Positions 1 through 64,000 of a stretch of 64,000 bases of DNA are shown piece by piece; position 1 is the first letter of the stretch; every line of letters begins with the position of its first letter. The notes under the pieces were generated by a model. The model was not told the origin of the DNA, searched no databases, and worked only from the letters and a program-made list of their open reading frames with translations. The stretch is from Russula earlei (taxonomy: Eukaryota; Basidiomycota; Agaricomycetes; Russulales; Russulaceae). A program made the translations under genes and the position numbers. Where the stretch lies: assembly GCA_025769875.1 (NCBI GenBank), contig JAGFNK010000061.1:100855-164854 (forward strand). Reading direction: 5' to 3'.

Positions 1-2822
1 AGATCAAGGCATGCGTCTCCACTCCTTTCCACTATGAAGACTCTCACCCGCATCCTCTTCCTGCCATCCTTTAGGCATGGTTCCAGAATAGCCGTGCTAA
101 AGAGAAACAAAAACAAGCCACTGCCAACAAGGTCCCCCCAGCCACCTCTCCATTGAGCTTCGACACGACTCCCCTTGCCATCGCCATCGATGTTGAGGTT
201 GAAAAATATGCTGATCCCATTCCTCCACCACCCGTCACGAAGGTCAAGCGCCAGAAGCCCCAACCGTCACCGAGGACTCCTCAAGATCCTTCAGGGAAAC
301 CCCCCCGCGCGGCGAGCACGCGCGGCCGGTACGACTGGACGAACACATCTACGATACGCAAGAGCGCGCGACTCGTCTCCGCGTCTGAGGATTTGTCGAG
401 GTCGAGCCGGGTCGTGCCCTTGCCGCGCACACAGCCCCCCAAGTCACCCGCGGACGACTCGCGCGATCAACAACAACCCCACGCCACCTCTACTCGTTCG
501 CCCGCAGAGGCTAGCCCATCCGTGTATGACCTCCGTCGTCCTCTTCCCATTCCCCCGTTCATTTCCCCGTACGAGCCATCAACTTCACCCTCTATCGCCT
601 CATCATCAATCCTGTCACAACCACCGGAAGGGTCTTCTTCTGGGACTCCAACTTCACAAGTCCTCCCATCAATCGACCCCGATTCTTCCGCAGAAAGCAC
701 ACCCTATATCGTCTCTGGAGCACATCCGGAGCCCCCGTCAACCACTTTTACAGAAGTACCTTCCGAGCTAATTACAGTCGTCGACTATGCCTCAACTCCT
801 CCCAAATCCCTCAGTCGTGCAGAGACTGAGCACGCTGCAATTGGGACCCCGCCAATTCAGCAGTCCGACAGCATTGAACAGCATGGTCAAGATGAACCAC
901 AGCTATCGACCAAGATGTCATCCCATCCTGACGAGGCATTTGTGGCCCCTATGATGTTCCCGCCTCTTAAGTACACTCTCAAGTACACGAGGAGGAAACC
1001 AAAGCTTGCTTGTCCTAATCCTGTGTTAAATAACCACGCCGTATCCCCCCCAGTGGTTATGGAGGCTCCCCCTGTGCTCGTGATGGTTGATAATGCAAGC
1101 AGTGCTGATACGACAATTCCCCAGAACAACTCTATAGATCCTCACCAGGAAGCTGTTGTTGCTCTCCCTGCCAGTAGCGGGTGCGTTTGTTACTTTGTAA
1201 AGATGGTGCTTGGACATGACCTCATTTGTAAGGGTCATGAGAGATCCATCTGCTAATCCATCCGAGGGTGAGCAACTTGTCTCGACAGCTCTCCTGGGAG
1301 ATCGAACCATTACCCCAACTTCTGAGTGAGACTCGTTTTCTCATGCGACGATTCCCAATGTGATGGCGTCCCTAGACCAACGTCGATTGGATCTAGTTTC
1401 AGCAACTCCCGTGATGCGTCCCCAATTGATGATCCCATTCCACCCATTGGTGAGGTTGGATCCGCTATGTGAGTCGCTCTTCCACCAATCACATCCAACT
1501 CATTCAATTGCACACTTGCAAGTCCTATTCCAAAATCATCTTCAGACGACTGTGCCGCAGGAGACAGCAACAAGTACTTAGAGTTCTTCGGCTATGACAC
1601 AGGCACAGAGTACGTGAACCAAATCCTCTAAAGAGGTCTTACTCATTTTTCATAGCGAGTGGCCTCCGGTTCTGCAACAACCTACAGCTTACGTCGAAAG
1701 TACTTCTGATCACAGTCAAACCTGGCCTGCAGAATCAGGTGCGATCCTTGTGTCGCAATGCGATGATCATGTGGGAATCGTGTCAGTGCATCGATTCGCA
1801 AGCATTGGGTGGCAAGAACATTTGTTACTAGATGGAACGCGCTACTTCTCGAACGCTACTCTTCACGTAGTCACGGACCTTGATTTGCACAAGTCTGAAG
1901 AGCTAGATGCGGTCACGAGGTTCCTCGATGGACCGGATACAGAAATTCTTCCTCCATCACAGTGGGAATTATGGCTCCGTGATGGGAATGAGTCAAGAAG
2001 GGGATTCATTCCGGTCAAAGCGTGGGTACACCACGGAGCACGGATGGTGGCGTCGAAGCATCCTGGATCAGACCTAGATGGACATGTAAATGAAGCAATT
2101 GATAGTAAGTCGATGAAATTTACGCATGCCAGTGTGGGTGTTGATGAATTTGCAGAGATGGAATCGGAATTTGAGTACTGGCAGTATGTGGTATCTCATC
2201 CGGTTCACGCTTTGCTGCCACCAGCAACCATTGCCGAAGCGGTCGAGATCCTCACGTGGATCTATAACTGTATGTTATGTGGCGTATCCTAATTGTTACC
2301 ATTTCTTTATGCTGTGTCAGGTTGGCTGGCACTATCGCCCCATCATTCTCAGCTCCCATTTAGTCAAGAAGAATGTCAGGAGTTGTTGACGCAACTCCGT
2401 TCTTTTAGTCGTGAGCCTCACTACAGTGAAATCTGACCCTTTCACGTACTTTCCATCTAGACACGTCTGCTGAGACAAAGTCCCTTGTTCGCACATGTGT
2501 TGTATCCACAGTACTTGCTCGCGTCGGTAAGTTTTTGGCCCGCTTTGGAGTTACTAGTCTTATAGAGTATCGTTCAGTTGCATGGCGGCAGGGTCGACAC
2601 TGGGACTGTGCCACATCTCAAGGATCGCGGCAAGGCAGCAATGATCCTTCAGATACCATTTCGCTTCCGTGTTCTGGGGAGGAGTTCACCGTCTTCTTTG
2701 TTTGTTCTGGTCTCCCCAACGTTTCCTGGAATGATCACATCATCATCAAAGTTTCAGCACGGAACATGGCGTACGCCGCGCTAGTTATCATTTCCTTTTC
2801 ATTAGGGCGCCTACTTGCCTGA
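1..2822 (+). CDS. Homeodomain (3' end) fused to Ser/Pro-rich, WW-like, tail-anchored protein; family copy A, 5'-partial
   Basis: The gene enters from the left edge. After an intron acceptor at 74, the frame starts with WFQNSRAKEKQK, the DNA-recognition helix 3 of a homeodomain (W48, F49, N51, R53 positions kept). If the preceding intron is 9-74 it is GC-AG, and the joined exons read IK/AWFQN. A basic, Ser/Pro-rich stretch follows, then from about 590 the part shared with the other family copies. Predicted exons 75-1180, 1233-1325, 1376-1468, 1523-1609, 1656-2104, 2156-2269, 2321-2410, 2461-2526 and 2566-2822 keep one open frame (784 codons). The WW-like core (WQEHLLLDGTRYFSN) lies near 1810-1850 and lacks the usual second Trp. 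The last residues form a hydrophobic helix ending GRLLA-stop, a tail anchor. The homeodomain join could be a gene fusion or a chance read-through. Family identity is firm; function is unknown. Confidence 0.7.
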
Positions 2823-3389
2823 TCTACAGTTAGAAATTCCTGGTTACGTGACGCGATGATAAAGAACGCCTACTCGGATTCTTCTGGCTGCTGTCATTCT
2901 CGGTCTCCCGGTGGCATTCATCATACTCCTTGGTATCACCCTGTTTCACGACTGATTTCTTTGACGGCCTTCAAGTTCTCCTTGGATGTATTTTTATCGT
3001 TTCAAAAATGTACAGATACAAGCCGTGTATCGACAATCCCATTTTGTACCATCGCAGAGAGGGACTATTAGTTGACATTGGAAAGGTGTGTTTATAGCCA
3101 ACCGGACTCTAACAAATACATGAAGGACCTATATAGGAGAGCCAGGGGATCGTACGTCCCGCTCACATGATTCCGCCGCTCGCGGGAATGTTCCTTACAG
3201 CGCACAGGGACGTGCAGTTACCGATCGTGTCGACGTGTGGAATGTTTGAAATGTCTATCAGTCCAATTGAAATATACGAGTACTGAGATTGAAACCTGAC
3301 AGCTCGGGATGGGGTCGAGACAACTAACACCTGACACTCGAATCGCATCGCCTACCTCTTATCGTCCTCATCTGTTCTCGTTCTCCTCG
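2823..3389. other. Spacer and likely promoter of ILEI gene 1
   Basis: No gene is supported here. The sequence is closely repeated at about 10460-10964, upstream of the second ILEI gene, so it is part of the duplicated unit. The block just before 3390 presumably carries the promoter. An in-frame ATG at 3309 is not conserved in the second copy, while the ATG at 3390 is, so I place the start at 3390. Confidence 0.6.
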
Positions 3390-6300
3390 ATGTCTTCTTT
3401 TCCGGTGTCTGTGAAGGCCACTACTAACAGCGAGGCAGCTTCGTTCGCCTATCCATCCCAATCCTCCAATCCTGTACCTACCAGGCCGGGCCTCAATGTT
3501 GTTTTCCTTGACTGTCATACAGGCAGTCTCATCTCCTTCAAGACTTTCGACATTCTTTTCGACTCCTCTGAATGGGATCGTTTTGCGTCCGCGATCGAGT
3601 CTGACACACTTTTCCCTAACACGTATGTCTTGATCGCCACCCAGCAAGGCCGTGCTGGAGTGGTGTCGAATATTACCGATCGTGGACGCCGTGCGATCCA
3701 TCTCTTGGGAGGATTCGCGTTCCAGAATGTTGATTGCGCAAAGATCACCGCCTGGGCCTTTGTTGGCCAGCATGGCGCAGGCATCGGTACCTCCCTCGAC
3801 AGCTTTTCATTCGACGCACGCTCGGCAGAGCTTTCTTCCATCGAGCTCACCGATATGCCGCCATCTTGTAGAACTCACGTCATTCGCGCTACTTCAAACG
3901 GCACTGGATATATCAGCGCACGGATTCTTTACGACAACGTGGAGTTTGTAGGGTCCGGCTCTAATGGGCTGAACGTCGTCGTCATCGACCCGGCTTCGGC
4001 CACCGTGCAACACGTTTCATCATTCGGCTCCTCTCCTTCAGACGCAAATGCGTTTGCTCAGCTCGTAGAATCCAAACCAGCAAATTGGATTTTCGCGGTA
4101 GCTTTTAAAGCATTCTCCCCCTCCCTTCTCTCTCCGCCCATCAAACGTGCGTTGGAAAGTATCGGCAGCAAGGTCGTGTCAGGCCCTGTCTCAAATGGAA
4201 TGTCATGGGTGGTAATTGGATCACGCACTTTCGATGATACGGGGGTCAGTGAAGTATCATCCCAAGGGCCAAGCAGCCAAGCGAACTATTACTTCGATGC
4301 CGATGCAGATCGTGAAGGACAAGCTAGCTTTATACTGGAGTGCCGAGGTGCCTACAATGTTAGTCTCGATATCGTTGTTGATGGATGTGTCTTGGAGTCG
4401 TTCAAGGCTGGCCCAAACTACAACCTTCGCATCGCGGCCATATCCCCTTATACAGGGATTGTTTGTGGTCACCAAGCCTACGATGTCAGGGAACTGAGTG
4501 ATCAGAAATCACTCACCGAATTCGTCGAACAGGTTCGGGTCTCTTAACTAGCATTATTCACCCATTGACATCCTTACAAGATCCCTCTCGGTTACTTGAC
4601 GGCGATTGTCTATCAGCCACCTGATGGATTCACTTTTCCCGCTGCGCTTGGCAAGCTCCTTTCTCTCATGAGTCAATTACCAATCGAACTTGTTCTTCCA
4701 GGAACTATGTATGGGCTGCTTTACCGCAAGGGTTCTGGCCCGGCAAGGTCATTCTATCGAAACATCAGCCAGTCCGCAGACGGTTGGAGTGGTGCGGACA
4801 CGTTTGCCTTAACGTGCCGCGTTTTTCTTACTCGGCGGCCTCCGATCTCACGGATCGAAGCATTTTCTGCTGGCTTTTTTGCGGGAAATCGTGCATATGT
4901 TACAATCGACATGCGCACCGTCGAGTTCAGCCGGGATAACCGCGGACTCAACGTCGTCGCGTTCAATGGATATGGGACGGTTGTGAACATCGCATCGTTC
5001 GATACTTGGGCTAATCAGACCGCAGCCGATCGTTTCGCTTCCTTGATCGAGGAACTACCTGCGGGCACAGGAGTGGCCGTCGTCATAGTCGACGAAGGCA
5101 CACATCGTCTAAATGGTCGTGCAATTCAAGCCATAAAGTCACTTGGAGGCTCCAAGTTGGGCAGTGTAGCCTATCGTGGCTCATACGCTCTGATTGGATG
5201 CAAAGGAAGGTCTGCAGGTTGCGTCGCGGAAGCCTTCAGTCCCTCTGGGTCACTTGGTGCTCTCGTGAAATCATACACTCCGGGCGCTGAGCCGGGCCCA
5301 TCTGACAAGGGCAACTGGCTTTCCATCTCGACATACTCGAGCTCACACAATAACCACATCCTTCTTGATGGCGTCGAGATAACGCCAGATACGACATTTG
5401 GACTAGGCATACAGCTCCTTGCGGTCGGCCAACAATATCCAGTGGTGGACGAGGTATTGGGCGATAATGTCGAGGGACTGATCGAGGCCATGCGTGAACA
5501 CACACAGACAGTATATGCCATGTATATACCTGGATCGTGCTCAGGTACACGAGCCGCTACTATTCTCAGAAGCTTCCTTGGCTCCACAAAGACGGACGAT
5601 CTTAACGGCAAAGGCAGGATTGTTGTGGGTGTACCGGGTGGCGGTTCAGGAAGTGCACTGGAACACATGTTTGTGGAGGAACCTGTCTCGATCTCGTTCT
5701 GGACTGGGCCATTTGTCTCTGCGACCACGAGTCACACTCGACCAAGGAGGGTCAAACGATTCCAGTGGGTGGTAGGACTTGGGGCGATAGGGGCGGTCGT
5801 CGGACTACTGGCGTATATCGGCTTATTTTTCTTTCAAGACTCAAAAGAGAAAGATAAACCTGCCCCAATTTCGGGCCCCACGGCCCCCACCACACCATCG
5901 ACCGCCGCACCCGAGGGGGTCACTGTTTCAAACCCAATCGATCCTCCGCCAAAAGACGTATCGAAGGTTGTTCGTCGAGGCCTGTTTATTGCCGTTGACT
6001 CTTGCCGTCAGATTACCGAGCCTGGCCGGGGTGGTGATCCCAAGGTGACCACCATCGGTGACTTCAAGGGAGCGGCCTATCCCAATGTCGAGAAGATACG
6101 GGCATTTTATGCCAATAAAGATGGCGGCACGTTCATGCAGAGCACGGTATTCCTCAACGACGACCCGAGCACTCCTGCGGCTCTGTGGCCTACTGTTGCG
6201 AACGTGCAAGAGCATGTACGACAACTTGTTCGAGACACCAAGGATGGCGAAGTCGCTCTTGTTCACATCTGGAGTCACGGGACTAGCGGGGGCCCATCGC

Positions 6301-6800
6301 TTCCAAGGGAAAAGCCGCCGCCGGGCGTCCGAAACCCGTATAACGACGCAGTCACCCTTGCCCGCACTGAGCTGCAGAGCATGATCGCCAATCTCTCCAC
6401 GCGGATCAACTTCACCTTCGTTTTCAATTGTTGTCATAGTGGCCGATGGCTTGGGCCTCAAGAACAAGTGCCTCGCGGGATCGCTCTCGCTGGGGCCCGG
6501 GAAGACAGGGCGTTATCGCTCAAGCTGACTTCCGATCCATTTGGGCTTCATAACCCGACCCTGTCGTTGCACTTTCTTTTGTCGCGCTGTAAAACGGGAC
6601 CCTTCCCGACGTATGAGGAAATACGCAAACAAATCGAAGACACCTTGAACAGATGGGTAAAACCGCTTCTCTTGGAACTGAAGGATGACGACGGAAACCG
6701 TTTGTACGATGACTCGACCGCCACTTTGTATATTCTCTTGCAATACAACCCTTCCATCACCGATCCGAAGAGACTTCGCTGGTTGGACGCTATTTCTTGA
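3390..6800 (+). CDS. Five ILEI/PANDER-like domains, one transmembrane helix and a caspase-like (C14) protease domain
   Basis: Two exons (3390-4532 and 4581-6800) are joined across a 48-nt phase-0 intron containing an in-frame TAA, giving 1120 residues. ILEI/PANDER (FAM3-type) units begin near residues 33, 190, 340, 502 and 655. Three start with GLNVV followed by a Ser/Thr-Phe turn, and several end in the G-S-x(n)-G pattern with a Trp/Tyr-bearing strand (for example YRGSYALIGCKG). The third spans the intron. A single hydrophobic helix lies at about 777-798 (VVGLGAIGAVVGLLAYIGLF). The C-terminal domain (about 850-1080) has the caspase/metacaspase signatures HIWSHGTSG (His about 947) and FVFNCCHSGRW (Cys about 999). 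The usual Asp before CCHSG is Asn. No N-terminal signal peptide is visible. Known: ILEI domains occur in vertebrate FAM3 cytokine-like proteins and C14 proteases drive proteolytic signalling. Inferred: the repeats sense or bind, and the membrane-held protease acts. The substrate is unknown. Confidence 0.8.
4533..4580 (+). other. 48-nt intron of ILEI gene 1
   Basis: The intron runs from GTTCGG to TTACAAG. It contains a stop codon in the reading frame and a TTGAC branch-like site. The flanking exons are in phase 0. The same intron (12108-12155) is present in the second copy, with 4 differences in 48 positions. A donor at 4539 (GTCTCT, 42 nt) would also keep the frame. Confidence 0.75.
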
Positions 6801-7631
6801 GAGAGGGGAGACGTGAGGGGGATCATTTCCCGAATTCCCTTTTGTCTGTTTGAATATGGTTGCGAGTGTGCGTGTGCGTGTGCGTATCCTTTTCCGTTTC
6901 TATATGCGAAATGTAGTACTACTAGTCAGCTTTCCCCGGAGCTTGTTCAACGCGTACGCTGGCACCACTGGCAATGAGCCACCACTACGCACCCCTCTCT
7001 GCGTCAGCCACCGACTTCTACGCGCCTCCGTCTTTAGTGACCCCTCCCCCAGAGGCGGCTACCTGTGCCTCACGATCTTCTGCCTCGCCTGCCCAACCCG
7101 GCCAGGGACAGTAGTACCTCCTTCGTTCACCACTAGTCCTCTACGTCAAGGCCAAATCGGTTCGCCCGTATATTCACTTCCTATGGTGAACGGCCAAAAC
7201 AATATCCCCTTGTCTTCGTGTTTCATATCTTGCACCCTTATGCTCCCCTTTGATCCCCTTCTGTATTTAACACCCTAGCTTCTTCTCAATGAAGGATGAT
7301 CCTTTTTCCTTTCTCATTCTCTGATTGCCTCAAGACATTCGGAAGTTCTCATCGCGTCCGCGTTACGTTCCCCGCTGGGCTTCCTCCTCCTCCCTTCTCT
7401 CTCTATCGGGTCAGGTAACAAACGTCCCGTGCGTCCCGACTGCGCTACAAGGCATCTGTAAAATGGATCTTGTTGAGATTCATGCTGGTGGCTCGAAAAA
7501 TTGAAGTCCTCATACCTCAAGATTTTCAATCTCCAATCGTGGGCTCTGCAAGAACATTTATCATGTCCTGATTGGGTGACTAGGGAGAGCAAATGTGAGC
7601 AAGAGCAAAACCAGGGAGCATGAGACACACT
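6801..7631. other. 3' flank of ILEI gene 1, no gene seen
   Basis: No credible coding region is seen. Around 6945-6985 is a block (core CTGGCACCACTGGCAATGAG) that recurs downstream of WW-family copies near 15860, 21565 and 25695. It therefore marks the boundary of a duplicated unit. The rest is pyrimidine-rich spacer and the 3' flank of the minus-strand pseudogene. Confidence 0.5.
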
Positions 7632-9476
7632 TCAAGGGGAATTGGACAGATAGCCGTTTCCGCCACTCGTGTCATTCCAACCCTTCGGTAAAAGCCATTG
7701 GGTCATCTCGTCCGAGCCAGGGTCTTGAGGACAGACGAGCACATGATGAATCTCGACAGTTGTCAACTTCTTCGCTAACGACGACCCAGCCACGTTCGTT
7801 TTTTGCTTCTTCCGTTGCGGTGACGAGCCTGATGAGCCAGAACTTGGCTTGTCTGTGACACACAGTGTCGCTTGACGGTCCGCATTGGTCTCATTGACCG
7901 TAAGCAGAGGGTATCAATGATCTTGCCAATCTTGGCATAGCCCTTCCGCGAACCCCGATGCGTCTTCGAAATGGTCATTTGTAGGACCCAGAGATGCATA
8001 GTGTTCGGGTTGTCGTCATGTGTAACGATGAACACATCGATGAGGGGGAAGTTGGGGGCAGAAGGTCTGTAGTACACATTGTGAGAGACTTGATTCGGCA
8101 AAACGGAAAACTCCCCCTTTCAGTTTGACCACCAACCAAGGGGTGGGGGATGACGATTGCGATGACCCAGCCGACTGGGAGACGAACTTGTGGGGATCAG
8201 AATGAAATTTCATCTCCCTCATTGGCTGACCATTGACACCCGCGATAATCTTCCTATGGGCATTGGCTTCGAAAACCCATGATGCAAGTGTTGCCCCTTG
8301 AGAAACAGATTTGAGATACAAGATGAGCTCGCGGTCGCGTTCTTCCTCATACTTCCGGAATTTGAGCATCACCGCCCCTCCTACCCAGACAGTCCTGAAG
8401 TCAATATCCCATTCCACCCCAAGTCCAATCTTGCGACGAGATTTTGTAACAATGAGGCAATGGGAGAACCGGTTCGTTAAGAGCTTATCGCGCTGCACGA
8501 CCATATGCAACACCTCATCGAGATCTTTAGGTGACTCGTCGAGTGCGGCCATGACGTGATCATGGACCTCTTCAAAATTATAAAGTACCGCTCGGAACAT
8601 GTCCCGGGCGACGTATCCAAAATACGTGACGGCGTTGTTCAGGATATCATTGATTGCTTTCTCAAGCTTTGGCGGATTTTCCCCATGAAGTGATTTGATA
8701 TATGAAAGGTGGAAGTAAACCAGATCCATATCGGTGGGACAGGCAGATGGGAAGGGAGCACGCCACAACTCCAAGTATTTCTTCAAATGAGTTTTGAAAT
8801 CTTCAAATGCAATATCCAGTTCTGAGAAACAAGTTGACAATTTCAAGGGAAAATAGACATCAAAAATTCTCTCACCAGCTCCTCAGTTCTTCAATAAACC
8901 AGAGTGGCAAGGTGGTTTAAAGTGGACCCCAATCCTTGTGCCAAGTAGAGTAATGTGCAGGGTTCAGAAATGGGGCCTGGATTGGGAAGCATAGGGGGGA
9001 ATCCACCACCAGTGGGATGGGAGAGGATGCATTAGGAATGTCAAAAAAAAACCACTGTTAGAATTTTCAGGAAGATCTTCTTCTCCATCTACAGGGCCCA
9101 AAAGCTTATAGACACTACCAAGGTAAAAGAGGATTGCTCTGTGCACATTAAGAATGAACAATATGTTTTGGTTGTCCTGCAAGAGGCAGACAAGCAGGTA
9201 CATGGGAAGATCATTTTACCTGGAGAGACTGTTTCTGCTTCTCACAGCAACGAGAGGTAACTGTGTGCTTACTGGGATTGGACTGGTAAAAATGATACCT
9301 CCATAGGGGTCGTGTACAAGGATCTTTTTGATGTGCAGAAAGACAAGGTCGCATATATCAAAAGGCTTCAGTCCCAGGTTAAAGTTAAAAATTCCGCGCC
9401 TCGTCTGCAAAGGCCTTCCAACGAGGGCGGGTTTTACGCCAACGGCCACAGGTCCACGTCCAGTTGTTAGGATCAA
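7632..9476 (-). pseudogene. Degenerate RHS/Crinkler-like protein (P-loop NTPase plus restriction-nuclease-fold C-terminus)
   Basis: Read on the minus strand, several frames join into one familiar architecture. From 9476 there is LVHDPYGGIIFTS, the lead-in to a P-loop, but the GxxGxGK(S/T) loop itself is scrambled and followed by a stop at about 9213. The frame resumes with YLLVCLLQDNQNILFIL. A 270-residue stretch from 8846 follows. Then, in a shifted frame, comes YYRPSAPNFPLID plus LWVLQMTISK, the PD-(D/E)xK-like nuclease core of fungal retrotransposon-hot-spot/CRN proteins. After another shift it ends VEIHHVLVCPQDP and a stop at 7632. One frame change coincides with a run of five C at 8113-8117; another lies near 7915. 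I call it a pseudogene because several independent breaks are present. Unrecognised introns could explain some of them. The family assignment rests on motif memory only. Confidence 0.55.
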
Positions 9477-9687
9477 TCACAGAAGCAAACAGTGTCAGTC
9501 CCGCCGACGGTTGTGGTGCGGACACGTGCCGCGTTCTATGTACTCTAATGAAAAATAAATAAATAAATTACATAAGTTGTATCGGCGTGATCCCCCTCCG
9601 CCAGCTCAACTTACCGACTTGCTCCCTCTGCTCCAAACCATGACTCACTTGCCAGTATTTAGCATATCTGATGCACATGCACCCTGA
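9477..9687. other. Short spacer at the 5' edge of the duplicated unit
   Basis: This short spacer contains an (AAAT/AATA)n run near 9550-9570. The duplicated WW-family sequence begins abruptly at about 9688, so the duplication breakpoint lies at its right end. Confidence 0.4.
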
Positions 9688-10461
9688 TCCCCCCCACGGA
9701 ACACGGGTGGTGGTGTCCGAGCATCCTGGATCAGACCTAGCGAGACATGTAAATGAAGGGATTGATCGTAAGTTTACGTGGGTGTTGATGATTTTGCAGA
9801 GATGGGATCGAAATTTCAGTACTGGAAGTATGTGGTGTCTCTTCCGGTTCACGCTTTGCTGCCACCAGAAACCATTTCCAAAGCCCTCACGTGAATTTAC
9901 AACTGTATGTTATATGGCGTATCCTAGTTGTTACCATTTCTTCATGCTGTGTCAGGTTGGCTGGCACCGTCGCCCCATCATTCTCAGCTGCCATTTAGTC
10001 AAGAAGAATGTCAGGAGTCATTGACGTAACTCCATTCTTTTTAGTCGTGAGGCTCACTACAGTGATATCTGGCGTTTTGACATACGTTCCATCCAGTCCC
10101 CAAAAAACGTCTGCTCAGACAAAGTTCTTTGTTTGCACATGTGCTGTATCTACAGTTCTTCTTAGAGTCAGTAAGCTTTTAGCCCCCTTCGAGCTACCCG
10201 TCTTATGGATCATCATTCAGTTCCATGGCGGCAGGTCGATGCTGGGACGGTGCGACCTTTCAAGGATCGCGGCAAAGTAGCAATAATCCTTCAGAGAGTA
10301 TTTCGCTTCCGCATTCTGGGGAGGAGCTCACCAAATTTTTTTGTTTGTTCTGGTCTCTAATGTTTCCTGGAATGATCACATCATCATCAAAGTTTCAACA
10401 CGGCAAATGGCGTACGCCGTGCTAGTGATATTTTCCTTTTCATTAGGGTGCCTACTTGCTT
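9688..10461 (+). pseudogene. 5'-truncated copy B of the WW/tail-anchor family
   Basis: Homology to copy A starts inside its WW exon (equivalent to about position 2030), so the Ser/Pro-rich part and the WW core are absent. The later exons, the PFSQEECQE-type segment and the tail-anchor helix (MAYAVLVIFSFSLGCLLA) are recognisable. A one-base deletion next to CATGGCGGCAGG (10223 region) breaks the last exon's frame relative to copy A. The stop after the tail anchor is lost (TGATCT in copy A, TGGTGT here). It sits upstream of ILEI gene 2 just as copy A sits upstream of ILEI gene 1, so the pair was duplicated together. Confidence 0.7.
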
Positions 10462-10964
10462 GGTGTGCTGTTCGAAATATCTGGTCACACAATGCGATGA
10501 TAAATAACGCTGACTCCGATTCCTCTGGCTGCTGTTATCCTCGGCTTCCGGGTGGTATCCATCACACTCCTTGGTATCGCCCTTGTTTTAAGTGTTACTG
10601 ATTTCTCTGACGGCCTTCATCTTTATCGTTTCACAATTTACAGATACAAGACGTGTATTGACAAACTTATTATATACCATCACATAGAAGGACTGGTAGG
10701 TGCCATCGGAAAGATGTGTTTATAGCCAGTCCGACTCTGACATATACATGATACAGGATCGTATGTCCGGCTCACGTGATTCTGCCGCTCGCGGGAATGT
10801 TCCCACAGGGACGTGTCGATTACCGATCATGTCGACGTGGGAATGAATCCAAATGAAGTGCTGAGATTGAAACCTGACGGCTCGTAGAGACAACTAATCT
10901 CGAATCGCATCGCCTACCACTTATCGGTGTCCTCGTCTATTCCCACCCACCCTCGTTCTCCTCA
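10462..10964. other. Duplicated spacer and promoter of ILEI gene 2
   Basis: This region is collinear with 2823-3389, with clearly more substitutions and small deletions than the following ILEI coding region shows. It ends at the ATG at 10965, in the same local context as the ATG at 3390. No gene of its own is seen. Confidence 0.6.
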
Positions 10965-13900
10965 ATGTCTTCTTTTCCGGTGTCTGTGAAGGCCACGACT
11001 AGCAGCGACGCAGCTTCGTTCGCCTATCCATCCCAATCCTCCAACCCTGTAACCACCAAGCCTGGCCTCAATGTCGTTTTCCTTGACTGTCATACAGGCA
11101 GTCTCATCTCTTTCAAGACTTTTGACATTCTTTCCGACTCCTCCGCATGGGATGATTTCGCGTCCGCGATCGAGTCTGACACACTTTTCCCTAACACATA
11201 TGTCTTGATTGCCACCCAGCAAGGCCGTGCTGGAGTGGTGTCGAATATTACCGATCGTGGACGCCGTGCGATCCATCTCTTGGGAGGATTCGCGTTCCAG
11301 AATGTTGATTGCGCAAAGATCACCGCCTGGGCCTTTGTTGGCCAGCATGGCGCAGGCATCGGTACCTCCCTCGATAGCTTTTCATTCGACGCACGCTCGG
11401 CAGAGCTTTCTTCCATCGAGCTCACCGATATGCCGCCATCTTGTAGAACCCACCTCATTAGCGCTACTTCAAATGGCACTGGATATATCAGCGCACGGAT
11501 TCTTTACGATAACGTGGAGTTTGTAGGATCCGGCTCTAATGGGCTGAACGTCGTCGTCATCAACCCGGCTTCGGCCACAGTGCAACACGTTTCATCATTC
11601 GGCTCCTCTCCTTCAGACGCAAATGCGTTTGCTCAGCTCGTAGAATCCAAACCAGCAAATTGGATTTTCGCGGTAGCTTTTAAAGCATTCTCCCCCTCCC
11701 TTCTCTCTCCGCCCATCAAACGTACGTTGGAAAGTATCGGCAGCAAAGTCGTGTCAGGCCCTGTCTCAAATGGAATGTCATGGGTGGTGATTGGATCACG
11801 CACTTTCGATGATACGGGGGTCAGTGAAGTATCATCCCAAGGGCCAAGCAGCCAAGCGAACTATTACTTCGATGCCGCTGCAGAACGTGAAGGACAAGCT
11901 AGCTTTATACTGGAGTGCCGAGGTGCCTACAATGTTAGTCTCGATATCGTTGTTGATGGATGTGTCTTGGAGTCGTTCAAGGCTGGCCCAAACTACAACC
12001 TTCGCATCGCGGCCATATCCCCTTATACAGGGATTGTTTGTGGTCACCAAGCCTACGATGTCAGGGAACTGAGTGATCAGAAATCACTCACCGAATTCGT
12101 CGAACAGGTTCGGGTCTCTTAATTCGCATTATTCATCCACTGACATCCTTACAAGATCCCTCTCGGTTACTTGACGGCGATTGTCTATCAGCCACCTAAT
12201 GGATTCACTTTTCCCGCTGCGCTTAGCAAGCTCCTTTCTCTCATGAGTCAATTACCAATCGAACTTGTTCTTCCCGGAACTATGTATGGGCTGCTTTACC
12301 GCAAGGGTTCTGGCCCGGCAAGGTCATTCTATCGAAACATCAGCCAGTCCGCAGACGGTTGGAGTGGTGCGGACACGTTCGCTCTAACGTGCCGCGTTTT
12401 CTTTACTCGTCGCCCTCCGATCTTACGGATCGAAGCATTTTCTGCTGGCTTTTTTGCGGGAAATCGTGCATATGTTACAATCGACATGCGCACTGTCGAG
12501 TTCAGCTGGGATAACCGCGGACTCAACGTCGTCGCGTTCAATGGATATGGGACGGTTGTGAACATCGCATCGTTCGATACCTGGGCTGAACAGACCGCAG
12601 CCGATCGTTTCGCTTCCTTGATCGAGGGACTGCCTGCGGGCACAGGAGTGGCCGTCGTCATAGTCGACGAAGGCACATATCGCCTAAATGATCGTGCAAT
12701 TCAGGCCATAAAGTCACTTGGAGGCTCCAAGTTGGGCAGTGTAGCCTTTCGGGGCTCATACGCTTTGATTGGATGCAAAGGAAGGTCTGCAGGCTGCGTC
12801 GCGGAAGCCTTCAGTCCCTCTGGGTCATTTGGTGCTCTCGTGAAATCATACACTCCAGGCGCTGAGCCGGGCCCATCTAACAAAGGCAACTGGCTTTCCA
12901 TCTCGACATACTCGAGCTCACATAATTATCACATCCTTCTTGATGGCGTCGAGATAACGCCAAATACAACATTTAAGCCAGGCATACAGCTCCTTGCGGT
13001 CGGCCAACAATATCCAGTGGTGGATGAGGTGTTGGACTCGGATGATAATGTCGAGGGACTGATCGAGGCCATGCGTGAACACGCACAAACGGTATATGCC
13101 ATGTATATTCCTGGATCGTGCTCAGGTACACGAGCCGCTACTAGTCTTGGAAGCTTCCTTGGCTCCACGAAGATGAACGATCTTAACGGCAGAGGCAGGC
13201 TTGTAGTGGGTATACCGGGTGGTGGTTCAGGAAGTGCATTGGAACACATGTTTGTGAAGGAATTTATCTCGATCTCGTTCTGGACTGGGTCTATGCCTTG
13301 GAAACTGTCTGGCCCTCCTACTGCTTCAGGTGATATACCAGAACCTACCATCACCGTCTCGTCATCTAGGCCGGCGCAACCGCCGAAGGGATCCACTGAG
13401 GGGGGGTTCGATCCTTTTGTACTGCCCACCGCTCAACCTACTGCCGAAGGATTATCGGTCTCCCCCGTGTCAGATAAAGTTCTTGTATCACCTCCGTATT
13501 CGGTGTTCCCTTCCGCTCTTGCAAGGAAACCCTCCAAGCCAAATCCAGCAACATCGGTCGATCCCGGCCCCCCTGTCTCATCGCCAGAATCCCTCGGTCT
13601 TGGCGAGATGGAGCACACTGCAGACGATGCCCTGCCAGATTGGCAATCCGATGGTATTGAATGGCATGGACAGGATCAGCACCAGCTGCCAATTGAGATA
13701 TTGTCCCACTTTGAGGAAGCATTTGTGGCTCCTATGATATTCCACCCTGATAAATACGTTTACAAGAGAACGTGTAGGAAACCCATGTCTGCTGGGTCCA
13801 ACCTAGTGTCCACCGATCATACATTATCGACTCCAATGGCTACAGAGTCTCTTCCGATAAAGGTTGACAATGCAAACGGCCCTTGTATGACAACTGCAAA

Positions 13901-15598
13901 GAACTCTACACAATCTCGCCAGGAAGGTGTCGTTGCGCTCCCTGCCAGTAGCGGGTGTGTTTCTTGCAATCTTGAGATGATACACGTTTATGACATCACC
14001 TATAAGGGATGCGTCACATCCATTTGATAGTCAATTCGAGGCCGTGCAACCTGTCCTAGAAGCTCGTCCCGTGGGTCAATTCGATATTCCAAACCTCCAG
14101 TGAGACAAGGTTTCCTGCTTTACGAGTACCACAATGACGGCGTTAACAGAGCAGCCTCAATTGGAACCAGTTCCAGCATCTTTTGGGATTGTGCAACAAT
14201 CGATATCCCCCTCCCGAGCAGTGAGGTTGGATTCGCTATGTAAGTCGCTCCTCTACCAATGAAGCGCAACTCGTTCAATTGCGTACCTCAAGGCCTGTTC
14301 AAACAGCACCTTCAGACTGCAGTGCCACAGGGAAAGGTAATGGATATCTATCTGGCGAGTTCATGGGGGATGACACAAGTACAGAGTACGTGAATCAAGT
14401 CTTACGAGTGGTGTCTTTCTCATTATTACTAGCGAATCTCATGTATTTCTACACCCGCCTACAAGTTCCCTCGAAATTACGCCCAATTACGAACAAACCC
14501 AGCGTGCCCAATCAGACACCATCTTTGCCTCGCAAAATGAGGGTCCTGTTGGACCCGTGCCAATTACTCGGTTCCGAGCAAGCGTTGAGTGGCAAGAATA
14601 TTTGTTACCAGATGGCACCCGCTACTTTTCGAATCCTACTCTCAACGTTGTAACGGATGTTGATCTGCGCGACATTGGAAAACTAAATGCAATCACAAGG
14701 TTTCTTAATGGACAAGATGCGGAGATTCTGAACCCACCAGAGTGGGAATTATGGCTCCGTAATGGGAATGAGTCAACGACAGAGACAGCATTTAGTCCAC
14801 TTATGGCCTGGGTACACCACGGATCACGGATGGCGGTGTTCGCACGTCCTGCATTAGATCCAGGGAATCCTATAAGCAACAATGTTGATAGTAAGTTGCG
14901 GTGGATCACTCAGCTTATTCTCACATTGATCATTCTGTAGAGATAGAATCGGAATATCAATACTGGTCGTTCGTCATGTCCCATCCTGTTCATGTCATGC
15001 TGCCATCAGAATCTGTTCACGAAGCGATCAATGTCCTCACGTGGTTCTATACCAGTCTGTTTACTTGCTAATCTGTTTCTCCCGTTCATCCATCTTGTGC
15101 CAGACCGGCTGCAACAGTCACCACACCCTTCCGCGCCGCCGTTTAGTCAGGAGGAATGTCAAGAGTTGTTGACGCAACTTCGTTCTTCTAGCGGTGAGCC
15201 CTCTCACAGCGATCTGGCCTCTTGACATATGTCCTACCCAGATATGTCTACCCTAGCTGTTGTTCGCACACGGGTTGTATCTTCAGTACTTGTTCGCGTT
15301 GGTAGGTTTTGGTTCATCTTCGAGTCACATCTCGTCGTCTTATTTAGATTGTTTAGTTGCATGGAGACAGGGTAGACAAGGGGACGGCGCGACATTTCAA
15401 GATCCCAGGCAAAGTAACAATGACCCCTCAGCTGGGATTTCACCTCCCCTTACTAGGGGTGAGTTCATCATTTCTTTCGTTTGTTCTGGTCTCCTTAACT
15501 TTTCCTGGAACGATCACATCGTCAAAGTCTCAGCACGGGAGGTGGCCTATGTAGTACTAGTGGCATTGGGCTTTGTATTAGGGCGCCTGCTTGCTTGA
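10965..15598 (+). CDS. Chimeric gene: five ILEI/PANDER-like domains fused to the Ser/Pro-WW-tail-anchor module (family copy C)
   Basis: The first 759 or so residues are almost identical to ILEI gene 1, including the 48-nt intron (12108-12155). At about 13289-13305 homology switches. The transmembrane and caspase part is absent, and the sequence continues in frame into the Ser/Pro-rich exon of a WW-family gene. Simple reading stops at 14027. The family intron 13955-14006 removes that stop, and exons 14007-14099, 14150-14239, 14293-14385, 14433-14890, 14941-15054, 15104-15193, 15242-15301 and 15348-15598 continue one open frame of 4191 nt (1396 residues). That frame carries a WW-like core (WQEYLLPDGTRYFSN) and a C-terminal helix ending GRLLA-stop. 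Splice sites were placed by comparison of four family copies. Conserved phases argue that the fusion is real and expressible. Without splicing at 13955 a 1004-residue soluble form would result. Function is unknown. Confidence 0.72.
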
Positions 15599-17676
15599 TC
15601 GTGGGTTAGGAGTGTGACCTGGTGATAATGCTGCCTCGGGGCGTCATTATCGTTAGTGCCCCACTGCTATTCATCAGATACAGATACCATGACACCGATG
15701 ACATTTCAGGTGTTGCGGGTTCCCTCGCCACGTCTCTGCCTCTACTTAACGCACCTTCCCCTTTGCATGCCGCGATTATGTGTGCCGATGCCAACAAGGT
15801 TCTAGGCTAGCAATATTTCAACAGGCCACTAGTATTGGAGAAACTCAGAGATCGCTCGACGCATGCACTGCCACTACTGACAAGGAGCCACCATGTGCTT
15901 GTGGCACCAACACAACACATACATACGAATGCCCCTCGTAGTGCTGGCTGGGGACAACCCGTCCTATCGAGAGACGAAGACGAGGGGGGGGCGGAGGAGA
16001 GGGTGCGAACTCGAAAGAAGGGAGAAGGGGATAGGGGCAGCCCGAGTAAGGGATAGTAAGTGGTCTCGAGGAGCGGGGAACACGAACGTGCCAATGCATG
16101 CAACTCCAGTGCAAGCCAGGAACCATCCGAACACGACCGCAGGATGACGCGCGCACGCACGCAGAAGTTAAACCGCAACCACCACTGGCAGGTCTAGGAA
16201 AGGGCAGCGCGCCGTGAATGCCGAGGATCGCTCATTTTCATGACCCAAGCACAATGAGACGCTGACGACACAATCAAAGGAGCGATGTTTTGCAAAGTAA
16301 GAAGGTTCCGTACTCAGGATGTACTCTAATGAAAAAAATAAAGTAGTTTACTCACTTATGATGTGCTCAACGTTGATGCGCTCTCAACGTGGTTCGCGAA
16401 CTCGCTAAAGGGTCCTGCATGATCATTTGTTGCCTTCATCTCACGCTACCAAGGTGATCTGACCCACAGTTCAAAAGGCCCAACATTACAAGAGTTCCGC
16501 TACTTCAAGCTTTAGTGCTTCATTGTGCCCCCGACCGCTCAAAGTGTGGGCTAAACCCTCGATCCGCTTCAAACACTGGGTTGGCTTTAGTTATATCCGA
16601 TCCAGAAGCTGCGTCCGAATAGTTCCTGTGCTAGATATACCAAATGAGGGCATGGTCATTTGGATCCGGTTGCCTTCTGAATCCCAGGATTAAGTGCAGG
16701 GGAACCAGATCACCCGTGGAGCAGCAACGGATGCACTACCAGGATATTTTGGCCTCGGTGCTCGGGGTCTCCTGCCTCCTCGCATTGCATTGCATCGCCT
16801 CCTCTCGACGAGAACGCGAAGCCAGTTGGGGACTGGCGGGAGTTGATATCATTGGCCCAATCTGCACCAACAAAACACCGTCAAAACATATACGGTCAGG
16901 CGAGGGCACTACCTCAAGCCCGAGCGGCGTAATCATCTCACAACACGCTACAAATCCCGGTCGTGGGTAATCCATCGACGGCCGAAGGCGCATTTTCCAT
17001 GCAGAAATCCTTGTCCCTGGCATTGAGCATCACGTAGAGCAGCGTGGGAGTGCCACAGATGATCATACGCGCTCATGACGGCGGCACATCGCTCTCGTTC
17101 TCCTTATATTATGGCCACGGAATCTGTCTGAAGCGCATTGAGCGTTGAAATGTAGTGTACAGCCTGAGGCCATCAATGGCCAAGACAGAGGCGGCTAAAT
17201 TGTGAGGCAGTGCCCCACCAGGCTCCGGCGTGCACGCCGCAATCTTGCATTGACGTCAAACTCGGACGGACGGCTACGTGGATGTGTAGAACGTCCGTCC
17301 GCGTGAGGCAGACCACTAAGGACCGTATGGGAAAGGCTGTTCATGAAGCACAAATCGCCGGAGCGAAGTTCCAGGTGGCGCGTCGTAAGCACGAGAAGTG
17401 GGGGAGGGTCACCCGAGAGCGCCAGTGTCACAAGTATGTCACGTCACCGCATTGATCACCACGTGGGCAGCCTGATGTTTGCCTGCTGACGGATGTCTGC
17501 CCAGTGCTGAGCTGAATATTCCAGTCGTTCAAAGTGGTGACACCCCCTGATATAAAAATCCGGCCCCGATTGTTCAATCCTCAAGTCAATTCCCATCCCC
17601 CAGCGTTCCCCTACACCATTTCACCAGCAATAGCTAACGCCCACCACTTCGTGGTCTCGGATCATTCGTTTACAGG
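15599..17676. other. Spacer with duplicated non-coding blocks
   Basis: No gene is supported. Near 15780-15900 is the unit-boundary block also found at 6945, 21565 and 25695. The stretch of about 16900-17450 is repeated, diverged, at about 22200-22720, in both cases 200-800 nt upstream of a WW-family gene, so it probably includes shared promoter sequence. Short open frames in this GC-rich stretch occur on both strands and do not match anything. Confidence 0.5.
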
Positions 17677-20600
17677 ATGTCTAAACCACAATCCCAGAGA
17701 TTCTCCCTTCGTGCATTGTTGAAGCGAAGGCCGACTCGTCTCAGTGATTCCATGTCGCCACAGCCGCTCCCCAAATCGTCAAACGACCCTCTCAGACTCC
17801 ACCCAAATACCCTTTCCCCAGAGTATGCCATGTCAAATCTCGTTCTCGTAGAGGATCATCGACTGATCTTAGCGGTTTCACAAGGCTGCTGCCGCTCTCC
17901 TTGTCGTCAACCAAGTCTCCCACTCCTATACATCCCCTTTCCCTTTCCTTACAGTATGCCTGCCGACTCCCGTAGATGACCTTCGGCTGATCTTAGCGGT
18001 TTCACAAGGCCGCCGTCAACCGAGTCTCTCCCACTCTCCCCAATAATCCCTACCCAAGAGTATGCCTGCCGGATTCTGTAGATGACCATCGACTGATATT
18101 AGCAGTTTAACAAGGTGGCCGTCAACCGAGTCTCTTACACTCTCAATTACGCCTATTCAAGAGTACGCCTGTCGAATTCTGTAAACGACCATCGACTGAT
18201 TTTAGCCTTTTTACAAGGATTCCGTTGCCCGAGTATCTCAGCGTCCCCCCAATTGACATACCAAAGAGTATGGCCGCCGAATCCCGTAGATGGCAATTGA
18301 CTGATCTTATCTGTTTCAAAAGGCCGCTGTCGCCCTCAAGTCGTCAACCGAGTCTCCCACACTCTCCCAAATTTCCATTGTCACAAGGTATGGCTGCCAA
18401 ATTCCGTAGACGACCATCGACTGATCTTTAAGGGTCACAAGGCTGTCACCGATCTCCCCCTCATCACACCCGAGTCTTTCCCCTGCCGTACGTATGCCTG
18501 CCGAATCGCGTAGATGACCATCAACTTGATCTTCGAGGATTCACTCACGGGCCGCCACCGTTCTTCCCCTCATCAACCGAGTCTTCCACACCCTCCCTTG
18601 TCATAACTGTATGCCTGCCGAATCGCGTAGATGATCATCAACTGATCTTCGAGGTTTCACAAGGCCGCCGTCAACCGAGTCTCTCCCACTCTCCCCAATT
18701 ACCCTTACCCAAGAGTATGCCTGCAGGATCCTGTGGATGATCATCGACTAATTTAGCCTTTTCCCCAGGCTGCCGTTGTCCGAGTCTCTCGGAGACTCCC
18801 CAATCGACCTTGCCAAAGAGTATGGCTGCCGAATCCCATAGATGACCATCGACTGATCTTATGTGTTTCACAACACTGCTATCCCCATTCAGATCGTCAA
18901 CCGAGTCTCTCAGGCTCTACCCAAATGCCCGTGGCCTAGAGCTTGCCATGCCGAGTCCCGTGCATGAACTCCCTCCCCGTAAAGCTGCTGAATCCATGCC
19001 AGAACCGTTGATACCGTCGACACTGTCTGGCTCTCCTACTTCTGCTCCGAGTGATACAGCAGATCCTCCAATCGCTGTCCTGTCGTCCAGGCTGGCACAA
19101 CTACCGGAGGAATCCTCTGAGAGGGGGTTCAATCCTTTTTTACAGCCCACTGCCGAACCCACTGCCCAAGAACTCCCAATCTCCCCCGAGCCAGATATAG
19201 TCCCTGTATCGCCTCCGCCTCCGGTGTCTAATTCTGCTCTTACAAGGAAACATTCTGAACCAGACCCAGTCTTGTCGGTCGACCCCACACCCCATGTCTC
19301 AGATCCTCCAGAATCCTTCAGTCTCGGCGAGATACAGCACGCCGCAGACGATGACGGCATTGAATGGCATGGACAGGATAAGCAACGGCTGCCGATCGAG
19401 ATATCATCTCGGCCAGAGGCCTTTGAGGCTCCTATGATGTTCCCCCCTCATAAATACGTTATCGAGAGAACGAGTAGGAACCTCGTGTCTACTTGTTCCA
19501 ATCTAGCATCCACTGTATCTGCTCCGATGGCCACGGAGGCTCCCCCAATAAAGGGTGACAATGTAAGTAGTGCTGGTACGACAACTTCGAAGAACTCTAT
19601 AGAATCTCGCCAGGGAGGTGTCGTCGCGCTCCCTGCCGGTAGCGGGTGTGTTTCTTGTAATCTTGGAGATGATGTTTGTTTATGACATCATCTAGCGTGC
19701 AACCTGTCCCAGAACCTCGCCCTGTAGAACAATTCAATATCCCAATCCCCCAGTGAGACAAGTATTCCTGCTCTACGAGTTCCACCATGACAACTTTAAC
19801 AGAGCAGTCTCAATTGGAACTAGTTCCAGCAACTTTTGGGACGGCGCCATAATCGATATACCCCTCCCACCCCCCAGTGAGGTTGGATTTCCTACGTAAG
19901 TTGCTCCTCTACCAATGAAATGCAACTCGTTCAATTGTGTAATCGAAGGCTTGTTCAAACAACGCCTTCAGGCCTCAGTTCCACGGGGAAAAATGGATAT
20001 TTATCTAGCGAGTTCATCGGGTATGACACAGGCGCAGAGTACGTGAACCGAATCGTACAAGTGGTGTCTTCCTCATTATCACTAGCGACTCGCACGCATA
20101 TCCACAACCGTCTACAAGTTCCCTCGAAATTACTTCTAACTACGAACAAGTCCAGCATACGCAATCAGTCACTAACTTTGCCTCGCAAAATGAGGATCCT
20201 ATTGGACCCTTGCCAATTCCTCGGTTCCGAGCCGCAAGCGCTGAGTGGCGAGAATACTTGTTACCAGATGGCACCCGCTACTTCTCGAACCTTACTCTCA
20301 AGATTACTACGGATGTTGATCTGCGCGATATTGAAAGATTAGACGCAGTCACAAGGTTTCTTAATGGTCGAGGTGTGGAGATTCTAACCCCACCAGAGTG
20401 GGAATTATGGCTCCGTAATGGGAGTGAGTCAACGACAGAATTTACTCCGCTGATGGCCTGGGTACACCACGGATCACGGATGGTACAATCTTGGTCGGAT
20501 ATGTCGACCCCGGCTGGACCAGCAAAGCCCATATTGGACTTCGTCTTCGCGCGTCCTGCATCAGATTCAAGGCATCCTATAGGCAAAGATGTTGATAGTA

Positions 20601-21314
20601 AATCTCGATGGACCACAGGTTATTCTCGTATTAATTATTTTCTGCAGAGATAGAATCGGAACATCAATACTGGTCGTTCGTGATGGCCCATCCTGTTCAT
20701 ATCACGCTCCCAGCAGAATCTGTTCACGAAGCGATCAATGTCCTCACGTGGTTTCATACCAGTCCGTTATTTACTTTTTAATCTCTCTAGTGTTCATTAA
20801 CCTCGTGTCAGGCCAGCCGCAACAGTCGCCACACCCTTCCCCGCCGCCGTTTAGTCAGGAGGAATGTCAAGAGTGGTTGACCCAGCTTCGTACTTTTAGC
20901 CGTGAGCCTTCAAGTTCACCACAGCGATCTGGCCTCTTGACATACGTCCTATCCAGACATGTCTACCCCAGCTGTGGTTCGCACACGTGTCGTATCTTCA
21001 GTGCTTTTTCGCATTGGTAAGTTTTGGCCCATCTTCGAGCAACTACTCGTAGTCTTATCGAGGATTATTTAGTCGCATGGAGACGGGGTCGACGACGGGA
21101 CTGCGCGACATTTCAAGATCCTCCCGAAAATAACAATGTTCCTTCAGCTGACATTTCGCTTCCTCGTACTAGGGGGGAGTTCACCATCTCTTTCGTTTGT
21201 TCTGGTCTCCCTAACTTTTCCTGGAGCGATCACATCGTCAAAGTCTCAGCACGGGAGGTGGCCTACGTAGTACTACTGATCGTGTGCTTTTTATTAGGGC
21301 GCCTGCTTGCGTGA
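17677..21314 (+). CDS. Ser/Pro-rich, WW-like, tail-anchored protein, family copy D, with an expanded 5' exon-intron array
   Basis: The start is taken at the ATG at 17677 (MSKPQSQRFS), matching the start context of copy E at 22868. The 5' part runs through a tandem array of intron-like and exon-like cassettes (17823-18941). It joins, in the same frame as the STESL repeat peptide, the main Ser/Pro-rich exon ending at 19645. Later exons: 19696-19752, 19803-19895, 19949-20038, 20086-20597, 20648-20761, then from 20812, with the last exon ending at 21314; phases match copies A and C. The WW-like core is WREYLLPDGTRYFSN, and the tail helix is VAYVVLLIVCFLLGRLLA. An additional short segment (about 20487-20545, QSWSDMSTPAGPAKPILD region) is present only in this copy. 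Exact 5' splicing is uncertain. Membrane anchoring by the C-terminal helix is inferred; the partner is unknown. Confidence 0.68.
17823..18941 (+). repeat. Tandem array of about ten exon-intron cassettes, 103-121 bp each
   Basis: Donor-like GTATGCC or GTACGCC starts lie at 17823, 17954, 18060, 18163, 18268, 18388, 18492, 18609, 18715 and 18820. The eleventh position (18941) has lost the GT. Each unit contains a 5'-splice-like GTATG, a CTGAT branch-like site inside CGACTGATCTTA, and an acceptor-like TTTCACAAG about 55-62 nt downstream. A short exon-like piece around GTCAACCGAGTCTCTCCC follows. The second to fourth exon-like pieces are 69, 51 and 48 nt, so including them keeps the frame and would add a P-S-T-E-S-L-rich peptide. 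Others (50 and 65 nt) would not. The array lies within family copy D. Confidence 0.75.
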
Positions 21315-22867
21315 TCGTGGGTTAGGGGTGCGACCTGGTCATAATATCGCGTCAGGCCATCATTATCAATAATGCCCCACTGCTATTCATCAGATACCAT
21401 GACACGGATGACGTTTCCAGTGTTGCGGGTTTTCTCGCCACCCTCCTCTTCGTCTCTACTTGACCCACCTCTTCACCTTGGCATGCCGCGGCCATGTACC
21501 CCGATGACCCACAAGGTTCTAGGCAAACAACCATTTCAAGGGCGCGAGTTTTGGAGATTGTTCGATGCGTACACTGGCACTACTGGCAACTAGCCACCGC
21601 GCACTAGCCACCACGCACTTGTGGCACCGAGATAGGAAGTGATACAACTATGCAATCATTACCATCTTCCGAATGATGCGTTGCTTACGACCATCGCCAG
21701 CCCACAGTTCTCTCTCCGGATGTCCGATGGTTCCAAACAGTGAGAACTGATGGCTCGAGCGAGGGTAAACGTAACCGACGTCTCCTTCCGTTTGGCATGT
21801 AGATACTTATAGTTGCAATAACATGGTAATCCATCATTCCGTCATCGACGAATCGGAACCAAGCCAAGTTACGGAACAATGAGCACATGCAGGACGAACG
21901 AACGGCATCGTCACCCAAAGCGGCTGCGAAGATCTGGATTGGTCAGTGCGAAGTCGCAAAGGTGGCACAGAAGTATAGTGAGATTGACATGCACGGGTCA
22001 GTTCAGAAGTGTGGCGCCAAAGTCGAGGGTGGGTGTGCGCCCCACTTGGGCTGCACCGCGCACGGCCAGGGGTTCGTTGTTCGTTGGCAGGCAAGGAAAG
22101 ACACACACAGACACCGACTCAGCAATGGAAACACTGTCGTCGGATTAGTTTCACCTCGCTTTGGCGTCAAGCACTGAAACGGAGAGAGCTTGCTTGAACT
22201 GGAAGGTGAGGCGAGGACACTACCCCAAGCCCGAGCGGCGTGATCATCTCGCAACATGCTACCCATGCCGGTCGTGGGCAACCCACTGATGAAAGGCGCA
22301 TTTCCCATTGGGAAGACCTTGTCCCTGACATACATTGAGCATCGCGCAGAGCAGCGTGGGAGTGCCACAGATCGTATGCTCTCATGACGGCGACTCATTC
22401 CCCATTATATTTTGGCTATGGAACGTGTCTGAAAAGCGAATTGAGTGTGGGATGCACCATACAGCCCGACGGCGAGGTCATGACGAAAACGGATGAATTG
22501 TGTGGCAGTGCCCCGGGCTCCGCCGTGCAATGCACGCGAGCTGGCATTGGCATAGGACTGCTAAGTGTGGGATGCAGTGTACAGCCTGAGATCATGACGA
22601 AAACGGATGAATTGTGTGGCAGTGCCCCGGGCTCGCCGTGCAGTGCACGCGAGCTGGCATTGGCGTCAAACTCTATATGGATGTGTGGAACGTCCGCGTG
22701 AAGCAGACACCTAAGGGCCGAGGGGAAGAAGTCAGTGTGTAACGAGTGGCGTTGCACTGCATTGGGCCTTTGTCCTGCTTCGCGTCACGTGCAACAACCG
22801 AACATTCAAAAAGTTTGATACTTCCGAAGTTCGTGGTCTGGAATTATTGGTTTACAATATTTACAGT
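21315..22867. other. Spacer with duplicated upstream blocks
   Basis: No gene is supported. It carries the unit-boundary block at about 21500-21620, a block near 21940-22080 that recurs diverged at about 26110-26220, and a block at 22200-22720 that matches about 16900-17450. The ATG of copy E follows at 22868. Confidence 0.5.
22445..22665. repeat. Two tandem copies of a 105-110-bp segment
   Basis: The segment from GTGTGGGATGCACC to GAGCTGGCATTGG is followed by a second, slightly shorter copy starting AGTGTGGGATGCAGT. Both contain GACGAAAACGGATGAATTGT. The duplication lies in the presumed promoter region of copy E. Confidence 0.8.
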
Positions 22868-25383
22868 ATGTCCAAGAACCGACCTTCCAAAACCCACTCA
22901 GTACTGAGTAGGAGGCCGGTGTCCCCCCGGTACAACTTGTTGGGGTCCCCTGGGCGCACACCCCCCTCCCTACATCGCGTCCTGCCAGTGGATGGCCGAA
23001 AGCTTTTCATGCCGAATCGCACAAACGAACCCCTGTCCGTGAAGATTGCTGAATCCCTGCCAGAGCTGTCGATGCTGCCCAACTTGTCTAGCCTTCCTGT
23101 CGCTGCTCCAGGTGATACACCAGAAACTCCCATCACCGTCTCATCATCCAGGCCGGCGCAACCACCGGAGGGATCCTCTGAAGGGGGATTCAACACTTTT
23201 GTACAGTCCACCGCTGAACCCACTGTCGAAGAATTCTCAACCTCCCCCGAGATAGATAAAGTCCTTGTATCACCTCTGCCTCCGGTAGCCCCTTCCGCTC
23301 TTGCAAGGAACCCCTCTGAGCCAGGTCTAGTAATGTCGGTCGATCCCGCACCCCATGTCTCACGTCCTCTAGAACCCCTCAGCCCTGGCGAGATAGAGCA
23401 CATTGCAGACGATGTTCTGCCAAATCGGCAATCCGACGGCATTGAATGGCATGAACAGGATCAGCACCAGCTGCCACTCGAGATATTGTCCCAGCCTGAG
23501 GAAGCATTTGTGAATCCTATGATATTCCAACCTGATAAATACGTTTACAAGAGAACGCGTAGGAAGCCCGTGTCTGCTTGTCCCAATCCGGTGTCCACGG
23601 ACCATACTTTATCGTCTGCAATGGCTACGGGGTCTCTGCCAATAAAGGTTGACAATGCAAGTAGCGCTGGTTCGACAACTGCAAAGAACTCTACACAATC
23701 TCGCCAGGAAGGTGTCGTTGCGCTCCCTGCCAGTAGCGGGTGTGTTTCTTGCAGTCTAATGATGATGCTTGCTTATGACATCATCTATAAGGGATGTGTC
23801 GAATCCAATTGATAGTGAATTCGAGGGTGTGCAAGCTGTCCCAGAACCTCACCCTGTAGAACAATTTAATGTTCCAATCCCCCAGTGAGACAGGTTTTCT
23901 TTCTCTGCGAGTTCCGTTGTGACGGCGTTAACAGAGCAGCCTCGATTGGAACCAGTTCGAGCAACTTTTGGGACGGTGCCATAATCGATATTCCCCTTCC
24001 ATCCCCCAGCGAGGTTAGATTCCCTATGTAGGTTGCTCCTCCATCAATGAGGTGCAACTCGTTCAATTGTGTACTTCAAGGCCTGTTCAAGCAGCACCTT
24101 CAGATTGCAGTGCCACAAGGGAAAGTAATAGATATTTATCTGGCGAGTTCATCGGGTATGACACAGGTACAGAGTACGTGAATCAAATCTTACATGTGGT
24201 GTCCTTCTCACCATTACTAGCGAATTTCTACAACCGTCTACAAGTTCCCTCGAAAACACTTCTAATTACGACCAAGCCCAGCCTGCTCAATCAGGCACTA
24301 CCTTTGCCTCGCAAAATGAGGATCCTATTGGTCCTGTGCCAATTCGTCGGCGCCGAAATGCAAGCGTTGAGTGGCGAGAATACTTGTTACCAGATGGCAC
24401 CCGCTACTTCTCGAACCTTACTCTCAACATTGTTACGGACGTTGATCTGCGCGACATTGAAAGATTGGACATAGTCACAAGATTTTTCAATGGTCGAGAT
24501 GTGGAGATTCTTATACCACCAGAGTGGGAATTATGGCTCCGTAATGGGAGTGAGTCAACGACGGAATTTACTCCGCTGATGGCCTGGGTACACCACGGAT
24601 CACGGATGGTGGTGTTCGCGCGTCCTGGATCAGATCCAAGGCATCCTATGAGCAAAGATGTTGATAGTAAGTGTCGGTGGACCACAGCTTATTCTTGTAT
24701 TGATTATTCTGCAGAGATAGAGTCGGAGCATCAATACTGGTCGTTCGTCATGTCCCATCCTGTTCATGTCATGCTGCCATCGGAGTCTGTTGACGAAGCG
24801 ATCAACGTCCTCACGTGGTTCCATACCAGTCCGTCATTTTTAAAAAAATCTGTCTTCCACCGTTCATTTCATTCACCTCGTGCCAGGCCAACCGCAACAA
24901 TCGCCACACCCTTCCCCGCCCCCGTTTAGTCAGGAGGAATGTCAAGAGTGGCTGACCCAACTTCGTTCTTTTAGCCGTGAGCCTTTACCACAGCGATCTA
25001 GCCTCTTGACATACGTCCTATCCAGACATGTCTACCCCAGCTGTTGTTCGCACACGTGTCGTATCTTCAGTCCTTGTTCGCATTTGTAAGTTTTGCCCCA
25101 TCTTCGAGCAACTACTCTTAGTCTTATCGAGGATTGTTTAGTTGCATGGAGACGGGGTCGACGACGGGACTGCGCGACATTTCAAGATCCTCGCGAAAAT
25201 AACAATGTTCCTTCAGCTGACATTTCGCTTCCTCGTACTAGGGGGGAGTTCACCATCTCCTTCGTTTGTTCTGGTCTCCCTAACTTTTCCTGGAACGATC
25301 ACATCGTCAAAGTCTCAGCACGGGAGGTGGCCTACGTAGTACTACTGATTGTGTGCTTTTTATTAGGGCGCCTGCTTGCGTGA
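22868..25383 (+). CDS. Ser/Pro-rich, WW-like, tail-anchored protein, family copy E
   Basis: The start is taken at the ATG at 22868 (MSKNRPSKTHS). A long Ser/Pro-rich exon ends at the family donor in GCGG/GTGTGT near 23747. The downstream exons keep the same frame and intron phases as copies A, C and D. The WW-like domain is at about 24350-24450 (WREYLLPDGTRYFSN, with TDVDLRD after it and no second Trp). A PPEWELWLRNG segment and an EESEHQYWSFV-like segment follow. The last exon encodes a basic stretch and a C-terminal helix VAYVVLLIVCFLLGRLLA immediately before the stop, predicting post-translational tail anchoring. It lacks the cassette array of copy D and is the simplest family member here. 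I do not know its function. WW-like domains usually bind proline-rich ligands, and its own N-terminus is proline-rich. Confidence 0.7.
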
Positions 25384-25423
25384 TCGTGGGTTAGGAGTGC
25401 AACCTGGTCGCGTCAGGCCATCA

Positions 25424-25600
25424 TTAGCTGACATTTCGCTTCCTCGTACTAGGGGTGCGTTCACCATTTCTTTTGTTTATCCCGGTCTCCCTGATTTTTC
25501 ATCGAACGACCGCATCATCGAAGACTAGTTACGGAAGGTGGCCTACGTGGTACTGCTGGCCTTGTGCTTTCACTAGGGCGCCTGCTTTCCCCTTTGCATG
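25424..25600 (+). pseudogene. Orphan, decayed duplicate of the family's last exon
   Basis: Immediately downstream of copy E, about 170 nt repeat the start of the C-terminal exon (GCTGACATTTCGCTTCCTCG) through the tail-anchor codons. There are substitutions, a TAG inside the segment and a damaged helix. It is a local partial duplication, not a gene. Confidence 0.7.
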
Positions 25601-27516
25601 CCGCGGCCACGTGCGCCAACGCCAGCAATGTACTAGTCAAGCAATCGTCTCGACGAGCAACTAGTATTTGGGGAACCCGGAGATTGTTCGACGCCTACAC
25701 TGGCACCACTGGCAATGAGCCACCACGCCTTTTTGGCGCTGAATTAGGAAGTGATAAGTGACTACATACCACAACACCATCGCCTCCATATTCTGAATGA
25801 AGCGCTGCTTACGACTGTCGCCAGCTCACTGATCCCTATCCGGATGGTCGATGGTGAGAGCTGACGGCTCGATCGGGGGTAAACGTAACCGAGATCCCCC
25901 TTCCGTTTGGCCACGTAGATACCTATGATAAATAACAATAACATGGGCAGTTCGTTCATTCCGTCATCGGCGACTCGGAGCCAAGCCAAGTTACGGGACA
26001 ATGAGCACATGCATGGCGAACGAACGGCACCGTCGCCCAAAGCAGCCGCGAAGATCTGGATTGGTCGGTACGAAGTCGCAGAAGTCGGCCCAGAGGCATA
26101 ATGAATGAGATTGATGGACGATGGCGTGCACGGGGTCAAATCTCGGCAAGTCGCCAAAGTCGAGGGGTGGGGTGTATCCCGACCCGCTCGGGCTGCATCG
26201 CGCACGGCCAAGGGGCTTGAACTTAAACTTGGTTCGTCGGCACGCACACACACACACACACACGGACACGGACACGGACACGGACTCGGCAACGGGAGAT
26301 ACCGTCGCCGTCGTCGACTCTCGACTTGGCCTCTCGCTTCGGGGCGTTCAAGGGACCGGAATTGGGGGAGGAGGGAAAGCTTGCTTGCCTCGTCCGCGAC
26401 TTGAATCGGGAAGGCGACTTGACTCGTCGATCTCCCTGACCGTCGGCGGGTCTCTTCTCGCGCAAAGCTCGGAAGAATGGAGCACGCGGCGCGCGCCCGC
26501 GTGCGTGCGTGCGTGCGTGCTCTGAGAGGGAGAGGAGAGGGAGAGGAAAGGAAAAACAATGGGGGATAGAATAATCGGGACGGCCCCCACCGACCGACCG
26601 ACCGACCGTGACCGTTACTACCCCTATGAATCGCATTACCAATCTCCGCACATCTCCGCGCGTGAGAGAACGTCGTCGTGTCGTCGTCCGCGTCGTCTCA
26701 CGGGGTTCACGTTCGTGTGAAGGCCGAAGGCGTGTGAATGGGAGGAAAGGAAGGAAGGGAAGTTAGTTCCGAAAGGTAATATAATAATAATGGATGGGCT
26801 GCAAGTGCGGCTTATCCGAAACCGAAAAAAAAAAAATGGGGGACCTTCGCGCGGCACGCTCACACCAGGCATCGTCGTCGTCCCGAAGGGGCGGTCTCAT
26901 CTCACGGAGAGGCAGGTAAAAGGTTAAAAAGAAAAAAAAAAAAAAAGCTCCCCGAGACGGACTCGGACGTGGAATCCGTCGCACGCGATCGGCCGGTCCA
27001 AGTCGACAACGATACACAATTGTAATTGCATTTGCTTTTACACGACGATACGACAGAAGTGTGGTTTTCTTTGCATTTCTTTTCTGCTTCTTCTCCGAGA
27101 CGATGACAATAGAGATGGTGGTCATAAAGGGGGAAAGACACGGGGGATGGTGAAAAACGATAAGCGAGGATGACACAAGAATAGATACAAGCAAGCAGGG
27201 GTGGGAGAGGGGAAATACACGTCTAGGAAAGGGTAAGCATAGGCCAAGAACGATTATCGCAGAAAGCAAAACACGGTTCAAGCGCGGGTTGGACACAGCG
27301 AGGGAGAAAAAGAAAACATGAGAAGTGGGAGTCGTTTGCATTGTGCTCCAATGGGGGGTTGAGCGGAATGAAAGGAAATCGCCTACTGCCCACCTCCACC
27401 ACGACACCAATCAACTCTTCATACAACTTGAAGGATGGTCATGCACAAAGCATACAGGTGACAAAAAAAAAAAGGCCGATGCAAAGAACGCCATCGCACT
27501 GCGCTTCCTATGACGA
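25601..27516. other. Spacer between the accessory block and the HMG gene
   Basis: The region includes the last unit-boundary block (about 25610-25760), a degenerate copy of upstream sequence (about 26110-26220) and several simple repeats. The right part (26800-27516) is A-rich, with three poly-A runs. It probably contains the 3' end of the minus-strand HMG gene. No gene is supported. Confidence 0.5.
26241..26285. repeat. (CA)n and (GGACAC)n microsatellite
   Basis: A run of CA dinucleotides passes directly into repeated GGACAC hexamers. Nearby at about 26505-26520 is a (GTGC)n tract and at about 26588-26605 an (ACCG)n tract. Such clustered simple repeats mark the edge of the duplicated block. 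Confidence 0.85.
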
Positions 27517-29361
27517 TCACCCATACGGAGCAGCAAGGGAGGCGACAAGCCGGGTGCCAGCCCAGGAATCCTCAAGTCCGCCAAACAAGGGACGCCCGAC
27601 CAGATCCTGGACGTTATTCCAAGGGTCTATCGCTTCAGTGGGGTGCAAGAAAGGGAGCGGGTGGTCCGCTTCGCCGCCGAAGCGTCCATATGACAGTGTG
27701 AGGGGAGACAGGACGACCTTGGGGTCGTGGTTGTCATGGTTGCTGCCGACGGGCAGGCCCATCCCGGGGGGGCAAGAGGTACCCCCGGCCCAGTCACAGA
27801 GCGTCGAGTAGCTCGAGAAGAAGCTTTGAAGTTGAAGGGTCGGGTCGGGCGCATGGCACGGTCCGAATCCGAGAGCAGGGCTTACCGAGCCGAGTACGCC
27901 ACCGTCGTTGTTGTCCATTATGGAGCTGCAAGGGCTGCCCGGTGGCGAGAAAGGCACGAAATCGAACATGGGAGGAACCTGAGATGAGATACAAGGGCAA
28001 GGTGAGAAAAAGGAAGCAGAGAGGAGGGCGCAAGCACTTACGCTCATATTGTCGCTGTCAGGGAAGGACACCTCACTGCCGTAAGACACGGAAGATGCGG
28101 GCGAAAGCGGGGGTGGGTAGAAATCGGGTACGGGACTGACACTCGTAGTTGGGGGGGTATTGGTCGTGGCGGCCGTGGTGATAGGATATACGCCCTGCGC
28201 GATGGAGGCATGGTCCGGCACGAGAGGTACCGAAGACGCGCGACGGGACATGGAGGTGAGTGGGGGAGTGAAGCGCGCCTGTTGAACAGAAGACGCCGAG
28301 CGCGTCTTGGCCGTCTTGATCGCCGGCGCCGCCTCTGCGTCCTTGACGCCACGCATCTCCTTGCGGCCCCTGCTAGCGACGTCCCCATTGACGCTCGCGC
28401 CTATGCCGTGCTCCGAAACGAACACGCCATCGGTCACGTTACTGACGCCGCTTTCCTTGTCCCATGCTTGCACTGCGCTCGTAAGGGCAACGCCCTTGAC
28501 GCCCTGCGCAAGCAGCTCGGCAATCTGCGCACATCGACGTTCTTGTATGATCCCGCGCGCCTTACGCCGCGCGCTACTGCCACCGCCATCGCCAATTCCA
28601 CCACCATCGGCTGCGGCTGCGGCTGCGAGGGCTTTATCGCGGGCACTGGCGGTTCGTCTGCGTCGTGCGGGTGGCCGGTCCTTATTCTTGTCCTTTGTCT
28701 TGCGCTTCGTGATGGCGTCGACGTTCGTGCCGGGCCTGAAGCGCCAATCCGGATATCGCGCGCGATGTTCAGCCTGGGCCTGCACGGCACGTTTTTCCCA
28801 CAGCTCGCGTTCGGCCGGCGGGAGCGTCTTCCAGACGATTCCTGTGGGAGAGAGAGAGAGGGGAGAGGAGAGAAGGGGAGACGTCAGAGGGAGGCACGTG
28901 CAAGGAGAGAAGGTCGAACCGATGATTTTGGAGAGGGTGCTATGGTTGCCCTCGATGTTGCCGGGCACGCTCTCAGATTTGATGAAGGAGGAGCGGAAGA
29001 GGATGAATGCGTTGGGAGGGCGCGGGATGTGTCCCGCATCGCGTTTCTTCCCGTGCGAGGGCTTGGCGGCAGTGATGCGGGGCGCGTCTTCCTCGGATAT
29101 GAGCTCGAAGCGTTGGGCGGGCTCTGGGGGAAAGATGCCGGACGAGTCCGGATTGTACAAGAGAGGAGCGAAGTCGGGGTCGAAGGAGTAGGTCATGACG
29201 TCCATCATGGGCGGGGGACGGTCGACAAGCGGGGGCATGTCGTCTGGAAGCGAGGTGCGCGGTAGGCGTGTGAGAGGAGGCTCGATAGGATTCGGAGGGT
29301 CATAGGGATGCGTACCGTCGTCGGGCATGTCGAGGAAGGCATCAAGCGTCAACTCGGACAT
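27517..29361 (-). CDS. HMG-box transcription factor
   Basis: The ATG is at 29361 and the stop at 27517. Two introns lacking in-frame stops interrupt the frame: 28842-28919 (78 nt, inside the HMG box) and 27979-28041 (63 nt). Both are multiples of three, so unspliced sequence reads open as well. The spliced protein is 567 residues. The HMG box starts about residue 110 with HIPRPPNAFILFRSSF, continues over the intron (KIIGIVWKTLPPAERELW) and ends near YPDWRFRP. This is the fungal MATA/STE11-type sequence-specific class. A basic KRKTKDKNKDRPPARRRR tract and a Ser/Pro-rich tail follow. It should bind DNA in the nucleus and regulate transcription. Without a neighbouring pheromone or homeodomain pair I do not call it a mating-type gene. 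Confidence 0.85.
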   Translation of the reverse strand: MSELTLDAFLDMPDDGTHPYDPPNPIEPPLTRLPRTSLPDDMPPLVDRPPPMMDVMTYSFDPDFAPLLYNPDSSGIFPPEPAQRFELISEEDAPRITAAKPSHGKKRDAGHIPRPPNAFILFRSSFIKSESVPGNIEGNHSTLSKIIGSTFSPCTCLPLTSPLLSSPLSLSPTGIVWKTLPPAERELWEKRAVQAQAEHRARYPDWRFRPGTNVDAITKRKTKDKNKDRPPARRRRTASARDKALAAAAAADGGGIGDGGGSSARRKARGIIQERRCAQIAELLAQGVKGVALTSAVQAWDKESGVSNVTDGVFVSEHGIGASVNGDVASRGRKEMRGVKDAEAAPAIKTAKTRSASSVQQARFTPPLTSMSRRASSVPLVPDHASIAQGVYPITTAATTNTPPTTSVSPVPDFYPPPLSPASSVSYGSEVSFPDSDNMSVSACALLSASFFSPCPCISSQVPPMFDFVPFSPPGSPCSSIMDNNDGGVLGSVSPALGFGPCHAPDPTLQLQSFFSSYSTLCDWAGGTSCPPGMGLPVGSNHDNHDPKVVLSPLTLSYGRFGGEADHPLPFLHPTEAIDPWNNVQDLVGRPLFGGLEDSWAGTRLVASLAAPYG

Positions 29362-32295
29362 TTAGAGATGATTGTCTAGAAAGGATGAGATCAAAGGTCG
29401 AGAAGAAAGAGGACAAAGTGGAGGGGAAGCGGTGTTAAAAAGGGGAGGTTAGGCGGTCGAGTAGGGGCAAGCGCACGAGGGGGAGGCGTTGTTGTGTTCT
29501 TATTCTGTTAAAGGCAGGTGAGAGATGTCACCACGACGTTAGATTCCCAGGACGAGCGCCAAGGAATGCGCGTCTGGCGATACGGCAAAATGATGATGAC
29601 GTGTGGGGTAATGAGGAGTGGGTAGGAATACAGGCTTCAGAGATGCAAAGGAGAGACGAAGAGAGAGTTGGTCGAGAGAATTGGTGGCAAAGCCGGGAAT
29701 GGACAAGCGCGACCGAGGATGAGGATCAGGGGAGGAGTCGATCCGGGCACGAGCAGTTGGGTCAACGGGGTGAGGGCTTGTGGTGGTCTGCGCTGGGGAC
29801 ATGTCCACATGGGATCAGCCACCGGCCGTCTTGTGAGCCGCGGTTGCCAGGAGAAGTAGGACGGGCGCCGTGAGCAGGGGACGGAGAGGAGACGAAACGA
29901 GCAGATAACGAGGATCGATAATGCACTGATTCGGCCTGCCAAGTTTGATAACGGATCGGTTATGTACGACCTCGCTCTCGGCTAAATCGTCTCCTCTCAT
30001 TTCGGACATTACACACCACCGGTTCCAGTACCGACCACAACATCACCACTGACAGCGTGTGCGAACGTGAACGACGCAACAGACGCCATCGTTCATCTTT
30101 CCTGACGTCGTTGTGCTCGCACGCGGTGGGGACCCGGGTTTCAGCGAGAACGACAATCGCTCCCTGCTACGTATCCCTTGTCGGCTTCGGAAACCCGTGC
30201 GGCTTCGGACACCGCGGCTGGATCACATCACCCCTCGGGTCGTCGTTCGTGTGGGCGGGGACAGGTTCGATCCCATCACGTGTTCCTGTTGATATCTTTT
30301 TTTAATTTTTTTTCGGATCTCGCGCACATATATACATACGGCAGCATTGATAGACATCTTGAATGTTTACGATTCGTACCTTTCTAACCTGAAAAAGAGC
30401 GGGACGCCAATGCAACCTCTTGCTCGTATCTCGCCGGATCATGCGTTGCGGTAGGCGTCCACCCTTGCCGCGTAGGTCATACTCCCAACATCAGTCCCGA
30501 GAGCCAATCCACCCTTTCGGAAAACAATTCACGGCGGGGAGTGGCCTATTGATGCCGAGTTCAGCCATTTGCCCCCCGATCGACTCGGCATCACCCCATA
30601 GTCACCTCGTCCGACACACCCCCTCACTTTCTGCTGTGCCTTCACCAAAGTCGGATCCAAAAGCCCGCTCGCAAATCCCGTCATCTTTGCGGTTCGTGAT
30701 CGGCAATCAGCATCATCCATTTGCGCTCCGTAGCGTTTGCAGCCTACGACCGATGAATGCGGCTCAGGAAAGTCTCCCTGGAAGCCTTGGCTCCGCGCCA
30801 CAACCGTGAGCGTGACCTTATTGAACATAAAATAAAATTAAAATAAACGAAAAATAAAAAGAAGGAAATCAGAGAAATGGGCGCGTCCGCGCGACCCTTG
30901 GCCGCATCGCTGACTTAACTTTTTCCGTCAGGCGGCCATCGCGGATTTGTGGCAAATGGGAACTGCTCAACCCGAAGGGCCTACTCTGATGCTTCATGTG
31001 ATCCGCTCCTTGCGTTCGTGTCTGCCCTCGTGCCCGTACTTGGTACTCCTGGCCCGAGAGCGCGGCGTAGGCGTAGACGCCCCCCTTCCCCCCAACTCCC
31101 CTCCTCCACCCCAATCTCCGCGCCTCCGCGTTCCCTTCCCGAATTCGAACGGGCAACCGTCCAAAGTCAACGTGCCACCTACGGCACATGCGATCAAAAT
31201 GCCACCCCAGCATCACTTTTTGGTCTGCTCGACCGAGAGGCCACTTGACGATACCACGCATCGTCGGTGGGCCCCCTCCCCGGAGTGGCGATGAACTTGC
31301 AACGGACAGAACGCAACCCCCTTCCATTCTGCTGCCGACGTGTGCCCTTGTCGCCGAAGGTTTTTGTTTCCCCGCGCAATGCCTTGCGGAAGCTGCATAG
31401 CCTCCTCCGCGCATGCGCACGGCCAGCGTGAGAGAAGGCGTGCCGCACAGCGGGAGAGAGGGCATCGTCGGACGGTTCGGCAAGTTCCCCCCGTCCCTGC
31501 GCTGCAGACAACCGACAGGTTCACGAGGGAGCTCATTAAGGGATTTGTTGATCCGCGAGGGCGACTGACGCCCGTCGTCGGACGCGTGCGATGGAAGAGA
31601 AAAACGTACATCACGAGCACAAATTGCTCCCGAGTGCGAACGAATGGAATGATGTAGTTGGGGGATATGATGTACGTGTGCACATGTGTTGCACTTGGCG
31701 CGCTGGTGGCGGCCGCTGCGGGTGGGGGGCGGTGGCGGTGGTGGGTGCACTCCCGGACCCTATAGCGATCACGCGCATCACGCCGCATGAGCAAATAACA
31801 ATATAGGGCCTCCTCTGATTTTTTACGCGCTACGTTCTCGTCGCGTTCTGTTTGTGGCGTGACAACCACACAACATCATGCGGTGGTGCGCGCCTCCTCG
31901 CCTCTCCTCTCAATTGATGACTTGGGGGGGAAGATCCGTCGAGGTTTGGTTTTCGGCAACTCATGTGTTCCGTGTTCCGAAATTGTACTGTTGCCTCCGC
32001 AGAGCTTCTTGGCTTGGCCCGGGCCCGACCCCGACCCGTCGAGGGCCAAAGCTGAAGATGAAGCTGAACTTCAAGTTGCTATTTTTTTGCCACTCATTCA
32101 TTTCATTTCGATCGCACAGCCCATCTGGGTTACGCTTACGCGAAAGGCAATTTGAATCAATGGCAATGCACACTCAAAGGCGCCGCCTCAAAATGCTCCT
32201 CCCTCATCCTTCGTCAGACTCCGGCAGCTTAGGAACTTGGTTTGGCTAAAACCCCGTTCGCTGCTCCGCCCGACGTATCTCGATGGCAGGTATTA
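29362..32295. other. Intergenic region, no supported gene
   Basis: The left part is the upstream region of the HMG gene. GC-rich open frames occur on both strands between 30400 and 32250 (for example 30869-31750, minus). They have no recognisable domains, no family match and irregular composition, and overlap each other. I treat them as non-coding. A T-rich tract is at 30297-30312. Confidence 0.45.
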
Positions 32296-32773
32296 TCACC
32301 CGCTCACATGATCCCAAACATTACGTGGATATGGATAGATTAATGCACTTAGGGACGATGGACGGCGGCGTTGTTTGTCAAACAACGGTAGTAATTTGTC
32401 AACTGATAACTTAGACGATGTATCGATAACACGACAGCAACAAAGGGAAAGCGAGAACAAAGACGAAAACAAAGCCAATGATGCAGGACGTCCTGAAGAG
32501 ACGAGCGCGGTGTAGAACAACAATGATGATCCAGACAAAAAAAAAAAAGGAAATATAGAATGTGATTTGCAGAACGCACGAGACGATGCCAAGCACAGCA
32601 GAGCGGGTGTCATGATATGAGCTAAGATAACCGAGAATATAATATGAAAGTGATGCACCGAAAAAGCCCAAAGTATGAGAGAGAGAGAGAGAGAGAAACA
32701 ACGCGTGCCCCAATGTAAAAAGTAAAAACGAGAAAGAGAACGAAGGGAGGAAAATGCGAAAGAGCCATCGTTG
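32296..32773. other. A-rich 3' flank of the DUF6699-type gene
   Basis: It lies directly downstream of the minus-strand stop at 32774. It contains an A12 run at about 32538 and a (GA)n tract at about 32677-32695. Probably 3' UTR and spacer. Confidence 0.4.
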
Positions 32774-33547
32774 TCACGGCGCGCCGACGAACATGGTCCA
32801 CTCGCCCGTGCCAGGGCCAGGGCCAAGGCCATGGAACAGGGTATACCCCAACAAACAATCGACGCGACGGATCCCATCCGGTGCAAAGGACGAGGACGAC
32901 GAAGGGACGGACGTCCACCCGTGAGGAAATCCCGCAGCGACGCGCGCGGTGCACGCGGCGATGATGAGCGCGACGTTCTCGGGGGACATATCCGCCAGCT
33001 CGTAAGGCAGCACAAATTCGTGCAGGTTCGCGATGAGCGCACGAAACAAGTCGCCGCAGCGCACCCCCGCCGGATTGCGGACGTCCACCGGCCAGCGCCA
33101 TCCCGCGTGTCCCCCGATCGCGCCGATCCGTAGCGCGCCCGTGGGCGGCCACGTTGCCGGTTGTGAGTAGTCCGATGCGGCCATCGGGACGGCCGACGCA
33201 CCCGGCCCGGACGCGGGAAAGAGGATCGCGCGAGCGGCAGTACGGAGGTCCCAGGAGAGTAGGGGGAGACCGACGGAGCGGTGCACAAGGAAAGGATTCA
33301 GTGCACTCGTCGATGAGTTCACGCGCACCAGAGGTGCAGAAGGTGCCGAGAGATGGGATAGGTGGGGCGGGAGAGGTGGAAGCGTCTGGTCATACGTGCT
33401 TGAGCTGGCTTCGCGCTCGATAGGCAGGGATGTATCCACTTCCGGAACTACCCGTGGGTGTGAGTGGTCCCTAGTTGTAGTACGACGAGTGAGGGTTACA
33501 CACCAAAGCTCTCCCCCCAAGTGTTGTCTATCGATCGGTAGGCCCAT
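32774..33547 (-). CDS. DUF6699-type protein (Basidiomycota)
   Basis: The 257-codon frame has a disordered start and, from about residue 80, the pattern of the Agaricomycete DUF6699 family: LNPFLVHRS, then SWDLR, then a hydrophobic ALRIG strand, WPVDVRNPAGVRCGDLF, and at the end RRVDCLLGYTLFHGLG before a terminal strand. No catalytic function is known for the family. The start at 33547 is weak. Minus-strand sequence just upstream (RDLAQWAYRSIDNTWGE, about 33500-33570) looks coding. It could be joined by an intron with a donor near 33500, so the real gene may begin further right. Stop at 32774. Confidence 0.6.
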   Translation of the reverse strand: MGLPIDRQHLGGELWCVTLTRRTTTRDHSHPRVVPEVDTSLPIEREASSSTYDQTLPPLPPHLSHLSAPSAPLVRVNSSTSALNPFLVHRSVGLPLLSWDLRTAARAILFPASGPGASAVPMAASDYSQPATWPPTGALRIGAIGGHAGWRWPVDVRNPAGVRCGDLFRALIANLHEFVLPYELADMSPENVALIIAACTARVAAGFPHGWTSVPSSSSSFAPDGIRRVDCLLGYTLFHGLGPGPGTGEWTMFVGAP

Positions 33548-33825
33548 TGGGCAAGGTCACGCCAGTTGCTCGCGGTGAGCTGAGCCGGTCCGTCGGAGGT
33601 GGTTAGCGGCGCCGGGCCGGATTGCCGTCCTGCCCATCGCCGGCCGGTCAGCACACCGCGGGAGCAAACCGCATGAGCTCGCCAGAGCGACTGATGCACA
33701 CACCAGATCTTCTACGGAAAACAGAGGAGACCACCGTCCAACTATTGCTACGACGCCTTCCTGATCCCTCCTGTGTCGACTGCTGCGAAGACTTTTCGAG
33801 CTTTGCTTTCGCCTTGTCCCGCCAA

Positions 33826-34768
33826 CTACGAGCACTCGTCGGCGACGGCGCCGGGGGTGTTGGTAACTGGGTCGGCTGGCACGTCGGCGCCAGGTGGTGC
33901 GAATGTAAAGCGAGGGGTTCGCGCGAGCTCCGAGTTCGGGGGAACGAGTGTAGTTGGGTTATGAATGCTGAGAGTGGGAGGCGGGGCGACTTGTGCCTGT
34001 GAAAATAAGGATACGCCTCCGGACCGAGAGGGAAAAAAGGGAGCGCTTGATGACGCCACAGGTCTAGCCAACGGAGAAACGTAGTTTTGTGGAGGTAGGC
34101 TCTCTGCAGGAGCATAACCGTCTGGATGGACAAGAGGCTGCCGTGGAGGCGAAACCTGCCCATGTAACCAGTGTGGCGAGAGCGGAAGGGTGTTCGGCAA
34201 AGTGACACCTTCGAGATAATCAGAGTGAATGAGCGTGCGCATTGGACCCATTGACGCTACCGGTGATCCAAGGGTGAAAGTGGGGGTGGCGAGTGGAATG
34301 GAGTGGTCGTGCGAGGTTGTAGAGTCAAGGAGGCCGTCAAGAAAGGAGTGTTGCTCGTGTGGATCAAGGTGAGGGCTCGGATAGTTGTATGACTGCGGAT
34401 GCGACGTCGGGGGCGCGAGCAGCGAAGAGGCGCTGATTGACCTGCTCTCGTCCTGATCATCAGCCCCGAGCTGCTCTGGAGGAGAGTCCTGATGGTCGGA
34501 GGGCATGTTGGGTACTTTGCTGCATGAGATGTCACAAGGGCGAGAGGGAGGCCGGTGAGGGCAGATCACGTAATGTATTTATCACGTACTTGTAGCCGGA
34601 CACTGGCTTGCACTGCCCGTCACGCAGGATCGGTTGGGTGCGCTCTGGGGAGAGCTTGGCTAAGAGGTTTGTCCATTGCATAACAGGCGAAATGCGTCGG
34701 GGATTGCTTTCGAGCGAGGTTGACAACAAAGAAATCAATACATCAAAGGACAAACGGGGGCTGATCAC
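33826..34768 (-). CDS. Hypothetical disordered protein
   Basis: Two exons are suggested. A short first exon (start at 34768 or the ATG at 34681, MQWTNLLAKLSPER) is joined across a 70-nt intron (34520-34589, GTACGT to CATGCAG) to a long Ser/Pro-rich exon beginning KVPNMPSDHQ and ending at 33826. The joined frame is open. No domain is recognised; composition suggests an intrinsically disordered protein. A basic stretch in another frame just after the stop (WRDKAKAKLEKSS) hints at a further exon, possibly linking this to the DUF6699-type gene. Treat the boundaries as provisional. Confidence 0.4.
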
Positions 34769-37700
34769 TCCGGAGAGGCAGGTGCCTGGAGGGTAGGCTG
34801 TGAACGCAATTTAGGGTGGAGCCCCAAAATCTCGTGTGGACAGCTTTTGGTGGGAAGGGACAGGATGGGCACAGCGTCGCGGGTGGACGCGGAGATGGGG
34901 GGGAGGAGAGAGAGACGGAGAGGCGAGGAGCGGTAGGTGAAGCGCCGACGGATTGGGCGCATGATAACCAGCACGCGACTGGAGTTACCTGGGGGGGGTG
35001 ATCGGCCAGGCCAGGCAAAAGGCACACATACGCATGGGAAGGCAGACGAAGGGTTCTGCACCTTGTTCGGCGCCGGACAGACTCAGCCAGCCCGACTATG
35101 ACGGGAGGGAGGGGTGCATGTGGGTGAGGTGGCGCCGAAATCACTTTGGTCTAGGCTGTGGAGGGACGGCAGCCAGACAGCGATCGTTGCATGACATCAG
35201 ATACGTAGGAAAAAAGGAGGACGAACCCAAGTCGTGAGGGACGCCGAGAGGGGGGGGAAAAACAGCTTGAGGTGAGACAGGCAAGGAGGGAGCGGTGGAC
35301 GTGCCTGTTGCAGTGTGGTCGACCGCTGGGCGCTGGCAAGTGAAATACGAACGAACACATGGTGAACGACCACGGGCCGACGAAGCCAGTCCGCATTTGT
35401 CAATTCTAGTCGTACCTGTTCATTTATCTCGCCCTTCACCACAGCCTCGATACAGGAACTTATTGATTCACGAGGACGTCGGTGGTGCAGCCGAAGTGGA
35501 GAGCTGCTGCGCTACGTCGCCCTTTGCCCAGGCCTGTGCGATTGATTGACTTGACTTTATCGTCACACGGCCAAACCTCTTGATTACATAATTCCAATGT
35601 TTGGGCACTGTGCGCGATGCAATGTTGCAGACCAGCTCCAAGGATCGATCTCTATCACAAAGCGCTGGGTGCTCGCCACGTATGCTACAGCCTCGTTTCA
35701 TTTGTTACGGGCTAATAATCGACTAGTAATTACAAAAGGAGGTCGAGAACGGTCGGGAGTCCCGGGGAGAGGCTTCGGAGACCGACATCAAGTCATCATC
35801 CGGCCTCATCGTCACGCGAACGGTCGAGCACGAAGGCAACAAAAAACAAACAAAAGGGAAGAGCCAAGGGAAAGAATGTGTGATCTGGGTTCTCTGTGTG
35901 GCCTGGCGTCGAAGCGAGAGAACACACAGAAATATAGCATTATCTCCATGGATGATCTGGAGCGAACAGCGTCGTACGGCCGCGGAAGGAACGAGGCATC
36001 GTCATGGTCTCTCCAGTCAGTCAAAACGCAATTGCCACGATGCCCAAGTCGTGACCACTGCACCCATCCCCGGAGATTTATCGCGCACCGCGTCGGTCGA
36101 TGTCGACAGCTCGAACGTCGAAGAGTCTGGGCTGGGAGTCCAGGGCGGAAGGCGCATACATCGCCCCTGACTGACGGATCTGATAATCCGCGAACCGATT
36201 TGGAAACTGCCCGACCCGGCACCACTCACACTCACTACGCGGAACAGCGATGTAATGCATGTGCAAGGCACAACAAACACTGGATGAGCGCGATACCGGC
36301 GGATACACCCCCCCCACGGAGTCCCGTCCCTGGCAGCGGAAGGAGCATCGGATGGAAGCCTCTACGCGTTGCGCTTCGCATCCGATCGTCTCCGTTGGAT
36401 GAATGGGGGGGGGAAGGGCAACGGACAGACAAGTCATTCCGGTCGAGTCGGAAGTCGTTGGAGCCACCAATGTGAAGCGAAAGGTGGAGTGGATAGAATG
36501 TAAGGTTGCCGATTTCGCGCTCCCGGGTCCCGACAACCGTCTCCCGGAGCAACCAACAGCGGAGCGACCGACAGAGAGAACTAAGATCCGAGTCACGCAG
36601 CGCTAGCACATACCGCAATGCAACCACGCACGCGAGTTGCCTTCTCTTCATCTCCGCCCGACGTTGCACAATACACAATAGACATTTTCATCCCCCGCAT
36701 GACGCGCAACTAAGAGAGCTGTATGTGACGTTTTAATGACTTGGTGATGCGCCGCTGCGGTGGCGGCGGCGGCGGCGGCGTCGTCGCGGCACACACAGTA
36801 TGATAAAGTGAACTAAGGTGGTCGCGGAATCAGCAGAGACCAGCACGGATCTCCTCCTCCTCTTTCCGATCACAAACCCGGACGGAAATCGCCTTCTCCG
36901 TATCTCGCCGCCGCGGGGACGAGGGGAGCAGATCTTTCTTTTTTTCGCATTCGGTAAAAGGGAGGGGAGAAAGAAAAAAAAAAATCGCGAACCTGAGCAA
37001 AACACGTCACGTACCCATTTGGTGATATTACGGCGAACGCCGGCAAATGGGGGGAAAGAAGGAATAAAGTAAAAAAAAAAAAAAAGAAAGAAAAAGAAAA
37101 TAGGTAAAGCAACAACGAAACTCATATTTTTCTCGCCTTGCGCCTGCGGGCGCAAGGAACGAGAAAAAGGAACTCCCGCGGTGCCATCAACCGTTTGGGG
37201 ACGCAAAGCGAAAGGACAATGAGACAAATCGAATAAAAGGGAACATGGAGAAGCAACGTCGAAAAGAAGTGCCCGTACAAAAGAGAAGTAGAGGGGGGAG
37301 AAGTCGACAACCAAGTCAAACTGAAAGGGCACCGGAAATGGGCAAGTCACAGATTCTTCAGAGATGAAAGCCGAGGAGCGAAGTGGAGACCAACGAGCTT
37401 GGCGGGGGAAATTTGTGCAGAGTTTAGACTTCGTCGTGTGTGCATGGGCGTGTGTATCCATCCTGACGTAACAGGGTACGTTATACAATGGGCACGTGGC
37501 ATCCACGCGCGCAATAAGGGGGTAAGGTTCAAAACGTGGGGTCTCTCGCTCGCTCTCTCCTGGCCTTTGCACTGCCTCTACCCGGGGCTTATCTCAAAGG
37601 TTTTATCTGCGCCACTGGCAATCACTACATGTCTCAGGATCGTTTCCATGCGCAAACACATCTACGGTGCCAGTTACCATAAGCTTGAATCGAACGAGGA

Positions 37701-40700
37701 TTGATGCTATTGACCCGCGATCCCATCAGAGTCAATACATAGATCATGAAGAGAACCATGCGCCGATGGCGCAATTCGCACAAAAAATATGAAAAATAAA
37801 AATCTTATACGAGGCAATGAATCCCACAGGGCCGGACAAATGACAGCAAAAGATCTAGAAAAACGACTGCTATTGCCACGCACCTGCCATGCACCCATGC
37901 AAAAACGTTCATGACGCTCTGCGCCCCCACGCCGGCATTCACTTGCCCCCTTTGCCTTCCCCGTAGGCACAGAGCACCCCCCCCCCATTTACAGAGATAA
38001 GATACGCGCTTGGAGTGCTTCTTCCCCATCTTCTGTTCCTCAACCCTGAATGAGGACGTCCGCCTCTCCGCCGCACACCGCTCGCGCCCCAATTTCGAGA
38101 GCCTATCGACTTGCCTTGCTGGAGATAATCCCCCTTGCCTCGTGTGGGCATTCCTTCCCTGCGAGTCGGCGGCTACCGATGTCGCTGTCTGCTTTGCGCC
38201 TTGTGGCTCCCGGCTGTGTCGCTACGTCCCTGGTGCACTACAGTGCTCACAACATACCCTATGGAAACTCGGTCTGCGGAGAGATTTCATTCCTTAATAA
38301 GTTCGAATGTGCATTCGATGCCACCGTTTTGAAAACTTTGCATCGCGCAATTGCGTTCAGAGACAATGGCCCTTCGGGTAAGTCCGCACCTGACTCATCA
38401 CACCGGCATCGGTGTGGGTAAGCCGTGATTGCGAAGCGCGGGTTTACGTCCGAGACGCGCTTCGCCCCGTCAAGTCCGGGTAGGAGCGTGGGAGAGCAGG
38501 GCTTCATTGATGCATGCTATACGCCAGAAAGAGCGAGGGCGCGCCATGTTGCGCCGAATCTCCGCCAGCGTGAGACCGAGATTTCGCGTAAAGATACCAT
38601 CGGGGCCTGAGCCGAAACGTGATCGCTGGGAGGCCAAAGCAAACACTGCCGATTGTACCCCGCATCCACACGCGAGTCGTATTCCTTGATATGACGAATA
38701 CGCGTTCGCGCACCCGGGTGCAGCTACCCCTTCCGCTTCCGAACTGACTCGTATCCGCGAGCACAAGATTGCCAATCCGAATTTGGCCATGTCACAGTCA
38801 CAGCAGGTATTGTTTGCGAGCCAACCAGCCGGCTCACGGCACAACTGAACTGGGATCGATAAGATCAGATCTGAAAATGGATCTCGTCATCACAAAGGCC
38901 ATCCGTTCAGGAAGTGCTCAATAGGTTCATCAGTGCACAAGTGCACAATCTCACCCATTTTTTGCTGGTTGGTGAGTGCAAGCTTTACTCGAAAATAAAT
39001 CCATTAGTCAGGTTTGCCGGTCTTCATGTGTGGGGACATGAGATAGAGAAAAAATTTACGGTGGTCCAGATGTACGGAAAGCACGCCTGCTTCGTCATCT
39101 TCCAGAACCTACAGGCCGTCTGATAAGCGCGAGGTTGATACGCCACCGCACGCAAGGAGAACATCGCAACGGGGGCTCATGTGAGTAGACCTCCCACCAA
39201 CGAGTCCTGTGTTTGAGAACGCCCGTGGTTGAACTAAACCACTTCGAGGCCATTCATTCCACGTTTAATGACGAGAACATGTCTGGCAGGCCTTTTTTTT
39301 TTTTGTATTTTTTAAAAATGTACCGGCTGACTGAGGATTCGACGCCAATTACAGATCGCGCAACGCCACGGTGTGACCAGAGCGAGGGTGTACAGCTTGG
39401 TGGGGAGATTCGGGCAAATGGGGAATTGACCGAGGCGATAGACGCTTAGGAGACCGCAATCTGGCCCCACCTTTGCCTAGGAAAGAAAGAGAAGGTGGAT
39501 GCGTTTTCTTAGGAAAGGAGACTGTTTCGGGAGCTGGTGGAAGCAAAGCTCGATCATGTCGATCGCACAAGGTTTTTGTCTCCGCCCGTTTCGGGTGCAG
39601 GAGAGGGACGCTGTATCCAAGGCGACGAGGGGCGACGAAACACGTTCCGAGAGGTAACCACGGGTCCAAGCATCGATGGATGAAGATAATAGAGCTGGGA
39701 GGCCCAGGCGTCGATAGTGGCTGTACACACGAGTATTCCGTCGGGTCAAGGAAGTAAAATTGCGGAAAACTACGAAACAGAGTTAGCACAGAAAAGACAA
39801 GAGATCAGAGAGAAACAGATCGCGGCGACAGATACAGTATTTTTCCTCTGGAGAGACATGACAAGGGCAGGGGGATCTCCTACTTTCGTTCCCCGATTGA
39901 CGTCCTCCGAGCTCCAACCTCACATGGTGCTGGTATAAGCGGTCTCGGTGATGCATGGATGCCGCGCGCGTCGTCGCGTAGTTTGCGTCGATGGGATTAG
40001 GACACTAATAAATGGATCACGGGGCACAGGCACGGCCCCACGCCGCTACTCACGACATGGGCATGTCACGAGCGCAACATACGGCCATTTTTGCAAGCAT
40101 TTCCGAAAACGCTGACAGCTGACGCCCAAGCGGCCAAAAAAAGGGAAAAAAAGGGGGAAGGGCACTCTGTCCCGGGCGCGACAGCACGTAAAATGACGTG
40201 GGGAAAAAAAGGTTCCGAAAAAACGAATCCTGAGTAAATCTGATACACCTCATTGAGCGCACATTGGTTCTGTTTTGTATGCGACCTACGAGGCGATGAG
40301 GTGAAAAGTAGAAAATGAAATGGGGCAAAGGAGAAGAAAAGCCAGAGATGGTAGGGATGAGGGAGGTGCGGGCGCTAGGGGTCGTGACCGGTTATTCGGA
40401 ATATGGAGTGGGGAGCAGGTGAGCATCCGAGAGAGGAAATGAGAGTTAGGCGCTGCAGTATATGGTATGGGTGGGACAGATGACGCAGGGCGGAAAGGAG
40501 ATTTGAAGATATTGTGCTGCGATTACCGGATGGGGTGTAACAGAGAGAGGAGAAATTATGAAATCAGAGAACGGACCGAGGACTACCCAGATGGGAAGTC
40601 TGATGAGCAAAAGGCCGAATGACAGTATCCGAGTCCTCACTGTTCGAGTCATCATCCTATGGGGTTGGTAGAGCGGGGGCGGGGGCCATGGAAAGAGCTC

Positions 40701-41450
40701 ACGGATCCTCGGTCAGGAAGCAGGCCTGACTCGTCCGGGAAAGTCGCTCCGGGGGTCATTAAAAGGTGACGACTCACGAGGGAAAAAGAGAAAGAAAAAA
40801 AAAAAAAAATAGAGAGAAAGGTACCTCGCGGGCGGAGCAATTAGGCGAACGAAGGGATGGGAAATGGAAGGGTCAAGAAAGGAGATAACTGAGGGAACGG
40901 AATATTCTTGCCAGCTAGGATTGCAAAAGACAATAGCGAGGCGGCAGTGGCTGACAGTATTTACATATGTTTGGGAATAGAATGGATGCACGAAATTCCT
41001 TTTATATCAGGGGTCCCTCGTCGATCCGATCGGGTACAGGACCCGATGGGATGGCTGGTTCGACTGAACCATTACGGCTCACTGCCCGCTCGTTCGGGGG
41101 GGAGGGACGAGGGGTTAAGAACTCCTGCTCGGACCCTTGTACTATAAAGCCTGCCCGCACTGCTAATTGTCCTCGGTTGCCGCCGCTCACAATTGTTTTT
41201 TACGCTCGTCCCGACAGGACAAAAGACCAACGACTGCACGCCTCTCTCGCCTTGAGCAACGACCCATTTCTCCCTCCTGCTTTCTCAGCGGGAGTATCGA
41301 CCAGCGTTTCTTTGCCCTAATTCGACGCAGGCTTGCCTCGCCTTAACTTGCCCTTTTATCTCTCGAGATCCATCACACTATCCCAACAATTATCTTCTCT
41401 CTCTCTGCTTCTCGCGCGTGCAAAGAACAAAGAAACAACGATTCACAATC
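34769..41450. other. Long intergenic region, no supported gene
   Basis: Nearly 6.7 kb contains only overlapping open frames without recognisable domains, for example 35597-36475 plus and 36733-37572 minus. Poly-A/T runs lie at about 37069-37084, 39293-39304 and 40796-40809, and a (GGC)n tract lies at about 36755-36780. A 124-codon minus-strand frame at 38470-38844 has fairly even composition but no match. The right end (about 41130-41450) is pyrimidine-rich and is likely the promoter and 5' UTR of the next gene. Confidence 0.45.
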
Positions 41451-41632
41451 ATGCCCGCCATCCGCACGCGCGACACGACCGCTCAGTGTGAGTCCTCCCT
41501 TGACCCCACCCTCCGACGCACCCTCCACTCACCTGTTCCTTCAAGCTCTCGAAGTGACCGTGGCTGCGCCCGACACTACCAACCCGACTACTGAATATCA
41601 TTTCTCCGACGCCGCGCGCCTTTTCCTTTCCC

Positions 41633-43131
41633 ATGAACGTCCACACTCCTTCGCCTTCTCCGTCCAACTCACCATTCGACCCTGATCTCACACCGCTCAC
41701 CTTCTCTACGCCTCCCCCTTCAAACAAGACCCACACCCCGTCTTCCTCCATATCCTCCATATCCTCCCTCGCTTTGTCCCCCAACACGTCCAGCACCCTC
41801 TCCGCAGACGTTCCTGCCACCCCTTCGGGTTCTCATCGTCGCAGGCGCTCCACTGCTTCCGATATCAACGAGCGTCGACCGAAGAAGGGTGACGAGGATT
41901 ACATCAAGCGGCCTGAAAACGCGTTCATCCTCTTCCGCCGCAAATGTTGTGAGGATCGTAATCTGGCGCAGGGCGCTGGAGACGCAGGGGAAGGCGATGG
42001 GTCCGCTCCACCAACCAAGAAGCAACGCCAGGCCGATCTGTCCAAGACGATCAGCCAACAGTGGAAGGGTCTCTCGGCTGAGGAACGTCAGTACTGGGAG
42101 GACCTCGCCAAGGAGAAGAAGGTGCGCTCACCCTTTCCAGTGTTTTCCCCCGGCCACGTCTTTGATCATCCACCTCATCGCTGCAGAAGGAGCACGAAGC
42201 ATTGTATCCCAACTACGTTTACCGTCCCCAGCGTGTCAAGGGTAAGAAAGCCCTTGCCAATGGCAAAGGGAAGGGCCGTAGCGCCGAAGAGCCAGAGACT
42301 GACACCGAGGGCCTCTCCTTCGTGATGCCTGTCCCCGCCTTTCATCAGCGATCGGGACGTCGGGCGCTCTCTGTGCCCACCCCACCTCCGGCATTCCAGC
42401 AGACGATCCATATCCCGATGGTGTACATGCCTTCGACTCCCACCACGCCATCGATGGTACCTATCGCCATGCCACGCACCTCGTCTCCCACTCAAATCCC
42501 CCCTCAGCTTTCTTCTGGTGGCATGGGTTATGACTATGTTCCCCCTAACGGGGCCCTTCTCCCTGCATTCAACAATCCGCCCCAGGGATGGACTCCTGAC
42601 GGTGCCGCGTGTGGCGATGCCTACGTGAACGTGTTCGACATGCCGCAGCTGGATCCGCTCACAATCCCTCCCTGTGCTCCTCCGTCTGGCCCTCTCTTCA
42701 AATCCCCTTCTCCAGGCTCGTACACCAACTCCTCGGGCCCGCCGTCACCTCACATGTCCCCGTACACGCCGACGGCACTGGAGACGCTGCATGTTACCAC
42801 AGACGCATGGCAGGCACAGACTTGTCTCCCGATGCTCGACGTGGAGCCACCGATGCCCGTCTCTCTCGAGTACCAGCCATATGCGTGGGCTAATGCACCA
42901 GATCTGTGGGTCAATGGGGGTGCGCCGATGTTCAACGAGGACTTTGATATTTCAATGATTCCGCCCATCTCCATTGAGGTGCCCAAGTTTGACGGCCTCG
43001 CGCACATGGCAGACCAGTCGTGCGCACAAGACTTCCTTAGTCCGCAGATGGGCGAACAAGATGGAGATGCGTACGCACCTGTCTTCACGTTCAATGACGC
43101 GAACGAGATCCAGCTCGTGGACGGCTTCTGA
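41633..43131 (+). CDS. HMG-box transcription factor (second)
   Basis: From the ATG at 41633, a Ser/Pro/Thr-rich leader reaches the HMG box: YIKRPENAFILFRRKCCE, then DLSKTISQQWKGLSAEERQYW. A 65-nt intron (42122-42186, GTGCGC to CTGCAG) falls inside the box, which finishes KEHEALYPNYVYRPQR. The product is 477 residues and the long acidic/Pro-rich tail ends at 43131. The box has a loop insertion (about 14 residues, GAGDAGEGDG) between its first two helices. Upstream, the ATG at 41451 opens MPAIRTRDTTAQ, followed by a 58-nt intron and an exon that is one base out of frame with the HMG exon near 41610. Either translation starts at 41633, or an unrecognised splice or a frameshift lies there. It should be nuclear and bind DNA. 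Confidence 0.8.
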
Positions 43132-44047
43132 GGTTCTCTCTACCTTCACTCGACAAACTCCCCCCGCGTACGGCCCCGGCGGTCAAATATGTACGCAGAC
43201 GAAGTCACTTACGCGAATCCACGACAACGCTCTGACCTCAGCCAACGTTTGTACGGATATTCCTTCCTTCGCTGTATTACCACACCTGGAGTTCCCCGCA
43301 CGTCCTGTAGTCTTTTTTTCCCCTTTTCACCCTTTTTCCCCGGGTCGCGTCGTCTTCAGGACACTTGGTCTCTTCTCCTGTATATTGATTTTGTATTTTT
43401 TTTTTGTCATGCGCGAGGTTCCACCCGCTGTATCCACCCTGACCCCACCTCCTCACCTTTTTCCCTTGTCCCATATGCGCTATACCTTAACGAGTTGTTA
43501 AGCCCACCTTACCCTCCAAGGCTACCTTTACCCTCCCCACACGCGCCCCATTGTTTGGATACCCTGGAACGACCGATACGTATGACGCTTGCATTCCTTC
43601 CCCCATCCCCTCTCTAGCTGTTTTATCATTCACATTACTTCCCATGTCCGTGTCTTGTTACTCGGTCCTGCACCTGACTGTTTCTGCAATTAAAAAACCT
43701 GATTGAACACCCGGAAACTATTCATTTTGGAGAACTTAAGGGAGTGGCAGGGAAATGGCAGGGGAGAAAGTGAGTGCCTTGGAGACGCCGCCTCGCACTG
43801 GCACGTGCTGCCATCACCATCATGATGTTGGCCTGCCCAGTTGCCCACTCGTTCCCCACTCACAATCGAAATCTTTTACTCTTTCCTAGAGGTGACCACT
43901 TGGGCTCCTCGAGGCTCTTCTATCTGGCGGGATCAGATATACATTCCGGTGTCATACAAGATATACCCCCGAGTTCCGACGGACTTCGTGGGTCACTTGG
44001 TCGCCGTACACTGTTCTTTCTATGCCCATCCTCCTTACCTCGAAACC
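43132..44047. other. 3' flank of HMG gene 2 and upstream region of the F-box gene
   Basis: The sequence is pyrimidine-rich with a T10 run at about 43397. No independent gene is seen. The in-frame extension upstream of 44048 lacks an ATG. Confidence 0.5.
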
Positions 44048-45678
44048 ATGATCTCCATCAATTGGTTCACACAGGACCATCGCGAAACTCCCGCATCTGA
44101 GTGCGTAGTCCCGCAACCACGTTCGCTGACTTGGCAGCCATCCCCCTCGCCCTTGAAGCACGTGTCGTCCACATTGCCATACCCACTTGTCCCTCCGTCC
44201 CCACCGCTGCTCTCTCCGACCATCTGGTCAAATCTCCCAATCGAGCTCGTCACACACATCCTCTCATACACCGCCTTTGCATCCCGCGCGGATGCCCATG
44301 CCCTCTGCCTCGTATCCTCCGCAGTGCGCCGCGCAGTCCTCCCGGCGTTGTACCACAATGTGCTCCTCCGCTCCGCTAGCCAGGTGCCCGCCTTTGTCTC
44401 CCCGTTCACCGTCAAGCAACAACGCCCGCCATACTACCGCTATCCCGCCTCTCCGCGCGGCGATAACGACAATGTCGGCAACGGCGACGACGGCTCCCAT
44501 TCCAAGCTGCTCGCCCATATCCCCATCTACGCCCTCGCCCTGGCACTCCCCACAAAACGCCCCTCGCTCGAGACCGCCCTCGCCCGCACGGCACCCGCGC
44601 TCGCCGCGCTCGAGCACCTGGCCCTGACGGCTCCGCTGCTCGGAGCGCACGCGCACTGGCTCCGCGCCGCACCCCACGTGCGCCCGCGCACGCTGATGCT
44701 TTACCACCTCGGGCGGCCCGCACCCGTGCACTTTGGCGAGCCCTTCCTGCGCGGCGTGACGCACCTGTACACGTCCACGCTCTCCGGTTTCCGCGGCACG
44801 TCCCCCGCGTCCCTCCCCGAGCTCACGCACGTCGCGCTCTCCACGCGCGCGGCGCAGCCCGCAGCCGTGATCGACGAGGTCCTCGCCGGCGCGCGCCGCC
44901 TGCTCAAGACGTGTCCGAACCTTGCCATCCTCGTTCTCTCCCTCCACGCCGCCGGCAGCGGCAGCGGCAGCGGTTCTGCCGCTGCTGCCGCCGCGGGCAC
45001 TGCCGGCGCAGGCAGCGGGGGAGCAGGAAGCGGTAGCTCCACCCCCGCCGTCGTCAGCCTCCCTGCGTCGTGGCGCGTGGCGCTTGCGCGGCAGCGCGAC
45101 CCACGCCTGCACGTCCTGCCCTTTGGGCTGCACGCGCGGACCATGTGGCGGGACGTCGTCGCTGGCGCGGACGACAGGAGTGGCGCGCCGCCGCGGGACG
45201 TATTCGCGTGCGCGCAGGCGTGGCGCGAGGCCGAGGCGCGCGGGGCCACGTCCGTTCTGTTGCGCCTTGCGGCGGAGGTTGCGATGCGCAATGCCGCGCT
45301 CGACTCGTGGAAGGAGGACGAGTGGGACTTGGATTTGATGACCGCGCCTGGATACGTCCACGGTCGCTCCGCCGACGAAGGCGAAACAGACACCCGTGAG
45401 TTTGTGCTATGCTATTCGTTTGGTTGGCTGACCCCAACTCGTCCCGCTTCTCGGCACAGCCGCGGTGCAATGGTGATTTCGTTCGTGCCATGCCAATTTT
45501 TGCGAAACCTCTACAGTTACCCAAATGGGAGCCCTCCTGTGAGTGACGGTCGAGACTGACTGTCTTATGCGCAGCGACGTCGTCTGATGCCCCGTCCGAA
45601 GGATCGGAACACAATACCTACGACTGGGACCGAGTCCCACGATGTTCCGCGTTTCATCTGGACGGTACAATCGTGTGA
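44048..45678 (+). CDS. F-box-like protein
   Basis: Exon 44048-45395 is joined by a 179-nt intron (45396-45574, GTGAGT to TGCGCAG) to a last exon ending at 45678, giving 483 residues. Residues about 60-105 (WSNLPIELVTHILSYTAF, then ALCLVSSAVRRAVLPALY) fit an F-box of the type common in Agaricomycetes. F-box proteins link targets to SCF ubiquitin ligases through Skp1. The remainder is Ala/Leu/Pro-rich with leucine-rich segments and a Gly/Ser/Ala low-complexity tract at about 44950-45040. No defined target-binding domain is visible. The start is the first in-frame ATG after a stop-free but ATG-less stretch. Local GC content is much higher than in the neighbouring genes. Confidence 0.7.
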
Positions 45679-47929
45679 CCAGAGACGTATCTGTAAGCGG
45701 TCATCGCTTCATTGTTCCATCGACTTTCTCCTGACTTGTTGTAGGCGCCGCCCTCGTGTTCCCGTTCTCGTCCTTTCCCTCCGAATGGATGTTTTCATTT
45801 TCGGTTTTCACACACATCCTCTTACCCCTTCGCTCACGCAGGATACGTTCTCTCTCTAAATCTGTATCACCGTTCGTTCCTCGCTGGGTCCAGCGCGTAA
45901 ACTTCTATTGTCTGTGTTCGGTTCCCATTCTTATGTATGCCTCTATGAAAACGAATCGAACAATGGAGAAGCGTACTACCTCACGAATGATGCGATCTGA
46001 GAGCATCCTGTGCCATGGTTACACGATGATGAAGACCGTGCACGCTTGTCTTTTGTCTACAGGTTCACAGAAGAGCGGATCCATTACTGATCATGAGCGC
46101 TATCTGTACAACCATGTGTACGTGAGACCGTTAGGACGTCCTTTACCACATCTGGCCCTCACAGCTCTGCTATTCTGTGCCGACGGCCCGTTTTCGGGCC
46201 CTCGACTCGGACTCGCATCGATCTTGATTCCATTGGCCCTTTTTCTCTCTCGAGCGCACAACCCCGGAAGTTTGATTTTATAGTTATATGACCATATGCA
46301 CGACTTTGGGTGCTTTCGATTAATGTGGTCGCGAACGGCGTGCCAGATGCGGTCGGGCGCAGGCAGGAAGCGTAACGCATAAAGCCTGAGCAAGGCACAA
46401 GGACCACTTGCCCGTTTGCTCGTATCACGGATGCGTGCGGCGGCGATCAGAAGTGTGAAAAAAGAAAAGAAAGAAAAAAAGTCCTCTACTGTATCTGCTG
46501 CCATTGCCAGGGACTCGGTTGTGCCACCACATACTGTATGGCGGAGAGGGCGACCCTGTTTTTCATTTCATTTTATTTTATTTTTTCTTCCTTTCCCGTT
46601 TTCGCCGAATGGCCTCCCCACCCACGCGCAAGGTTGCCGGCGGGGGATCGCGTTGGGGCGAGAATATCGTGGCACAGTAACAGTATGGTGGTGTGGATGG
46701 AGGGATCCATATATCCTGACGTGTATATAGCCTCCGCCGGAGGAGGTGGAGTCATCAGAGGTATACTTATCACGGCCGCCGACATCGACATTCCGCCTTT
46801 CCTTTCGCCCCAGACGCCATGGAACGCCGCACCAAGAGCGCGATGGTGGAAGACATATGCTCAGGGCCACCACACACGCAGTATGCTCTGAGGAATGGAG
46901 GGGGAGGGGGGGAGATAGCCGTAACCGTGTGCTCCGAGCGGGCCAAGTCGGGTCTAGCTTGACTTGAACCCGTCACGCGTGTCACGGGGCTCTTCGCTTG
47001 CTTCGCGTTTTTCGGCGGCGCCCCCTCTCGCTCTTCACATTTCTCTTGCGTACCTCCCTGCAGGGCGGCGCCCATCTCGTCTCTCGCTCGAAATCGATTA
47101 GCGTGCTCCTCCGTTTTTGGGATGTGTGTATCGCTGGCTCGCATCGTATCACGCGGTTCACCGTGCGCGTCTACCGAACCGAAGCTGGGCATCCCGGGGG
47201 TAAATAATGCACCGCACGATGTCTTCTTGTCTTGTCGGCCCAAGGTACCCCCGCGCAAGATTGGGGCACCTCGGTCCGGGCCAAGCGTTTCTATGGTTGC
47301 GGTGCGGTCGAAGGTTGTGCTGCTTGGATGGACGATGGAGTTTGAAATGAGGGGCGTTTTTATTATCATTTTACCCATCGGGCTGTGTTCATGACTCACG
47401 TGTCTCGTTATTGAAGGCATAGTTCAGGGAGGAGTTTCTTATTCAAGGCAAACACCAGTGTCAACGACCTGACAGTGTGGCCCCGTCGCAAACATTCTGT
47501 TTTCAAATCGCAGACAATAGCGTCAGGAGGGGTCGCGACGGTGAGTAACCCAGTCATTGACGGTCGTCATCCTTTAATTGGCGTTTTTTTTTGCCGAAGG
47601 AGCCTCAGGCCGTCTGTCGAATCTGGAAACGGCCATGAGACGAGACCGCCGTGCCACTGCCACTCGACCTTGCCCTTTTGAAAGCCCACTGTGGCGACAA
47701 CCCCCTTTTGCATCTTTCCGCGAGCGGCCCGCGGGGTTGGCAAGTCAATGTGACTGATGGTCATGACGCTCGCAACTCGCGACTTGAATGTTAACGCGAT
47801 TTGGGATGAGGTGAGCACATGGTCATTATCCTTCTTGTCAACGGTGCAGCGTGTTTGAGGTCGTGTGGTAAGCCGGACCCATAAATGAGGACGAGAGGAG
47901 GTGAACGACCCCATTAAGGATGGGCAGGC
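45679..47929. other. Intergenic region, no supported gene
   Basis: There are short open frames on both strands without domains. A minus-strand stretch (about 47567-47830) reads as plausible protein (for example KSRVASVMTISHIDLP) but has no start, no recognised family and an abrupt end. It may be a gene fragment. Other features are simple-sequence A- and T-rich tracts at about 46450-46480 and 46560-46590. Confidence 0.4.
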
Positions 47930-49177
47930 AACGGGTTCGAAAAGCAAAGAGAGAGGGTGTGATTCAAGGTGGCGTCGGCAGAGGGGCGATTTCGGGGCTG
48001 GGTATCTCAGCTCCTGAAACTTGATGGACAAGAACTGGGAAGAGAACTGAACTGAGAGAACTGAGAAACTATCATTTTTGCGAGTAGCTAGGAGGCCTAT
48101 ATACAAAAGTGAAGTCAGACTTGTGTGAGCTATATTGACGAGCATCAACAGAGGACGTCCATACAGGAAACAGTAAAAGTACCAAGAGCATTCCATTGCA
48201 AAGAGAATGTAAAACATGTGCCGAGTCCTGTCATATGGAAAATGAGCTATCACAGGGGAGCAAGGCCATCAAGTCAAAGGGACAAAGGAAAGGTGGAGTG
48301 ATCATATCAAGGATCAGCCAGAACATCAGCATCATATCTGTGAGTCCAAAGAAACCAACATATATATATCTGTGAAGCAAGGTTGACATGGTGAGGATCA
48401 CAACACACAACATTGCAGATTGAATAAGCCGGTTGGAAGGGAGGTAAAAAGGGTGTCAATGATGTGGACTGGAATGATCTCGCTGAAGGATAAACTGATC
48501 ATTCTGATGCTTTTGGCACATTCAGTTAGACAAATGATATCGAGGTATGGACAACTGACATCAGGAAAAACACATAAATATTTTTTAGCTTTATAAAGTC
48601 TTTATAGAGTCAAAAAAGTTGAAAAGTCAATGGTTGCTTGGACTGACCCTAATTCTAGAAAGTTGTGACCCAAATATCAACTATATAGCCAAGAAAGTTG
48701 AGAAAGCTGCATAAGTTCTGCAAAGTTCTCAAAAGTTGGAAAGTCACATCAGCCAGCCTTAGGGCTATCAGCCAATTTCCACTCTAATGCATGAAAAAAT
48801 GTTATTGCTAAAGTTAAGAGCCCTCTCTGTCCAATGTTGGTTTGGGACATATCAGGGACTTTAACAGACTTTACAAACTTTACTACCATTTCTGGCTTTA
48901 TGGAGGCTTGAATGGTGCTTTACTACTTTATGAACTTTCAACTTTAGAAATACTCCCAATAAAGCTAAAAAGTCAAAAAAAATTTCTTGTGATTTTGCTG
49001 ATGGACTGACCAAAGGACACAAACTCCCAGACTGGATAATTTATAGCATCATAAAATGGCATCATGAGGGATACTCAAGCGGTAGAATGCACCTGAGTGG
49101 TCTGGTCCCTGAACTCATGTCGGAAAATTGGGAGGGCAATTATATTGGATTTTATAGCATTATATTGTGATTATATT
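47930..49177. other. AT-rich, probably transposon-derived sequence
   Basis: GC content drops sharply from about 48000. The stretch holds many short direct and imperfect repeats (AAGTT, AAAGTC) and no open frame of note. A GAGTAGCTAGG..TATATACA motif at about 48083 recurs at about 49660, inside the inverted-repeat element, suggesting an older related insertion. Confidence 0.4.
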
Positions 49178-52076
49178 TATTGCCGTTTTCAGCGCACTTG
49201 GCGGAGCTTGAATTCCACCCAAATCAGCGCAGAAACCCCCTCAAACATGCAGGATAAATATCTCCCTCAAAACAGCTTCAATTCATATGAAATTTATTGT
49301 CCCTGAATCGCCTGAATGAGGGCTAGGCAGCCCCATTGTTTTCATGAGATTTGAGTGAGAATTGGTGGAGCTGGACTCAAGCCACCTCCACATGTGTATT
49401 AGATGAATTACAACTCAAAATCATGGTCTATATCCATTATTTTTCCCTCATGTTGTACCCATGGGCTGTCTTGAGGCAGCCCCATAGTGTTTTTGACTCA
49501 AGTGTTGTGGCGTGCAACGTTGTTTCCAGTGCGATTGGAGTTGCGGCCAGCCACTCATCACCCCTCTCGCCTCTCGATTCTGACCATCCTTCTTGTTTTT
49601 CACAGACAGAGAGGAGTGGGTTGCAAAGAGGGGTACTATTCTGAACTCTTTCTACTACAGAGTAGCTAGGGTGTTTTTATATACAGGAGAGAGGTACTAG
49701 AGATGAATGGCATGAAAGTGAATCAAGACTGGTTGAGACAGTCGAGGCGGTCGTGAAAGGCTTGAGATGTGAACATGTCTAGTGTGCCGAGGCATGCATG
49801 TGCGTGTGGTCGGTGGCAAGGGCTGGGCGATGCGATTGAGGTCTTGATGTCGCATGCAAGATGGCTTGTGGTGTGCGGTCAGTGGACTGCCTGGAATGAG
49901 AGGGAGGTGGCAAGGGATGAAAGGGAGCTGAGGTGTCAGTCTCATGTCATGTTGTGTTGCGTTTTCACATGTGATTCCGAGGCCAGCCATAATCTTCCTT
50001 ACACCTCCTGGGGGCTTGAAACTTTGACTGTCCTCAGTCAAGTGTCTGAATGCGAGTGTTTTGAGCCTTTCACATCTGAATTGAGGTGGTGGTCGTGGCT
50101 GCTTGTGCTGCAGAAGACGCGAAGGCGGCGATCGGTGGTGGCGATGACAGAAGAGGCAAGGGCAATGGGAAACAGAGGCGATGGAGACAAGGGCGGCAGT
50201 GATGAGATGGCGGCTGTGTGGTGGTGGTGTTGTCTTGTGGCGGTGGTGGCATGGTCATCTCCATTGCAGGTGGTCGCAGCAGGTATGGACGAGGAGCGAA
50301 GGTGTAGGCGGTGAGCGTGAGTTTGTAGATAGAGACATAGGTGGCAAGGACTCAAGAAAGAGGATGCGTGGGGCGGCTTGTGCAGGGGTGGGATCTGTCG
50401 TCTTGTGGTGGTGGTGGCGGGGTTGTCTCCACTGCAGGTGTCGGCAGCAGATGTGGGCGAGAGCATGCAAACAGATGGGGAGGCGATGTGGGAGGCGGCG
50501 TGCAGTGTGCTGTTAGCGTTGGCGACTGCTTCTCCTGCGGCAGCGGCTTCTGCTCCTGTTGTGGCGTGTTATGGCTAAGTTCGTGGCCGAGGCCTTCTTG
50601 GTCTTCTGGGGTGGTGCTGGTAGCGAGGGGTTGCGATGGTGCAGTGGTGCTGGTGTCGCACGAAACTACTAAAGTGGCGGCTGAGACTGAGAAGACTGAG
50701 GCTGAGACTGAGAAGGTGGCGGCGGACTGAGCTGGTGTGACGGTGGAGGCGGACAGGGTGGAGGCGACGACTGAGGGCAACGCAGGGGCAACGGCGGCTG
50801 TGGCTGACAAGGGCGTGGCGGCGGTGGCTTGTGAGACGGTGGTGGAGACGGTGGTGTGTGGCGCTAAGACATCGGTGGCTGAGGCTGAGGCTATGGTGGT
50901 GGCTGACGAGACTAAGGCGGCTGGCAAGGGTAAGAGCATGGTGGCGGTGGTTGACTGATCTGAAGCTGGGGCGACGGAGACGGCTGGCAAAACTAGGGGT
51001 GCGGTGGTGGCGGCTGAGACTGAGAAGGCTGAGGCTGAGGGCAGGGAGGAGGCGGCGGCGGCTGGTGATGCTGGTGCTATGACGGACTGGGCTGAACTGA
51101 TGAGTACGGGCGAGGCTAAGACAGAGACTGATGCGAAGTCAGCAGCTGGCACGACTGAGGCTACTGTGGCGATGGACGAGGCGACGGACGAGACTGAGGG
51201 CAATGAGACGACTGAGGGAGCGGGAGCGGATGAGACGAAGGTGGGGGTGGCAGACGAGGCTGCGAGGGCTGAAGTGGTGGGTGGCGCTAAAATGTCAGTG
51301 GGTGAGGTTGAGATGGTGGTTGTGCATGGAGTTGAGACAGTGGCCATAGCAGGTCACACTGAGGGCGCGGGAGCTGGTTGGGCTAAGACGGGGACAGTGG
51401 CGATAGGCGATGTCACAGCTGAGGCTATGGTGGCAGGGACAGATGAGGTGGCGATGATGGCAAATGCGGGCAATGCTGGGACAGCGAGGGAAGGTGGAGC
51501 CAAGGCAATGATGGCTGGCGAGTCAAGGATGGCGGCAGTGAACAAGGTGATGGGAACGGCGGACAAGGTGGGAACCACAGGGATGATGGGCAAGGCAGGC
51601 GAGGTGGAGGTGATGGTGCACAATGTAGGGACAGAGGCTGGAGCGGGCATGGGCGCAGGGTATGTGTATGGTCAGAATGGAGAGGTAAGAGGGGCAATGA
51701 GTGGCTGGCCATCACTCCAATCACACTGAAAACAATGTTGCACACCACAACACTTGAGTCAAAAACACTATGGGGCTGCCTCAAGACAGCCCATGGGTAC
51801 AACATGAGGGAAAAATAATGGATATAGACCATGATTTTGAGTTGTAATTCATCTAATACACATGTGGAGGTGGCTTGAGTCCAGCTCCACCAATTCTCAC
51901 TCAAATCTCATGAAAACAATGGGGCTGCCTAGCCCTCATTCAGGCAATTCAGGGACAATAAATTTCATATGAATTGAAGCTGTTTTGAGGGAGATATTCA
52001 TCACGCATGTTTGAGGGGGTTTCTGCGCCGATTTGGGTGAAATTCAAGCTCCGCCAAGTGCGCTGAAAATGGCAAT
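49178..52076. mobile_element. 2.9-kb element with about 0.4-kb terminal inverted repeats
   Basis: The sequence 49178-49583 reappears as its reverse complement at about 51669-52076, with substitutions. The outer ends share ATTGCC(G/A)TTTTCAGCGCAC. Between the arms lies about 2.1 kb with no transposase, so this looks like a non-autonomous foldback or TIR element. Target-site duplication cannot be fixed, because the right end abuts the LTR of element E1 at 52080. Confidence 0.75.
50050..51668. repeat. GC-rich trinucleotide-biased interior of the inverted-repeat element
   Basis: The stretch is dominated by GGTGGC/GCTGAG-like units and contains long open frames on both strands. The minus strand gives a 331-codon Ser/Ala/Val/Thr-rich frame (50352-51347); the plus strand gives a 241-codon Ala/Thr/Glu/Gly-rich frame (51004-51729). 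The composition follows from the repeat, so I do not call either frame a gene. Confidence 0.6.
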
Positions 52077-52183
52077 AATTGTTAAGATTCTCTTGTTCTC
52101 CTGACTGTCATCTGTTTTGCTGACTCACCTGTGATTACTCATATGTCTGGCTTAGTGATTGCTTACTGATCTTGATCATGGTC

Positions 52184-52270
52184 GCTTACTGATTGCTTAC
52201 TGATTGCTTACTGATTGCTTACTGATTGCTTACTGATTGCTTACTGATTGCTTACTGATTGCTTACTGAT
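52184..52270 (+). repeat. 11-bp tandem repeat in the LTR
   Basis: About eight copies of TGATTGCTTAC lie head to tail in the U3 part of the LTR. They are absent from the E2 LTR. They may be an amplified upstream element. Confidence 0.9.
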
Positions 52271-52417
52271 TCATGACTGATACTAGGAAAGAATGACTCA
52301 TGTGTGAGTCATTTCTAACATTCTTGAATTGCGCTTTCTGTATTTGGATACTACTGGTTCTCAGCTATGTGCACCCCGAGTTTCGTACGAATCGGATCAG
52401 TAGTTACCGAGATATTG

Positions 52418-52425
52418 TATAAATA
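52418..52425 (+). promoter_or_regulatory. TATA box of the E1 LTR
   Basis: The motif is TATAAATA. It lies 34 nt upstream of the segment 52452-52465 that is complementary to the primer-binding site, a spacing that fits an RNA start there. E2 has the same spacing. Confidence 0.65.
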
Positions 52426-52659
52426 GTCTGTGGTACCAAGAAGTCGAGCCTTACGCTCGACTTACTCTCTCAACAAGACAACCATCTTGTCAACTGATCT
52501 AAACAAAATATAGTGCAGACTCTAACTGAAAGAGGTCCCTCTCTTTTCTACATTCAATCTTCCTGAGATAATATCAAAGGGTTCGAAGTCTAGTGCTTGA
52601 ACTATATCAAGCAACTCTTTCACTAAAGAGTCGGTACTAAGATCCGTCAGATCTTAACA

Positions 52660-52673
52660 TAAGTCGAGCGTAA
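52660..52673 (+). promoter_or_regulatory. Self-primer binding site of E1
   Basis: TAAGTCGAGCGTAA directly follows the LTR. It is the exact reverse complement of 52452-52465, the expected first bases of the RNA. No tRNA 3'-end complement is evident. This is the arrangement known from Tf1-type self-priming elements. Confidence 0.7.
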
Positions 52674-52863
52674 CTTACCTTTGCACCAAGTAGGAGCAAG
52701 ATTCGGATCCCAACTTACGCAGAAGTAGTCATAGGGAGGAACCTGTGTTGATTAGGAACTCCTCCAAGACTTTATATCCTAGAAAAGAAGGATATAGAAC
52801 ATAGTCAAATCCATTGGTATTTTTGCCAGGAACAAGCTTGTCGATATCATAATTGAAAGCTAG

Positions 52864-54624
52864 GCAAAACTGGAGTCGGATTCAATCGTCACTCCATTCC
52901 AAACAGCAAGTAGTGGAAAACGATATGCACGATTTAAAGGAAGAACCCGAGACCTTCAAAACTTTTCCTTAACAGGTGTAGGAGCACGGTGGCATCCTAC
53001 TGAAGATCCAAAAGGAGGATTTTTTGACGTTCAATTTAACAACGAAGTCCGACCTGCGGAATACATAAACCATCACTGGTATTTCATTGATTGGGACAAG
53101 GACGGGTTCTACGTGCTTGAGGACAACCTCATTACCAATCCAGAAGAGTTTGGTTTAGGAACCAAAAACAAGCCCTATACTACCAGGTGGCTGTTTAGAA
53201 GCGAACCAGAACGAGACATTTCTATTACCAGTGTCAGTGAGCCAAAGAAATCCGAATCCCCTGAAGACACTCCAGTAATTGAAAAGAACAAGGAGCCAGT
53301 AGACGAGCTCACTGAACGCTTCGCAACAGCCATAGATTTGACCCAAGCAGCAACTGAAATAATGGCTACCACTACTCAAATAGCAACACAAACCACCCAT
53401 TCCACATCTGGAAATTTGTACGCCACTCATCATGGACCAATGTTAATCCCCAATGTACAACAAGGAGGTGACCCACCAGATGCAGGAGTACCAGGTGGAG
53501 GAGGACCTCCCGGAGGAGGAGGAGCACCAGGAGGACCTCCAGGAGGAGCACCACCTGGAGGAGGCCCACCCCAAGCAGCGATCCCTGGACCAGTTCAAGG
53601 AGTCCCTGGAGGAGGAGGGTCAATGAGAGGACAACCACCAGCAATGTTTGCAGGAAACAGGAAGAAGACTATTCAGTTCATGAAAGAGTTTGAACTGTAT
53701 AGGATCATGAATTCCCAAAGCAGCGTCATGATGGTACCATATGAAAGGGTAGCCTGTGCCTTGTCCTTTATAAAAGGGGATAAAGTTGATGGATGGGTAA
53801 TCCAACAACTGGAAACCTTGATAAGAAGAGTACAAGGGGACCACATAAACCAGTTGGCACCAACTCACCTTCGAGAAGATGAAGACCTGTGGTACCTCTT
53901 TTCAATGGACTTCCTAAATCAGTGGCATGACAGTACCACGATAGAAGATGCCACAATGAACATCCAACAACTCACTATGAAAGAAGGAGAATTGGATGAT
54001 TACATTGCGACCTTTAACCAATACCTGCTCATGTCTGGATGGCCTAGAAATGCTCAAGGAACCATCAAATTATTCAGAGACAGGCTTCGGAGAAATTTAC
54101 ATGCTATGATCCTCCGAAGAAGGCCCTTACCTGCAGCTGCAAACCTTGATGCATGGCAAACCATAGCAAGAGAAGAGGCAGCAGCCCTAAATGAAATGAA
54201 AAATGCCTTAGGAGTATCTGGGAACCTGAGTTCCAGAGCGCAACAACTTAGGAATTGGAAGGACAAGAAGGCAAAGAAAGATCCTAACACCATGGATGTA
54301 GATGTGGTCAAAGCCACTTCAAGACTTAGTGAAGAAGAAAGGAAAAAGCTACAAGCAGAAGGGAAATGCTTTATATGCAAAAAGGTTGGGCACATGAGCC
54401 AACAGTGTCCCCAAAGGAAGAAAAAAGATGATCCCAAACAAAAGGGGAAAGATGTCAAAGCTCGCACCACTGAAGCAGAAGAAGAAGAACCTGTGAAGAG
54501 CTCCAAAGAAGAGGAACAACCTCCTGCCTATGACATTAATAGTATCATGGCAGCTATTAAAGGGATGAAGACAGAAGAAAAGGATGCCTTTCTGGACAAG
54601 ATAATGGCTGATGAGGATTTTTGA
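52864..54624 (+). CDS. E1 gag (capsid/nucleocapsid)
   Basis: The open frame starts after a TAG at 52861 and contains no suitable 5' ATG, so the true initiation point is unclear. An N-terminal module (EYINHHWYFIDW) is shared with E2. A Gly/Pro repeat tract (PPGGGGAPGGPPGG) follows, then the capsid-like helical region and a CCHC zinc knuckle (CFICKKVGHMSQQC). It ends at 54624 with a T5 run before TGA. It packages element RNA in virus-like particles of the fungal cell. Confidence 0.75.
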   Translation, partial: AKLESDSIVTPFQTASSGKRYARFKGRTRDLQNFSLTGVGARWHPTEDPKGGFFDVQFNNEVRPAEYINHHWYFIDWDKDGFYVLEDNLITNPEEFGLGTKNKPYTTRWLFRSEPERDISITSVSEPKKSESPEDTPVIEKNKEPVDELTERFATAIDLTQAATEIMATTTQIATQTTHSTSGNLYATHHGPMLIPNVQQGGDPPDAGVPGGGGPPGGGGAPGGPPGGAPPGGGPPQAAIPGPVQGVPGGGGSMRGQPPAMFAGNRKKTIQFMKEFELYRIMNSQSSVMMVPYERVACALSFIKGDKVDGWVIQQLETLIRRVQGDHINQLAPTHLREDEDLWYLFSMDFLNQWHDSTTIEDATMNIQQLTMKEGELDDYIATFNQYLLMSGWPRNAQGTIKLFRDRLRRNLHAMILRRRPLPAAANLDAWQTIAREEAAALNEMKNALGVSGNLSSRAQQLRNWKDKKAKKDPNTMDVDVVKATSRLSEEERKKLQAEGKCFICKKVGHMSQQCPQRKKKDDPKQKGKDVKARTTEAEEEEPVKSSKEEEQPPAYDINSIMAAIKGMKTEEKDAFLDKIMADEDF

Positions 54625-55296
54625 TAAGCCCAAGGTCAATGGCCAGACTTAGGGCAGCAGTAACTCGCACCGTGTACATTAGGAGAATTGCAACTATGAA
54701 CATCCCTTTCTCATTTCACACGGCTCGAGGAGTGGCCACGGAAAAGGCTCTACTAGACAGTGGAGCAACAGAAAATTTCCTGGATGAAGAAACTTGGAGA
54801 AGACTAGGAATAGGAAGACAGGATCTTCGAGAACCAATGATGGTCTGAAATGTTGACGGGACAGAAAACAAGAAAGGGGAACTAAAACATTTCTGCTGGC
54901 TTAGGGTCCATTATAACAAAAGGAGCAAGTTACAGAAATTTTACATCACGTCCCTGGGAGGAGACCGAGTCATATTAGGGTACCCCTTTCTTTGGGAATT
55001 TGAGCCCACTATAGATTGGAAGAATGGAGAACTCAAGGAAGGATCTTTGCGCCTAGAAAGCGCACGACTCAAGTACCTTGATCTTTATATCAAATCCTTA
55101 CAACTAAAAGCGGTCAAAGAATGTGGAAAGCCCAAAAAGGATCAAGCCTTATATATACAAAAGACTAGCTTAGCTCAAGAATGGGCTAGGGACCAAAATT
55201 TGAAAGCTCAAAAATTAACAGAAGAAGATTTGCCCAAAGAATATCAACGACATGCGAAGGTCTTTTCTAAAGAGGCTTCTTCATGCTTTCCCCCTA
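54621..55296 (+). pseudogene. E1 pol start (protease), interrupted
   Basis: In the -1 frame relative to gag, the sequence reads YIRRIATMNIPFSF and the aspartic protease active site LLDSGATENFLD. An in-frame TGA at 54846 replaces the CGA found in E2, a C-to-T change at a CpG. The frame continues in the same register to 55296, where E2 is inserted in the linker before reverse transcriptase. Confidence 0.8.
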
Positions 55297-55875
55297 TGTT
55301 ACTGAGTGGTTTGGGGTCCGGAAGATGCCGGAACACCTGAACTATGGACTGCACCGTTTGCATTATGCGTGCGTCAGATCTTGATCGTTTATGTTCCTTG
55401 ATATCACATTCGGAGCGCGTTGATCGTATCTTTCAGAAGATGTATTGAAGAAGCAATGAGTAGCATTGCTTCTGTCCCAGATGTTCCTGTACCGCCACGT
55501 ACGTCGATTCCTTGATTGGGGAAGCACTTAATGCTTCCAGCACCGAGATCATTTACATAGAAGCAACCTCGCTTCTATGAGCCGTGTTTTGCTTCTATAG
55601 CACCGACCAGTACTACAGTAGCATGAACCTTATCCCTGTAGGGCTATATAAAGCCCCCAGTAGAAACAGTTGAGCCTTAAGCTCGACTTAGTTTGCCAAT
55701 CCCAAACAGTTGACTCCTACCCCGTCTGCAGAGCCCCTCTCATCTTGTTGTCATACTCTAGAAGGATCTAACACTCCTTCCCCTCCACGAGTATTGCTTG
55801 CTTGACTCAAGCATATCTGCATTGGTAGGACGCGTTTATAGATGCGACCATTGATCTTATTTAAGGCACTTTACA
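55297..55875 (+). repeat. 5' LTR of E2
   Basis: The LTR starts TGTTACTGAG and ends TTTACA. A matching LTR start is found at 63340. CCCTA precedes it at 55292-55296 and may be the target-site copy. The LTR contains a TATA box at 55645-55652. Confidence 0.85.
55645..55652 (+). promoter_or_regulatory. TATA box of the E2 LTR
   Basis: TATATAAA lies 34 nt before the segment 55679-55690 complementary to the primer site, the same spacing as in E1. Confidence 0.65.
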
Positions 55876-55887
55876 TAAGTCGAGCTT
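55876..55887 (+). promoter_or_regulatory. Self-primer binding site of E2
   Basis: TAAGTCGAGCTT directly follows the LTR and is the exact reverse complement of 55679-55690 (AAGCTCGACTTA). Compared with E1, the bases that differ in the site also differ, compensatingly, in the LTR partner. Confidence 0.7.
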
Positions 55888-56146
55888 CTATCACAGACAT
55901 CGCTGTGAAAGCGAACCAGAAATAGGCAGGAAGCCTAAAGACTAGGATCTAGTCATCATACGGTCAGCAACCTACGCTGAAGTAGTCAAGGGGGAGAATC
56001 TATACAGACCTCTCCACGACAAGAAGAAGGTGTACTACGTGACTCTCGACGAGCAGCACGGTTGGACACATGCATACTTCTGTAAAGACCCCTACTGTCA
56101 TTGGCATAGACAGTGGTAAGAGGGCAGACAAGTCCCGACTCCCTAG

Positions 56147-58053
56147 GAAAGGCAGTGGCGAGTGGACAAACTGGAAATCGAAGGAGAACATAGCATACGC
56201 GTAAAGTTCAACCAGAAATCAAAGCAAGGAACCAAATTTGGTTGGTTCAAAGCTAGAGAGAGGGACGATCTACCCTCAGGAATCAAAGGAACTGCCATCT
56301 GGTGTTGGGCAGACCAGGAAGGGCCTAACAGATACGAGGTCCGATACAAAGGAAGCTACCTTCCTTGTGAATACATCAACGATCAGTGGTACTTTATTGA
56401 TTACCACAAAGGATGTCCCTATGCAGGAGAGGACAAAGACATCGACGAATATAAGGTCCTAGGTTTAGGAACCAGGACAGATCCTTATACTACTCATTGG
56501 GAACCCAGAGACCCAGTAGTAGACGACCCAGCTCCATTGATACAAAAGTCATCAAGTGGAGAAACAGAACAGTCGGACCCTCCGACTACAGATCAGAAAG
56601 CAGAAGCACCAGAAGTATTGGAGCTAGCTGAAAGACTAGAGCAGACAGTACACGTCTCGCCCATTGAACCAACAATCGTTGAAGAGCCAGAAGAATCAGT
56701 CGAAATGGCTACCATTGCAGCCACCCAGACAGCCACCATTGCCACCCAGACAGCAGGTGGAAGAGCAGGGCCCGCCATTGTAGTAAACCCTGGAGGTGGT
56801 CCACCTGGAGCAGGAGGACCACCTGGAGGTGGAGGAGTCCCCTTCGGACCCGGAGGTCCACCAGTACCAGGAGGAGGCCCACCTGGGGGAGGCCCTCCAG
56901 CAGGGGGACCACCAGCAGCACCTCCTGTAGGACCAGGGGCGAATCTGGCACCTCAGCTGGCACCAGGCCCCCATGGGGGCAACGGATCTCTAAAAGGAGA
57001 CCCTCCTGAAGTCTTCAAAGGAGATAGGAAAAAGACGAAGTACTTTGTCCAGGATTTCAATCTATGGAATCTGCTCAACAGCGACAACCCGACCATGACT
57101 ATTCCAATGAAGCGAGTAGCCCTAGCTCTCACCTACATCAAAGGAGAGAAAGTGCATGAATGGGTGGTCAATCAAACGAACCTGGTAGAAGCAAAAAGAA
57201 ATGGGGACCCGCCGTCTCCTTATGCACCAGTACAGCTAGATCCAACTGACATGCTCTTTTGGACCGAATTTGTGGATGACTTCTTCAGAGAATTCAAAGA
57301 CACCACAGAGCCTGAAGACGCTTTCATGGAGCTACAACAACTGTCCATGTCTAAAGCAGCATCGCTGGATGACTATACCAGCAAGTTCCTTGTTCTGCTC
57401 AGTAAAGCAGGATGGGACCAGAATTCACCAGGAGCAGTAGAAGCCTACAAAGCTGGACTAATCACCTGGCTGGTGCGACGAATCTACAATCGACCAGTCA
57501 GAGATATACCTGCCATCAATGATCTACGAGCATGGATCAATGCTGCCAGGGAAGAACAGCCAGAGACCAGCTCATGAAAGCCAATATTGGATCTGGAGGT
57601 GGATCGTTGACCACCAGGGAAAATTGCATGAAATCCCTACAGGTTGGGAAAAGGCGAAACCAAAGAGATCCGAATGCAATGGAAGTGGACTCAGTATCCA
57701 CTGATGCAGCAAGGACCAAGCGACGTCCTCCTCTGACAGAGGAAAAGAAGAAACTGCTAGCAGAAGGGAAATGCTTCATCTGCAAGAAAGCAGGACATAT
57801 CAGTCGGAACTGTCCTGACAAGGACAGAGTCAAGAAGAAATCAAGTAACCCAAGGGACAAAGGGAAAGCTCGAGCTCTGGAAACAGAGAAGGAGGACGAC
57901 TCAGGGGATAGTGGAAATGAAAGCACTGTCTCTGGGCAATCTACATCTCCTCCTCCTACCTATAACAAGAGCTCCTCCTCGGCGTCCATAAAGAAGATGT
58001 CCACCGAACAAAAGGAGGACTTGTTGGAAGAACTGATGGAACAGGGTTTTTAG
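56147..58053 (+). pseudogene. E2 gag, frameshifted
   Basis: The first open frame (56147-57577) carries the YINDQWYFIDY module, a Gly/Pro tract and the capsid-like region. Near 57550 the family sequence moves to another frame (to 58053), which holds the zinc knuckle CFICKKAGHISRNC and a Ser-rich end. Upstream, a further conserved segment (about 55990-56115, YYVTLDEQHGWTHAYFC) is separated by stops. The last codons are GGT TTT TAG, the T5 shift site. Confidence 0.8.
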
Positions 58054-61000
58054 GAACACCTAAGTCGACGGCCTGGCTTAGGAAGAATAGTGTGTTGCAA
58101 GTGTACATTAGAAGACTGAATGCTATGAATATTCCGTTCACTTTCGTCACTGCACACACAACGGCCGAGGAATCTGCTCTACTAGACAGTGGAGCAACAG
58201 AGAACTTTATCGATCACTCAGCTTGGAAAAGACTGAAGATTGGGAAACAAGAACTACATGAACCCATGGTAGTACGAAACATCGACGGAACCCAGAATAA
58301 GCAAGGGGAACTCACCCATTACTGCTGGCTTCGCGTCCGATACAAGGAGAAGGAGAGCTTGCAAAGGTTCTATCTCACAGATTTAGGAACGGATCGGGTC
58401 ATCCTGGGATATCCCTTCCTATATGAATTCGACCCCACCATCAACTGGAAGAAAGGACAGCTGATGGAAGGAAAGGTACTGATTGAGACTGCTCGATACA
58501 AGTACCTGGATCTCTATGTCACAAAACTCCAAAAGCGAGCAAGAGATGAAAACCGACAATTGAAGAAAGGGGAAGCCATTTACCTACAAAAGACGACTAT
58601 TGCTCAGAAGTGGGCCCAGCAGTCGATTAAACCACAGGAAGGAGAGGATCCCCTTGCCAATGTTCCAAAGCAATTCCACCGCTTTGCAGATGTCTTCTCA
58701 GAAGAGAAGTCCCAGAGGTTCCCACCACCAAGGGAACCAGACATGCAGATAGAGCTGTTACCTGACGCACCAAAGGAACTAAACTGCAAAGTGTACCCCC
58801 TTACACGAGATGAGCGAGAATACCTCAAGAAATTCCTAGCTGATGAAGTAGAGAAGCGATACATCACTCCAGGTCCATCCAGCTACACATCTCCAGTGTT
58901 CTTCATTGGCAAGAAGGACAGCAAGGAGAAGAGGATCATTGTAGACTATCGACGACTAAATCAGTGGACCAGACGAGACAATGAACCTTTACCACATCTG
59001 GAACAAGAGGTGGAAAGACTCCGAGGGAAAAAGGTCTTCTCCAAATTCGACATACGATGGGGATACAATAATGTGCGACTGGCAGAAGGAGATCGCTGGA
59101 AGGCAGCCTTCAAGATGCCATATGGAACCTACCTGCCCAACGTCATGTATTTTGGGCTCAAGAACGCACCAGCCTTCTTTACTAGGCTGATGAGAAGAGA
59201 CTTCGGTGACTGGCTGGACCGATGGGCAGAATACACGGTCAACTATCTGGATGACTTTGGAATTGCCACGGGGGACAGTCCTGAACAACTAGAAATCCAT
59301 GAGCAATGTGTCAACGAACTACTCACGCTGATGCAGAAGAAGTCATACTTCCTGAAACCCCAGAAGTGCCAGTTCATGGTGCGAAAACTAACCATGCTAG
59401 GATGGGACATAGACGAAGGGAAGATGAAGATTGAGGCCTCCAAAGTCCGAGGAATCACGGACTGGCCTCGGGAAATCAAGGACGTACACGAAGTGCGCAA
59501 AGTCATGGGAGTCCTCAGTTACAATAGGGCTTTCATTCGAGGATTCAGTCAGATTGCTCGACCCATTATTGCCTTGACAAAGAAAGGGGTGCCATTTGAA
59601 TGGACCCAAGAATGCAAAGATGCTCTGGAACGACTTATCCAGATAGTATCTTCTGACCCTGTCCTGCTCCATCCTGATGAGGAGCGACCCTTTGAACTGG
59701 AAGTAGACGCGTCCAATTATGCCATTGGAGCAGTATTATTCCAGAAGGACGAACAAGGAAAGAGGAGGCCAATAGGTTACTTCTCAGCAGCCTTGAAACA
59801 AGCAGAGAAGAACTACGACATATGGGACAAAGAGTTCTTAGCCATGGTGCGAGCCTTGAAACACTGGCGACACCTACTCATGGGAGCAAAGCATAAGGTG
59901 GTGGTTTATACAGACCATGCGAACCTGTTGCATTACCGACACCCTCAGCGAATAAATGGTCGAGTGGCAAGATACATTACCTTCTTGGCGGACTTCGACT
60001 TAGAATTGAAACATCAGGCAGGGGCAAGGAATAAAGCAGATGCCCTGTCAAGGAGACCTGACCTTGACGATGGACAAGGGGATAAAGAAGAAGTGGTCGC
60101 GCTACCTGACCATCTTTTTATTCGAGTAATGCACACTACTGCATTGGAAGAACGGATAAAGAACCAACAAGGGGAAGAAAGACACCGATTAAAGTTACTT
60201 GATTGGGTACAGAGACACCGACTGGAGAAGCGACATAACTTATGGTGGAAGAATGAAGCCTTGGTGGTTACAGGCGACGAAGGAACCCACAGGACGTTAC
60301 TGGAACAGTATCATGACAGTCCCACAGCAGGACACCCAGGAAAAGCTAAAACATTACTGGGAATGATGCGATACTACTGGTGGCCCACCATAAGACGCTT
60401 TGTCGATCGATATGTGGAAGGATGCGCAATTTGCCAAAGTAACAAGTCAAACACTCATCCAAATCGACCTCCCTTGTATCCCATTCCACCAGAAGAAGGG
60501 GCTACTCCCTTCTCGACTGTCAGCATGGACTTTGTGGTCAAATTGCCGAAGTCGAAGGGATATGACAGTATATTGACTGTCACTGACCACAATTGTACTA
60601 AAGGCGTCATCTTGCTTCCTTGCAAAGAAGAAATGGACGCAGAAGAGCTAGCACAGCTCTACAAGGACAGAATATTCCCATTTGTGGGAGTACCAAGCAA
60701 GATCATATCCGATCGAGATAAACTAATAAGTTCCAAGTTCATTAGGGAACTTTGCGACCAGCTGCATATCAAACAGAATATCAGCACTGCCTACCATCCT
60801 CAGACAGATGGACAATCAGAAAGAACGAATCAGACGATGGAAACATCGCTAAGAATCTTTTGCAACCACCAACAAGATGATTGGGTGGATTGGCTGCCTC
60901 TGGTGCAATACACGATGAATTCTAACGTTTCAGAGACAACCAGACAATCCCCTTTCTTCTTATGGATGGGTTTTACGCCCAAAGCACACCAGCCAAATCG

Positions 61001-61545
61001 GGGAAAGCAAGATACCAAGAATAGACAATTGGAAAGTCCGGATCCAGGAAGTGAGATCACAGGCACAAGAAGCGATGAAGATCGCTTCCCTAATGTGGAA
61101 GCGAAGAAGTAGTTTCCAACCTTATCAGAAAGGAGAAAGGGTATGGCTCGACAGCACCAACCTAAAAACGACACATCCTACAGTGAAACTACGCCCAAAA
61201 CGATATGGGCCCTTTGAAATCACGGAGGTGATTAGTCCGGTGACATACAGATTGGATCTCCCTAGCCGCTGGAGGATCCATAACGCGTTTCATGCCTCCT
61301 TATTGACACCTTACAAGGAAACCGAGGAGCATGGGGCCAACTACACCAATCCAGAAGCAGAATTGGTGGAAGGAGAAGAGGAATATGAAGTAGCAACGAT
61401 TTTAGGTTCAAGACGAACTGGAAGGAGGAAACAGCTGGAGTATCAAGTCCTGGTGGGAAGGGTACTCCGAAGCCCATGACTCTTGGGAGCCAGTAGAGAA
61501 CATCAAAGCGTCTAGACTAATAGAGGAATATCACAGAAAGAACCC
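58054..61545 (+). pseudogene. E2 pol: protease, reverse transcriptase, RNase H, integrase, chromodomain
   Basis: A long open frame runs to 61112 in the -1 register of gag. The protease site is LLDSGATENFID. Reverse transcriptase shows FSKFDIRWGYNNVRL and the catalytic YLDDFGIATG. RNase H shows LEVDASNYAIGAVLFQ and YTDHANL. Integrase shows the HHCC zinc finger (H..H..CAICQ), the MDF Asp, the SDRDKL Asp and the SERTNQ Glu. Near 61025-61100 the frame shifts and the integrase C-terminus continues (YQKGERVWLDSTNLKT, then RIHNAFHASLLTPY). It shifts again near 61447 inside a chromodomain (EYEVATILGSRR, then GYSEAHDSWEPVENI). The chromodomain places E2 among chromoviruses, which target histone marks. 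The catalytic residues are intact; the breaks lie downstream of them. Confidence 0.88.
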
Positions 61546-61579
61546 CACGGCCATACGGGTTATAAAAGTCCAGCGAAAG

Positions 61580-63298
61580 ATGCCCTCTACTTCCTCATCC
61601 CCATATCGTCGCTCACAAATGTCCCAAACTCCCACTAATGAAATCGTTCCCCAGTCCGACCTCTCTGGTGTAGAGGGGCCACTTGAAATCACCACTCCCG
61701 ATGCTTCCCTTCTTGCCTTCTTCCAAGGAATGGATGAACATAACACTGGAGAAGGAGAAGCAGATATGCGTCCTCTCGAATTTGGACCCCCTGCTGACCA
61801 AGTCGACGTTCAGCCTGGGGATTGGGATGTGACATCCCCCACCAGCACTCTTGCCCAGGATGCCCACCCTGGAGAGCCTTGGGTACGATGGGACGCTGAC
61901 AGACACCACACAGGGATTGACATCCCTGATGGCATGACTTGGGGCAACAAACCGGCCAGGTATGTGGCCTATGACGTTGCCTTGGGAGAGCCGAGAGTGA
62001 GGGGGAAGAATGGAGAAGGCCATGCAGACTATGGCGAGATCCTCCAGGCCACCCCTTGCTATAACCTCTATAACTATGGCCAAGACGAACATGACTTAGA
62101 CTGCTTCGACACAGAGAGGCAGTTCGAAGGGCGCTGGAGACAGACCCTCTACCTGCTAGGCGACTATGGGCTGCAGGCAGAACTCTACCGCTTGGACCAT
62201 CTCTACACCTTACAAGAGACGCTGGAAGCTAACTATAAGGTGCTTGAAGGAAGAGGAGAAGCAGCTGCGCTACAAGCTCAGCAAGTACCTAGCTGAGAAG
62301 CGAGGAGTAGAGAGAGACAGGGCTGAAGCCAAGGAGAGAATGGCGGCAGCCAAAGTACGCTCACGTTGTTGGGAGTTCATTGAAGCAGGCTGTAGCCAGG
62401 GAGAAACCCCTCCAGGTGTCTGGGCTGAAGAACTCCTCACCAACTATCAGGCTGGGACAGCCCACTCCCCCTCTACCCGTCTTCGTCCCTCAGCTGCCTT
62501 TGGCAGACATCGCTCAGGGGTATGCTACCTCTGACCCAGAACCAGTACCAGCCAGCCCCACACCTACAACGGTGCAAGGGTATTCAGAAGAGGAGATGAA
62601 CGTCCTCCAAACCATGTCCGGTATGCGCCTTCGAGGAGGAGCAGGATCGGAAGCGTCACCAAACCCTTCCCCCCAGAGCTCTATCTATTACCATTCCTAT
62701 AGCAGCAGCTGGGGAAGTGTCTACTGCAATGGCTGACTTCATTCCGGAGCCTCAGCAGCTGAACATGATAGAAGGGAGGAGGAAAAGGAACCGATGCAAG
62801 TATTGTGGTGAGGTAGGACATTTTAACAAGTACTGTCCACTGCCCCACCAGTATTGCCACGACCAACTGGCAGCAGACGCTGCCTCACATTGCCTAGTAC
62901 CTCCCTATCATTGTTCCTATACACCAATCAGATCATGCCCTTTCCACCGAGGATGGGAACAGGCACACCTGAGCAGGAAGAGGAAGTCCGACCAGGAGAG
63001 GGAGGACACTGCTAACCCATGCATTTTGCAGGTAGCGAAAGGAGAAGGGTCCAGGACCTTTCAAGAACCTTTCACTACGACTCCTCTTCGCTCAGACACA
63101 CCTCCAGTCCGGAGGTTACCTAGGGACTCTGACAGACTCCCACAGATCATGTCTCCTGCAGCCACTGCTGAGGAGTCAGAGGCGATAGTGGCCTCAGCAT
63201 TGGCTGCCTATGAGGCAGCAGAAGAAGGCCGATACACCTTCACCACATCACCTCCTCCCCTTGATGATGATGGTGTTGACCCCACCACTCGATTTTAG
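61580..63298 (+). pseudogene. Extra 3' ORF of E2 with zinc knuckle, frameshifted
   Basis: A third coding block lies between pol and the 3' LTR, where envelope genes sit in retroviruses. It starts MPSTSSSPYRRSQ and has an acidic, Trp-containing N-terminal half and a heptad-like charged helix (RYKLSKYLAEKRGVERDRAE). The C-terminal part holds a CCHC knuckle, RCKYCGEVGHFNKYC, followed by a Cys/His-rich segment. The reading frame changes at about 62250, 62450 and 62700. No signal peptide or transmembrane segment is seen, so it is not an envelope. Nucleic-acid binding is the most that can be inferred. Confidence 0.65.
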
Positions 63299-63339
63299 AA
63301 TCGTTGGTGTGTGGGACCACCAATCTGAAGGAGGGGTAA

Positions 63340-63412
63340 TGTTACCGAGTGGTTTGGGGTCCGGAAGATGCCGGAACACCTGAACTATGGACTGCACCGT
63401 TTGCATTATGCG
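63340..63412 (+). repeat. 3' LTR of E2, truncated by insertion
   Basis: It starts TGTTACCGAG right after the purine tract and matches the first 73 bp of the 5' LTR with one difference near the start. At 63413 it is interrupted by another TGTTA-starting element. Confidence 0.85.
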
Positions 63413-64000
63413 TGTTACGGTGTCGCGGCCATTAGAGCGTCAGCTCAAGGTTCAGTGGGGCCAAGTCCCTGTGACTTGGTTCAAGGGTTCAATGGGGGCC
63501 AGCTCAAGGAGACCGGTTCAATGGTTTAGCATCTCAAGGCTGAGTCAGACAATGACTCAGTCCGCAGACAGAGTCGATCTTCTGGTTTCACAGAAGAGGA
63601 AGACGATGAGAGAGAGGCAGAGGAGGAAGAGGAATACAAGGGTTCCTTGAGGTGTGCTCAGATCAAGCAAGGTGTAGGCCAGCACAAGCGAGTTGTGATT
63701 GAGAGAGTGTACAAGGCGAGGGATGCGACAGGAAATGGGACAAAGCTAAGCTTGGGGCATTCCCAGCTTTTACAGGCGCTTAAATACTGTATGTGGCGAG
63801 GCTGTACAGTACCATAATAATAGATAAAGGTAGACCAATAGCGAAAGTAACTCGACAATAGGTGAAACACGATAAGTGGAAACACAATAGATGAAACACA
63901 ACAAGTGAAACACAATAGGGGATCACCATCAAGGGATGAAACAGTAACCACGGAGACAAGGATAATAAAGAAGAACAATAATGGACGAACCGACAAAGGG
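63413..64000 (-). mobile_element. LTR (solo or element end) E3, inserted in the E2 3' LTR
   Basis: The sequence begins TGTTACGG exactly where E2 similarity ends. On the minus strand there is a TATTTAAG box at about 63778-63785 followed by pyrimidine-rich leader-like sequence, so the LTR is probably in minus orientation. The right end is outside the window. No coding sequence is seen. Confidence 0.6.
63857..63919. repeat. 14-15-bp minisatellite in E3
   Basis: There are four to five imperfect copies of AATAGGTGAAACAC, with variants GATAAGTGGAAACAC and AACAAGTGAAACAC. It is located in the presumed U3 of E3. Confidence 0.75.

Follow-up and report, generated by a model that had tools for sequence, protein, structure and literature searches.

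In Russula earlei, the gene at positions 3390-6800 (+ strand) of the window, by which we mean the whole stretch of 64,000 nucleotides analyzed here, encodes in a single chain an array of interleukin-like EMT inducer (ILEI) units, one membrane helix, and a caspase-like domain. This layout, proposed earlier in a sequence-only reading of the same DNA, is borne out, and in its full form it was found in two agaricomycete orders, Russulales (R. earlei) and Agaricales (Panaeolus papilionaceus). The interpretation that we put forward, with somewhat less than even confidence, is that the ILEI array is the regulatory prodomain of a membrane-tethered, divergent metacaspase-like protease. The polypeptide would run from the FAM3/ILEI-fold array through the single membrane helix and a flexible linker to the C-terminal cysteine protease; the array would bind a ligand (glycan-like in the case of unit 4) or a partner and, once bound, would position or cluster the protease, which would be activated through proximity rather than calcium. 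Judging from the charges, the array would be cytosolic and the protease lumenal or exterior, with a predicted substrate preference other than Arg/Lys.

The gene consists of two exons, with an ATG at 3390 and a stop at 6798-6800, and its translation of 1120 amino acids is 100% identical, over the whole length, to P0001, the hypothetical protein F5148DRAFT_741899 of R. earlei (1147 amino acids), whose public model starts 27 codons further upstream, at ATG 3309. Exon 1 (3390-4532, +) contains ILEI units 1 and 2 and the beginning of unit 3, and exon 2 (4581-6800, +) carries the remainder of unit 3, units 4 and 5, the membrane helix, the linker, the C14-like domain, and the stop. The 48-nucleotide intron predicted between them (4533-4580, +) was confirmed, as it is bounded by GT and AG, would bring in an in-frame TAA if unspliced, is also removed in the public model, and differs between alleles (3 of 48 positions in this copy and 4 of 48 in the tandem copy described below) more than the exons do (0.4-1.3%). 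On sequence grounds, ATG 3390 is favored as the start over ATG 3309, since the allele on contig C1295 has a 10-base insertion at 3376, between the two ATGs, which leaves the MSSF start in frame and the part upstream of the insertion out of frame, and since the tandem copy, lying in a stop-to-stop frame from 10878, has no in-frame Met upstream of its start. A stop-to-stop frame of 743 codons (739 inside exon 2) spans unit 3, the hydrophobic segment, and the C14 part, so that the joining of the ILEI, helix, and C14 regions is independent of splicing. The unbroken frame of exon 2 and the occurrence of the same layout in another order led us to reject a gene-fusion artifact.

Few relatives were retrieved. 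The whole-length search, in which the 8000 candidates with the most shared words were scored, returned four proteins at E <= 0.001, and the search with the C14 region returned three at E <= 0.01 among 1880 scored candidates, namely, those of R. earlei and P. papilionaceus and P0002. The last is a metagenome protein, 56% identical over 66%, whose model is without the exon 1 part; the P. papilionaceus protein, P0004, is 33% identical over 100%. Shorter C14 relatives were sought with a C-terminal alignment (A2) in a length range that leaves out P0001, P0002, and P0004, and none was found at E <= 0.1 among the 8000 scored candidates with the most shared words. Because the whole-length and C14-region searches depend on common five-residue words and on protein length, the result suggests rarity, short of proving it. 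No bacterial or viral relative was confirmed among 152 matches in the genome_contigs set and 514 in the viral_contigs set, which were scanned with two short active-site peptide patterns that cover the C14 part and not the ILEI part.

The whole protein matched the Pfam ILEI model (PF15711) at 2.9e-49 in four stretches. When the units were searched singly, unit 1 (3390-3839, +; residues 1-150, including the N-terminal strands), unit 2 (3867-4289, +; residues 160-300), and unit 4 (4857-5282, +; residues 474-615) matched at 1.1e-11, 8e-10, and 5e-22, respectively, all above the 27-bit cutoff; unit 3 (4311-4817, +; residues 308-460, spanning the intron) gave 0.019 and 15.9 bits, below that cutoff, and unit 5 (5307-5732, +; residues 624-765) gave no match. 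Profile comparison linked units 1, 2, and 4, placed unit 3 at the borderline, and left unit 5 at noise. In a shuffle test, the score of unit 3 was reached by 1 of 100 shuffles against unit 4, by 4 of 100 against unit 2, and by 87 of 100 against unit 1. The whole Panaeolus protein likewise contains four ILEI stretches, and the pieces taken to be its third and fifth units showed no ILEI match. Structure comparison (VIA-align) of a full-length model of low confidence (pLDDT 39.4), built with three sequences, recovered a FAM3-type fold for unit 1, which resembles the POMGnT1 stem and FAM3, and for unit 4, the 50 rows listed covering these two units. The strand and helix order of units 3 and 5 is similar in the predicted model, again at low confidence. 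Thus, of the five related units originally described, units 1, 2, and 4 are firm modules, unit 3 is a probable one, and unit 5, for which sequence support was not obtained, is ILEI-like only in its spacing and in the secondary structure predicted for it.

In unit 4, residues R502, D552, and R580 are the equivalents of the GlcNAc triad of POMGnT1 (R129, D179, and R207), with the same spacing (50 and 78), and the triad equivalents also occur in unit 4 of P0002. A glycan-like ligand may therefore be envisaged for this unit, judging from the residues alone. In P. papilionaceus, the alignment shows only the last triad residue kept in unit 4, which implies that glycan binding is no property of the whole family. 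The ILEI-type domains whose fold the models of units 1 and 4 resemble, namely, those of the POMGnT1 stem, FAM3A-C, and TMEM2, belong to animal proteins, none of which, as far as seen, contains a protease; POMGnT1 is described with one such domain before its glycosyltransferase and Caenorhabditis elegans FAMP-1 with two.

The metacaspase-like C14 domain (5973-6797, +; residues 846-1120) presents a catalytic-type His947 in an SHG motif (6276-6278, +), aligned to H158 of TbMCA2, and a catalytic-type Cys999 in a CCHSG motif (6432-6434, +), aligned to the C213 position; the pair is invariant in all three proteins (P0001, P0002, and P0004). The assignment to caspases and metacaspases comes from profile and structure comparison, in which a caspase-type fold was found. 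Against our interpretation, the Foldseek alignments have low TM-scores (0.33-0.36 of the query) and high rmsd values (6.0-15.6) in the best 11 rows, and the Pfam C14 model (PF00656) gave no match at E <= 10, either for the translation of P0001 and for P0002 and P0004 or for their three C14 domains searched separately, a threshold to be read with the HMMER filters in mind, as these remove most matches above about 0.1. The two motifs noted in the sequence-only reading are there, and the Pfam C14 match by which it proposed to check the domain is not. In NCBIfam, only P0002 among the three proteins matched, to a caspase subfamily (0.0024), with 17.4 bits against a cutoff of 140. SUMO chains in the profile comparison, from 0.015 up, and DUF5108 (0.06), DUF1192 (0.25), and an HTH model (0.11) were taken as noise.

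The positions of the S1 residues D95 and D211 of TbMCA2 are occupied by N/N/H and N/C/N, respectively, in P0001/P0002/P0004, D95 falling at a low-confidence edge of the alignment. At the equivalents of the calcium-site residues Asp189 and Asp190, none of the three proteins has Asp; the equivalent of D173, also of the calcium site, falls in a poorly aligned stretch, and C92 (S1) and D220 (calcium site) lie outside the alignment. We therefore use the term metacaspase-like, as the fold is of the metacaspase type and yet the canonical substrate and calcium features failed where they could be tested: by its aligned residues, the caspase part is diverged at S1 and calcium positions. Since the acidic S1 residues are gone, it should prefer substrates other than the Arg/Lys ones of metacaspases. 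Type I metacaspases (yeast Yca1, Trypanosoma brucei MCA2, and the Candida glabrata metacaspase; MEROPS C14B) share with the R. earlei protein the fold, the His/Cys pair, the HSG motif, and an N-terminal extension before the catalytic part; they differ in S1 residues D95, S156, and D211 and calcium residues D189 and D190, which the R. earlei protein does not keep, and in the extension itself, which is here the ILEI array plus membrane helix and in type I metacaspases a region rich in proline, to which a zinc finger may be added (PMC13304501). Fungal metacaspases are described as calcium dependent and Lys/Arg specific (PMC9622860, PMC12914765). Contigs C433 and C124 of R. earlei both carry another C14-type protein, whose open frame has 657 codons and whose C-terminal part is long.

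Across the 66.6 Mb and 1374 contigs of the R. earlei assembly, ILEI matches number 12; they fall at two loci on the present contig and on two further contigs, C1295 and C1301. The latter, of about 11 kb each, are 98.9% identical to window positions 1-8903 and 9354-17466 and apparently represent, from their sequence, the other haplotype. Between alleles of copy 1, synonymous and nonsynonymous substitutions number 3 and 7 in exon 1, 8 and 7 in the ILEI part of exon 2, and 3 and 7 in the helix-C14 part; there is no sign of a synonymous skew in these counts, and no constraint is visible at that scale. In the helix/C14 part, C1295 also carries four insertions of one base each. Besides the 10-base insertion at 3376, no indels occur in window 1-5705, and nine single-base indels occur from 5780 on, five of them noncoding, where only 2 substitutions are found in 2.1 kb. 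As they crowd towards the contig end, with five in noncoding DNA amid so few substitutions, they are probably sequence errors.

The second locus is a tandem copy (10965-13289, +; intron 12108-12155) in which all five units are present and the helix and C14 domain are missing; it ends after SISFWTG and continues in frame into a different tail (window 10965-14027). Over 756 codons, copies 1 and 2 differ by a dS of 0.098 and a dN of 0.027, a ratio of 0.27 in this one pairwise estimate. A public protein, P0003, carries a fused tail of this kind. As a guess, the truncated copy could be a decoy or inhibitor, acting through a common ligand or by pairing with the full-length array, and this adjoining copy without protease offers a natural comparison.

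It might be supposed that the C14 region has become a pseudoenzyme, or is a domain in decay that is retained as a scaffold, given the loss of S1 and of two calcium-site residues, its absence from the tandem copy, and the C1295 insertions and allele changes without synonymous skew. Relative to P0002, moreover, the C14 domain (56%, 141/250) is less conserved than units 3 and 4 (67% and 72%) and near unit 5 (53%). Between the two orders, however, the ranking is reversed, with the C14 domain as the best conserved part (50%, 120/239, against 32-39% for the units); the His/Cys pair is invariant in all three proteins, and the C1295 indels look like sequence errors towards a contig end. We regard a dead domain as decidedly improbable.

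The tail of copy 2 has relatives at 18846-19685 and 22715-23812; the repeated tail family as a whole occupies 75-1253, 13345-14027, 18846-19685, and 22715-23812, and its first member comes after an exon with a homeodomain (PF00046, 6.4e-8), which lies immediately outside the window on the upstream side. Alternating with the tails is a second family that has a EYLLPDGTRYFSN-like motif (1618-2292, 14374-14937, 20027-20650, and 24162-24926); the members tested (75-1253, 22715-23812, and 24162-24926) had no Pfam match at E <= 0.1. Further along lie two HMG-box-type genes, one at 27520-29361 (-; PF00505 at 1.4e-6) and one at 41558-43131 (+; read by eye from open frames), an inverted repeat of 411 bases and 95% identity (49177-49587 and 51668-52078), and, at 52864-62296, open frames that by eye resemble a gypsy-type LTR retrotransposon (zinc knuckle, reverse transcriptase, and integrase). 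No partner gene was recognized among these partly annotated neighbors.

The single hydrophobic helix of the earlier reading was found again as a predicted transmembrane helix (5766-5834, +; residues 777-799), with RPRRVKR on its N-side and, on its C-side, a linker (5835-5972, +; residues 800-845) rich in Pro, Thr, Ser, and Lys. The net charge of the 15 residues on the N-side is +5, +5, and +3 in P0001, P0002, and P0004, and that of the C-side is 0, -1, and -2, so that in all three proteins it is the ILEI side that is positively charged. The positively charged flank of a membrane helix is cytosolic under the positive-inside rule, which, applied to these flanks, suggests that the helix is N-in, with a cytosolic array and the protease on the far side (lumen or exterior). 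The full-length models P0001 and P0004 are without a hydrophobic N-terminal segment by Kyte-Doolittle hydropathy only, and this, together with the charges, disfavors, as far as the sequences tell, the usual picture of ILEI outside and protease inside. Two N-glycosylation sequons (NLS and NFT), located within and ahead of the strand that leads up to the Cys, are invariant in the three proteins; lying in the C14 core, they make a lumenal protease awkward.

The sequons thus speak for a cell-surface receptor-caspase, in which an exported ILEI array would sense an external ligand and a cytosolic protease would trigger cell death or incompatibility. POMGnT1 is lumenal. ILEI domains elsewhere are secreted or lumenal, FAM3C being a secreted example, and a cyanobacterial metacaspase with an extracellular CHASE2 receptor domain has been predicted (PMC3501461). 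The N-termini and flank charges just described argue against such a receptor, as does the fact that neither a partner gene nor a gasdermin was recognized: PF04598 had no match in the R. earlei genome at E <= 1, the power of this model on fungal gasdermins being uncertain; a control over 14 genomes gave one match, below the cutoff, in Escherichia coli. We consider the receptor unlikely, and nothing was found in favor of the self-recognition or cell death role once suggested for this protein; a sensor-effector role, based on its domains, is plausible.

Proteases of clan CD, among them GPI8 and legumain, can be lumenal. The N-in charge pattern would accordingly also suit a secretory-pathway processing enzyme, a membrane protease of type II that would cleave other proteins in the lumen and use the cytosolic array as adaptor. 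The few relatives found are a poor fit to a housekeeping role, and the sequons in the C14 core count against it as well; we consider this enzyme, too, unlikely.

No description of an ILEI-caspase fusion was found among the literature matches listed (titles and abstract starts), and no article was found on PF15711, on a fungal interleukin-like EMT inducer domain, or on the genome of R. earlei; one article that has metacaspase and an ILEI term together (PMC12258588) is, by its title, a human-cell study. The nearest precedent seen is the predicted cyanobacterial metacaspase-CHASE2 (PMC3501461): such prokaryotic proteins also combine a caspase-type and a sensor-type domain in one chain with transmembrane helices, and differ from the R. 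earlei protein in sensor fold, domain order, and kingdom.

It is doubtful, but conceivable, that these proteins form a new eukaryotic class of sensor-proteases, in which mushrooms would use a membrane metacaspase of altered specificity, gated by a glycan or another ligand and independent of calcium, to recognize other hyphae or microbes. It has yet to be settled which proteases are responsible for cell death and self-recognition in fungi. If our interpretation is true, fungi would possess a single-chain sensor-protease, and the ILEI fold would be used beyond the animal proteins studied so far.
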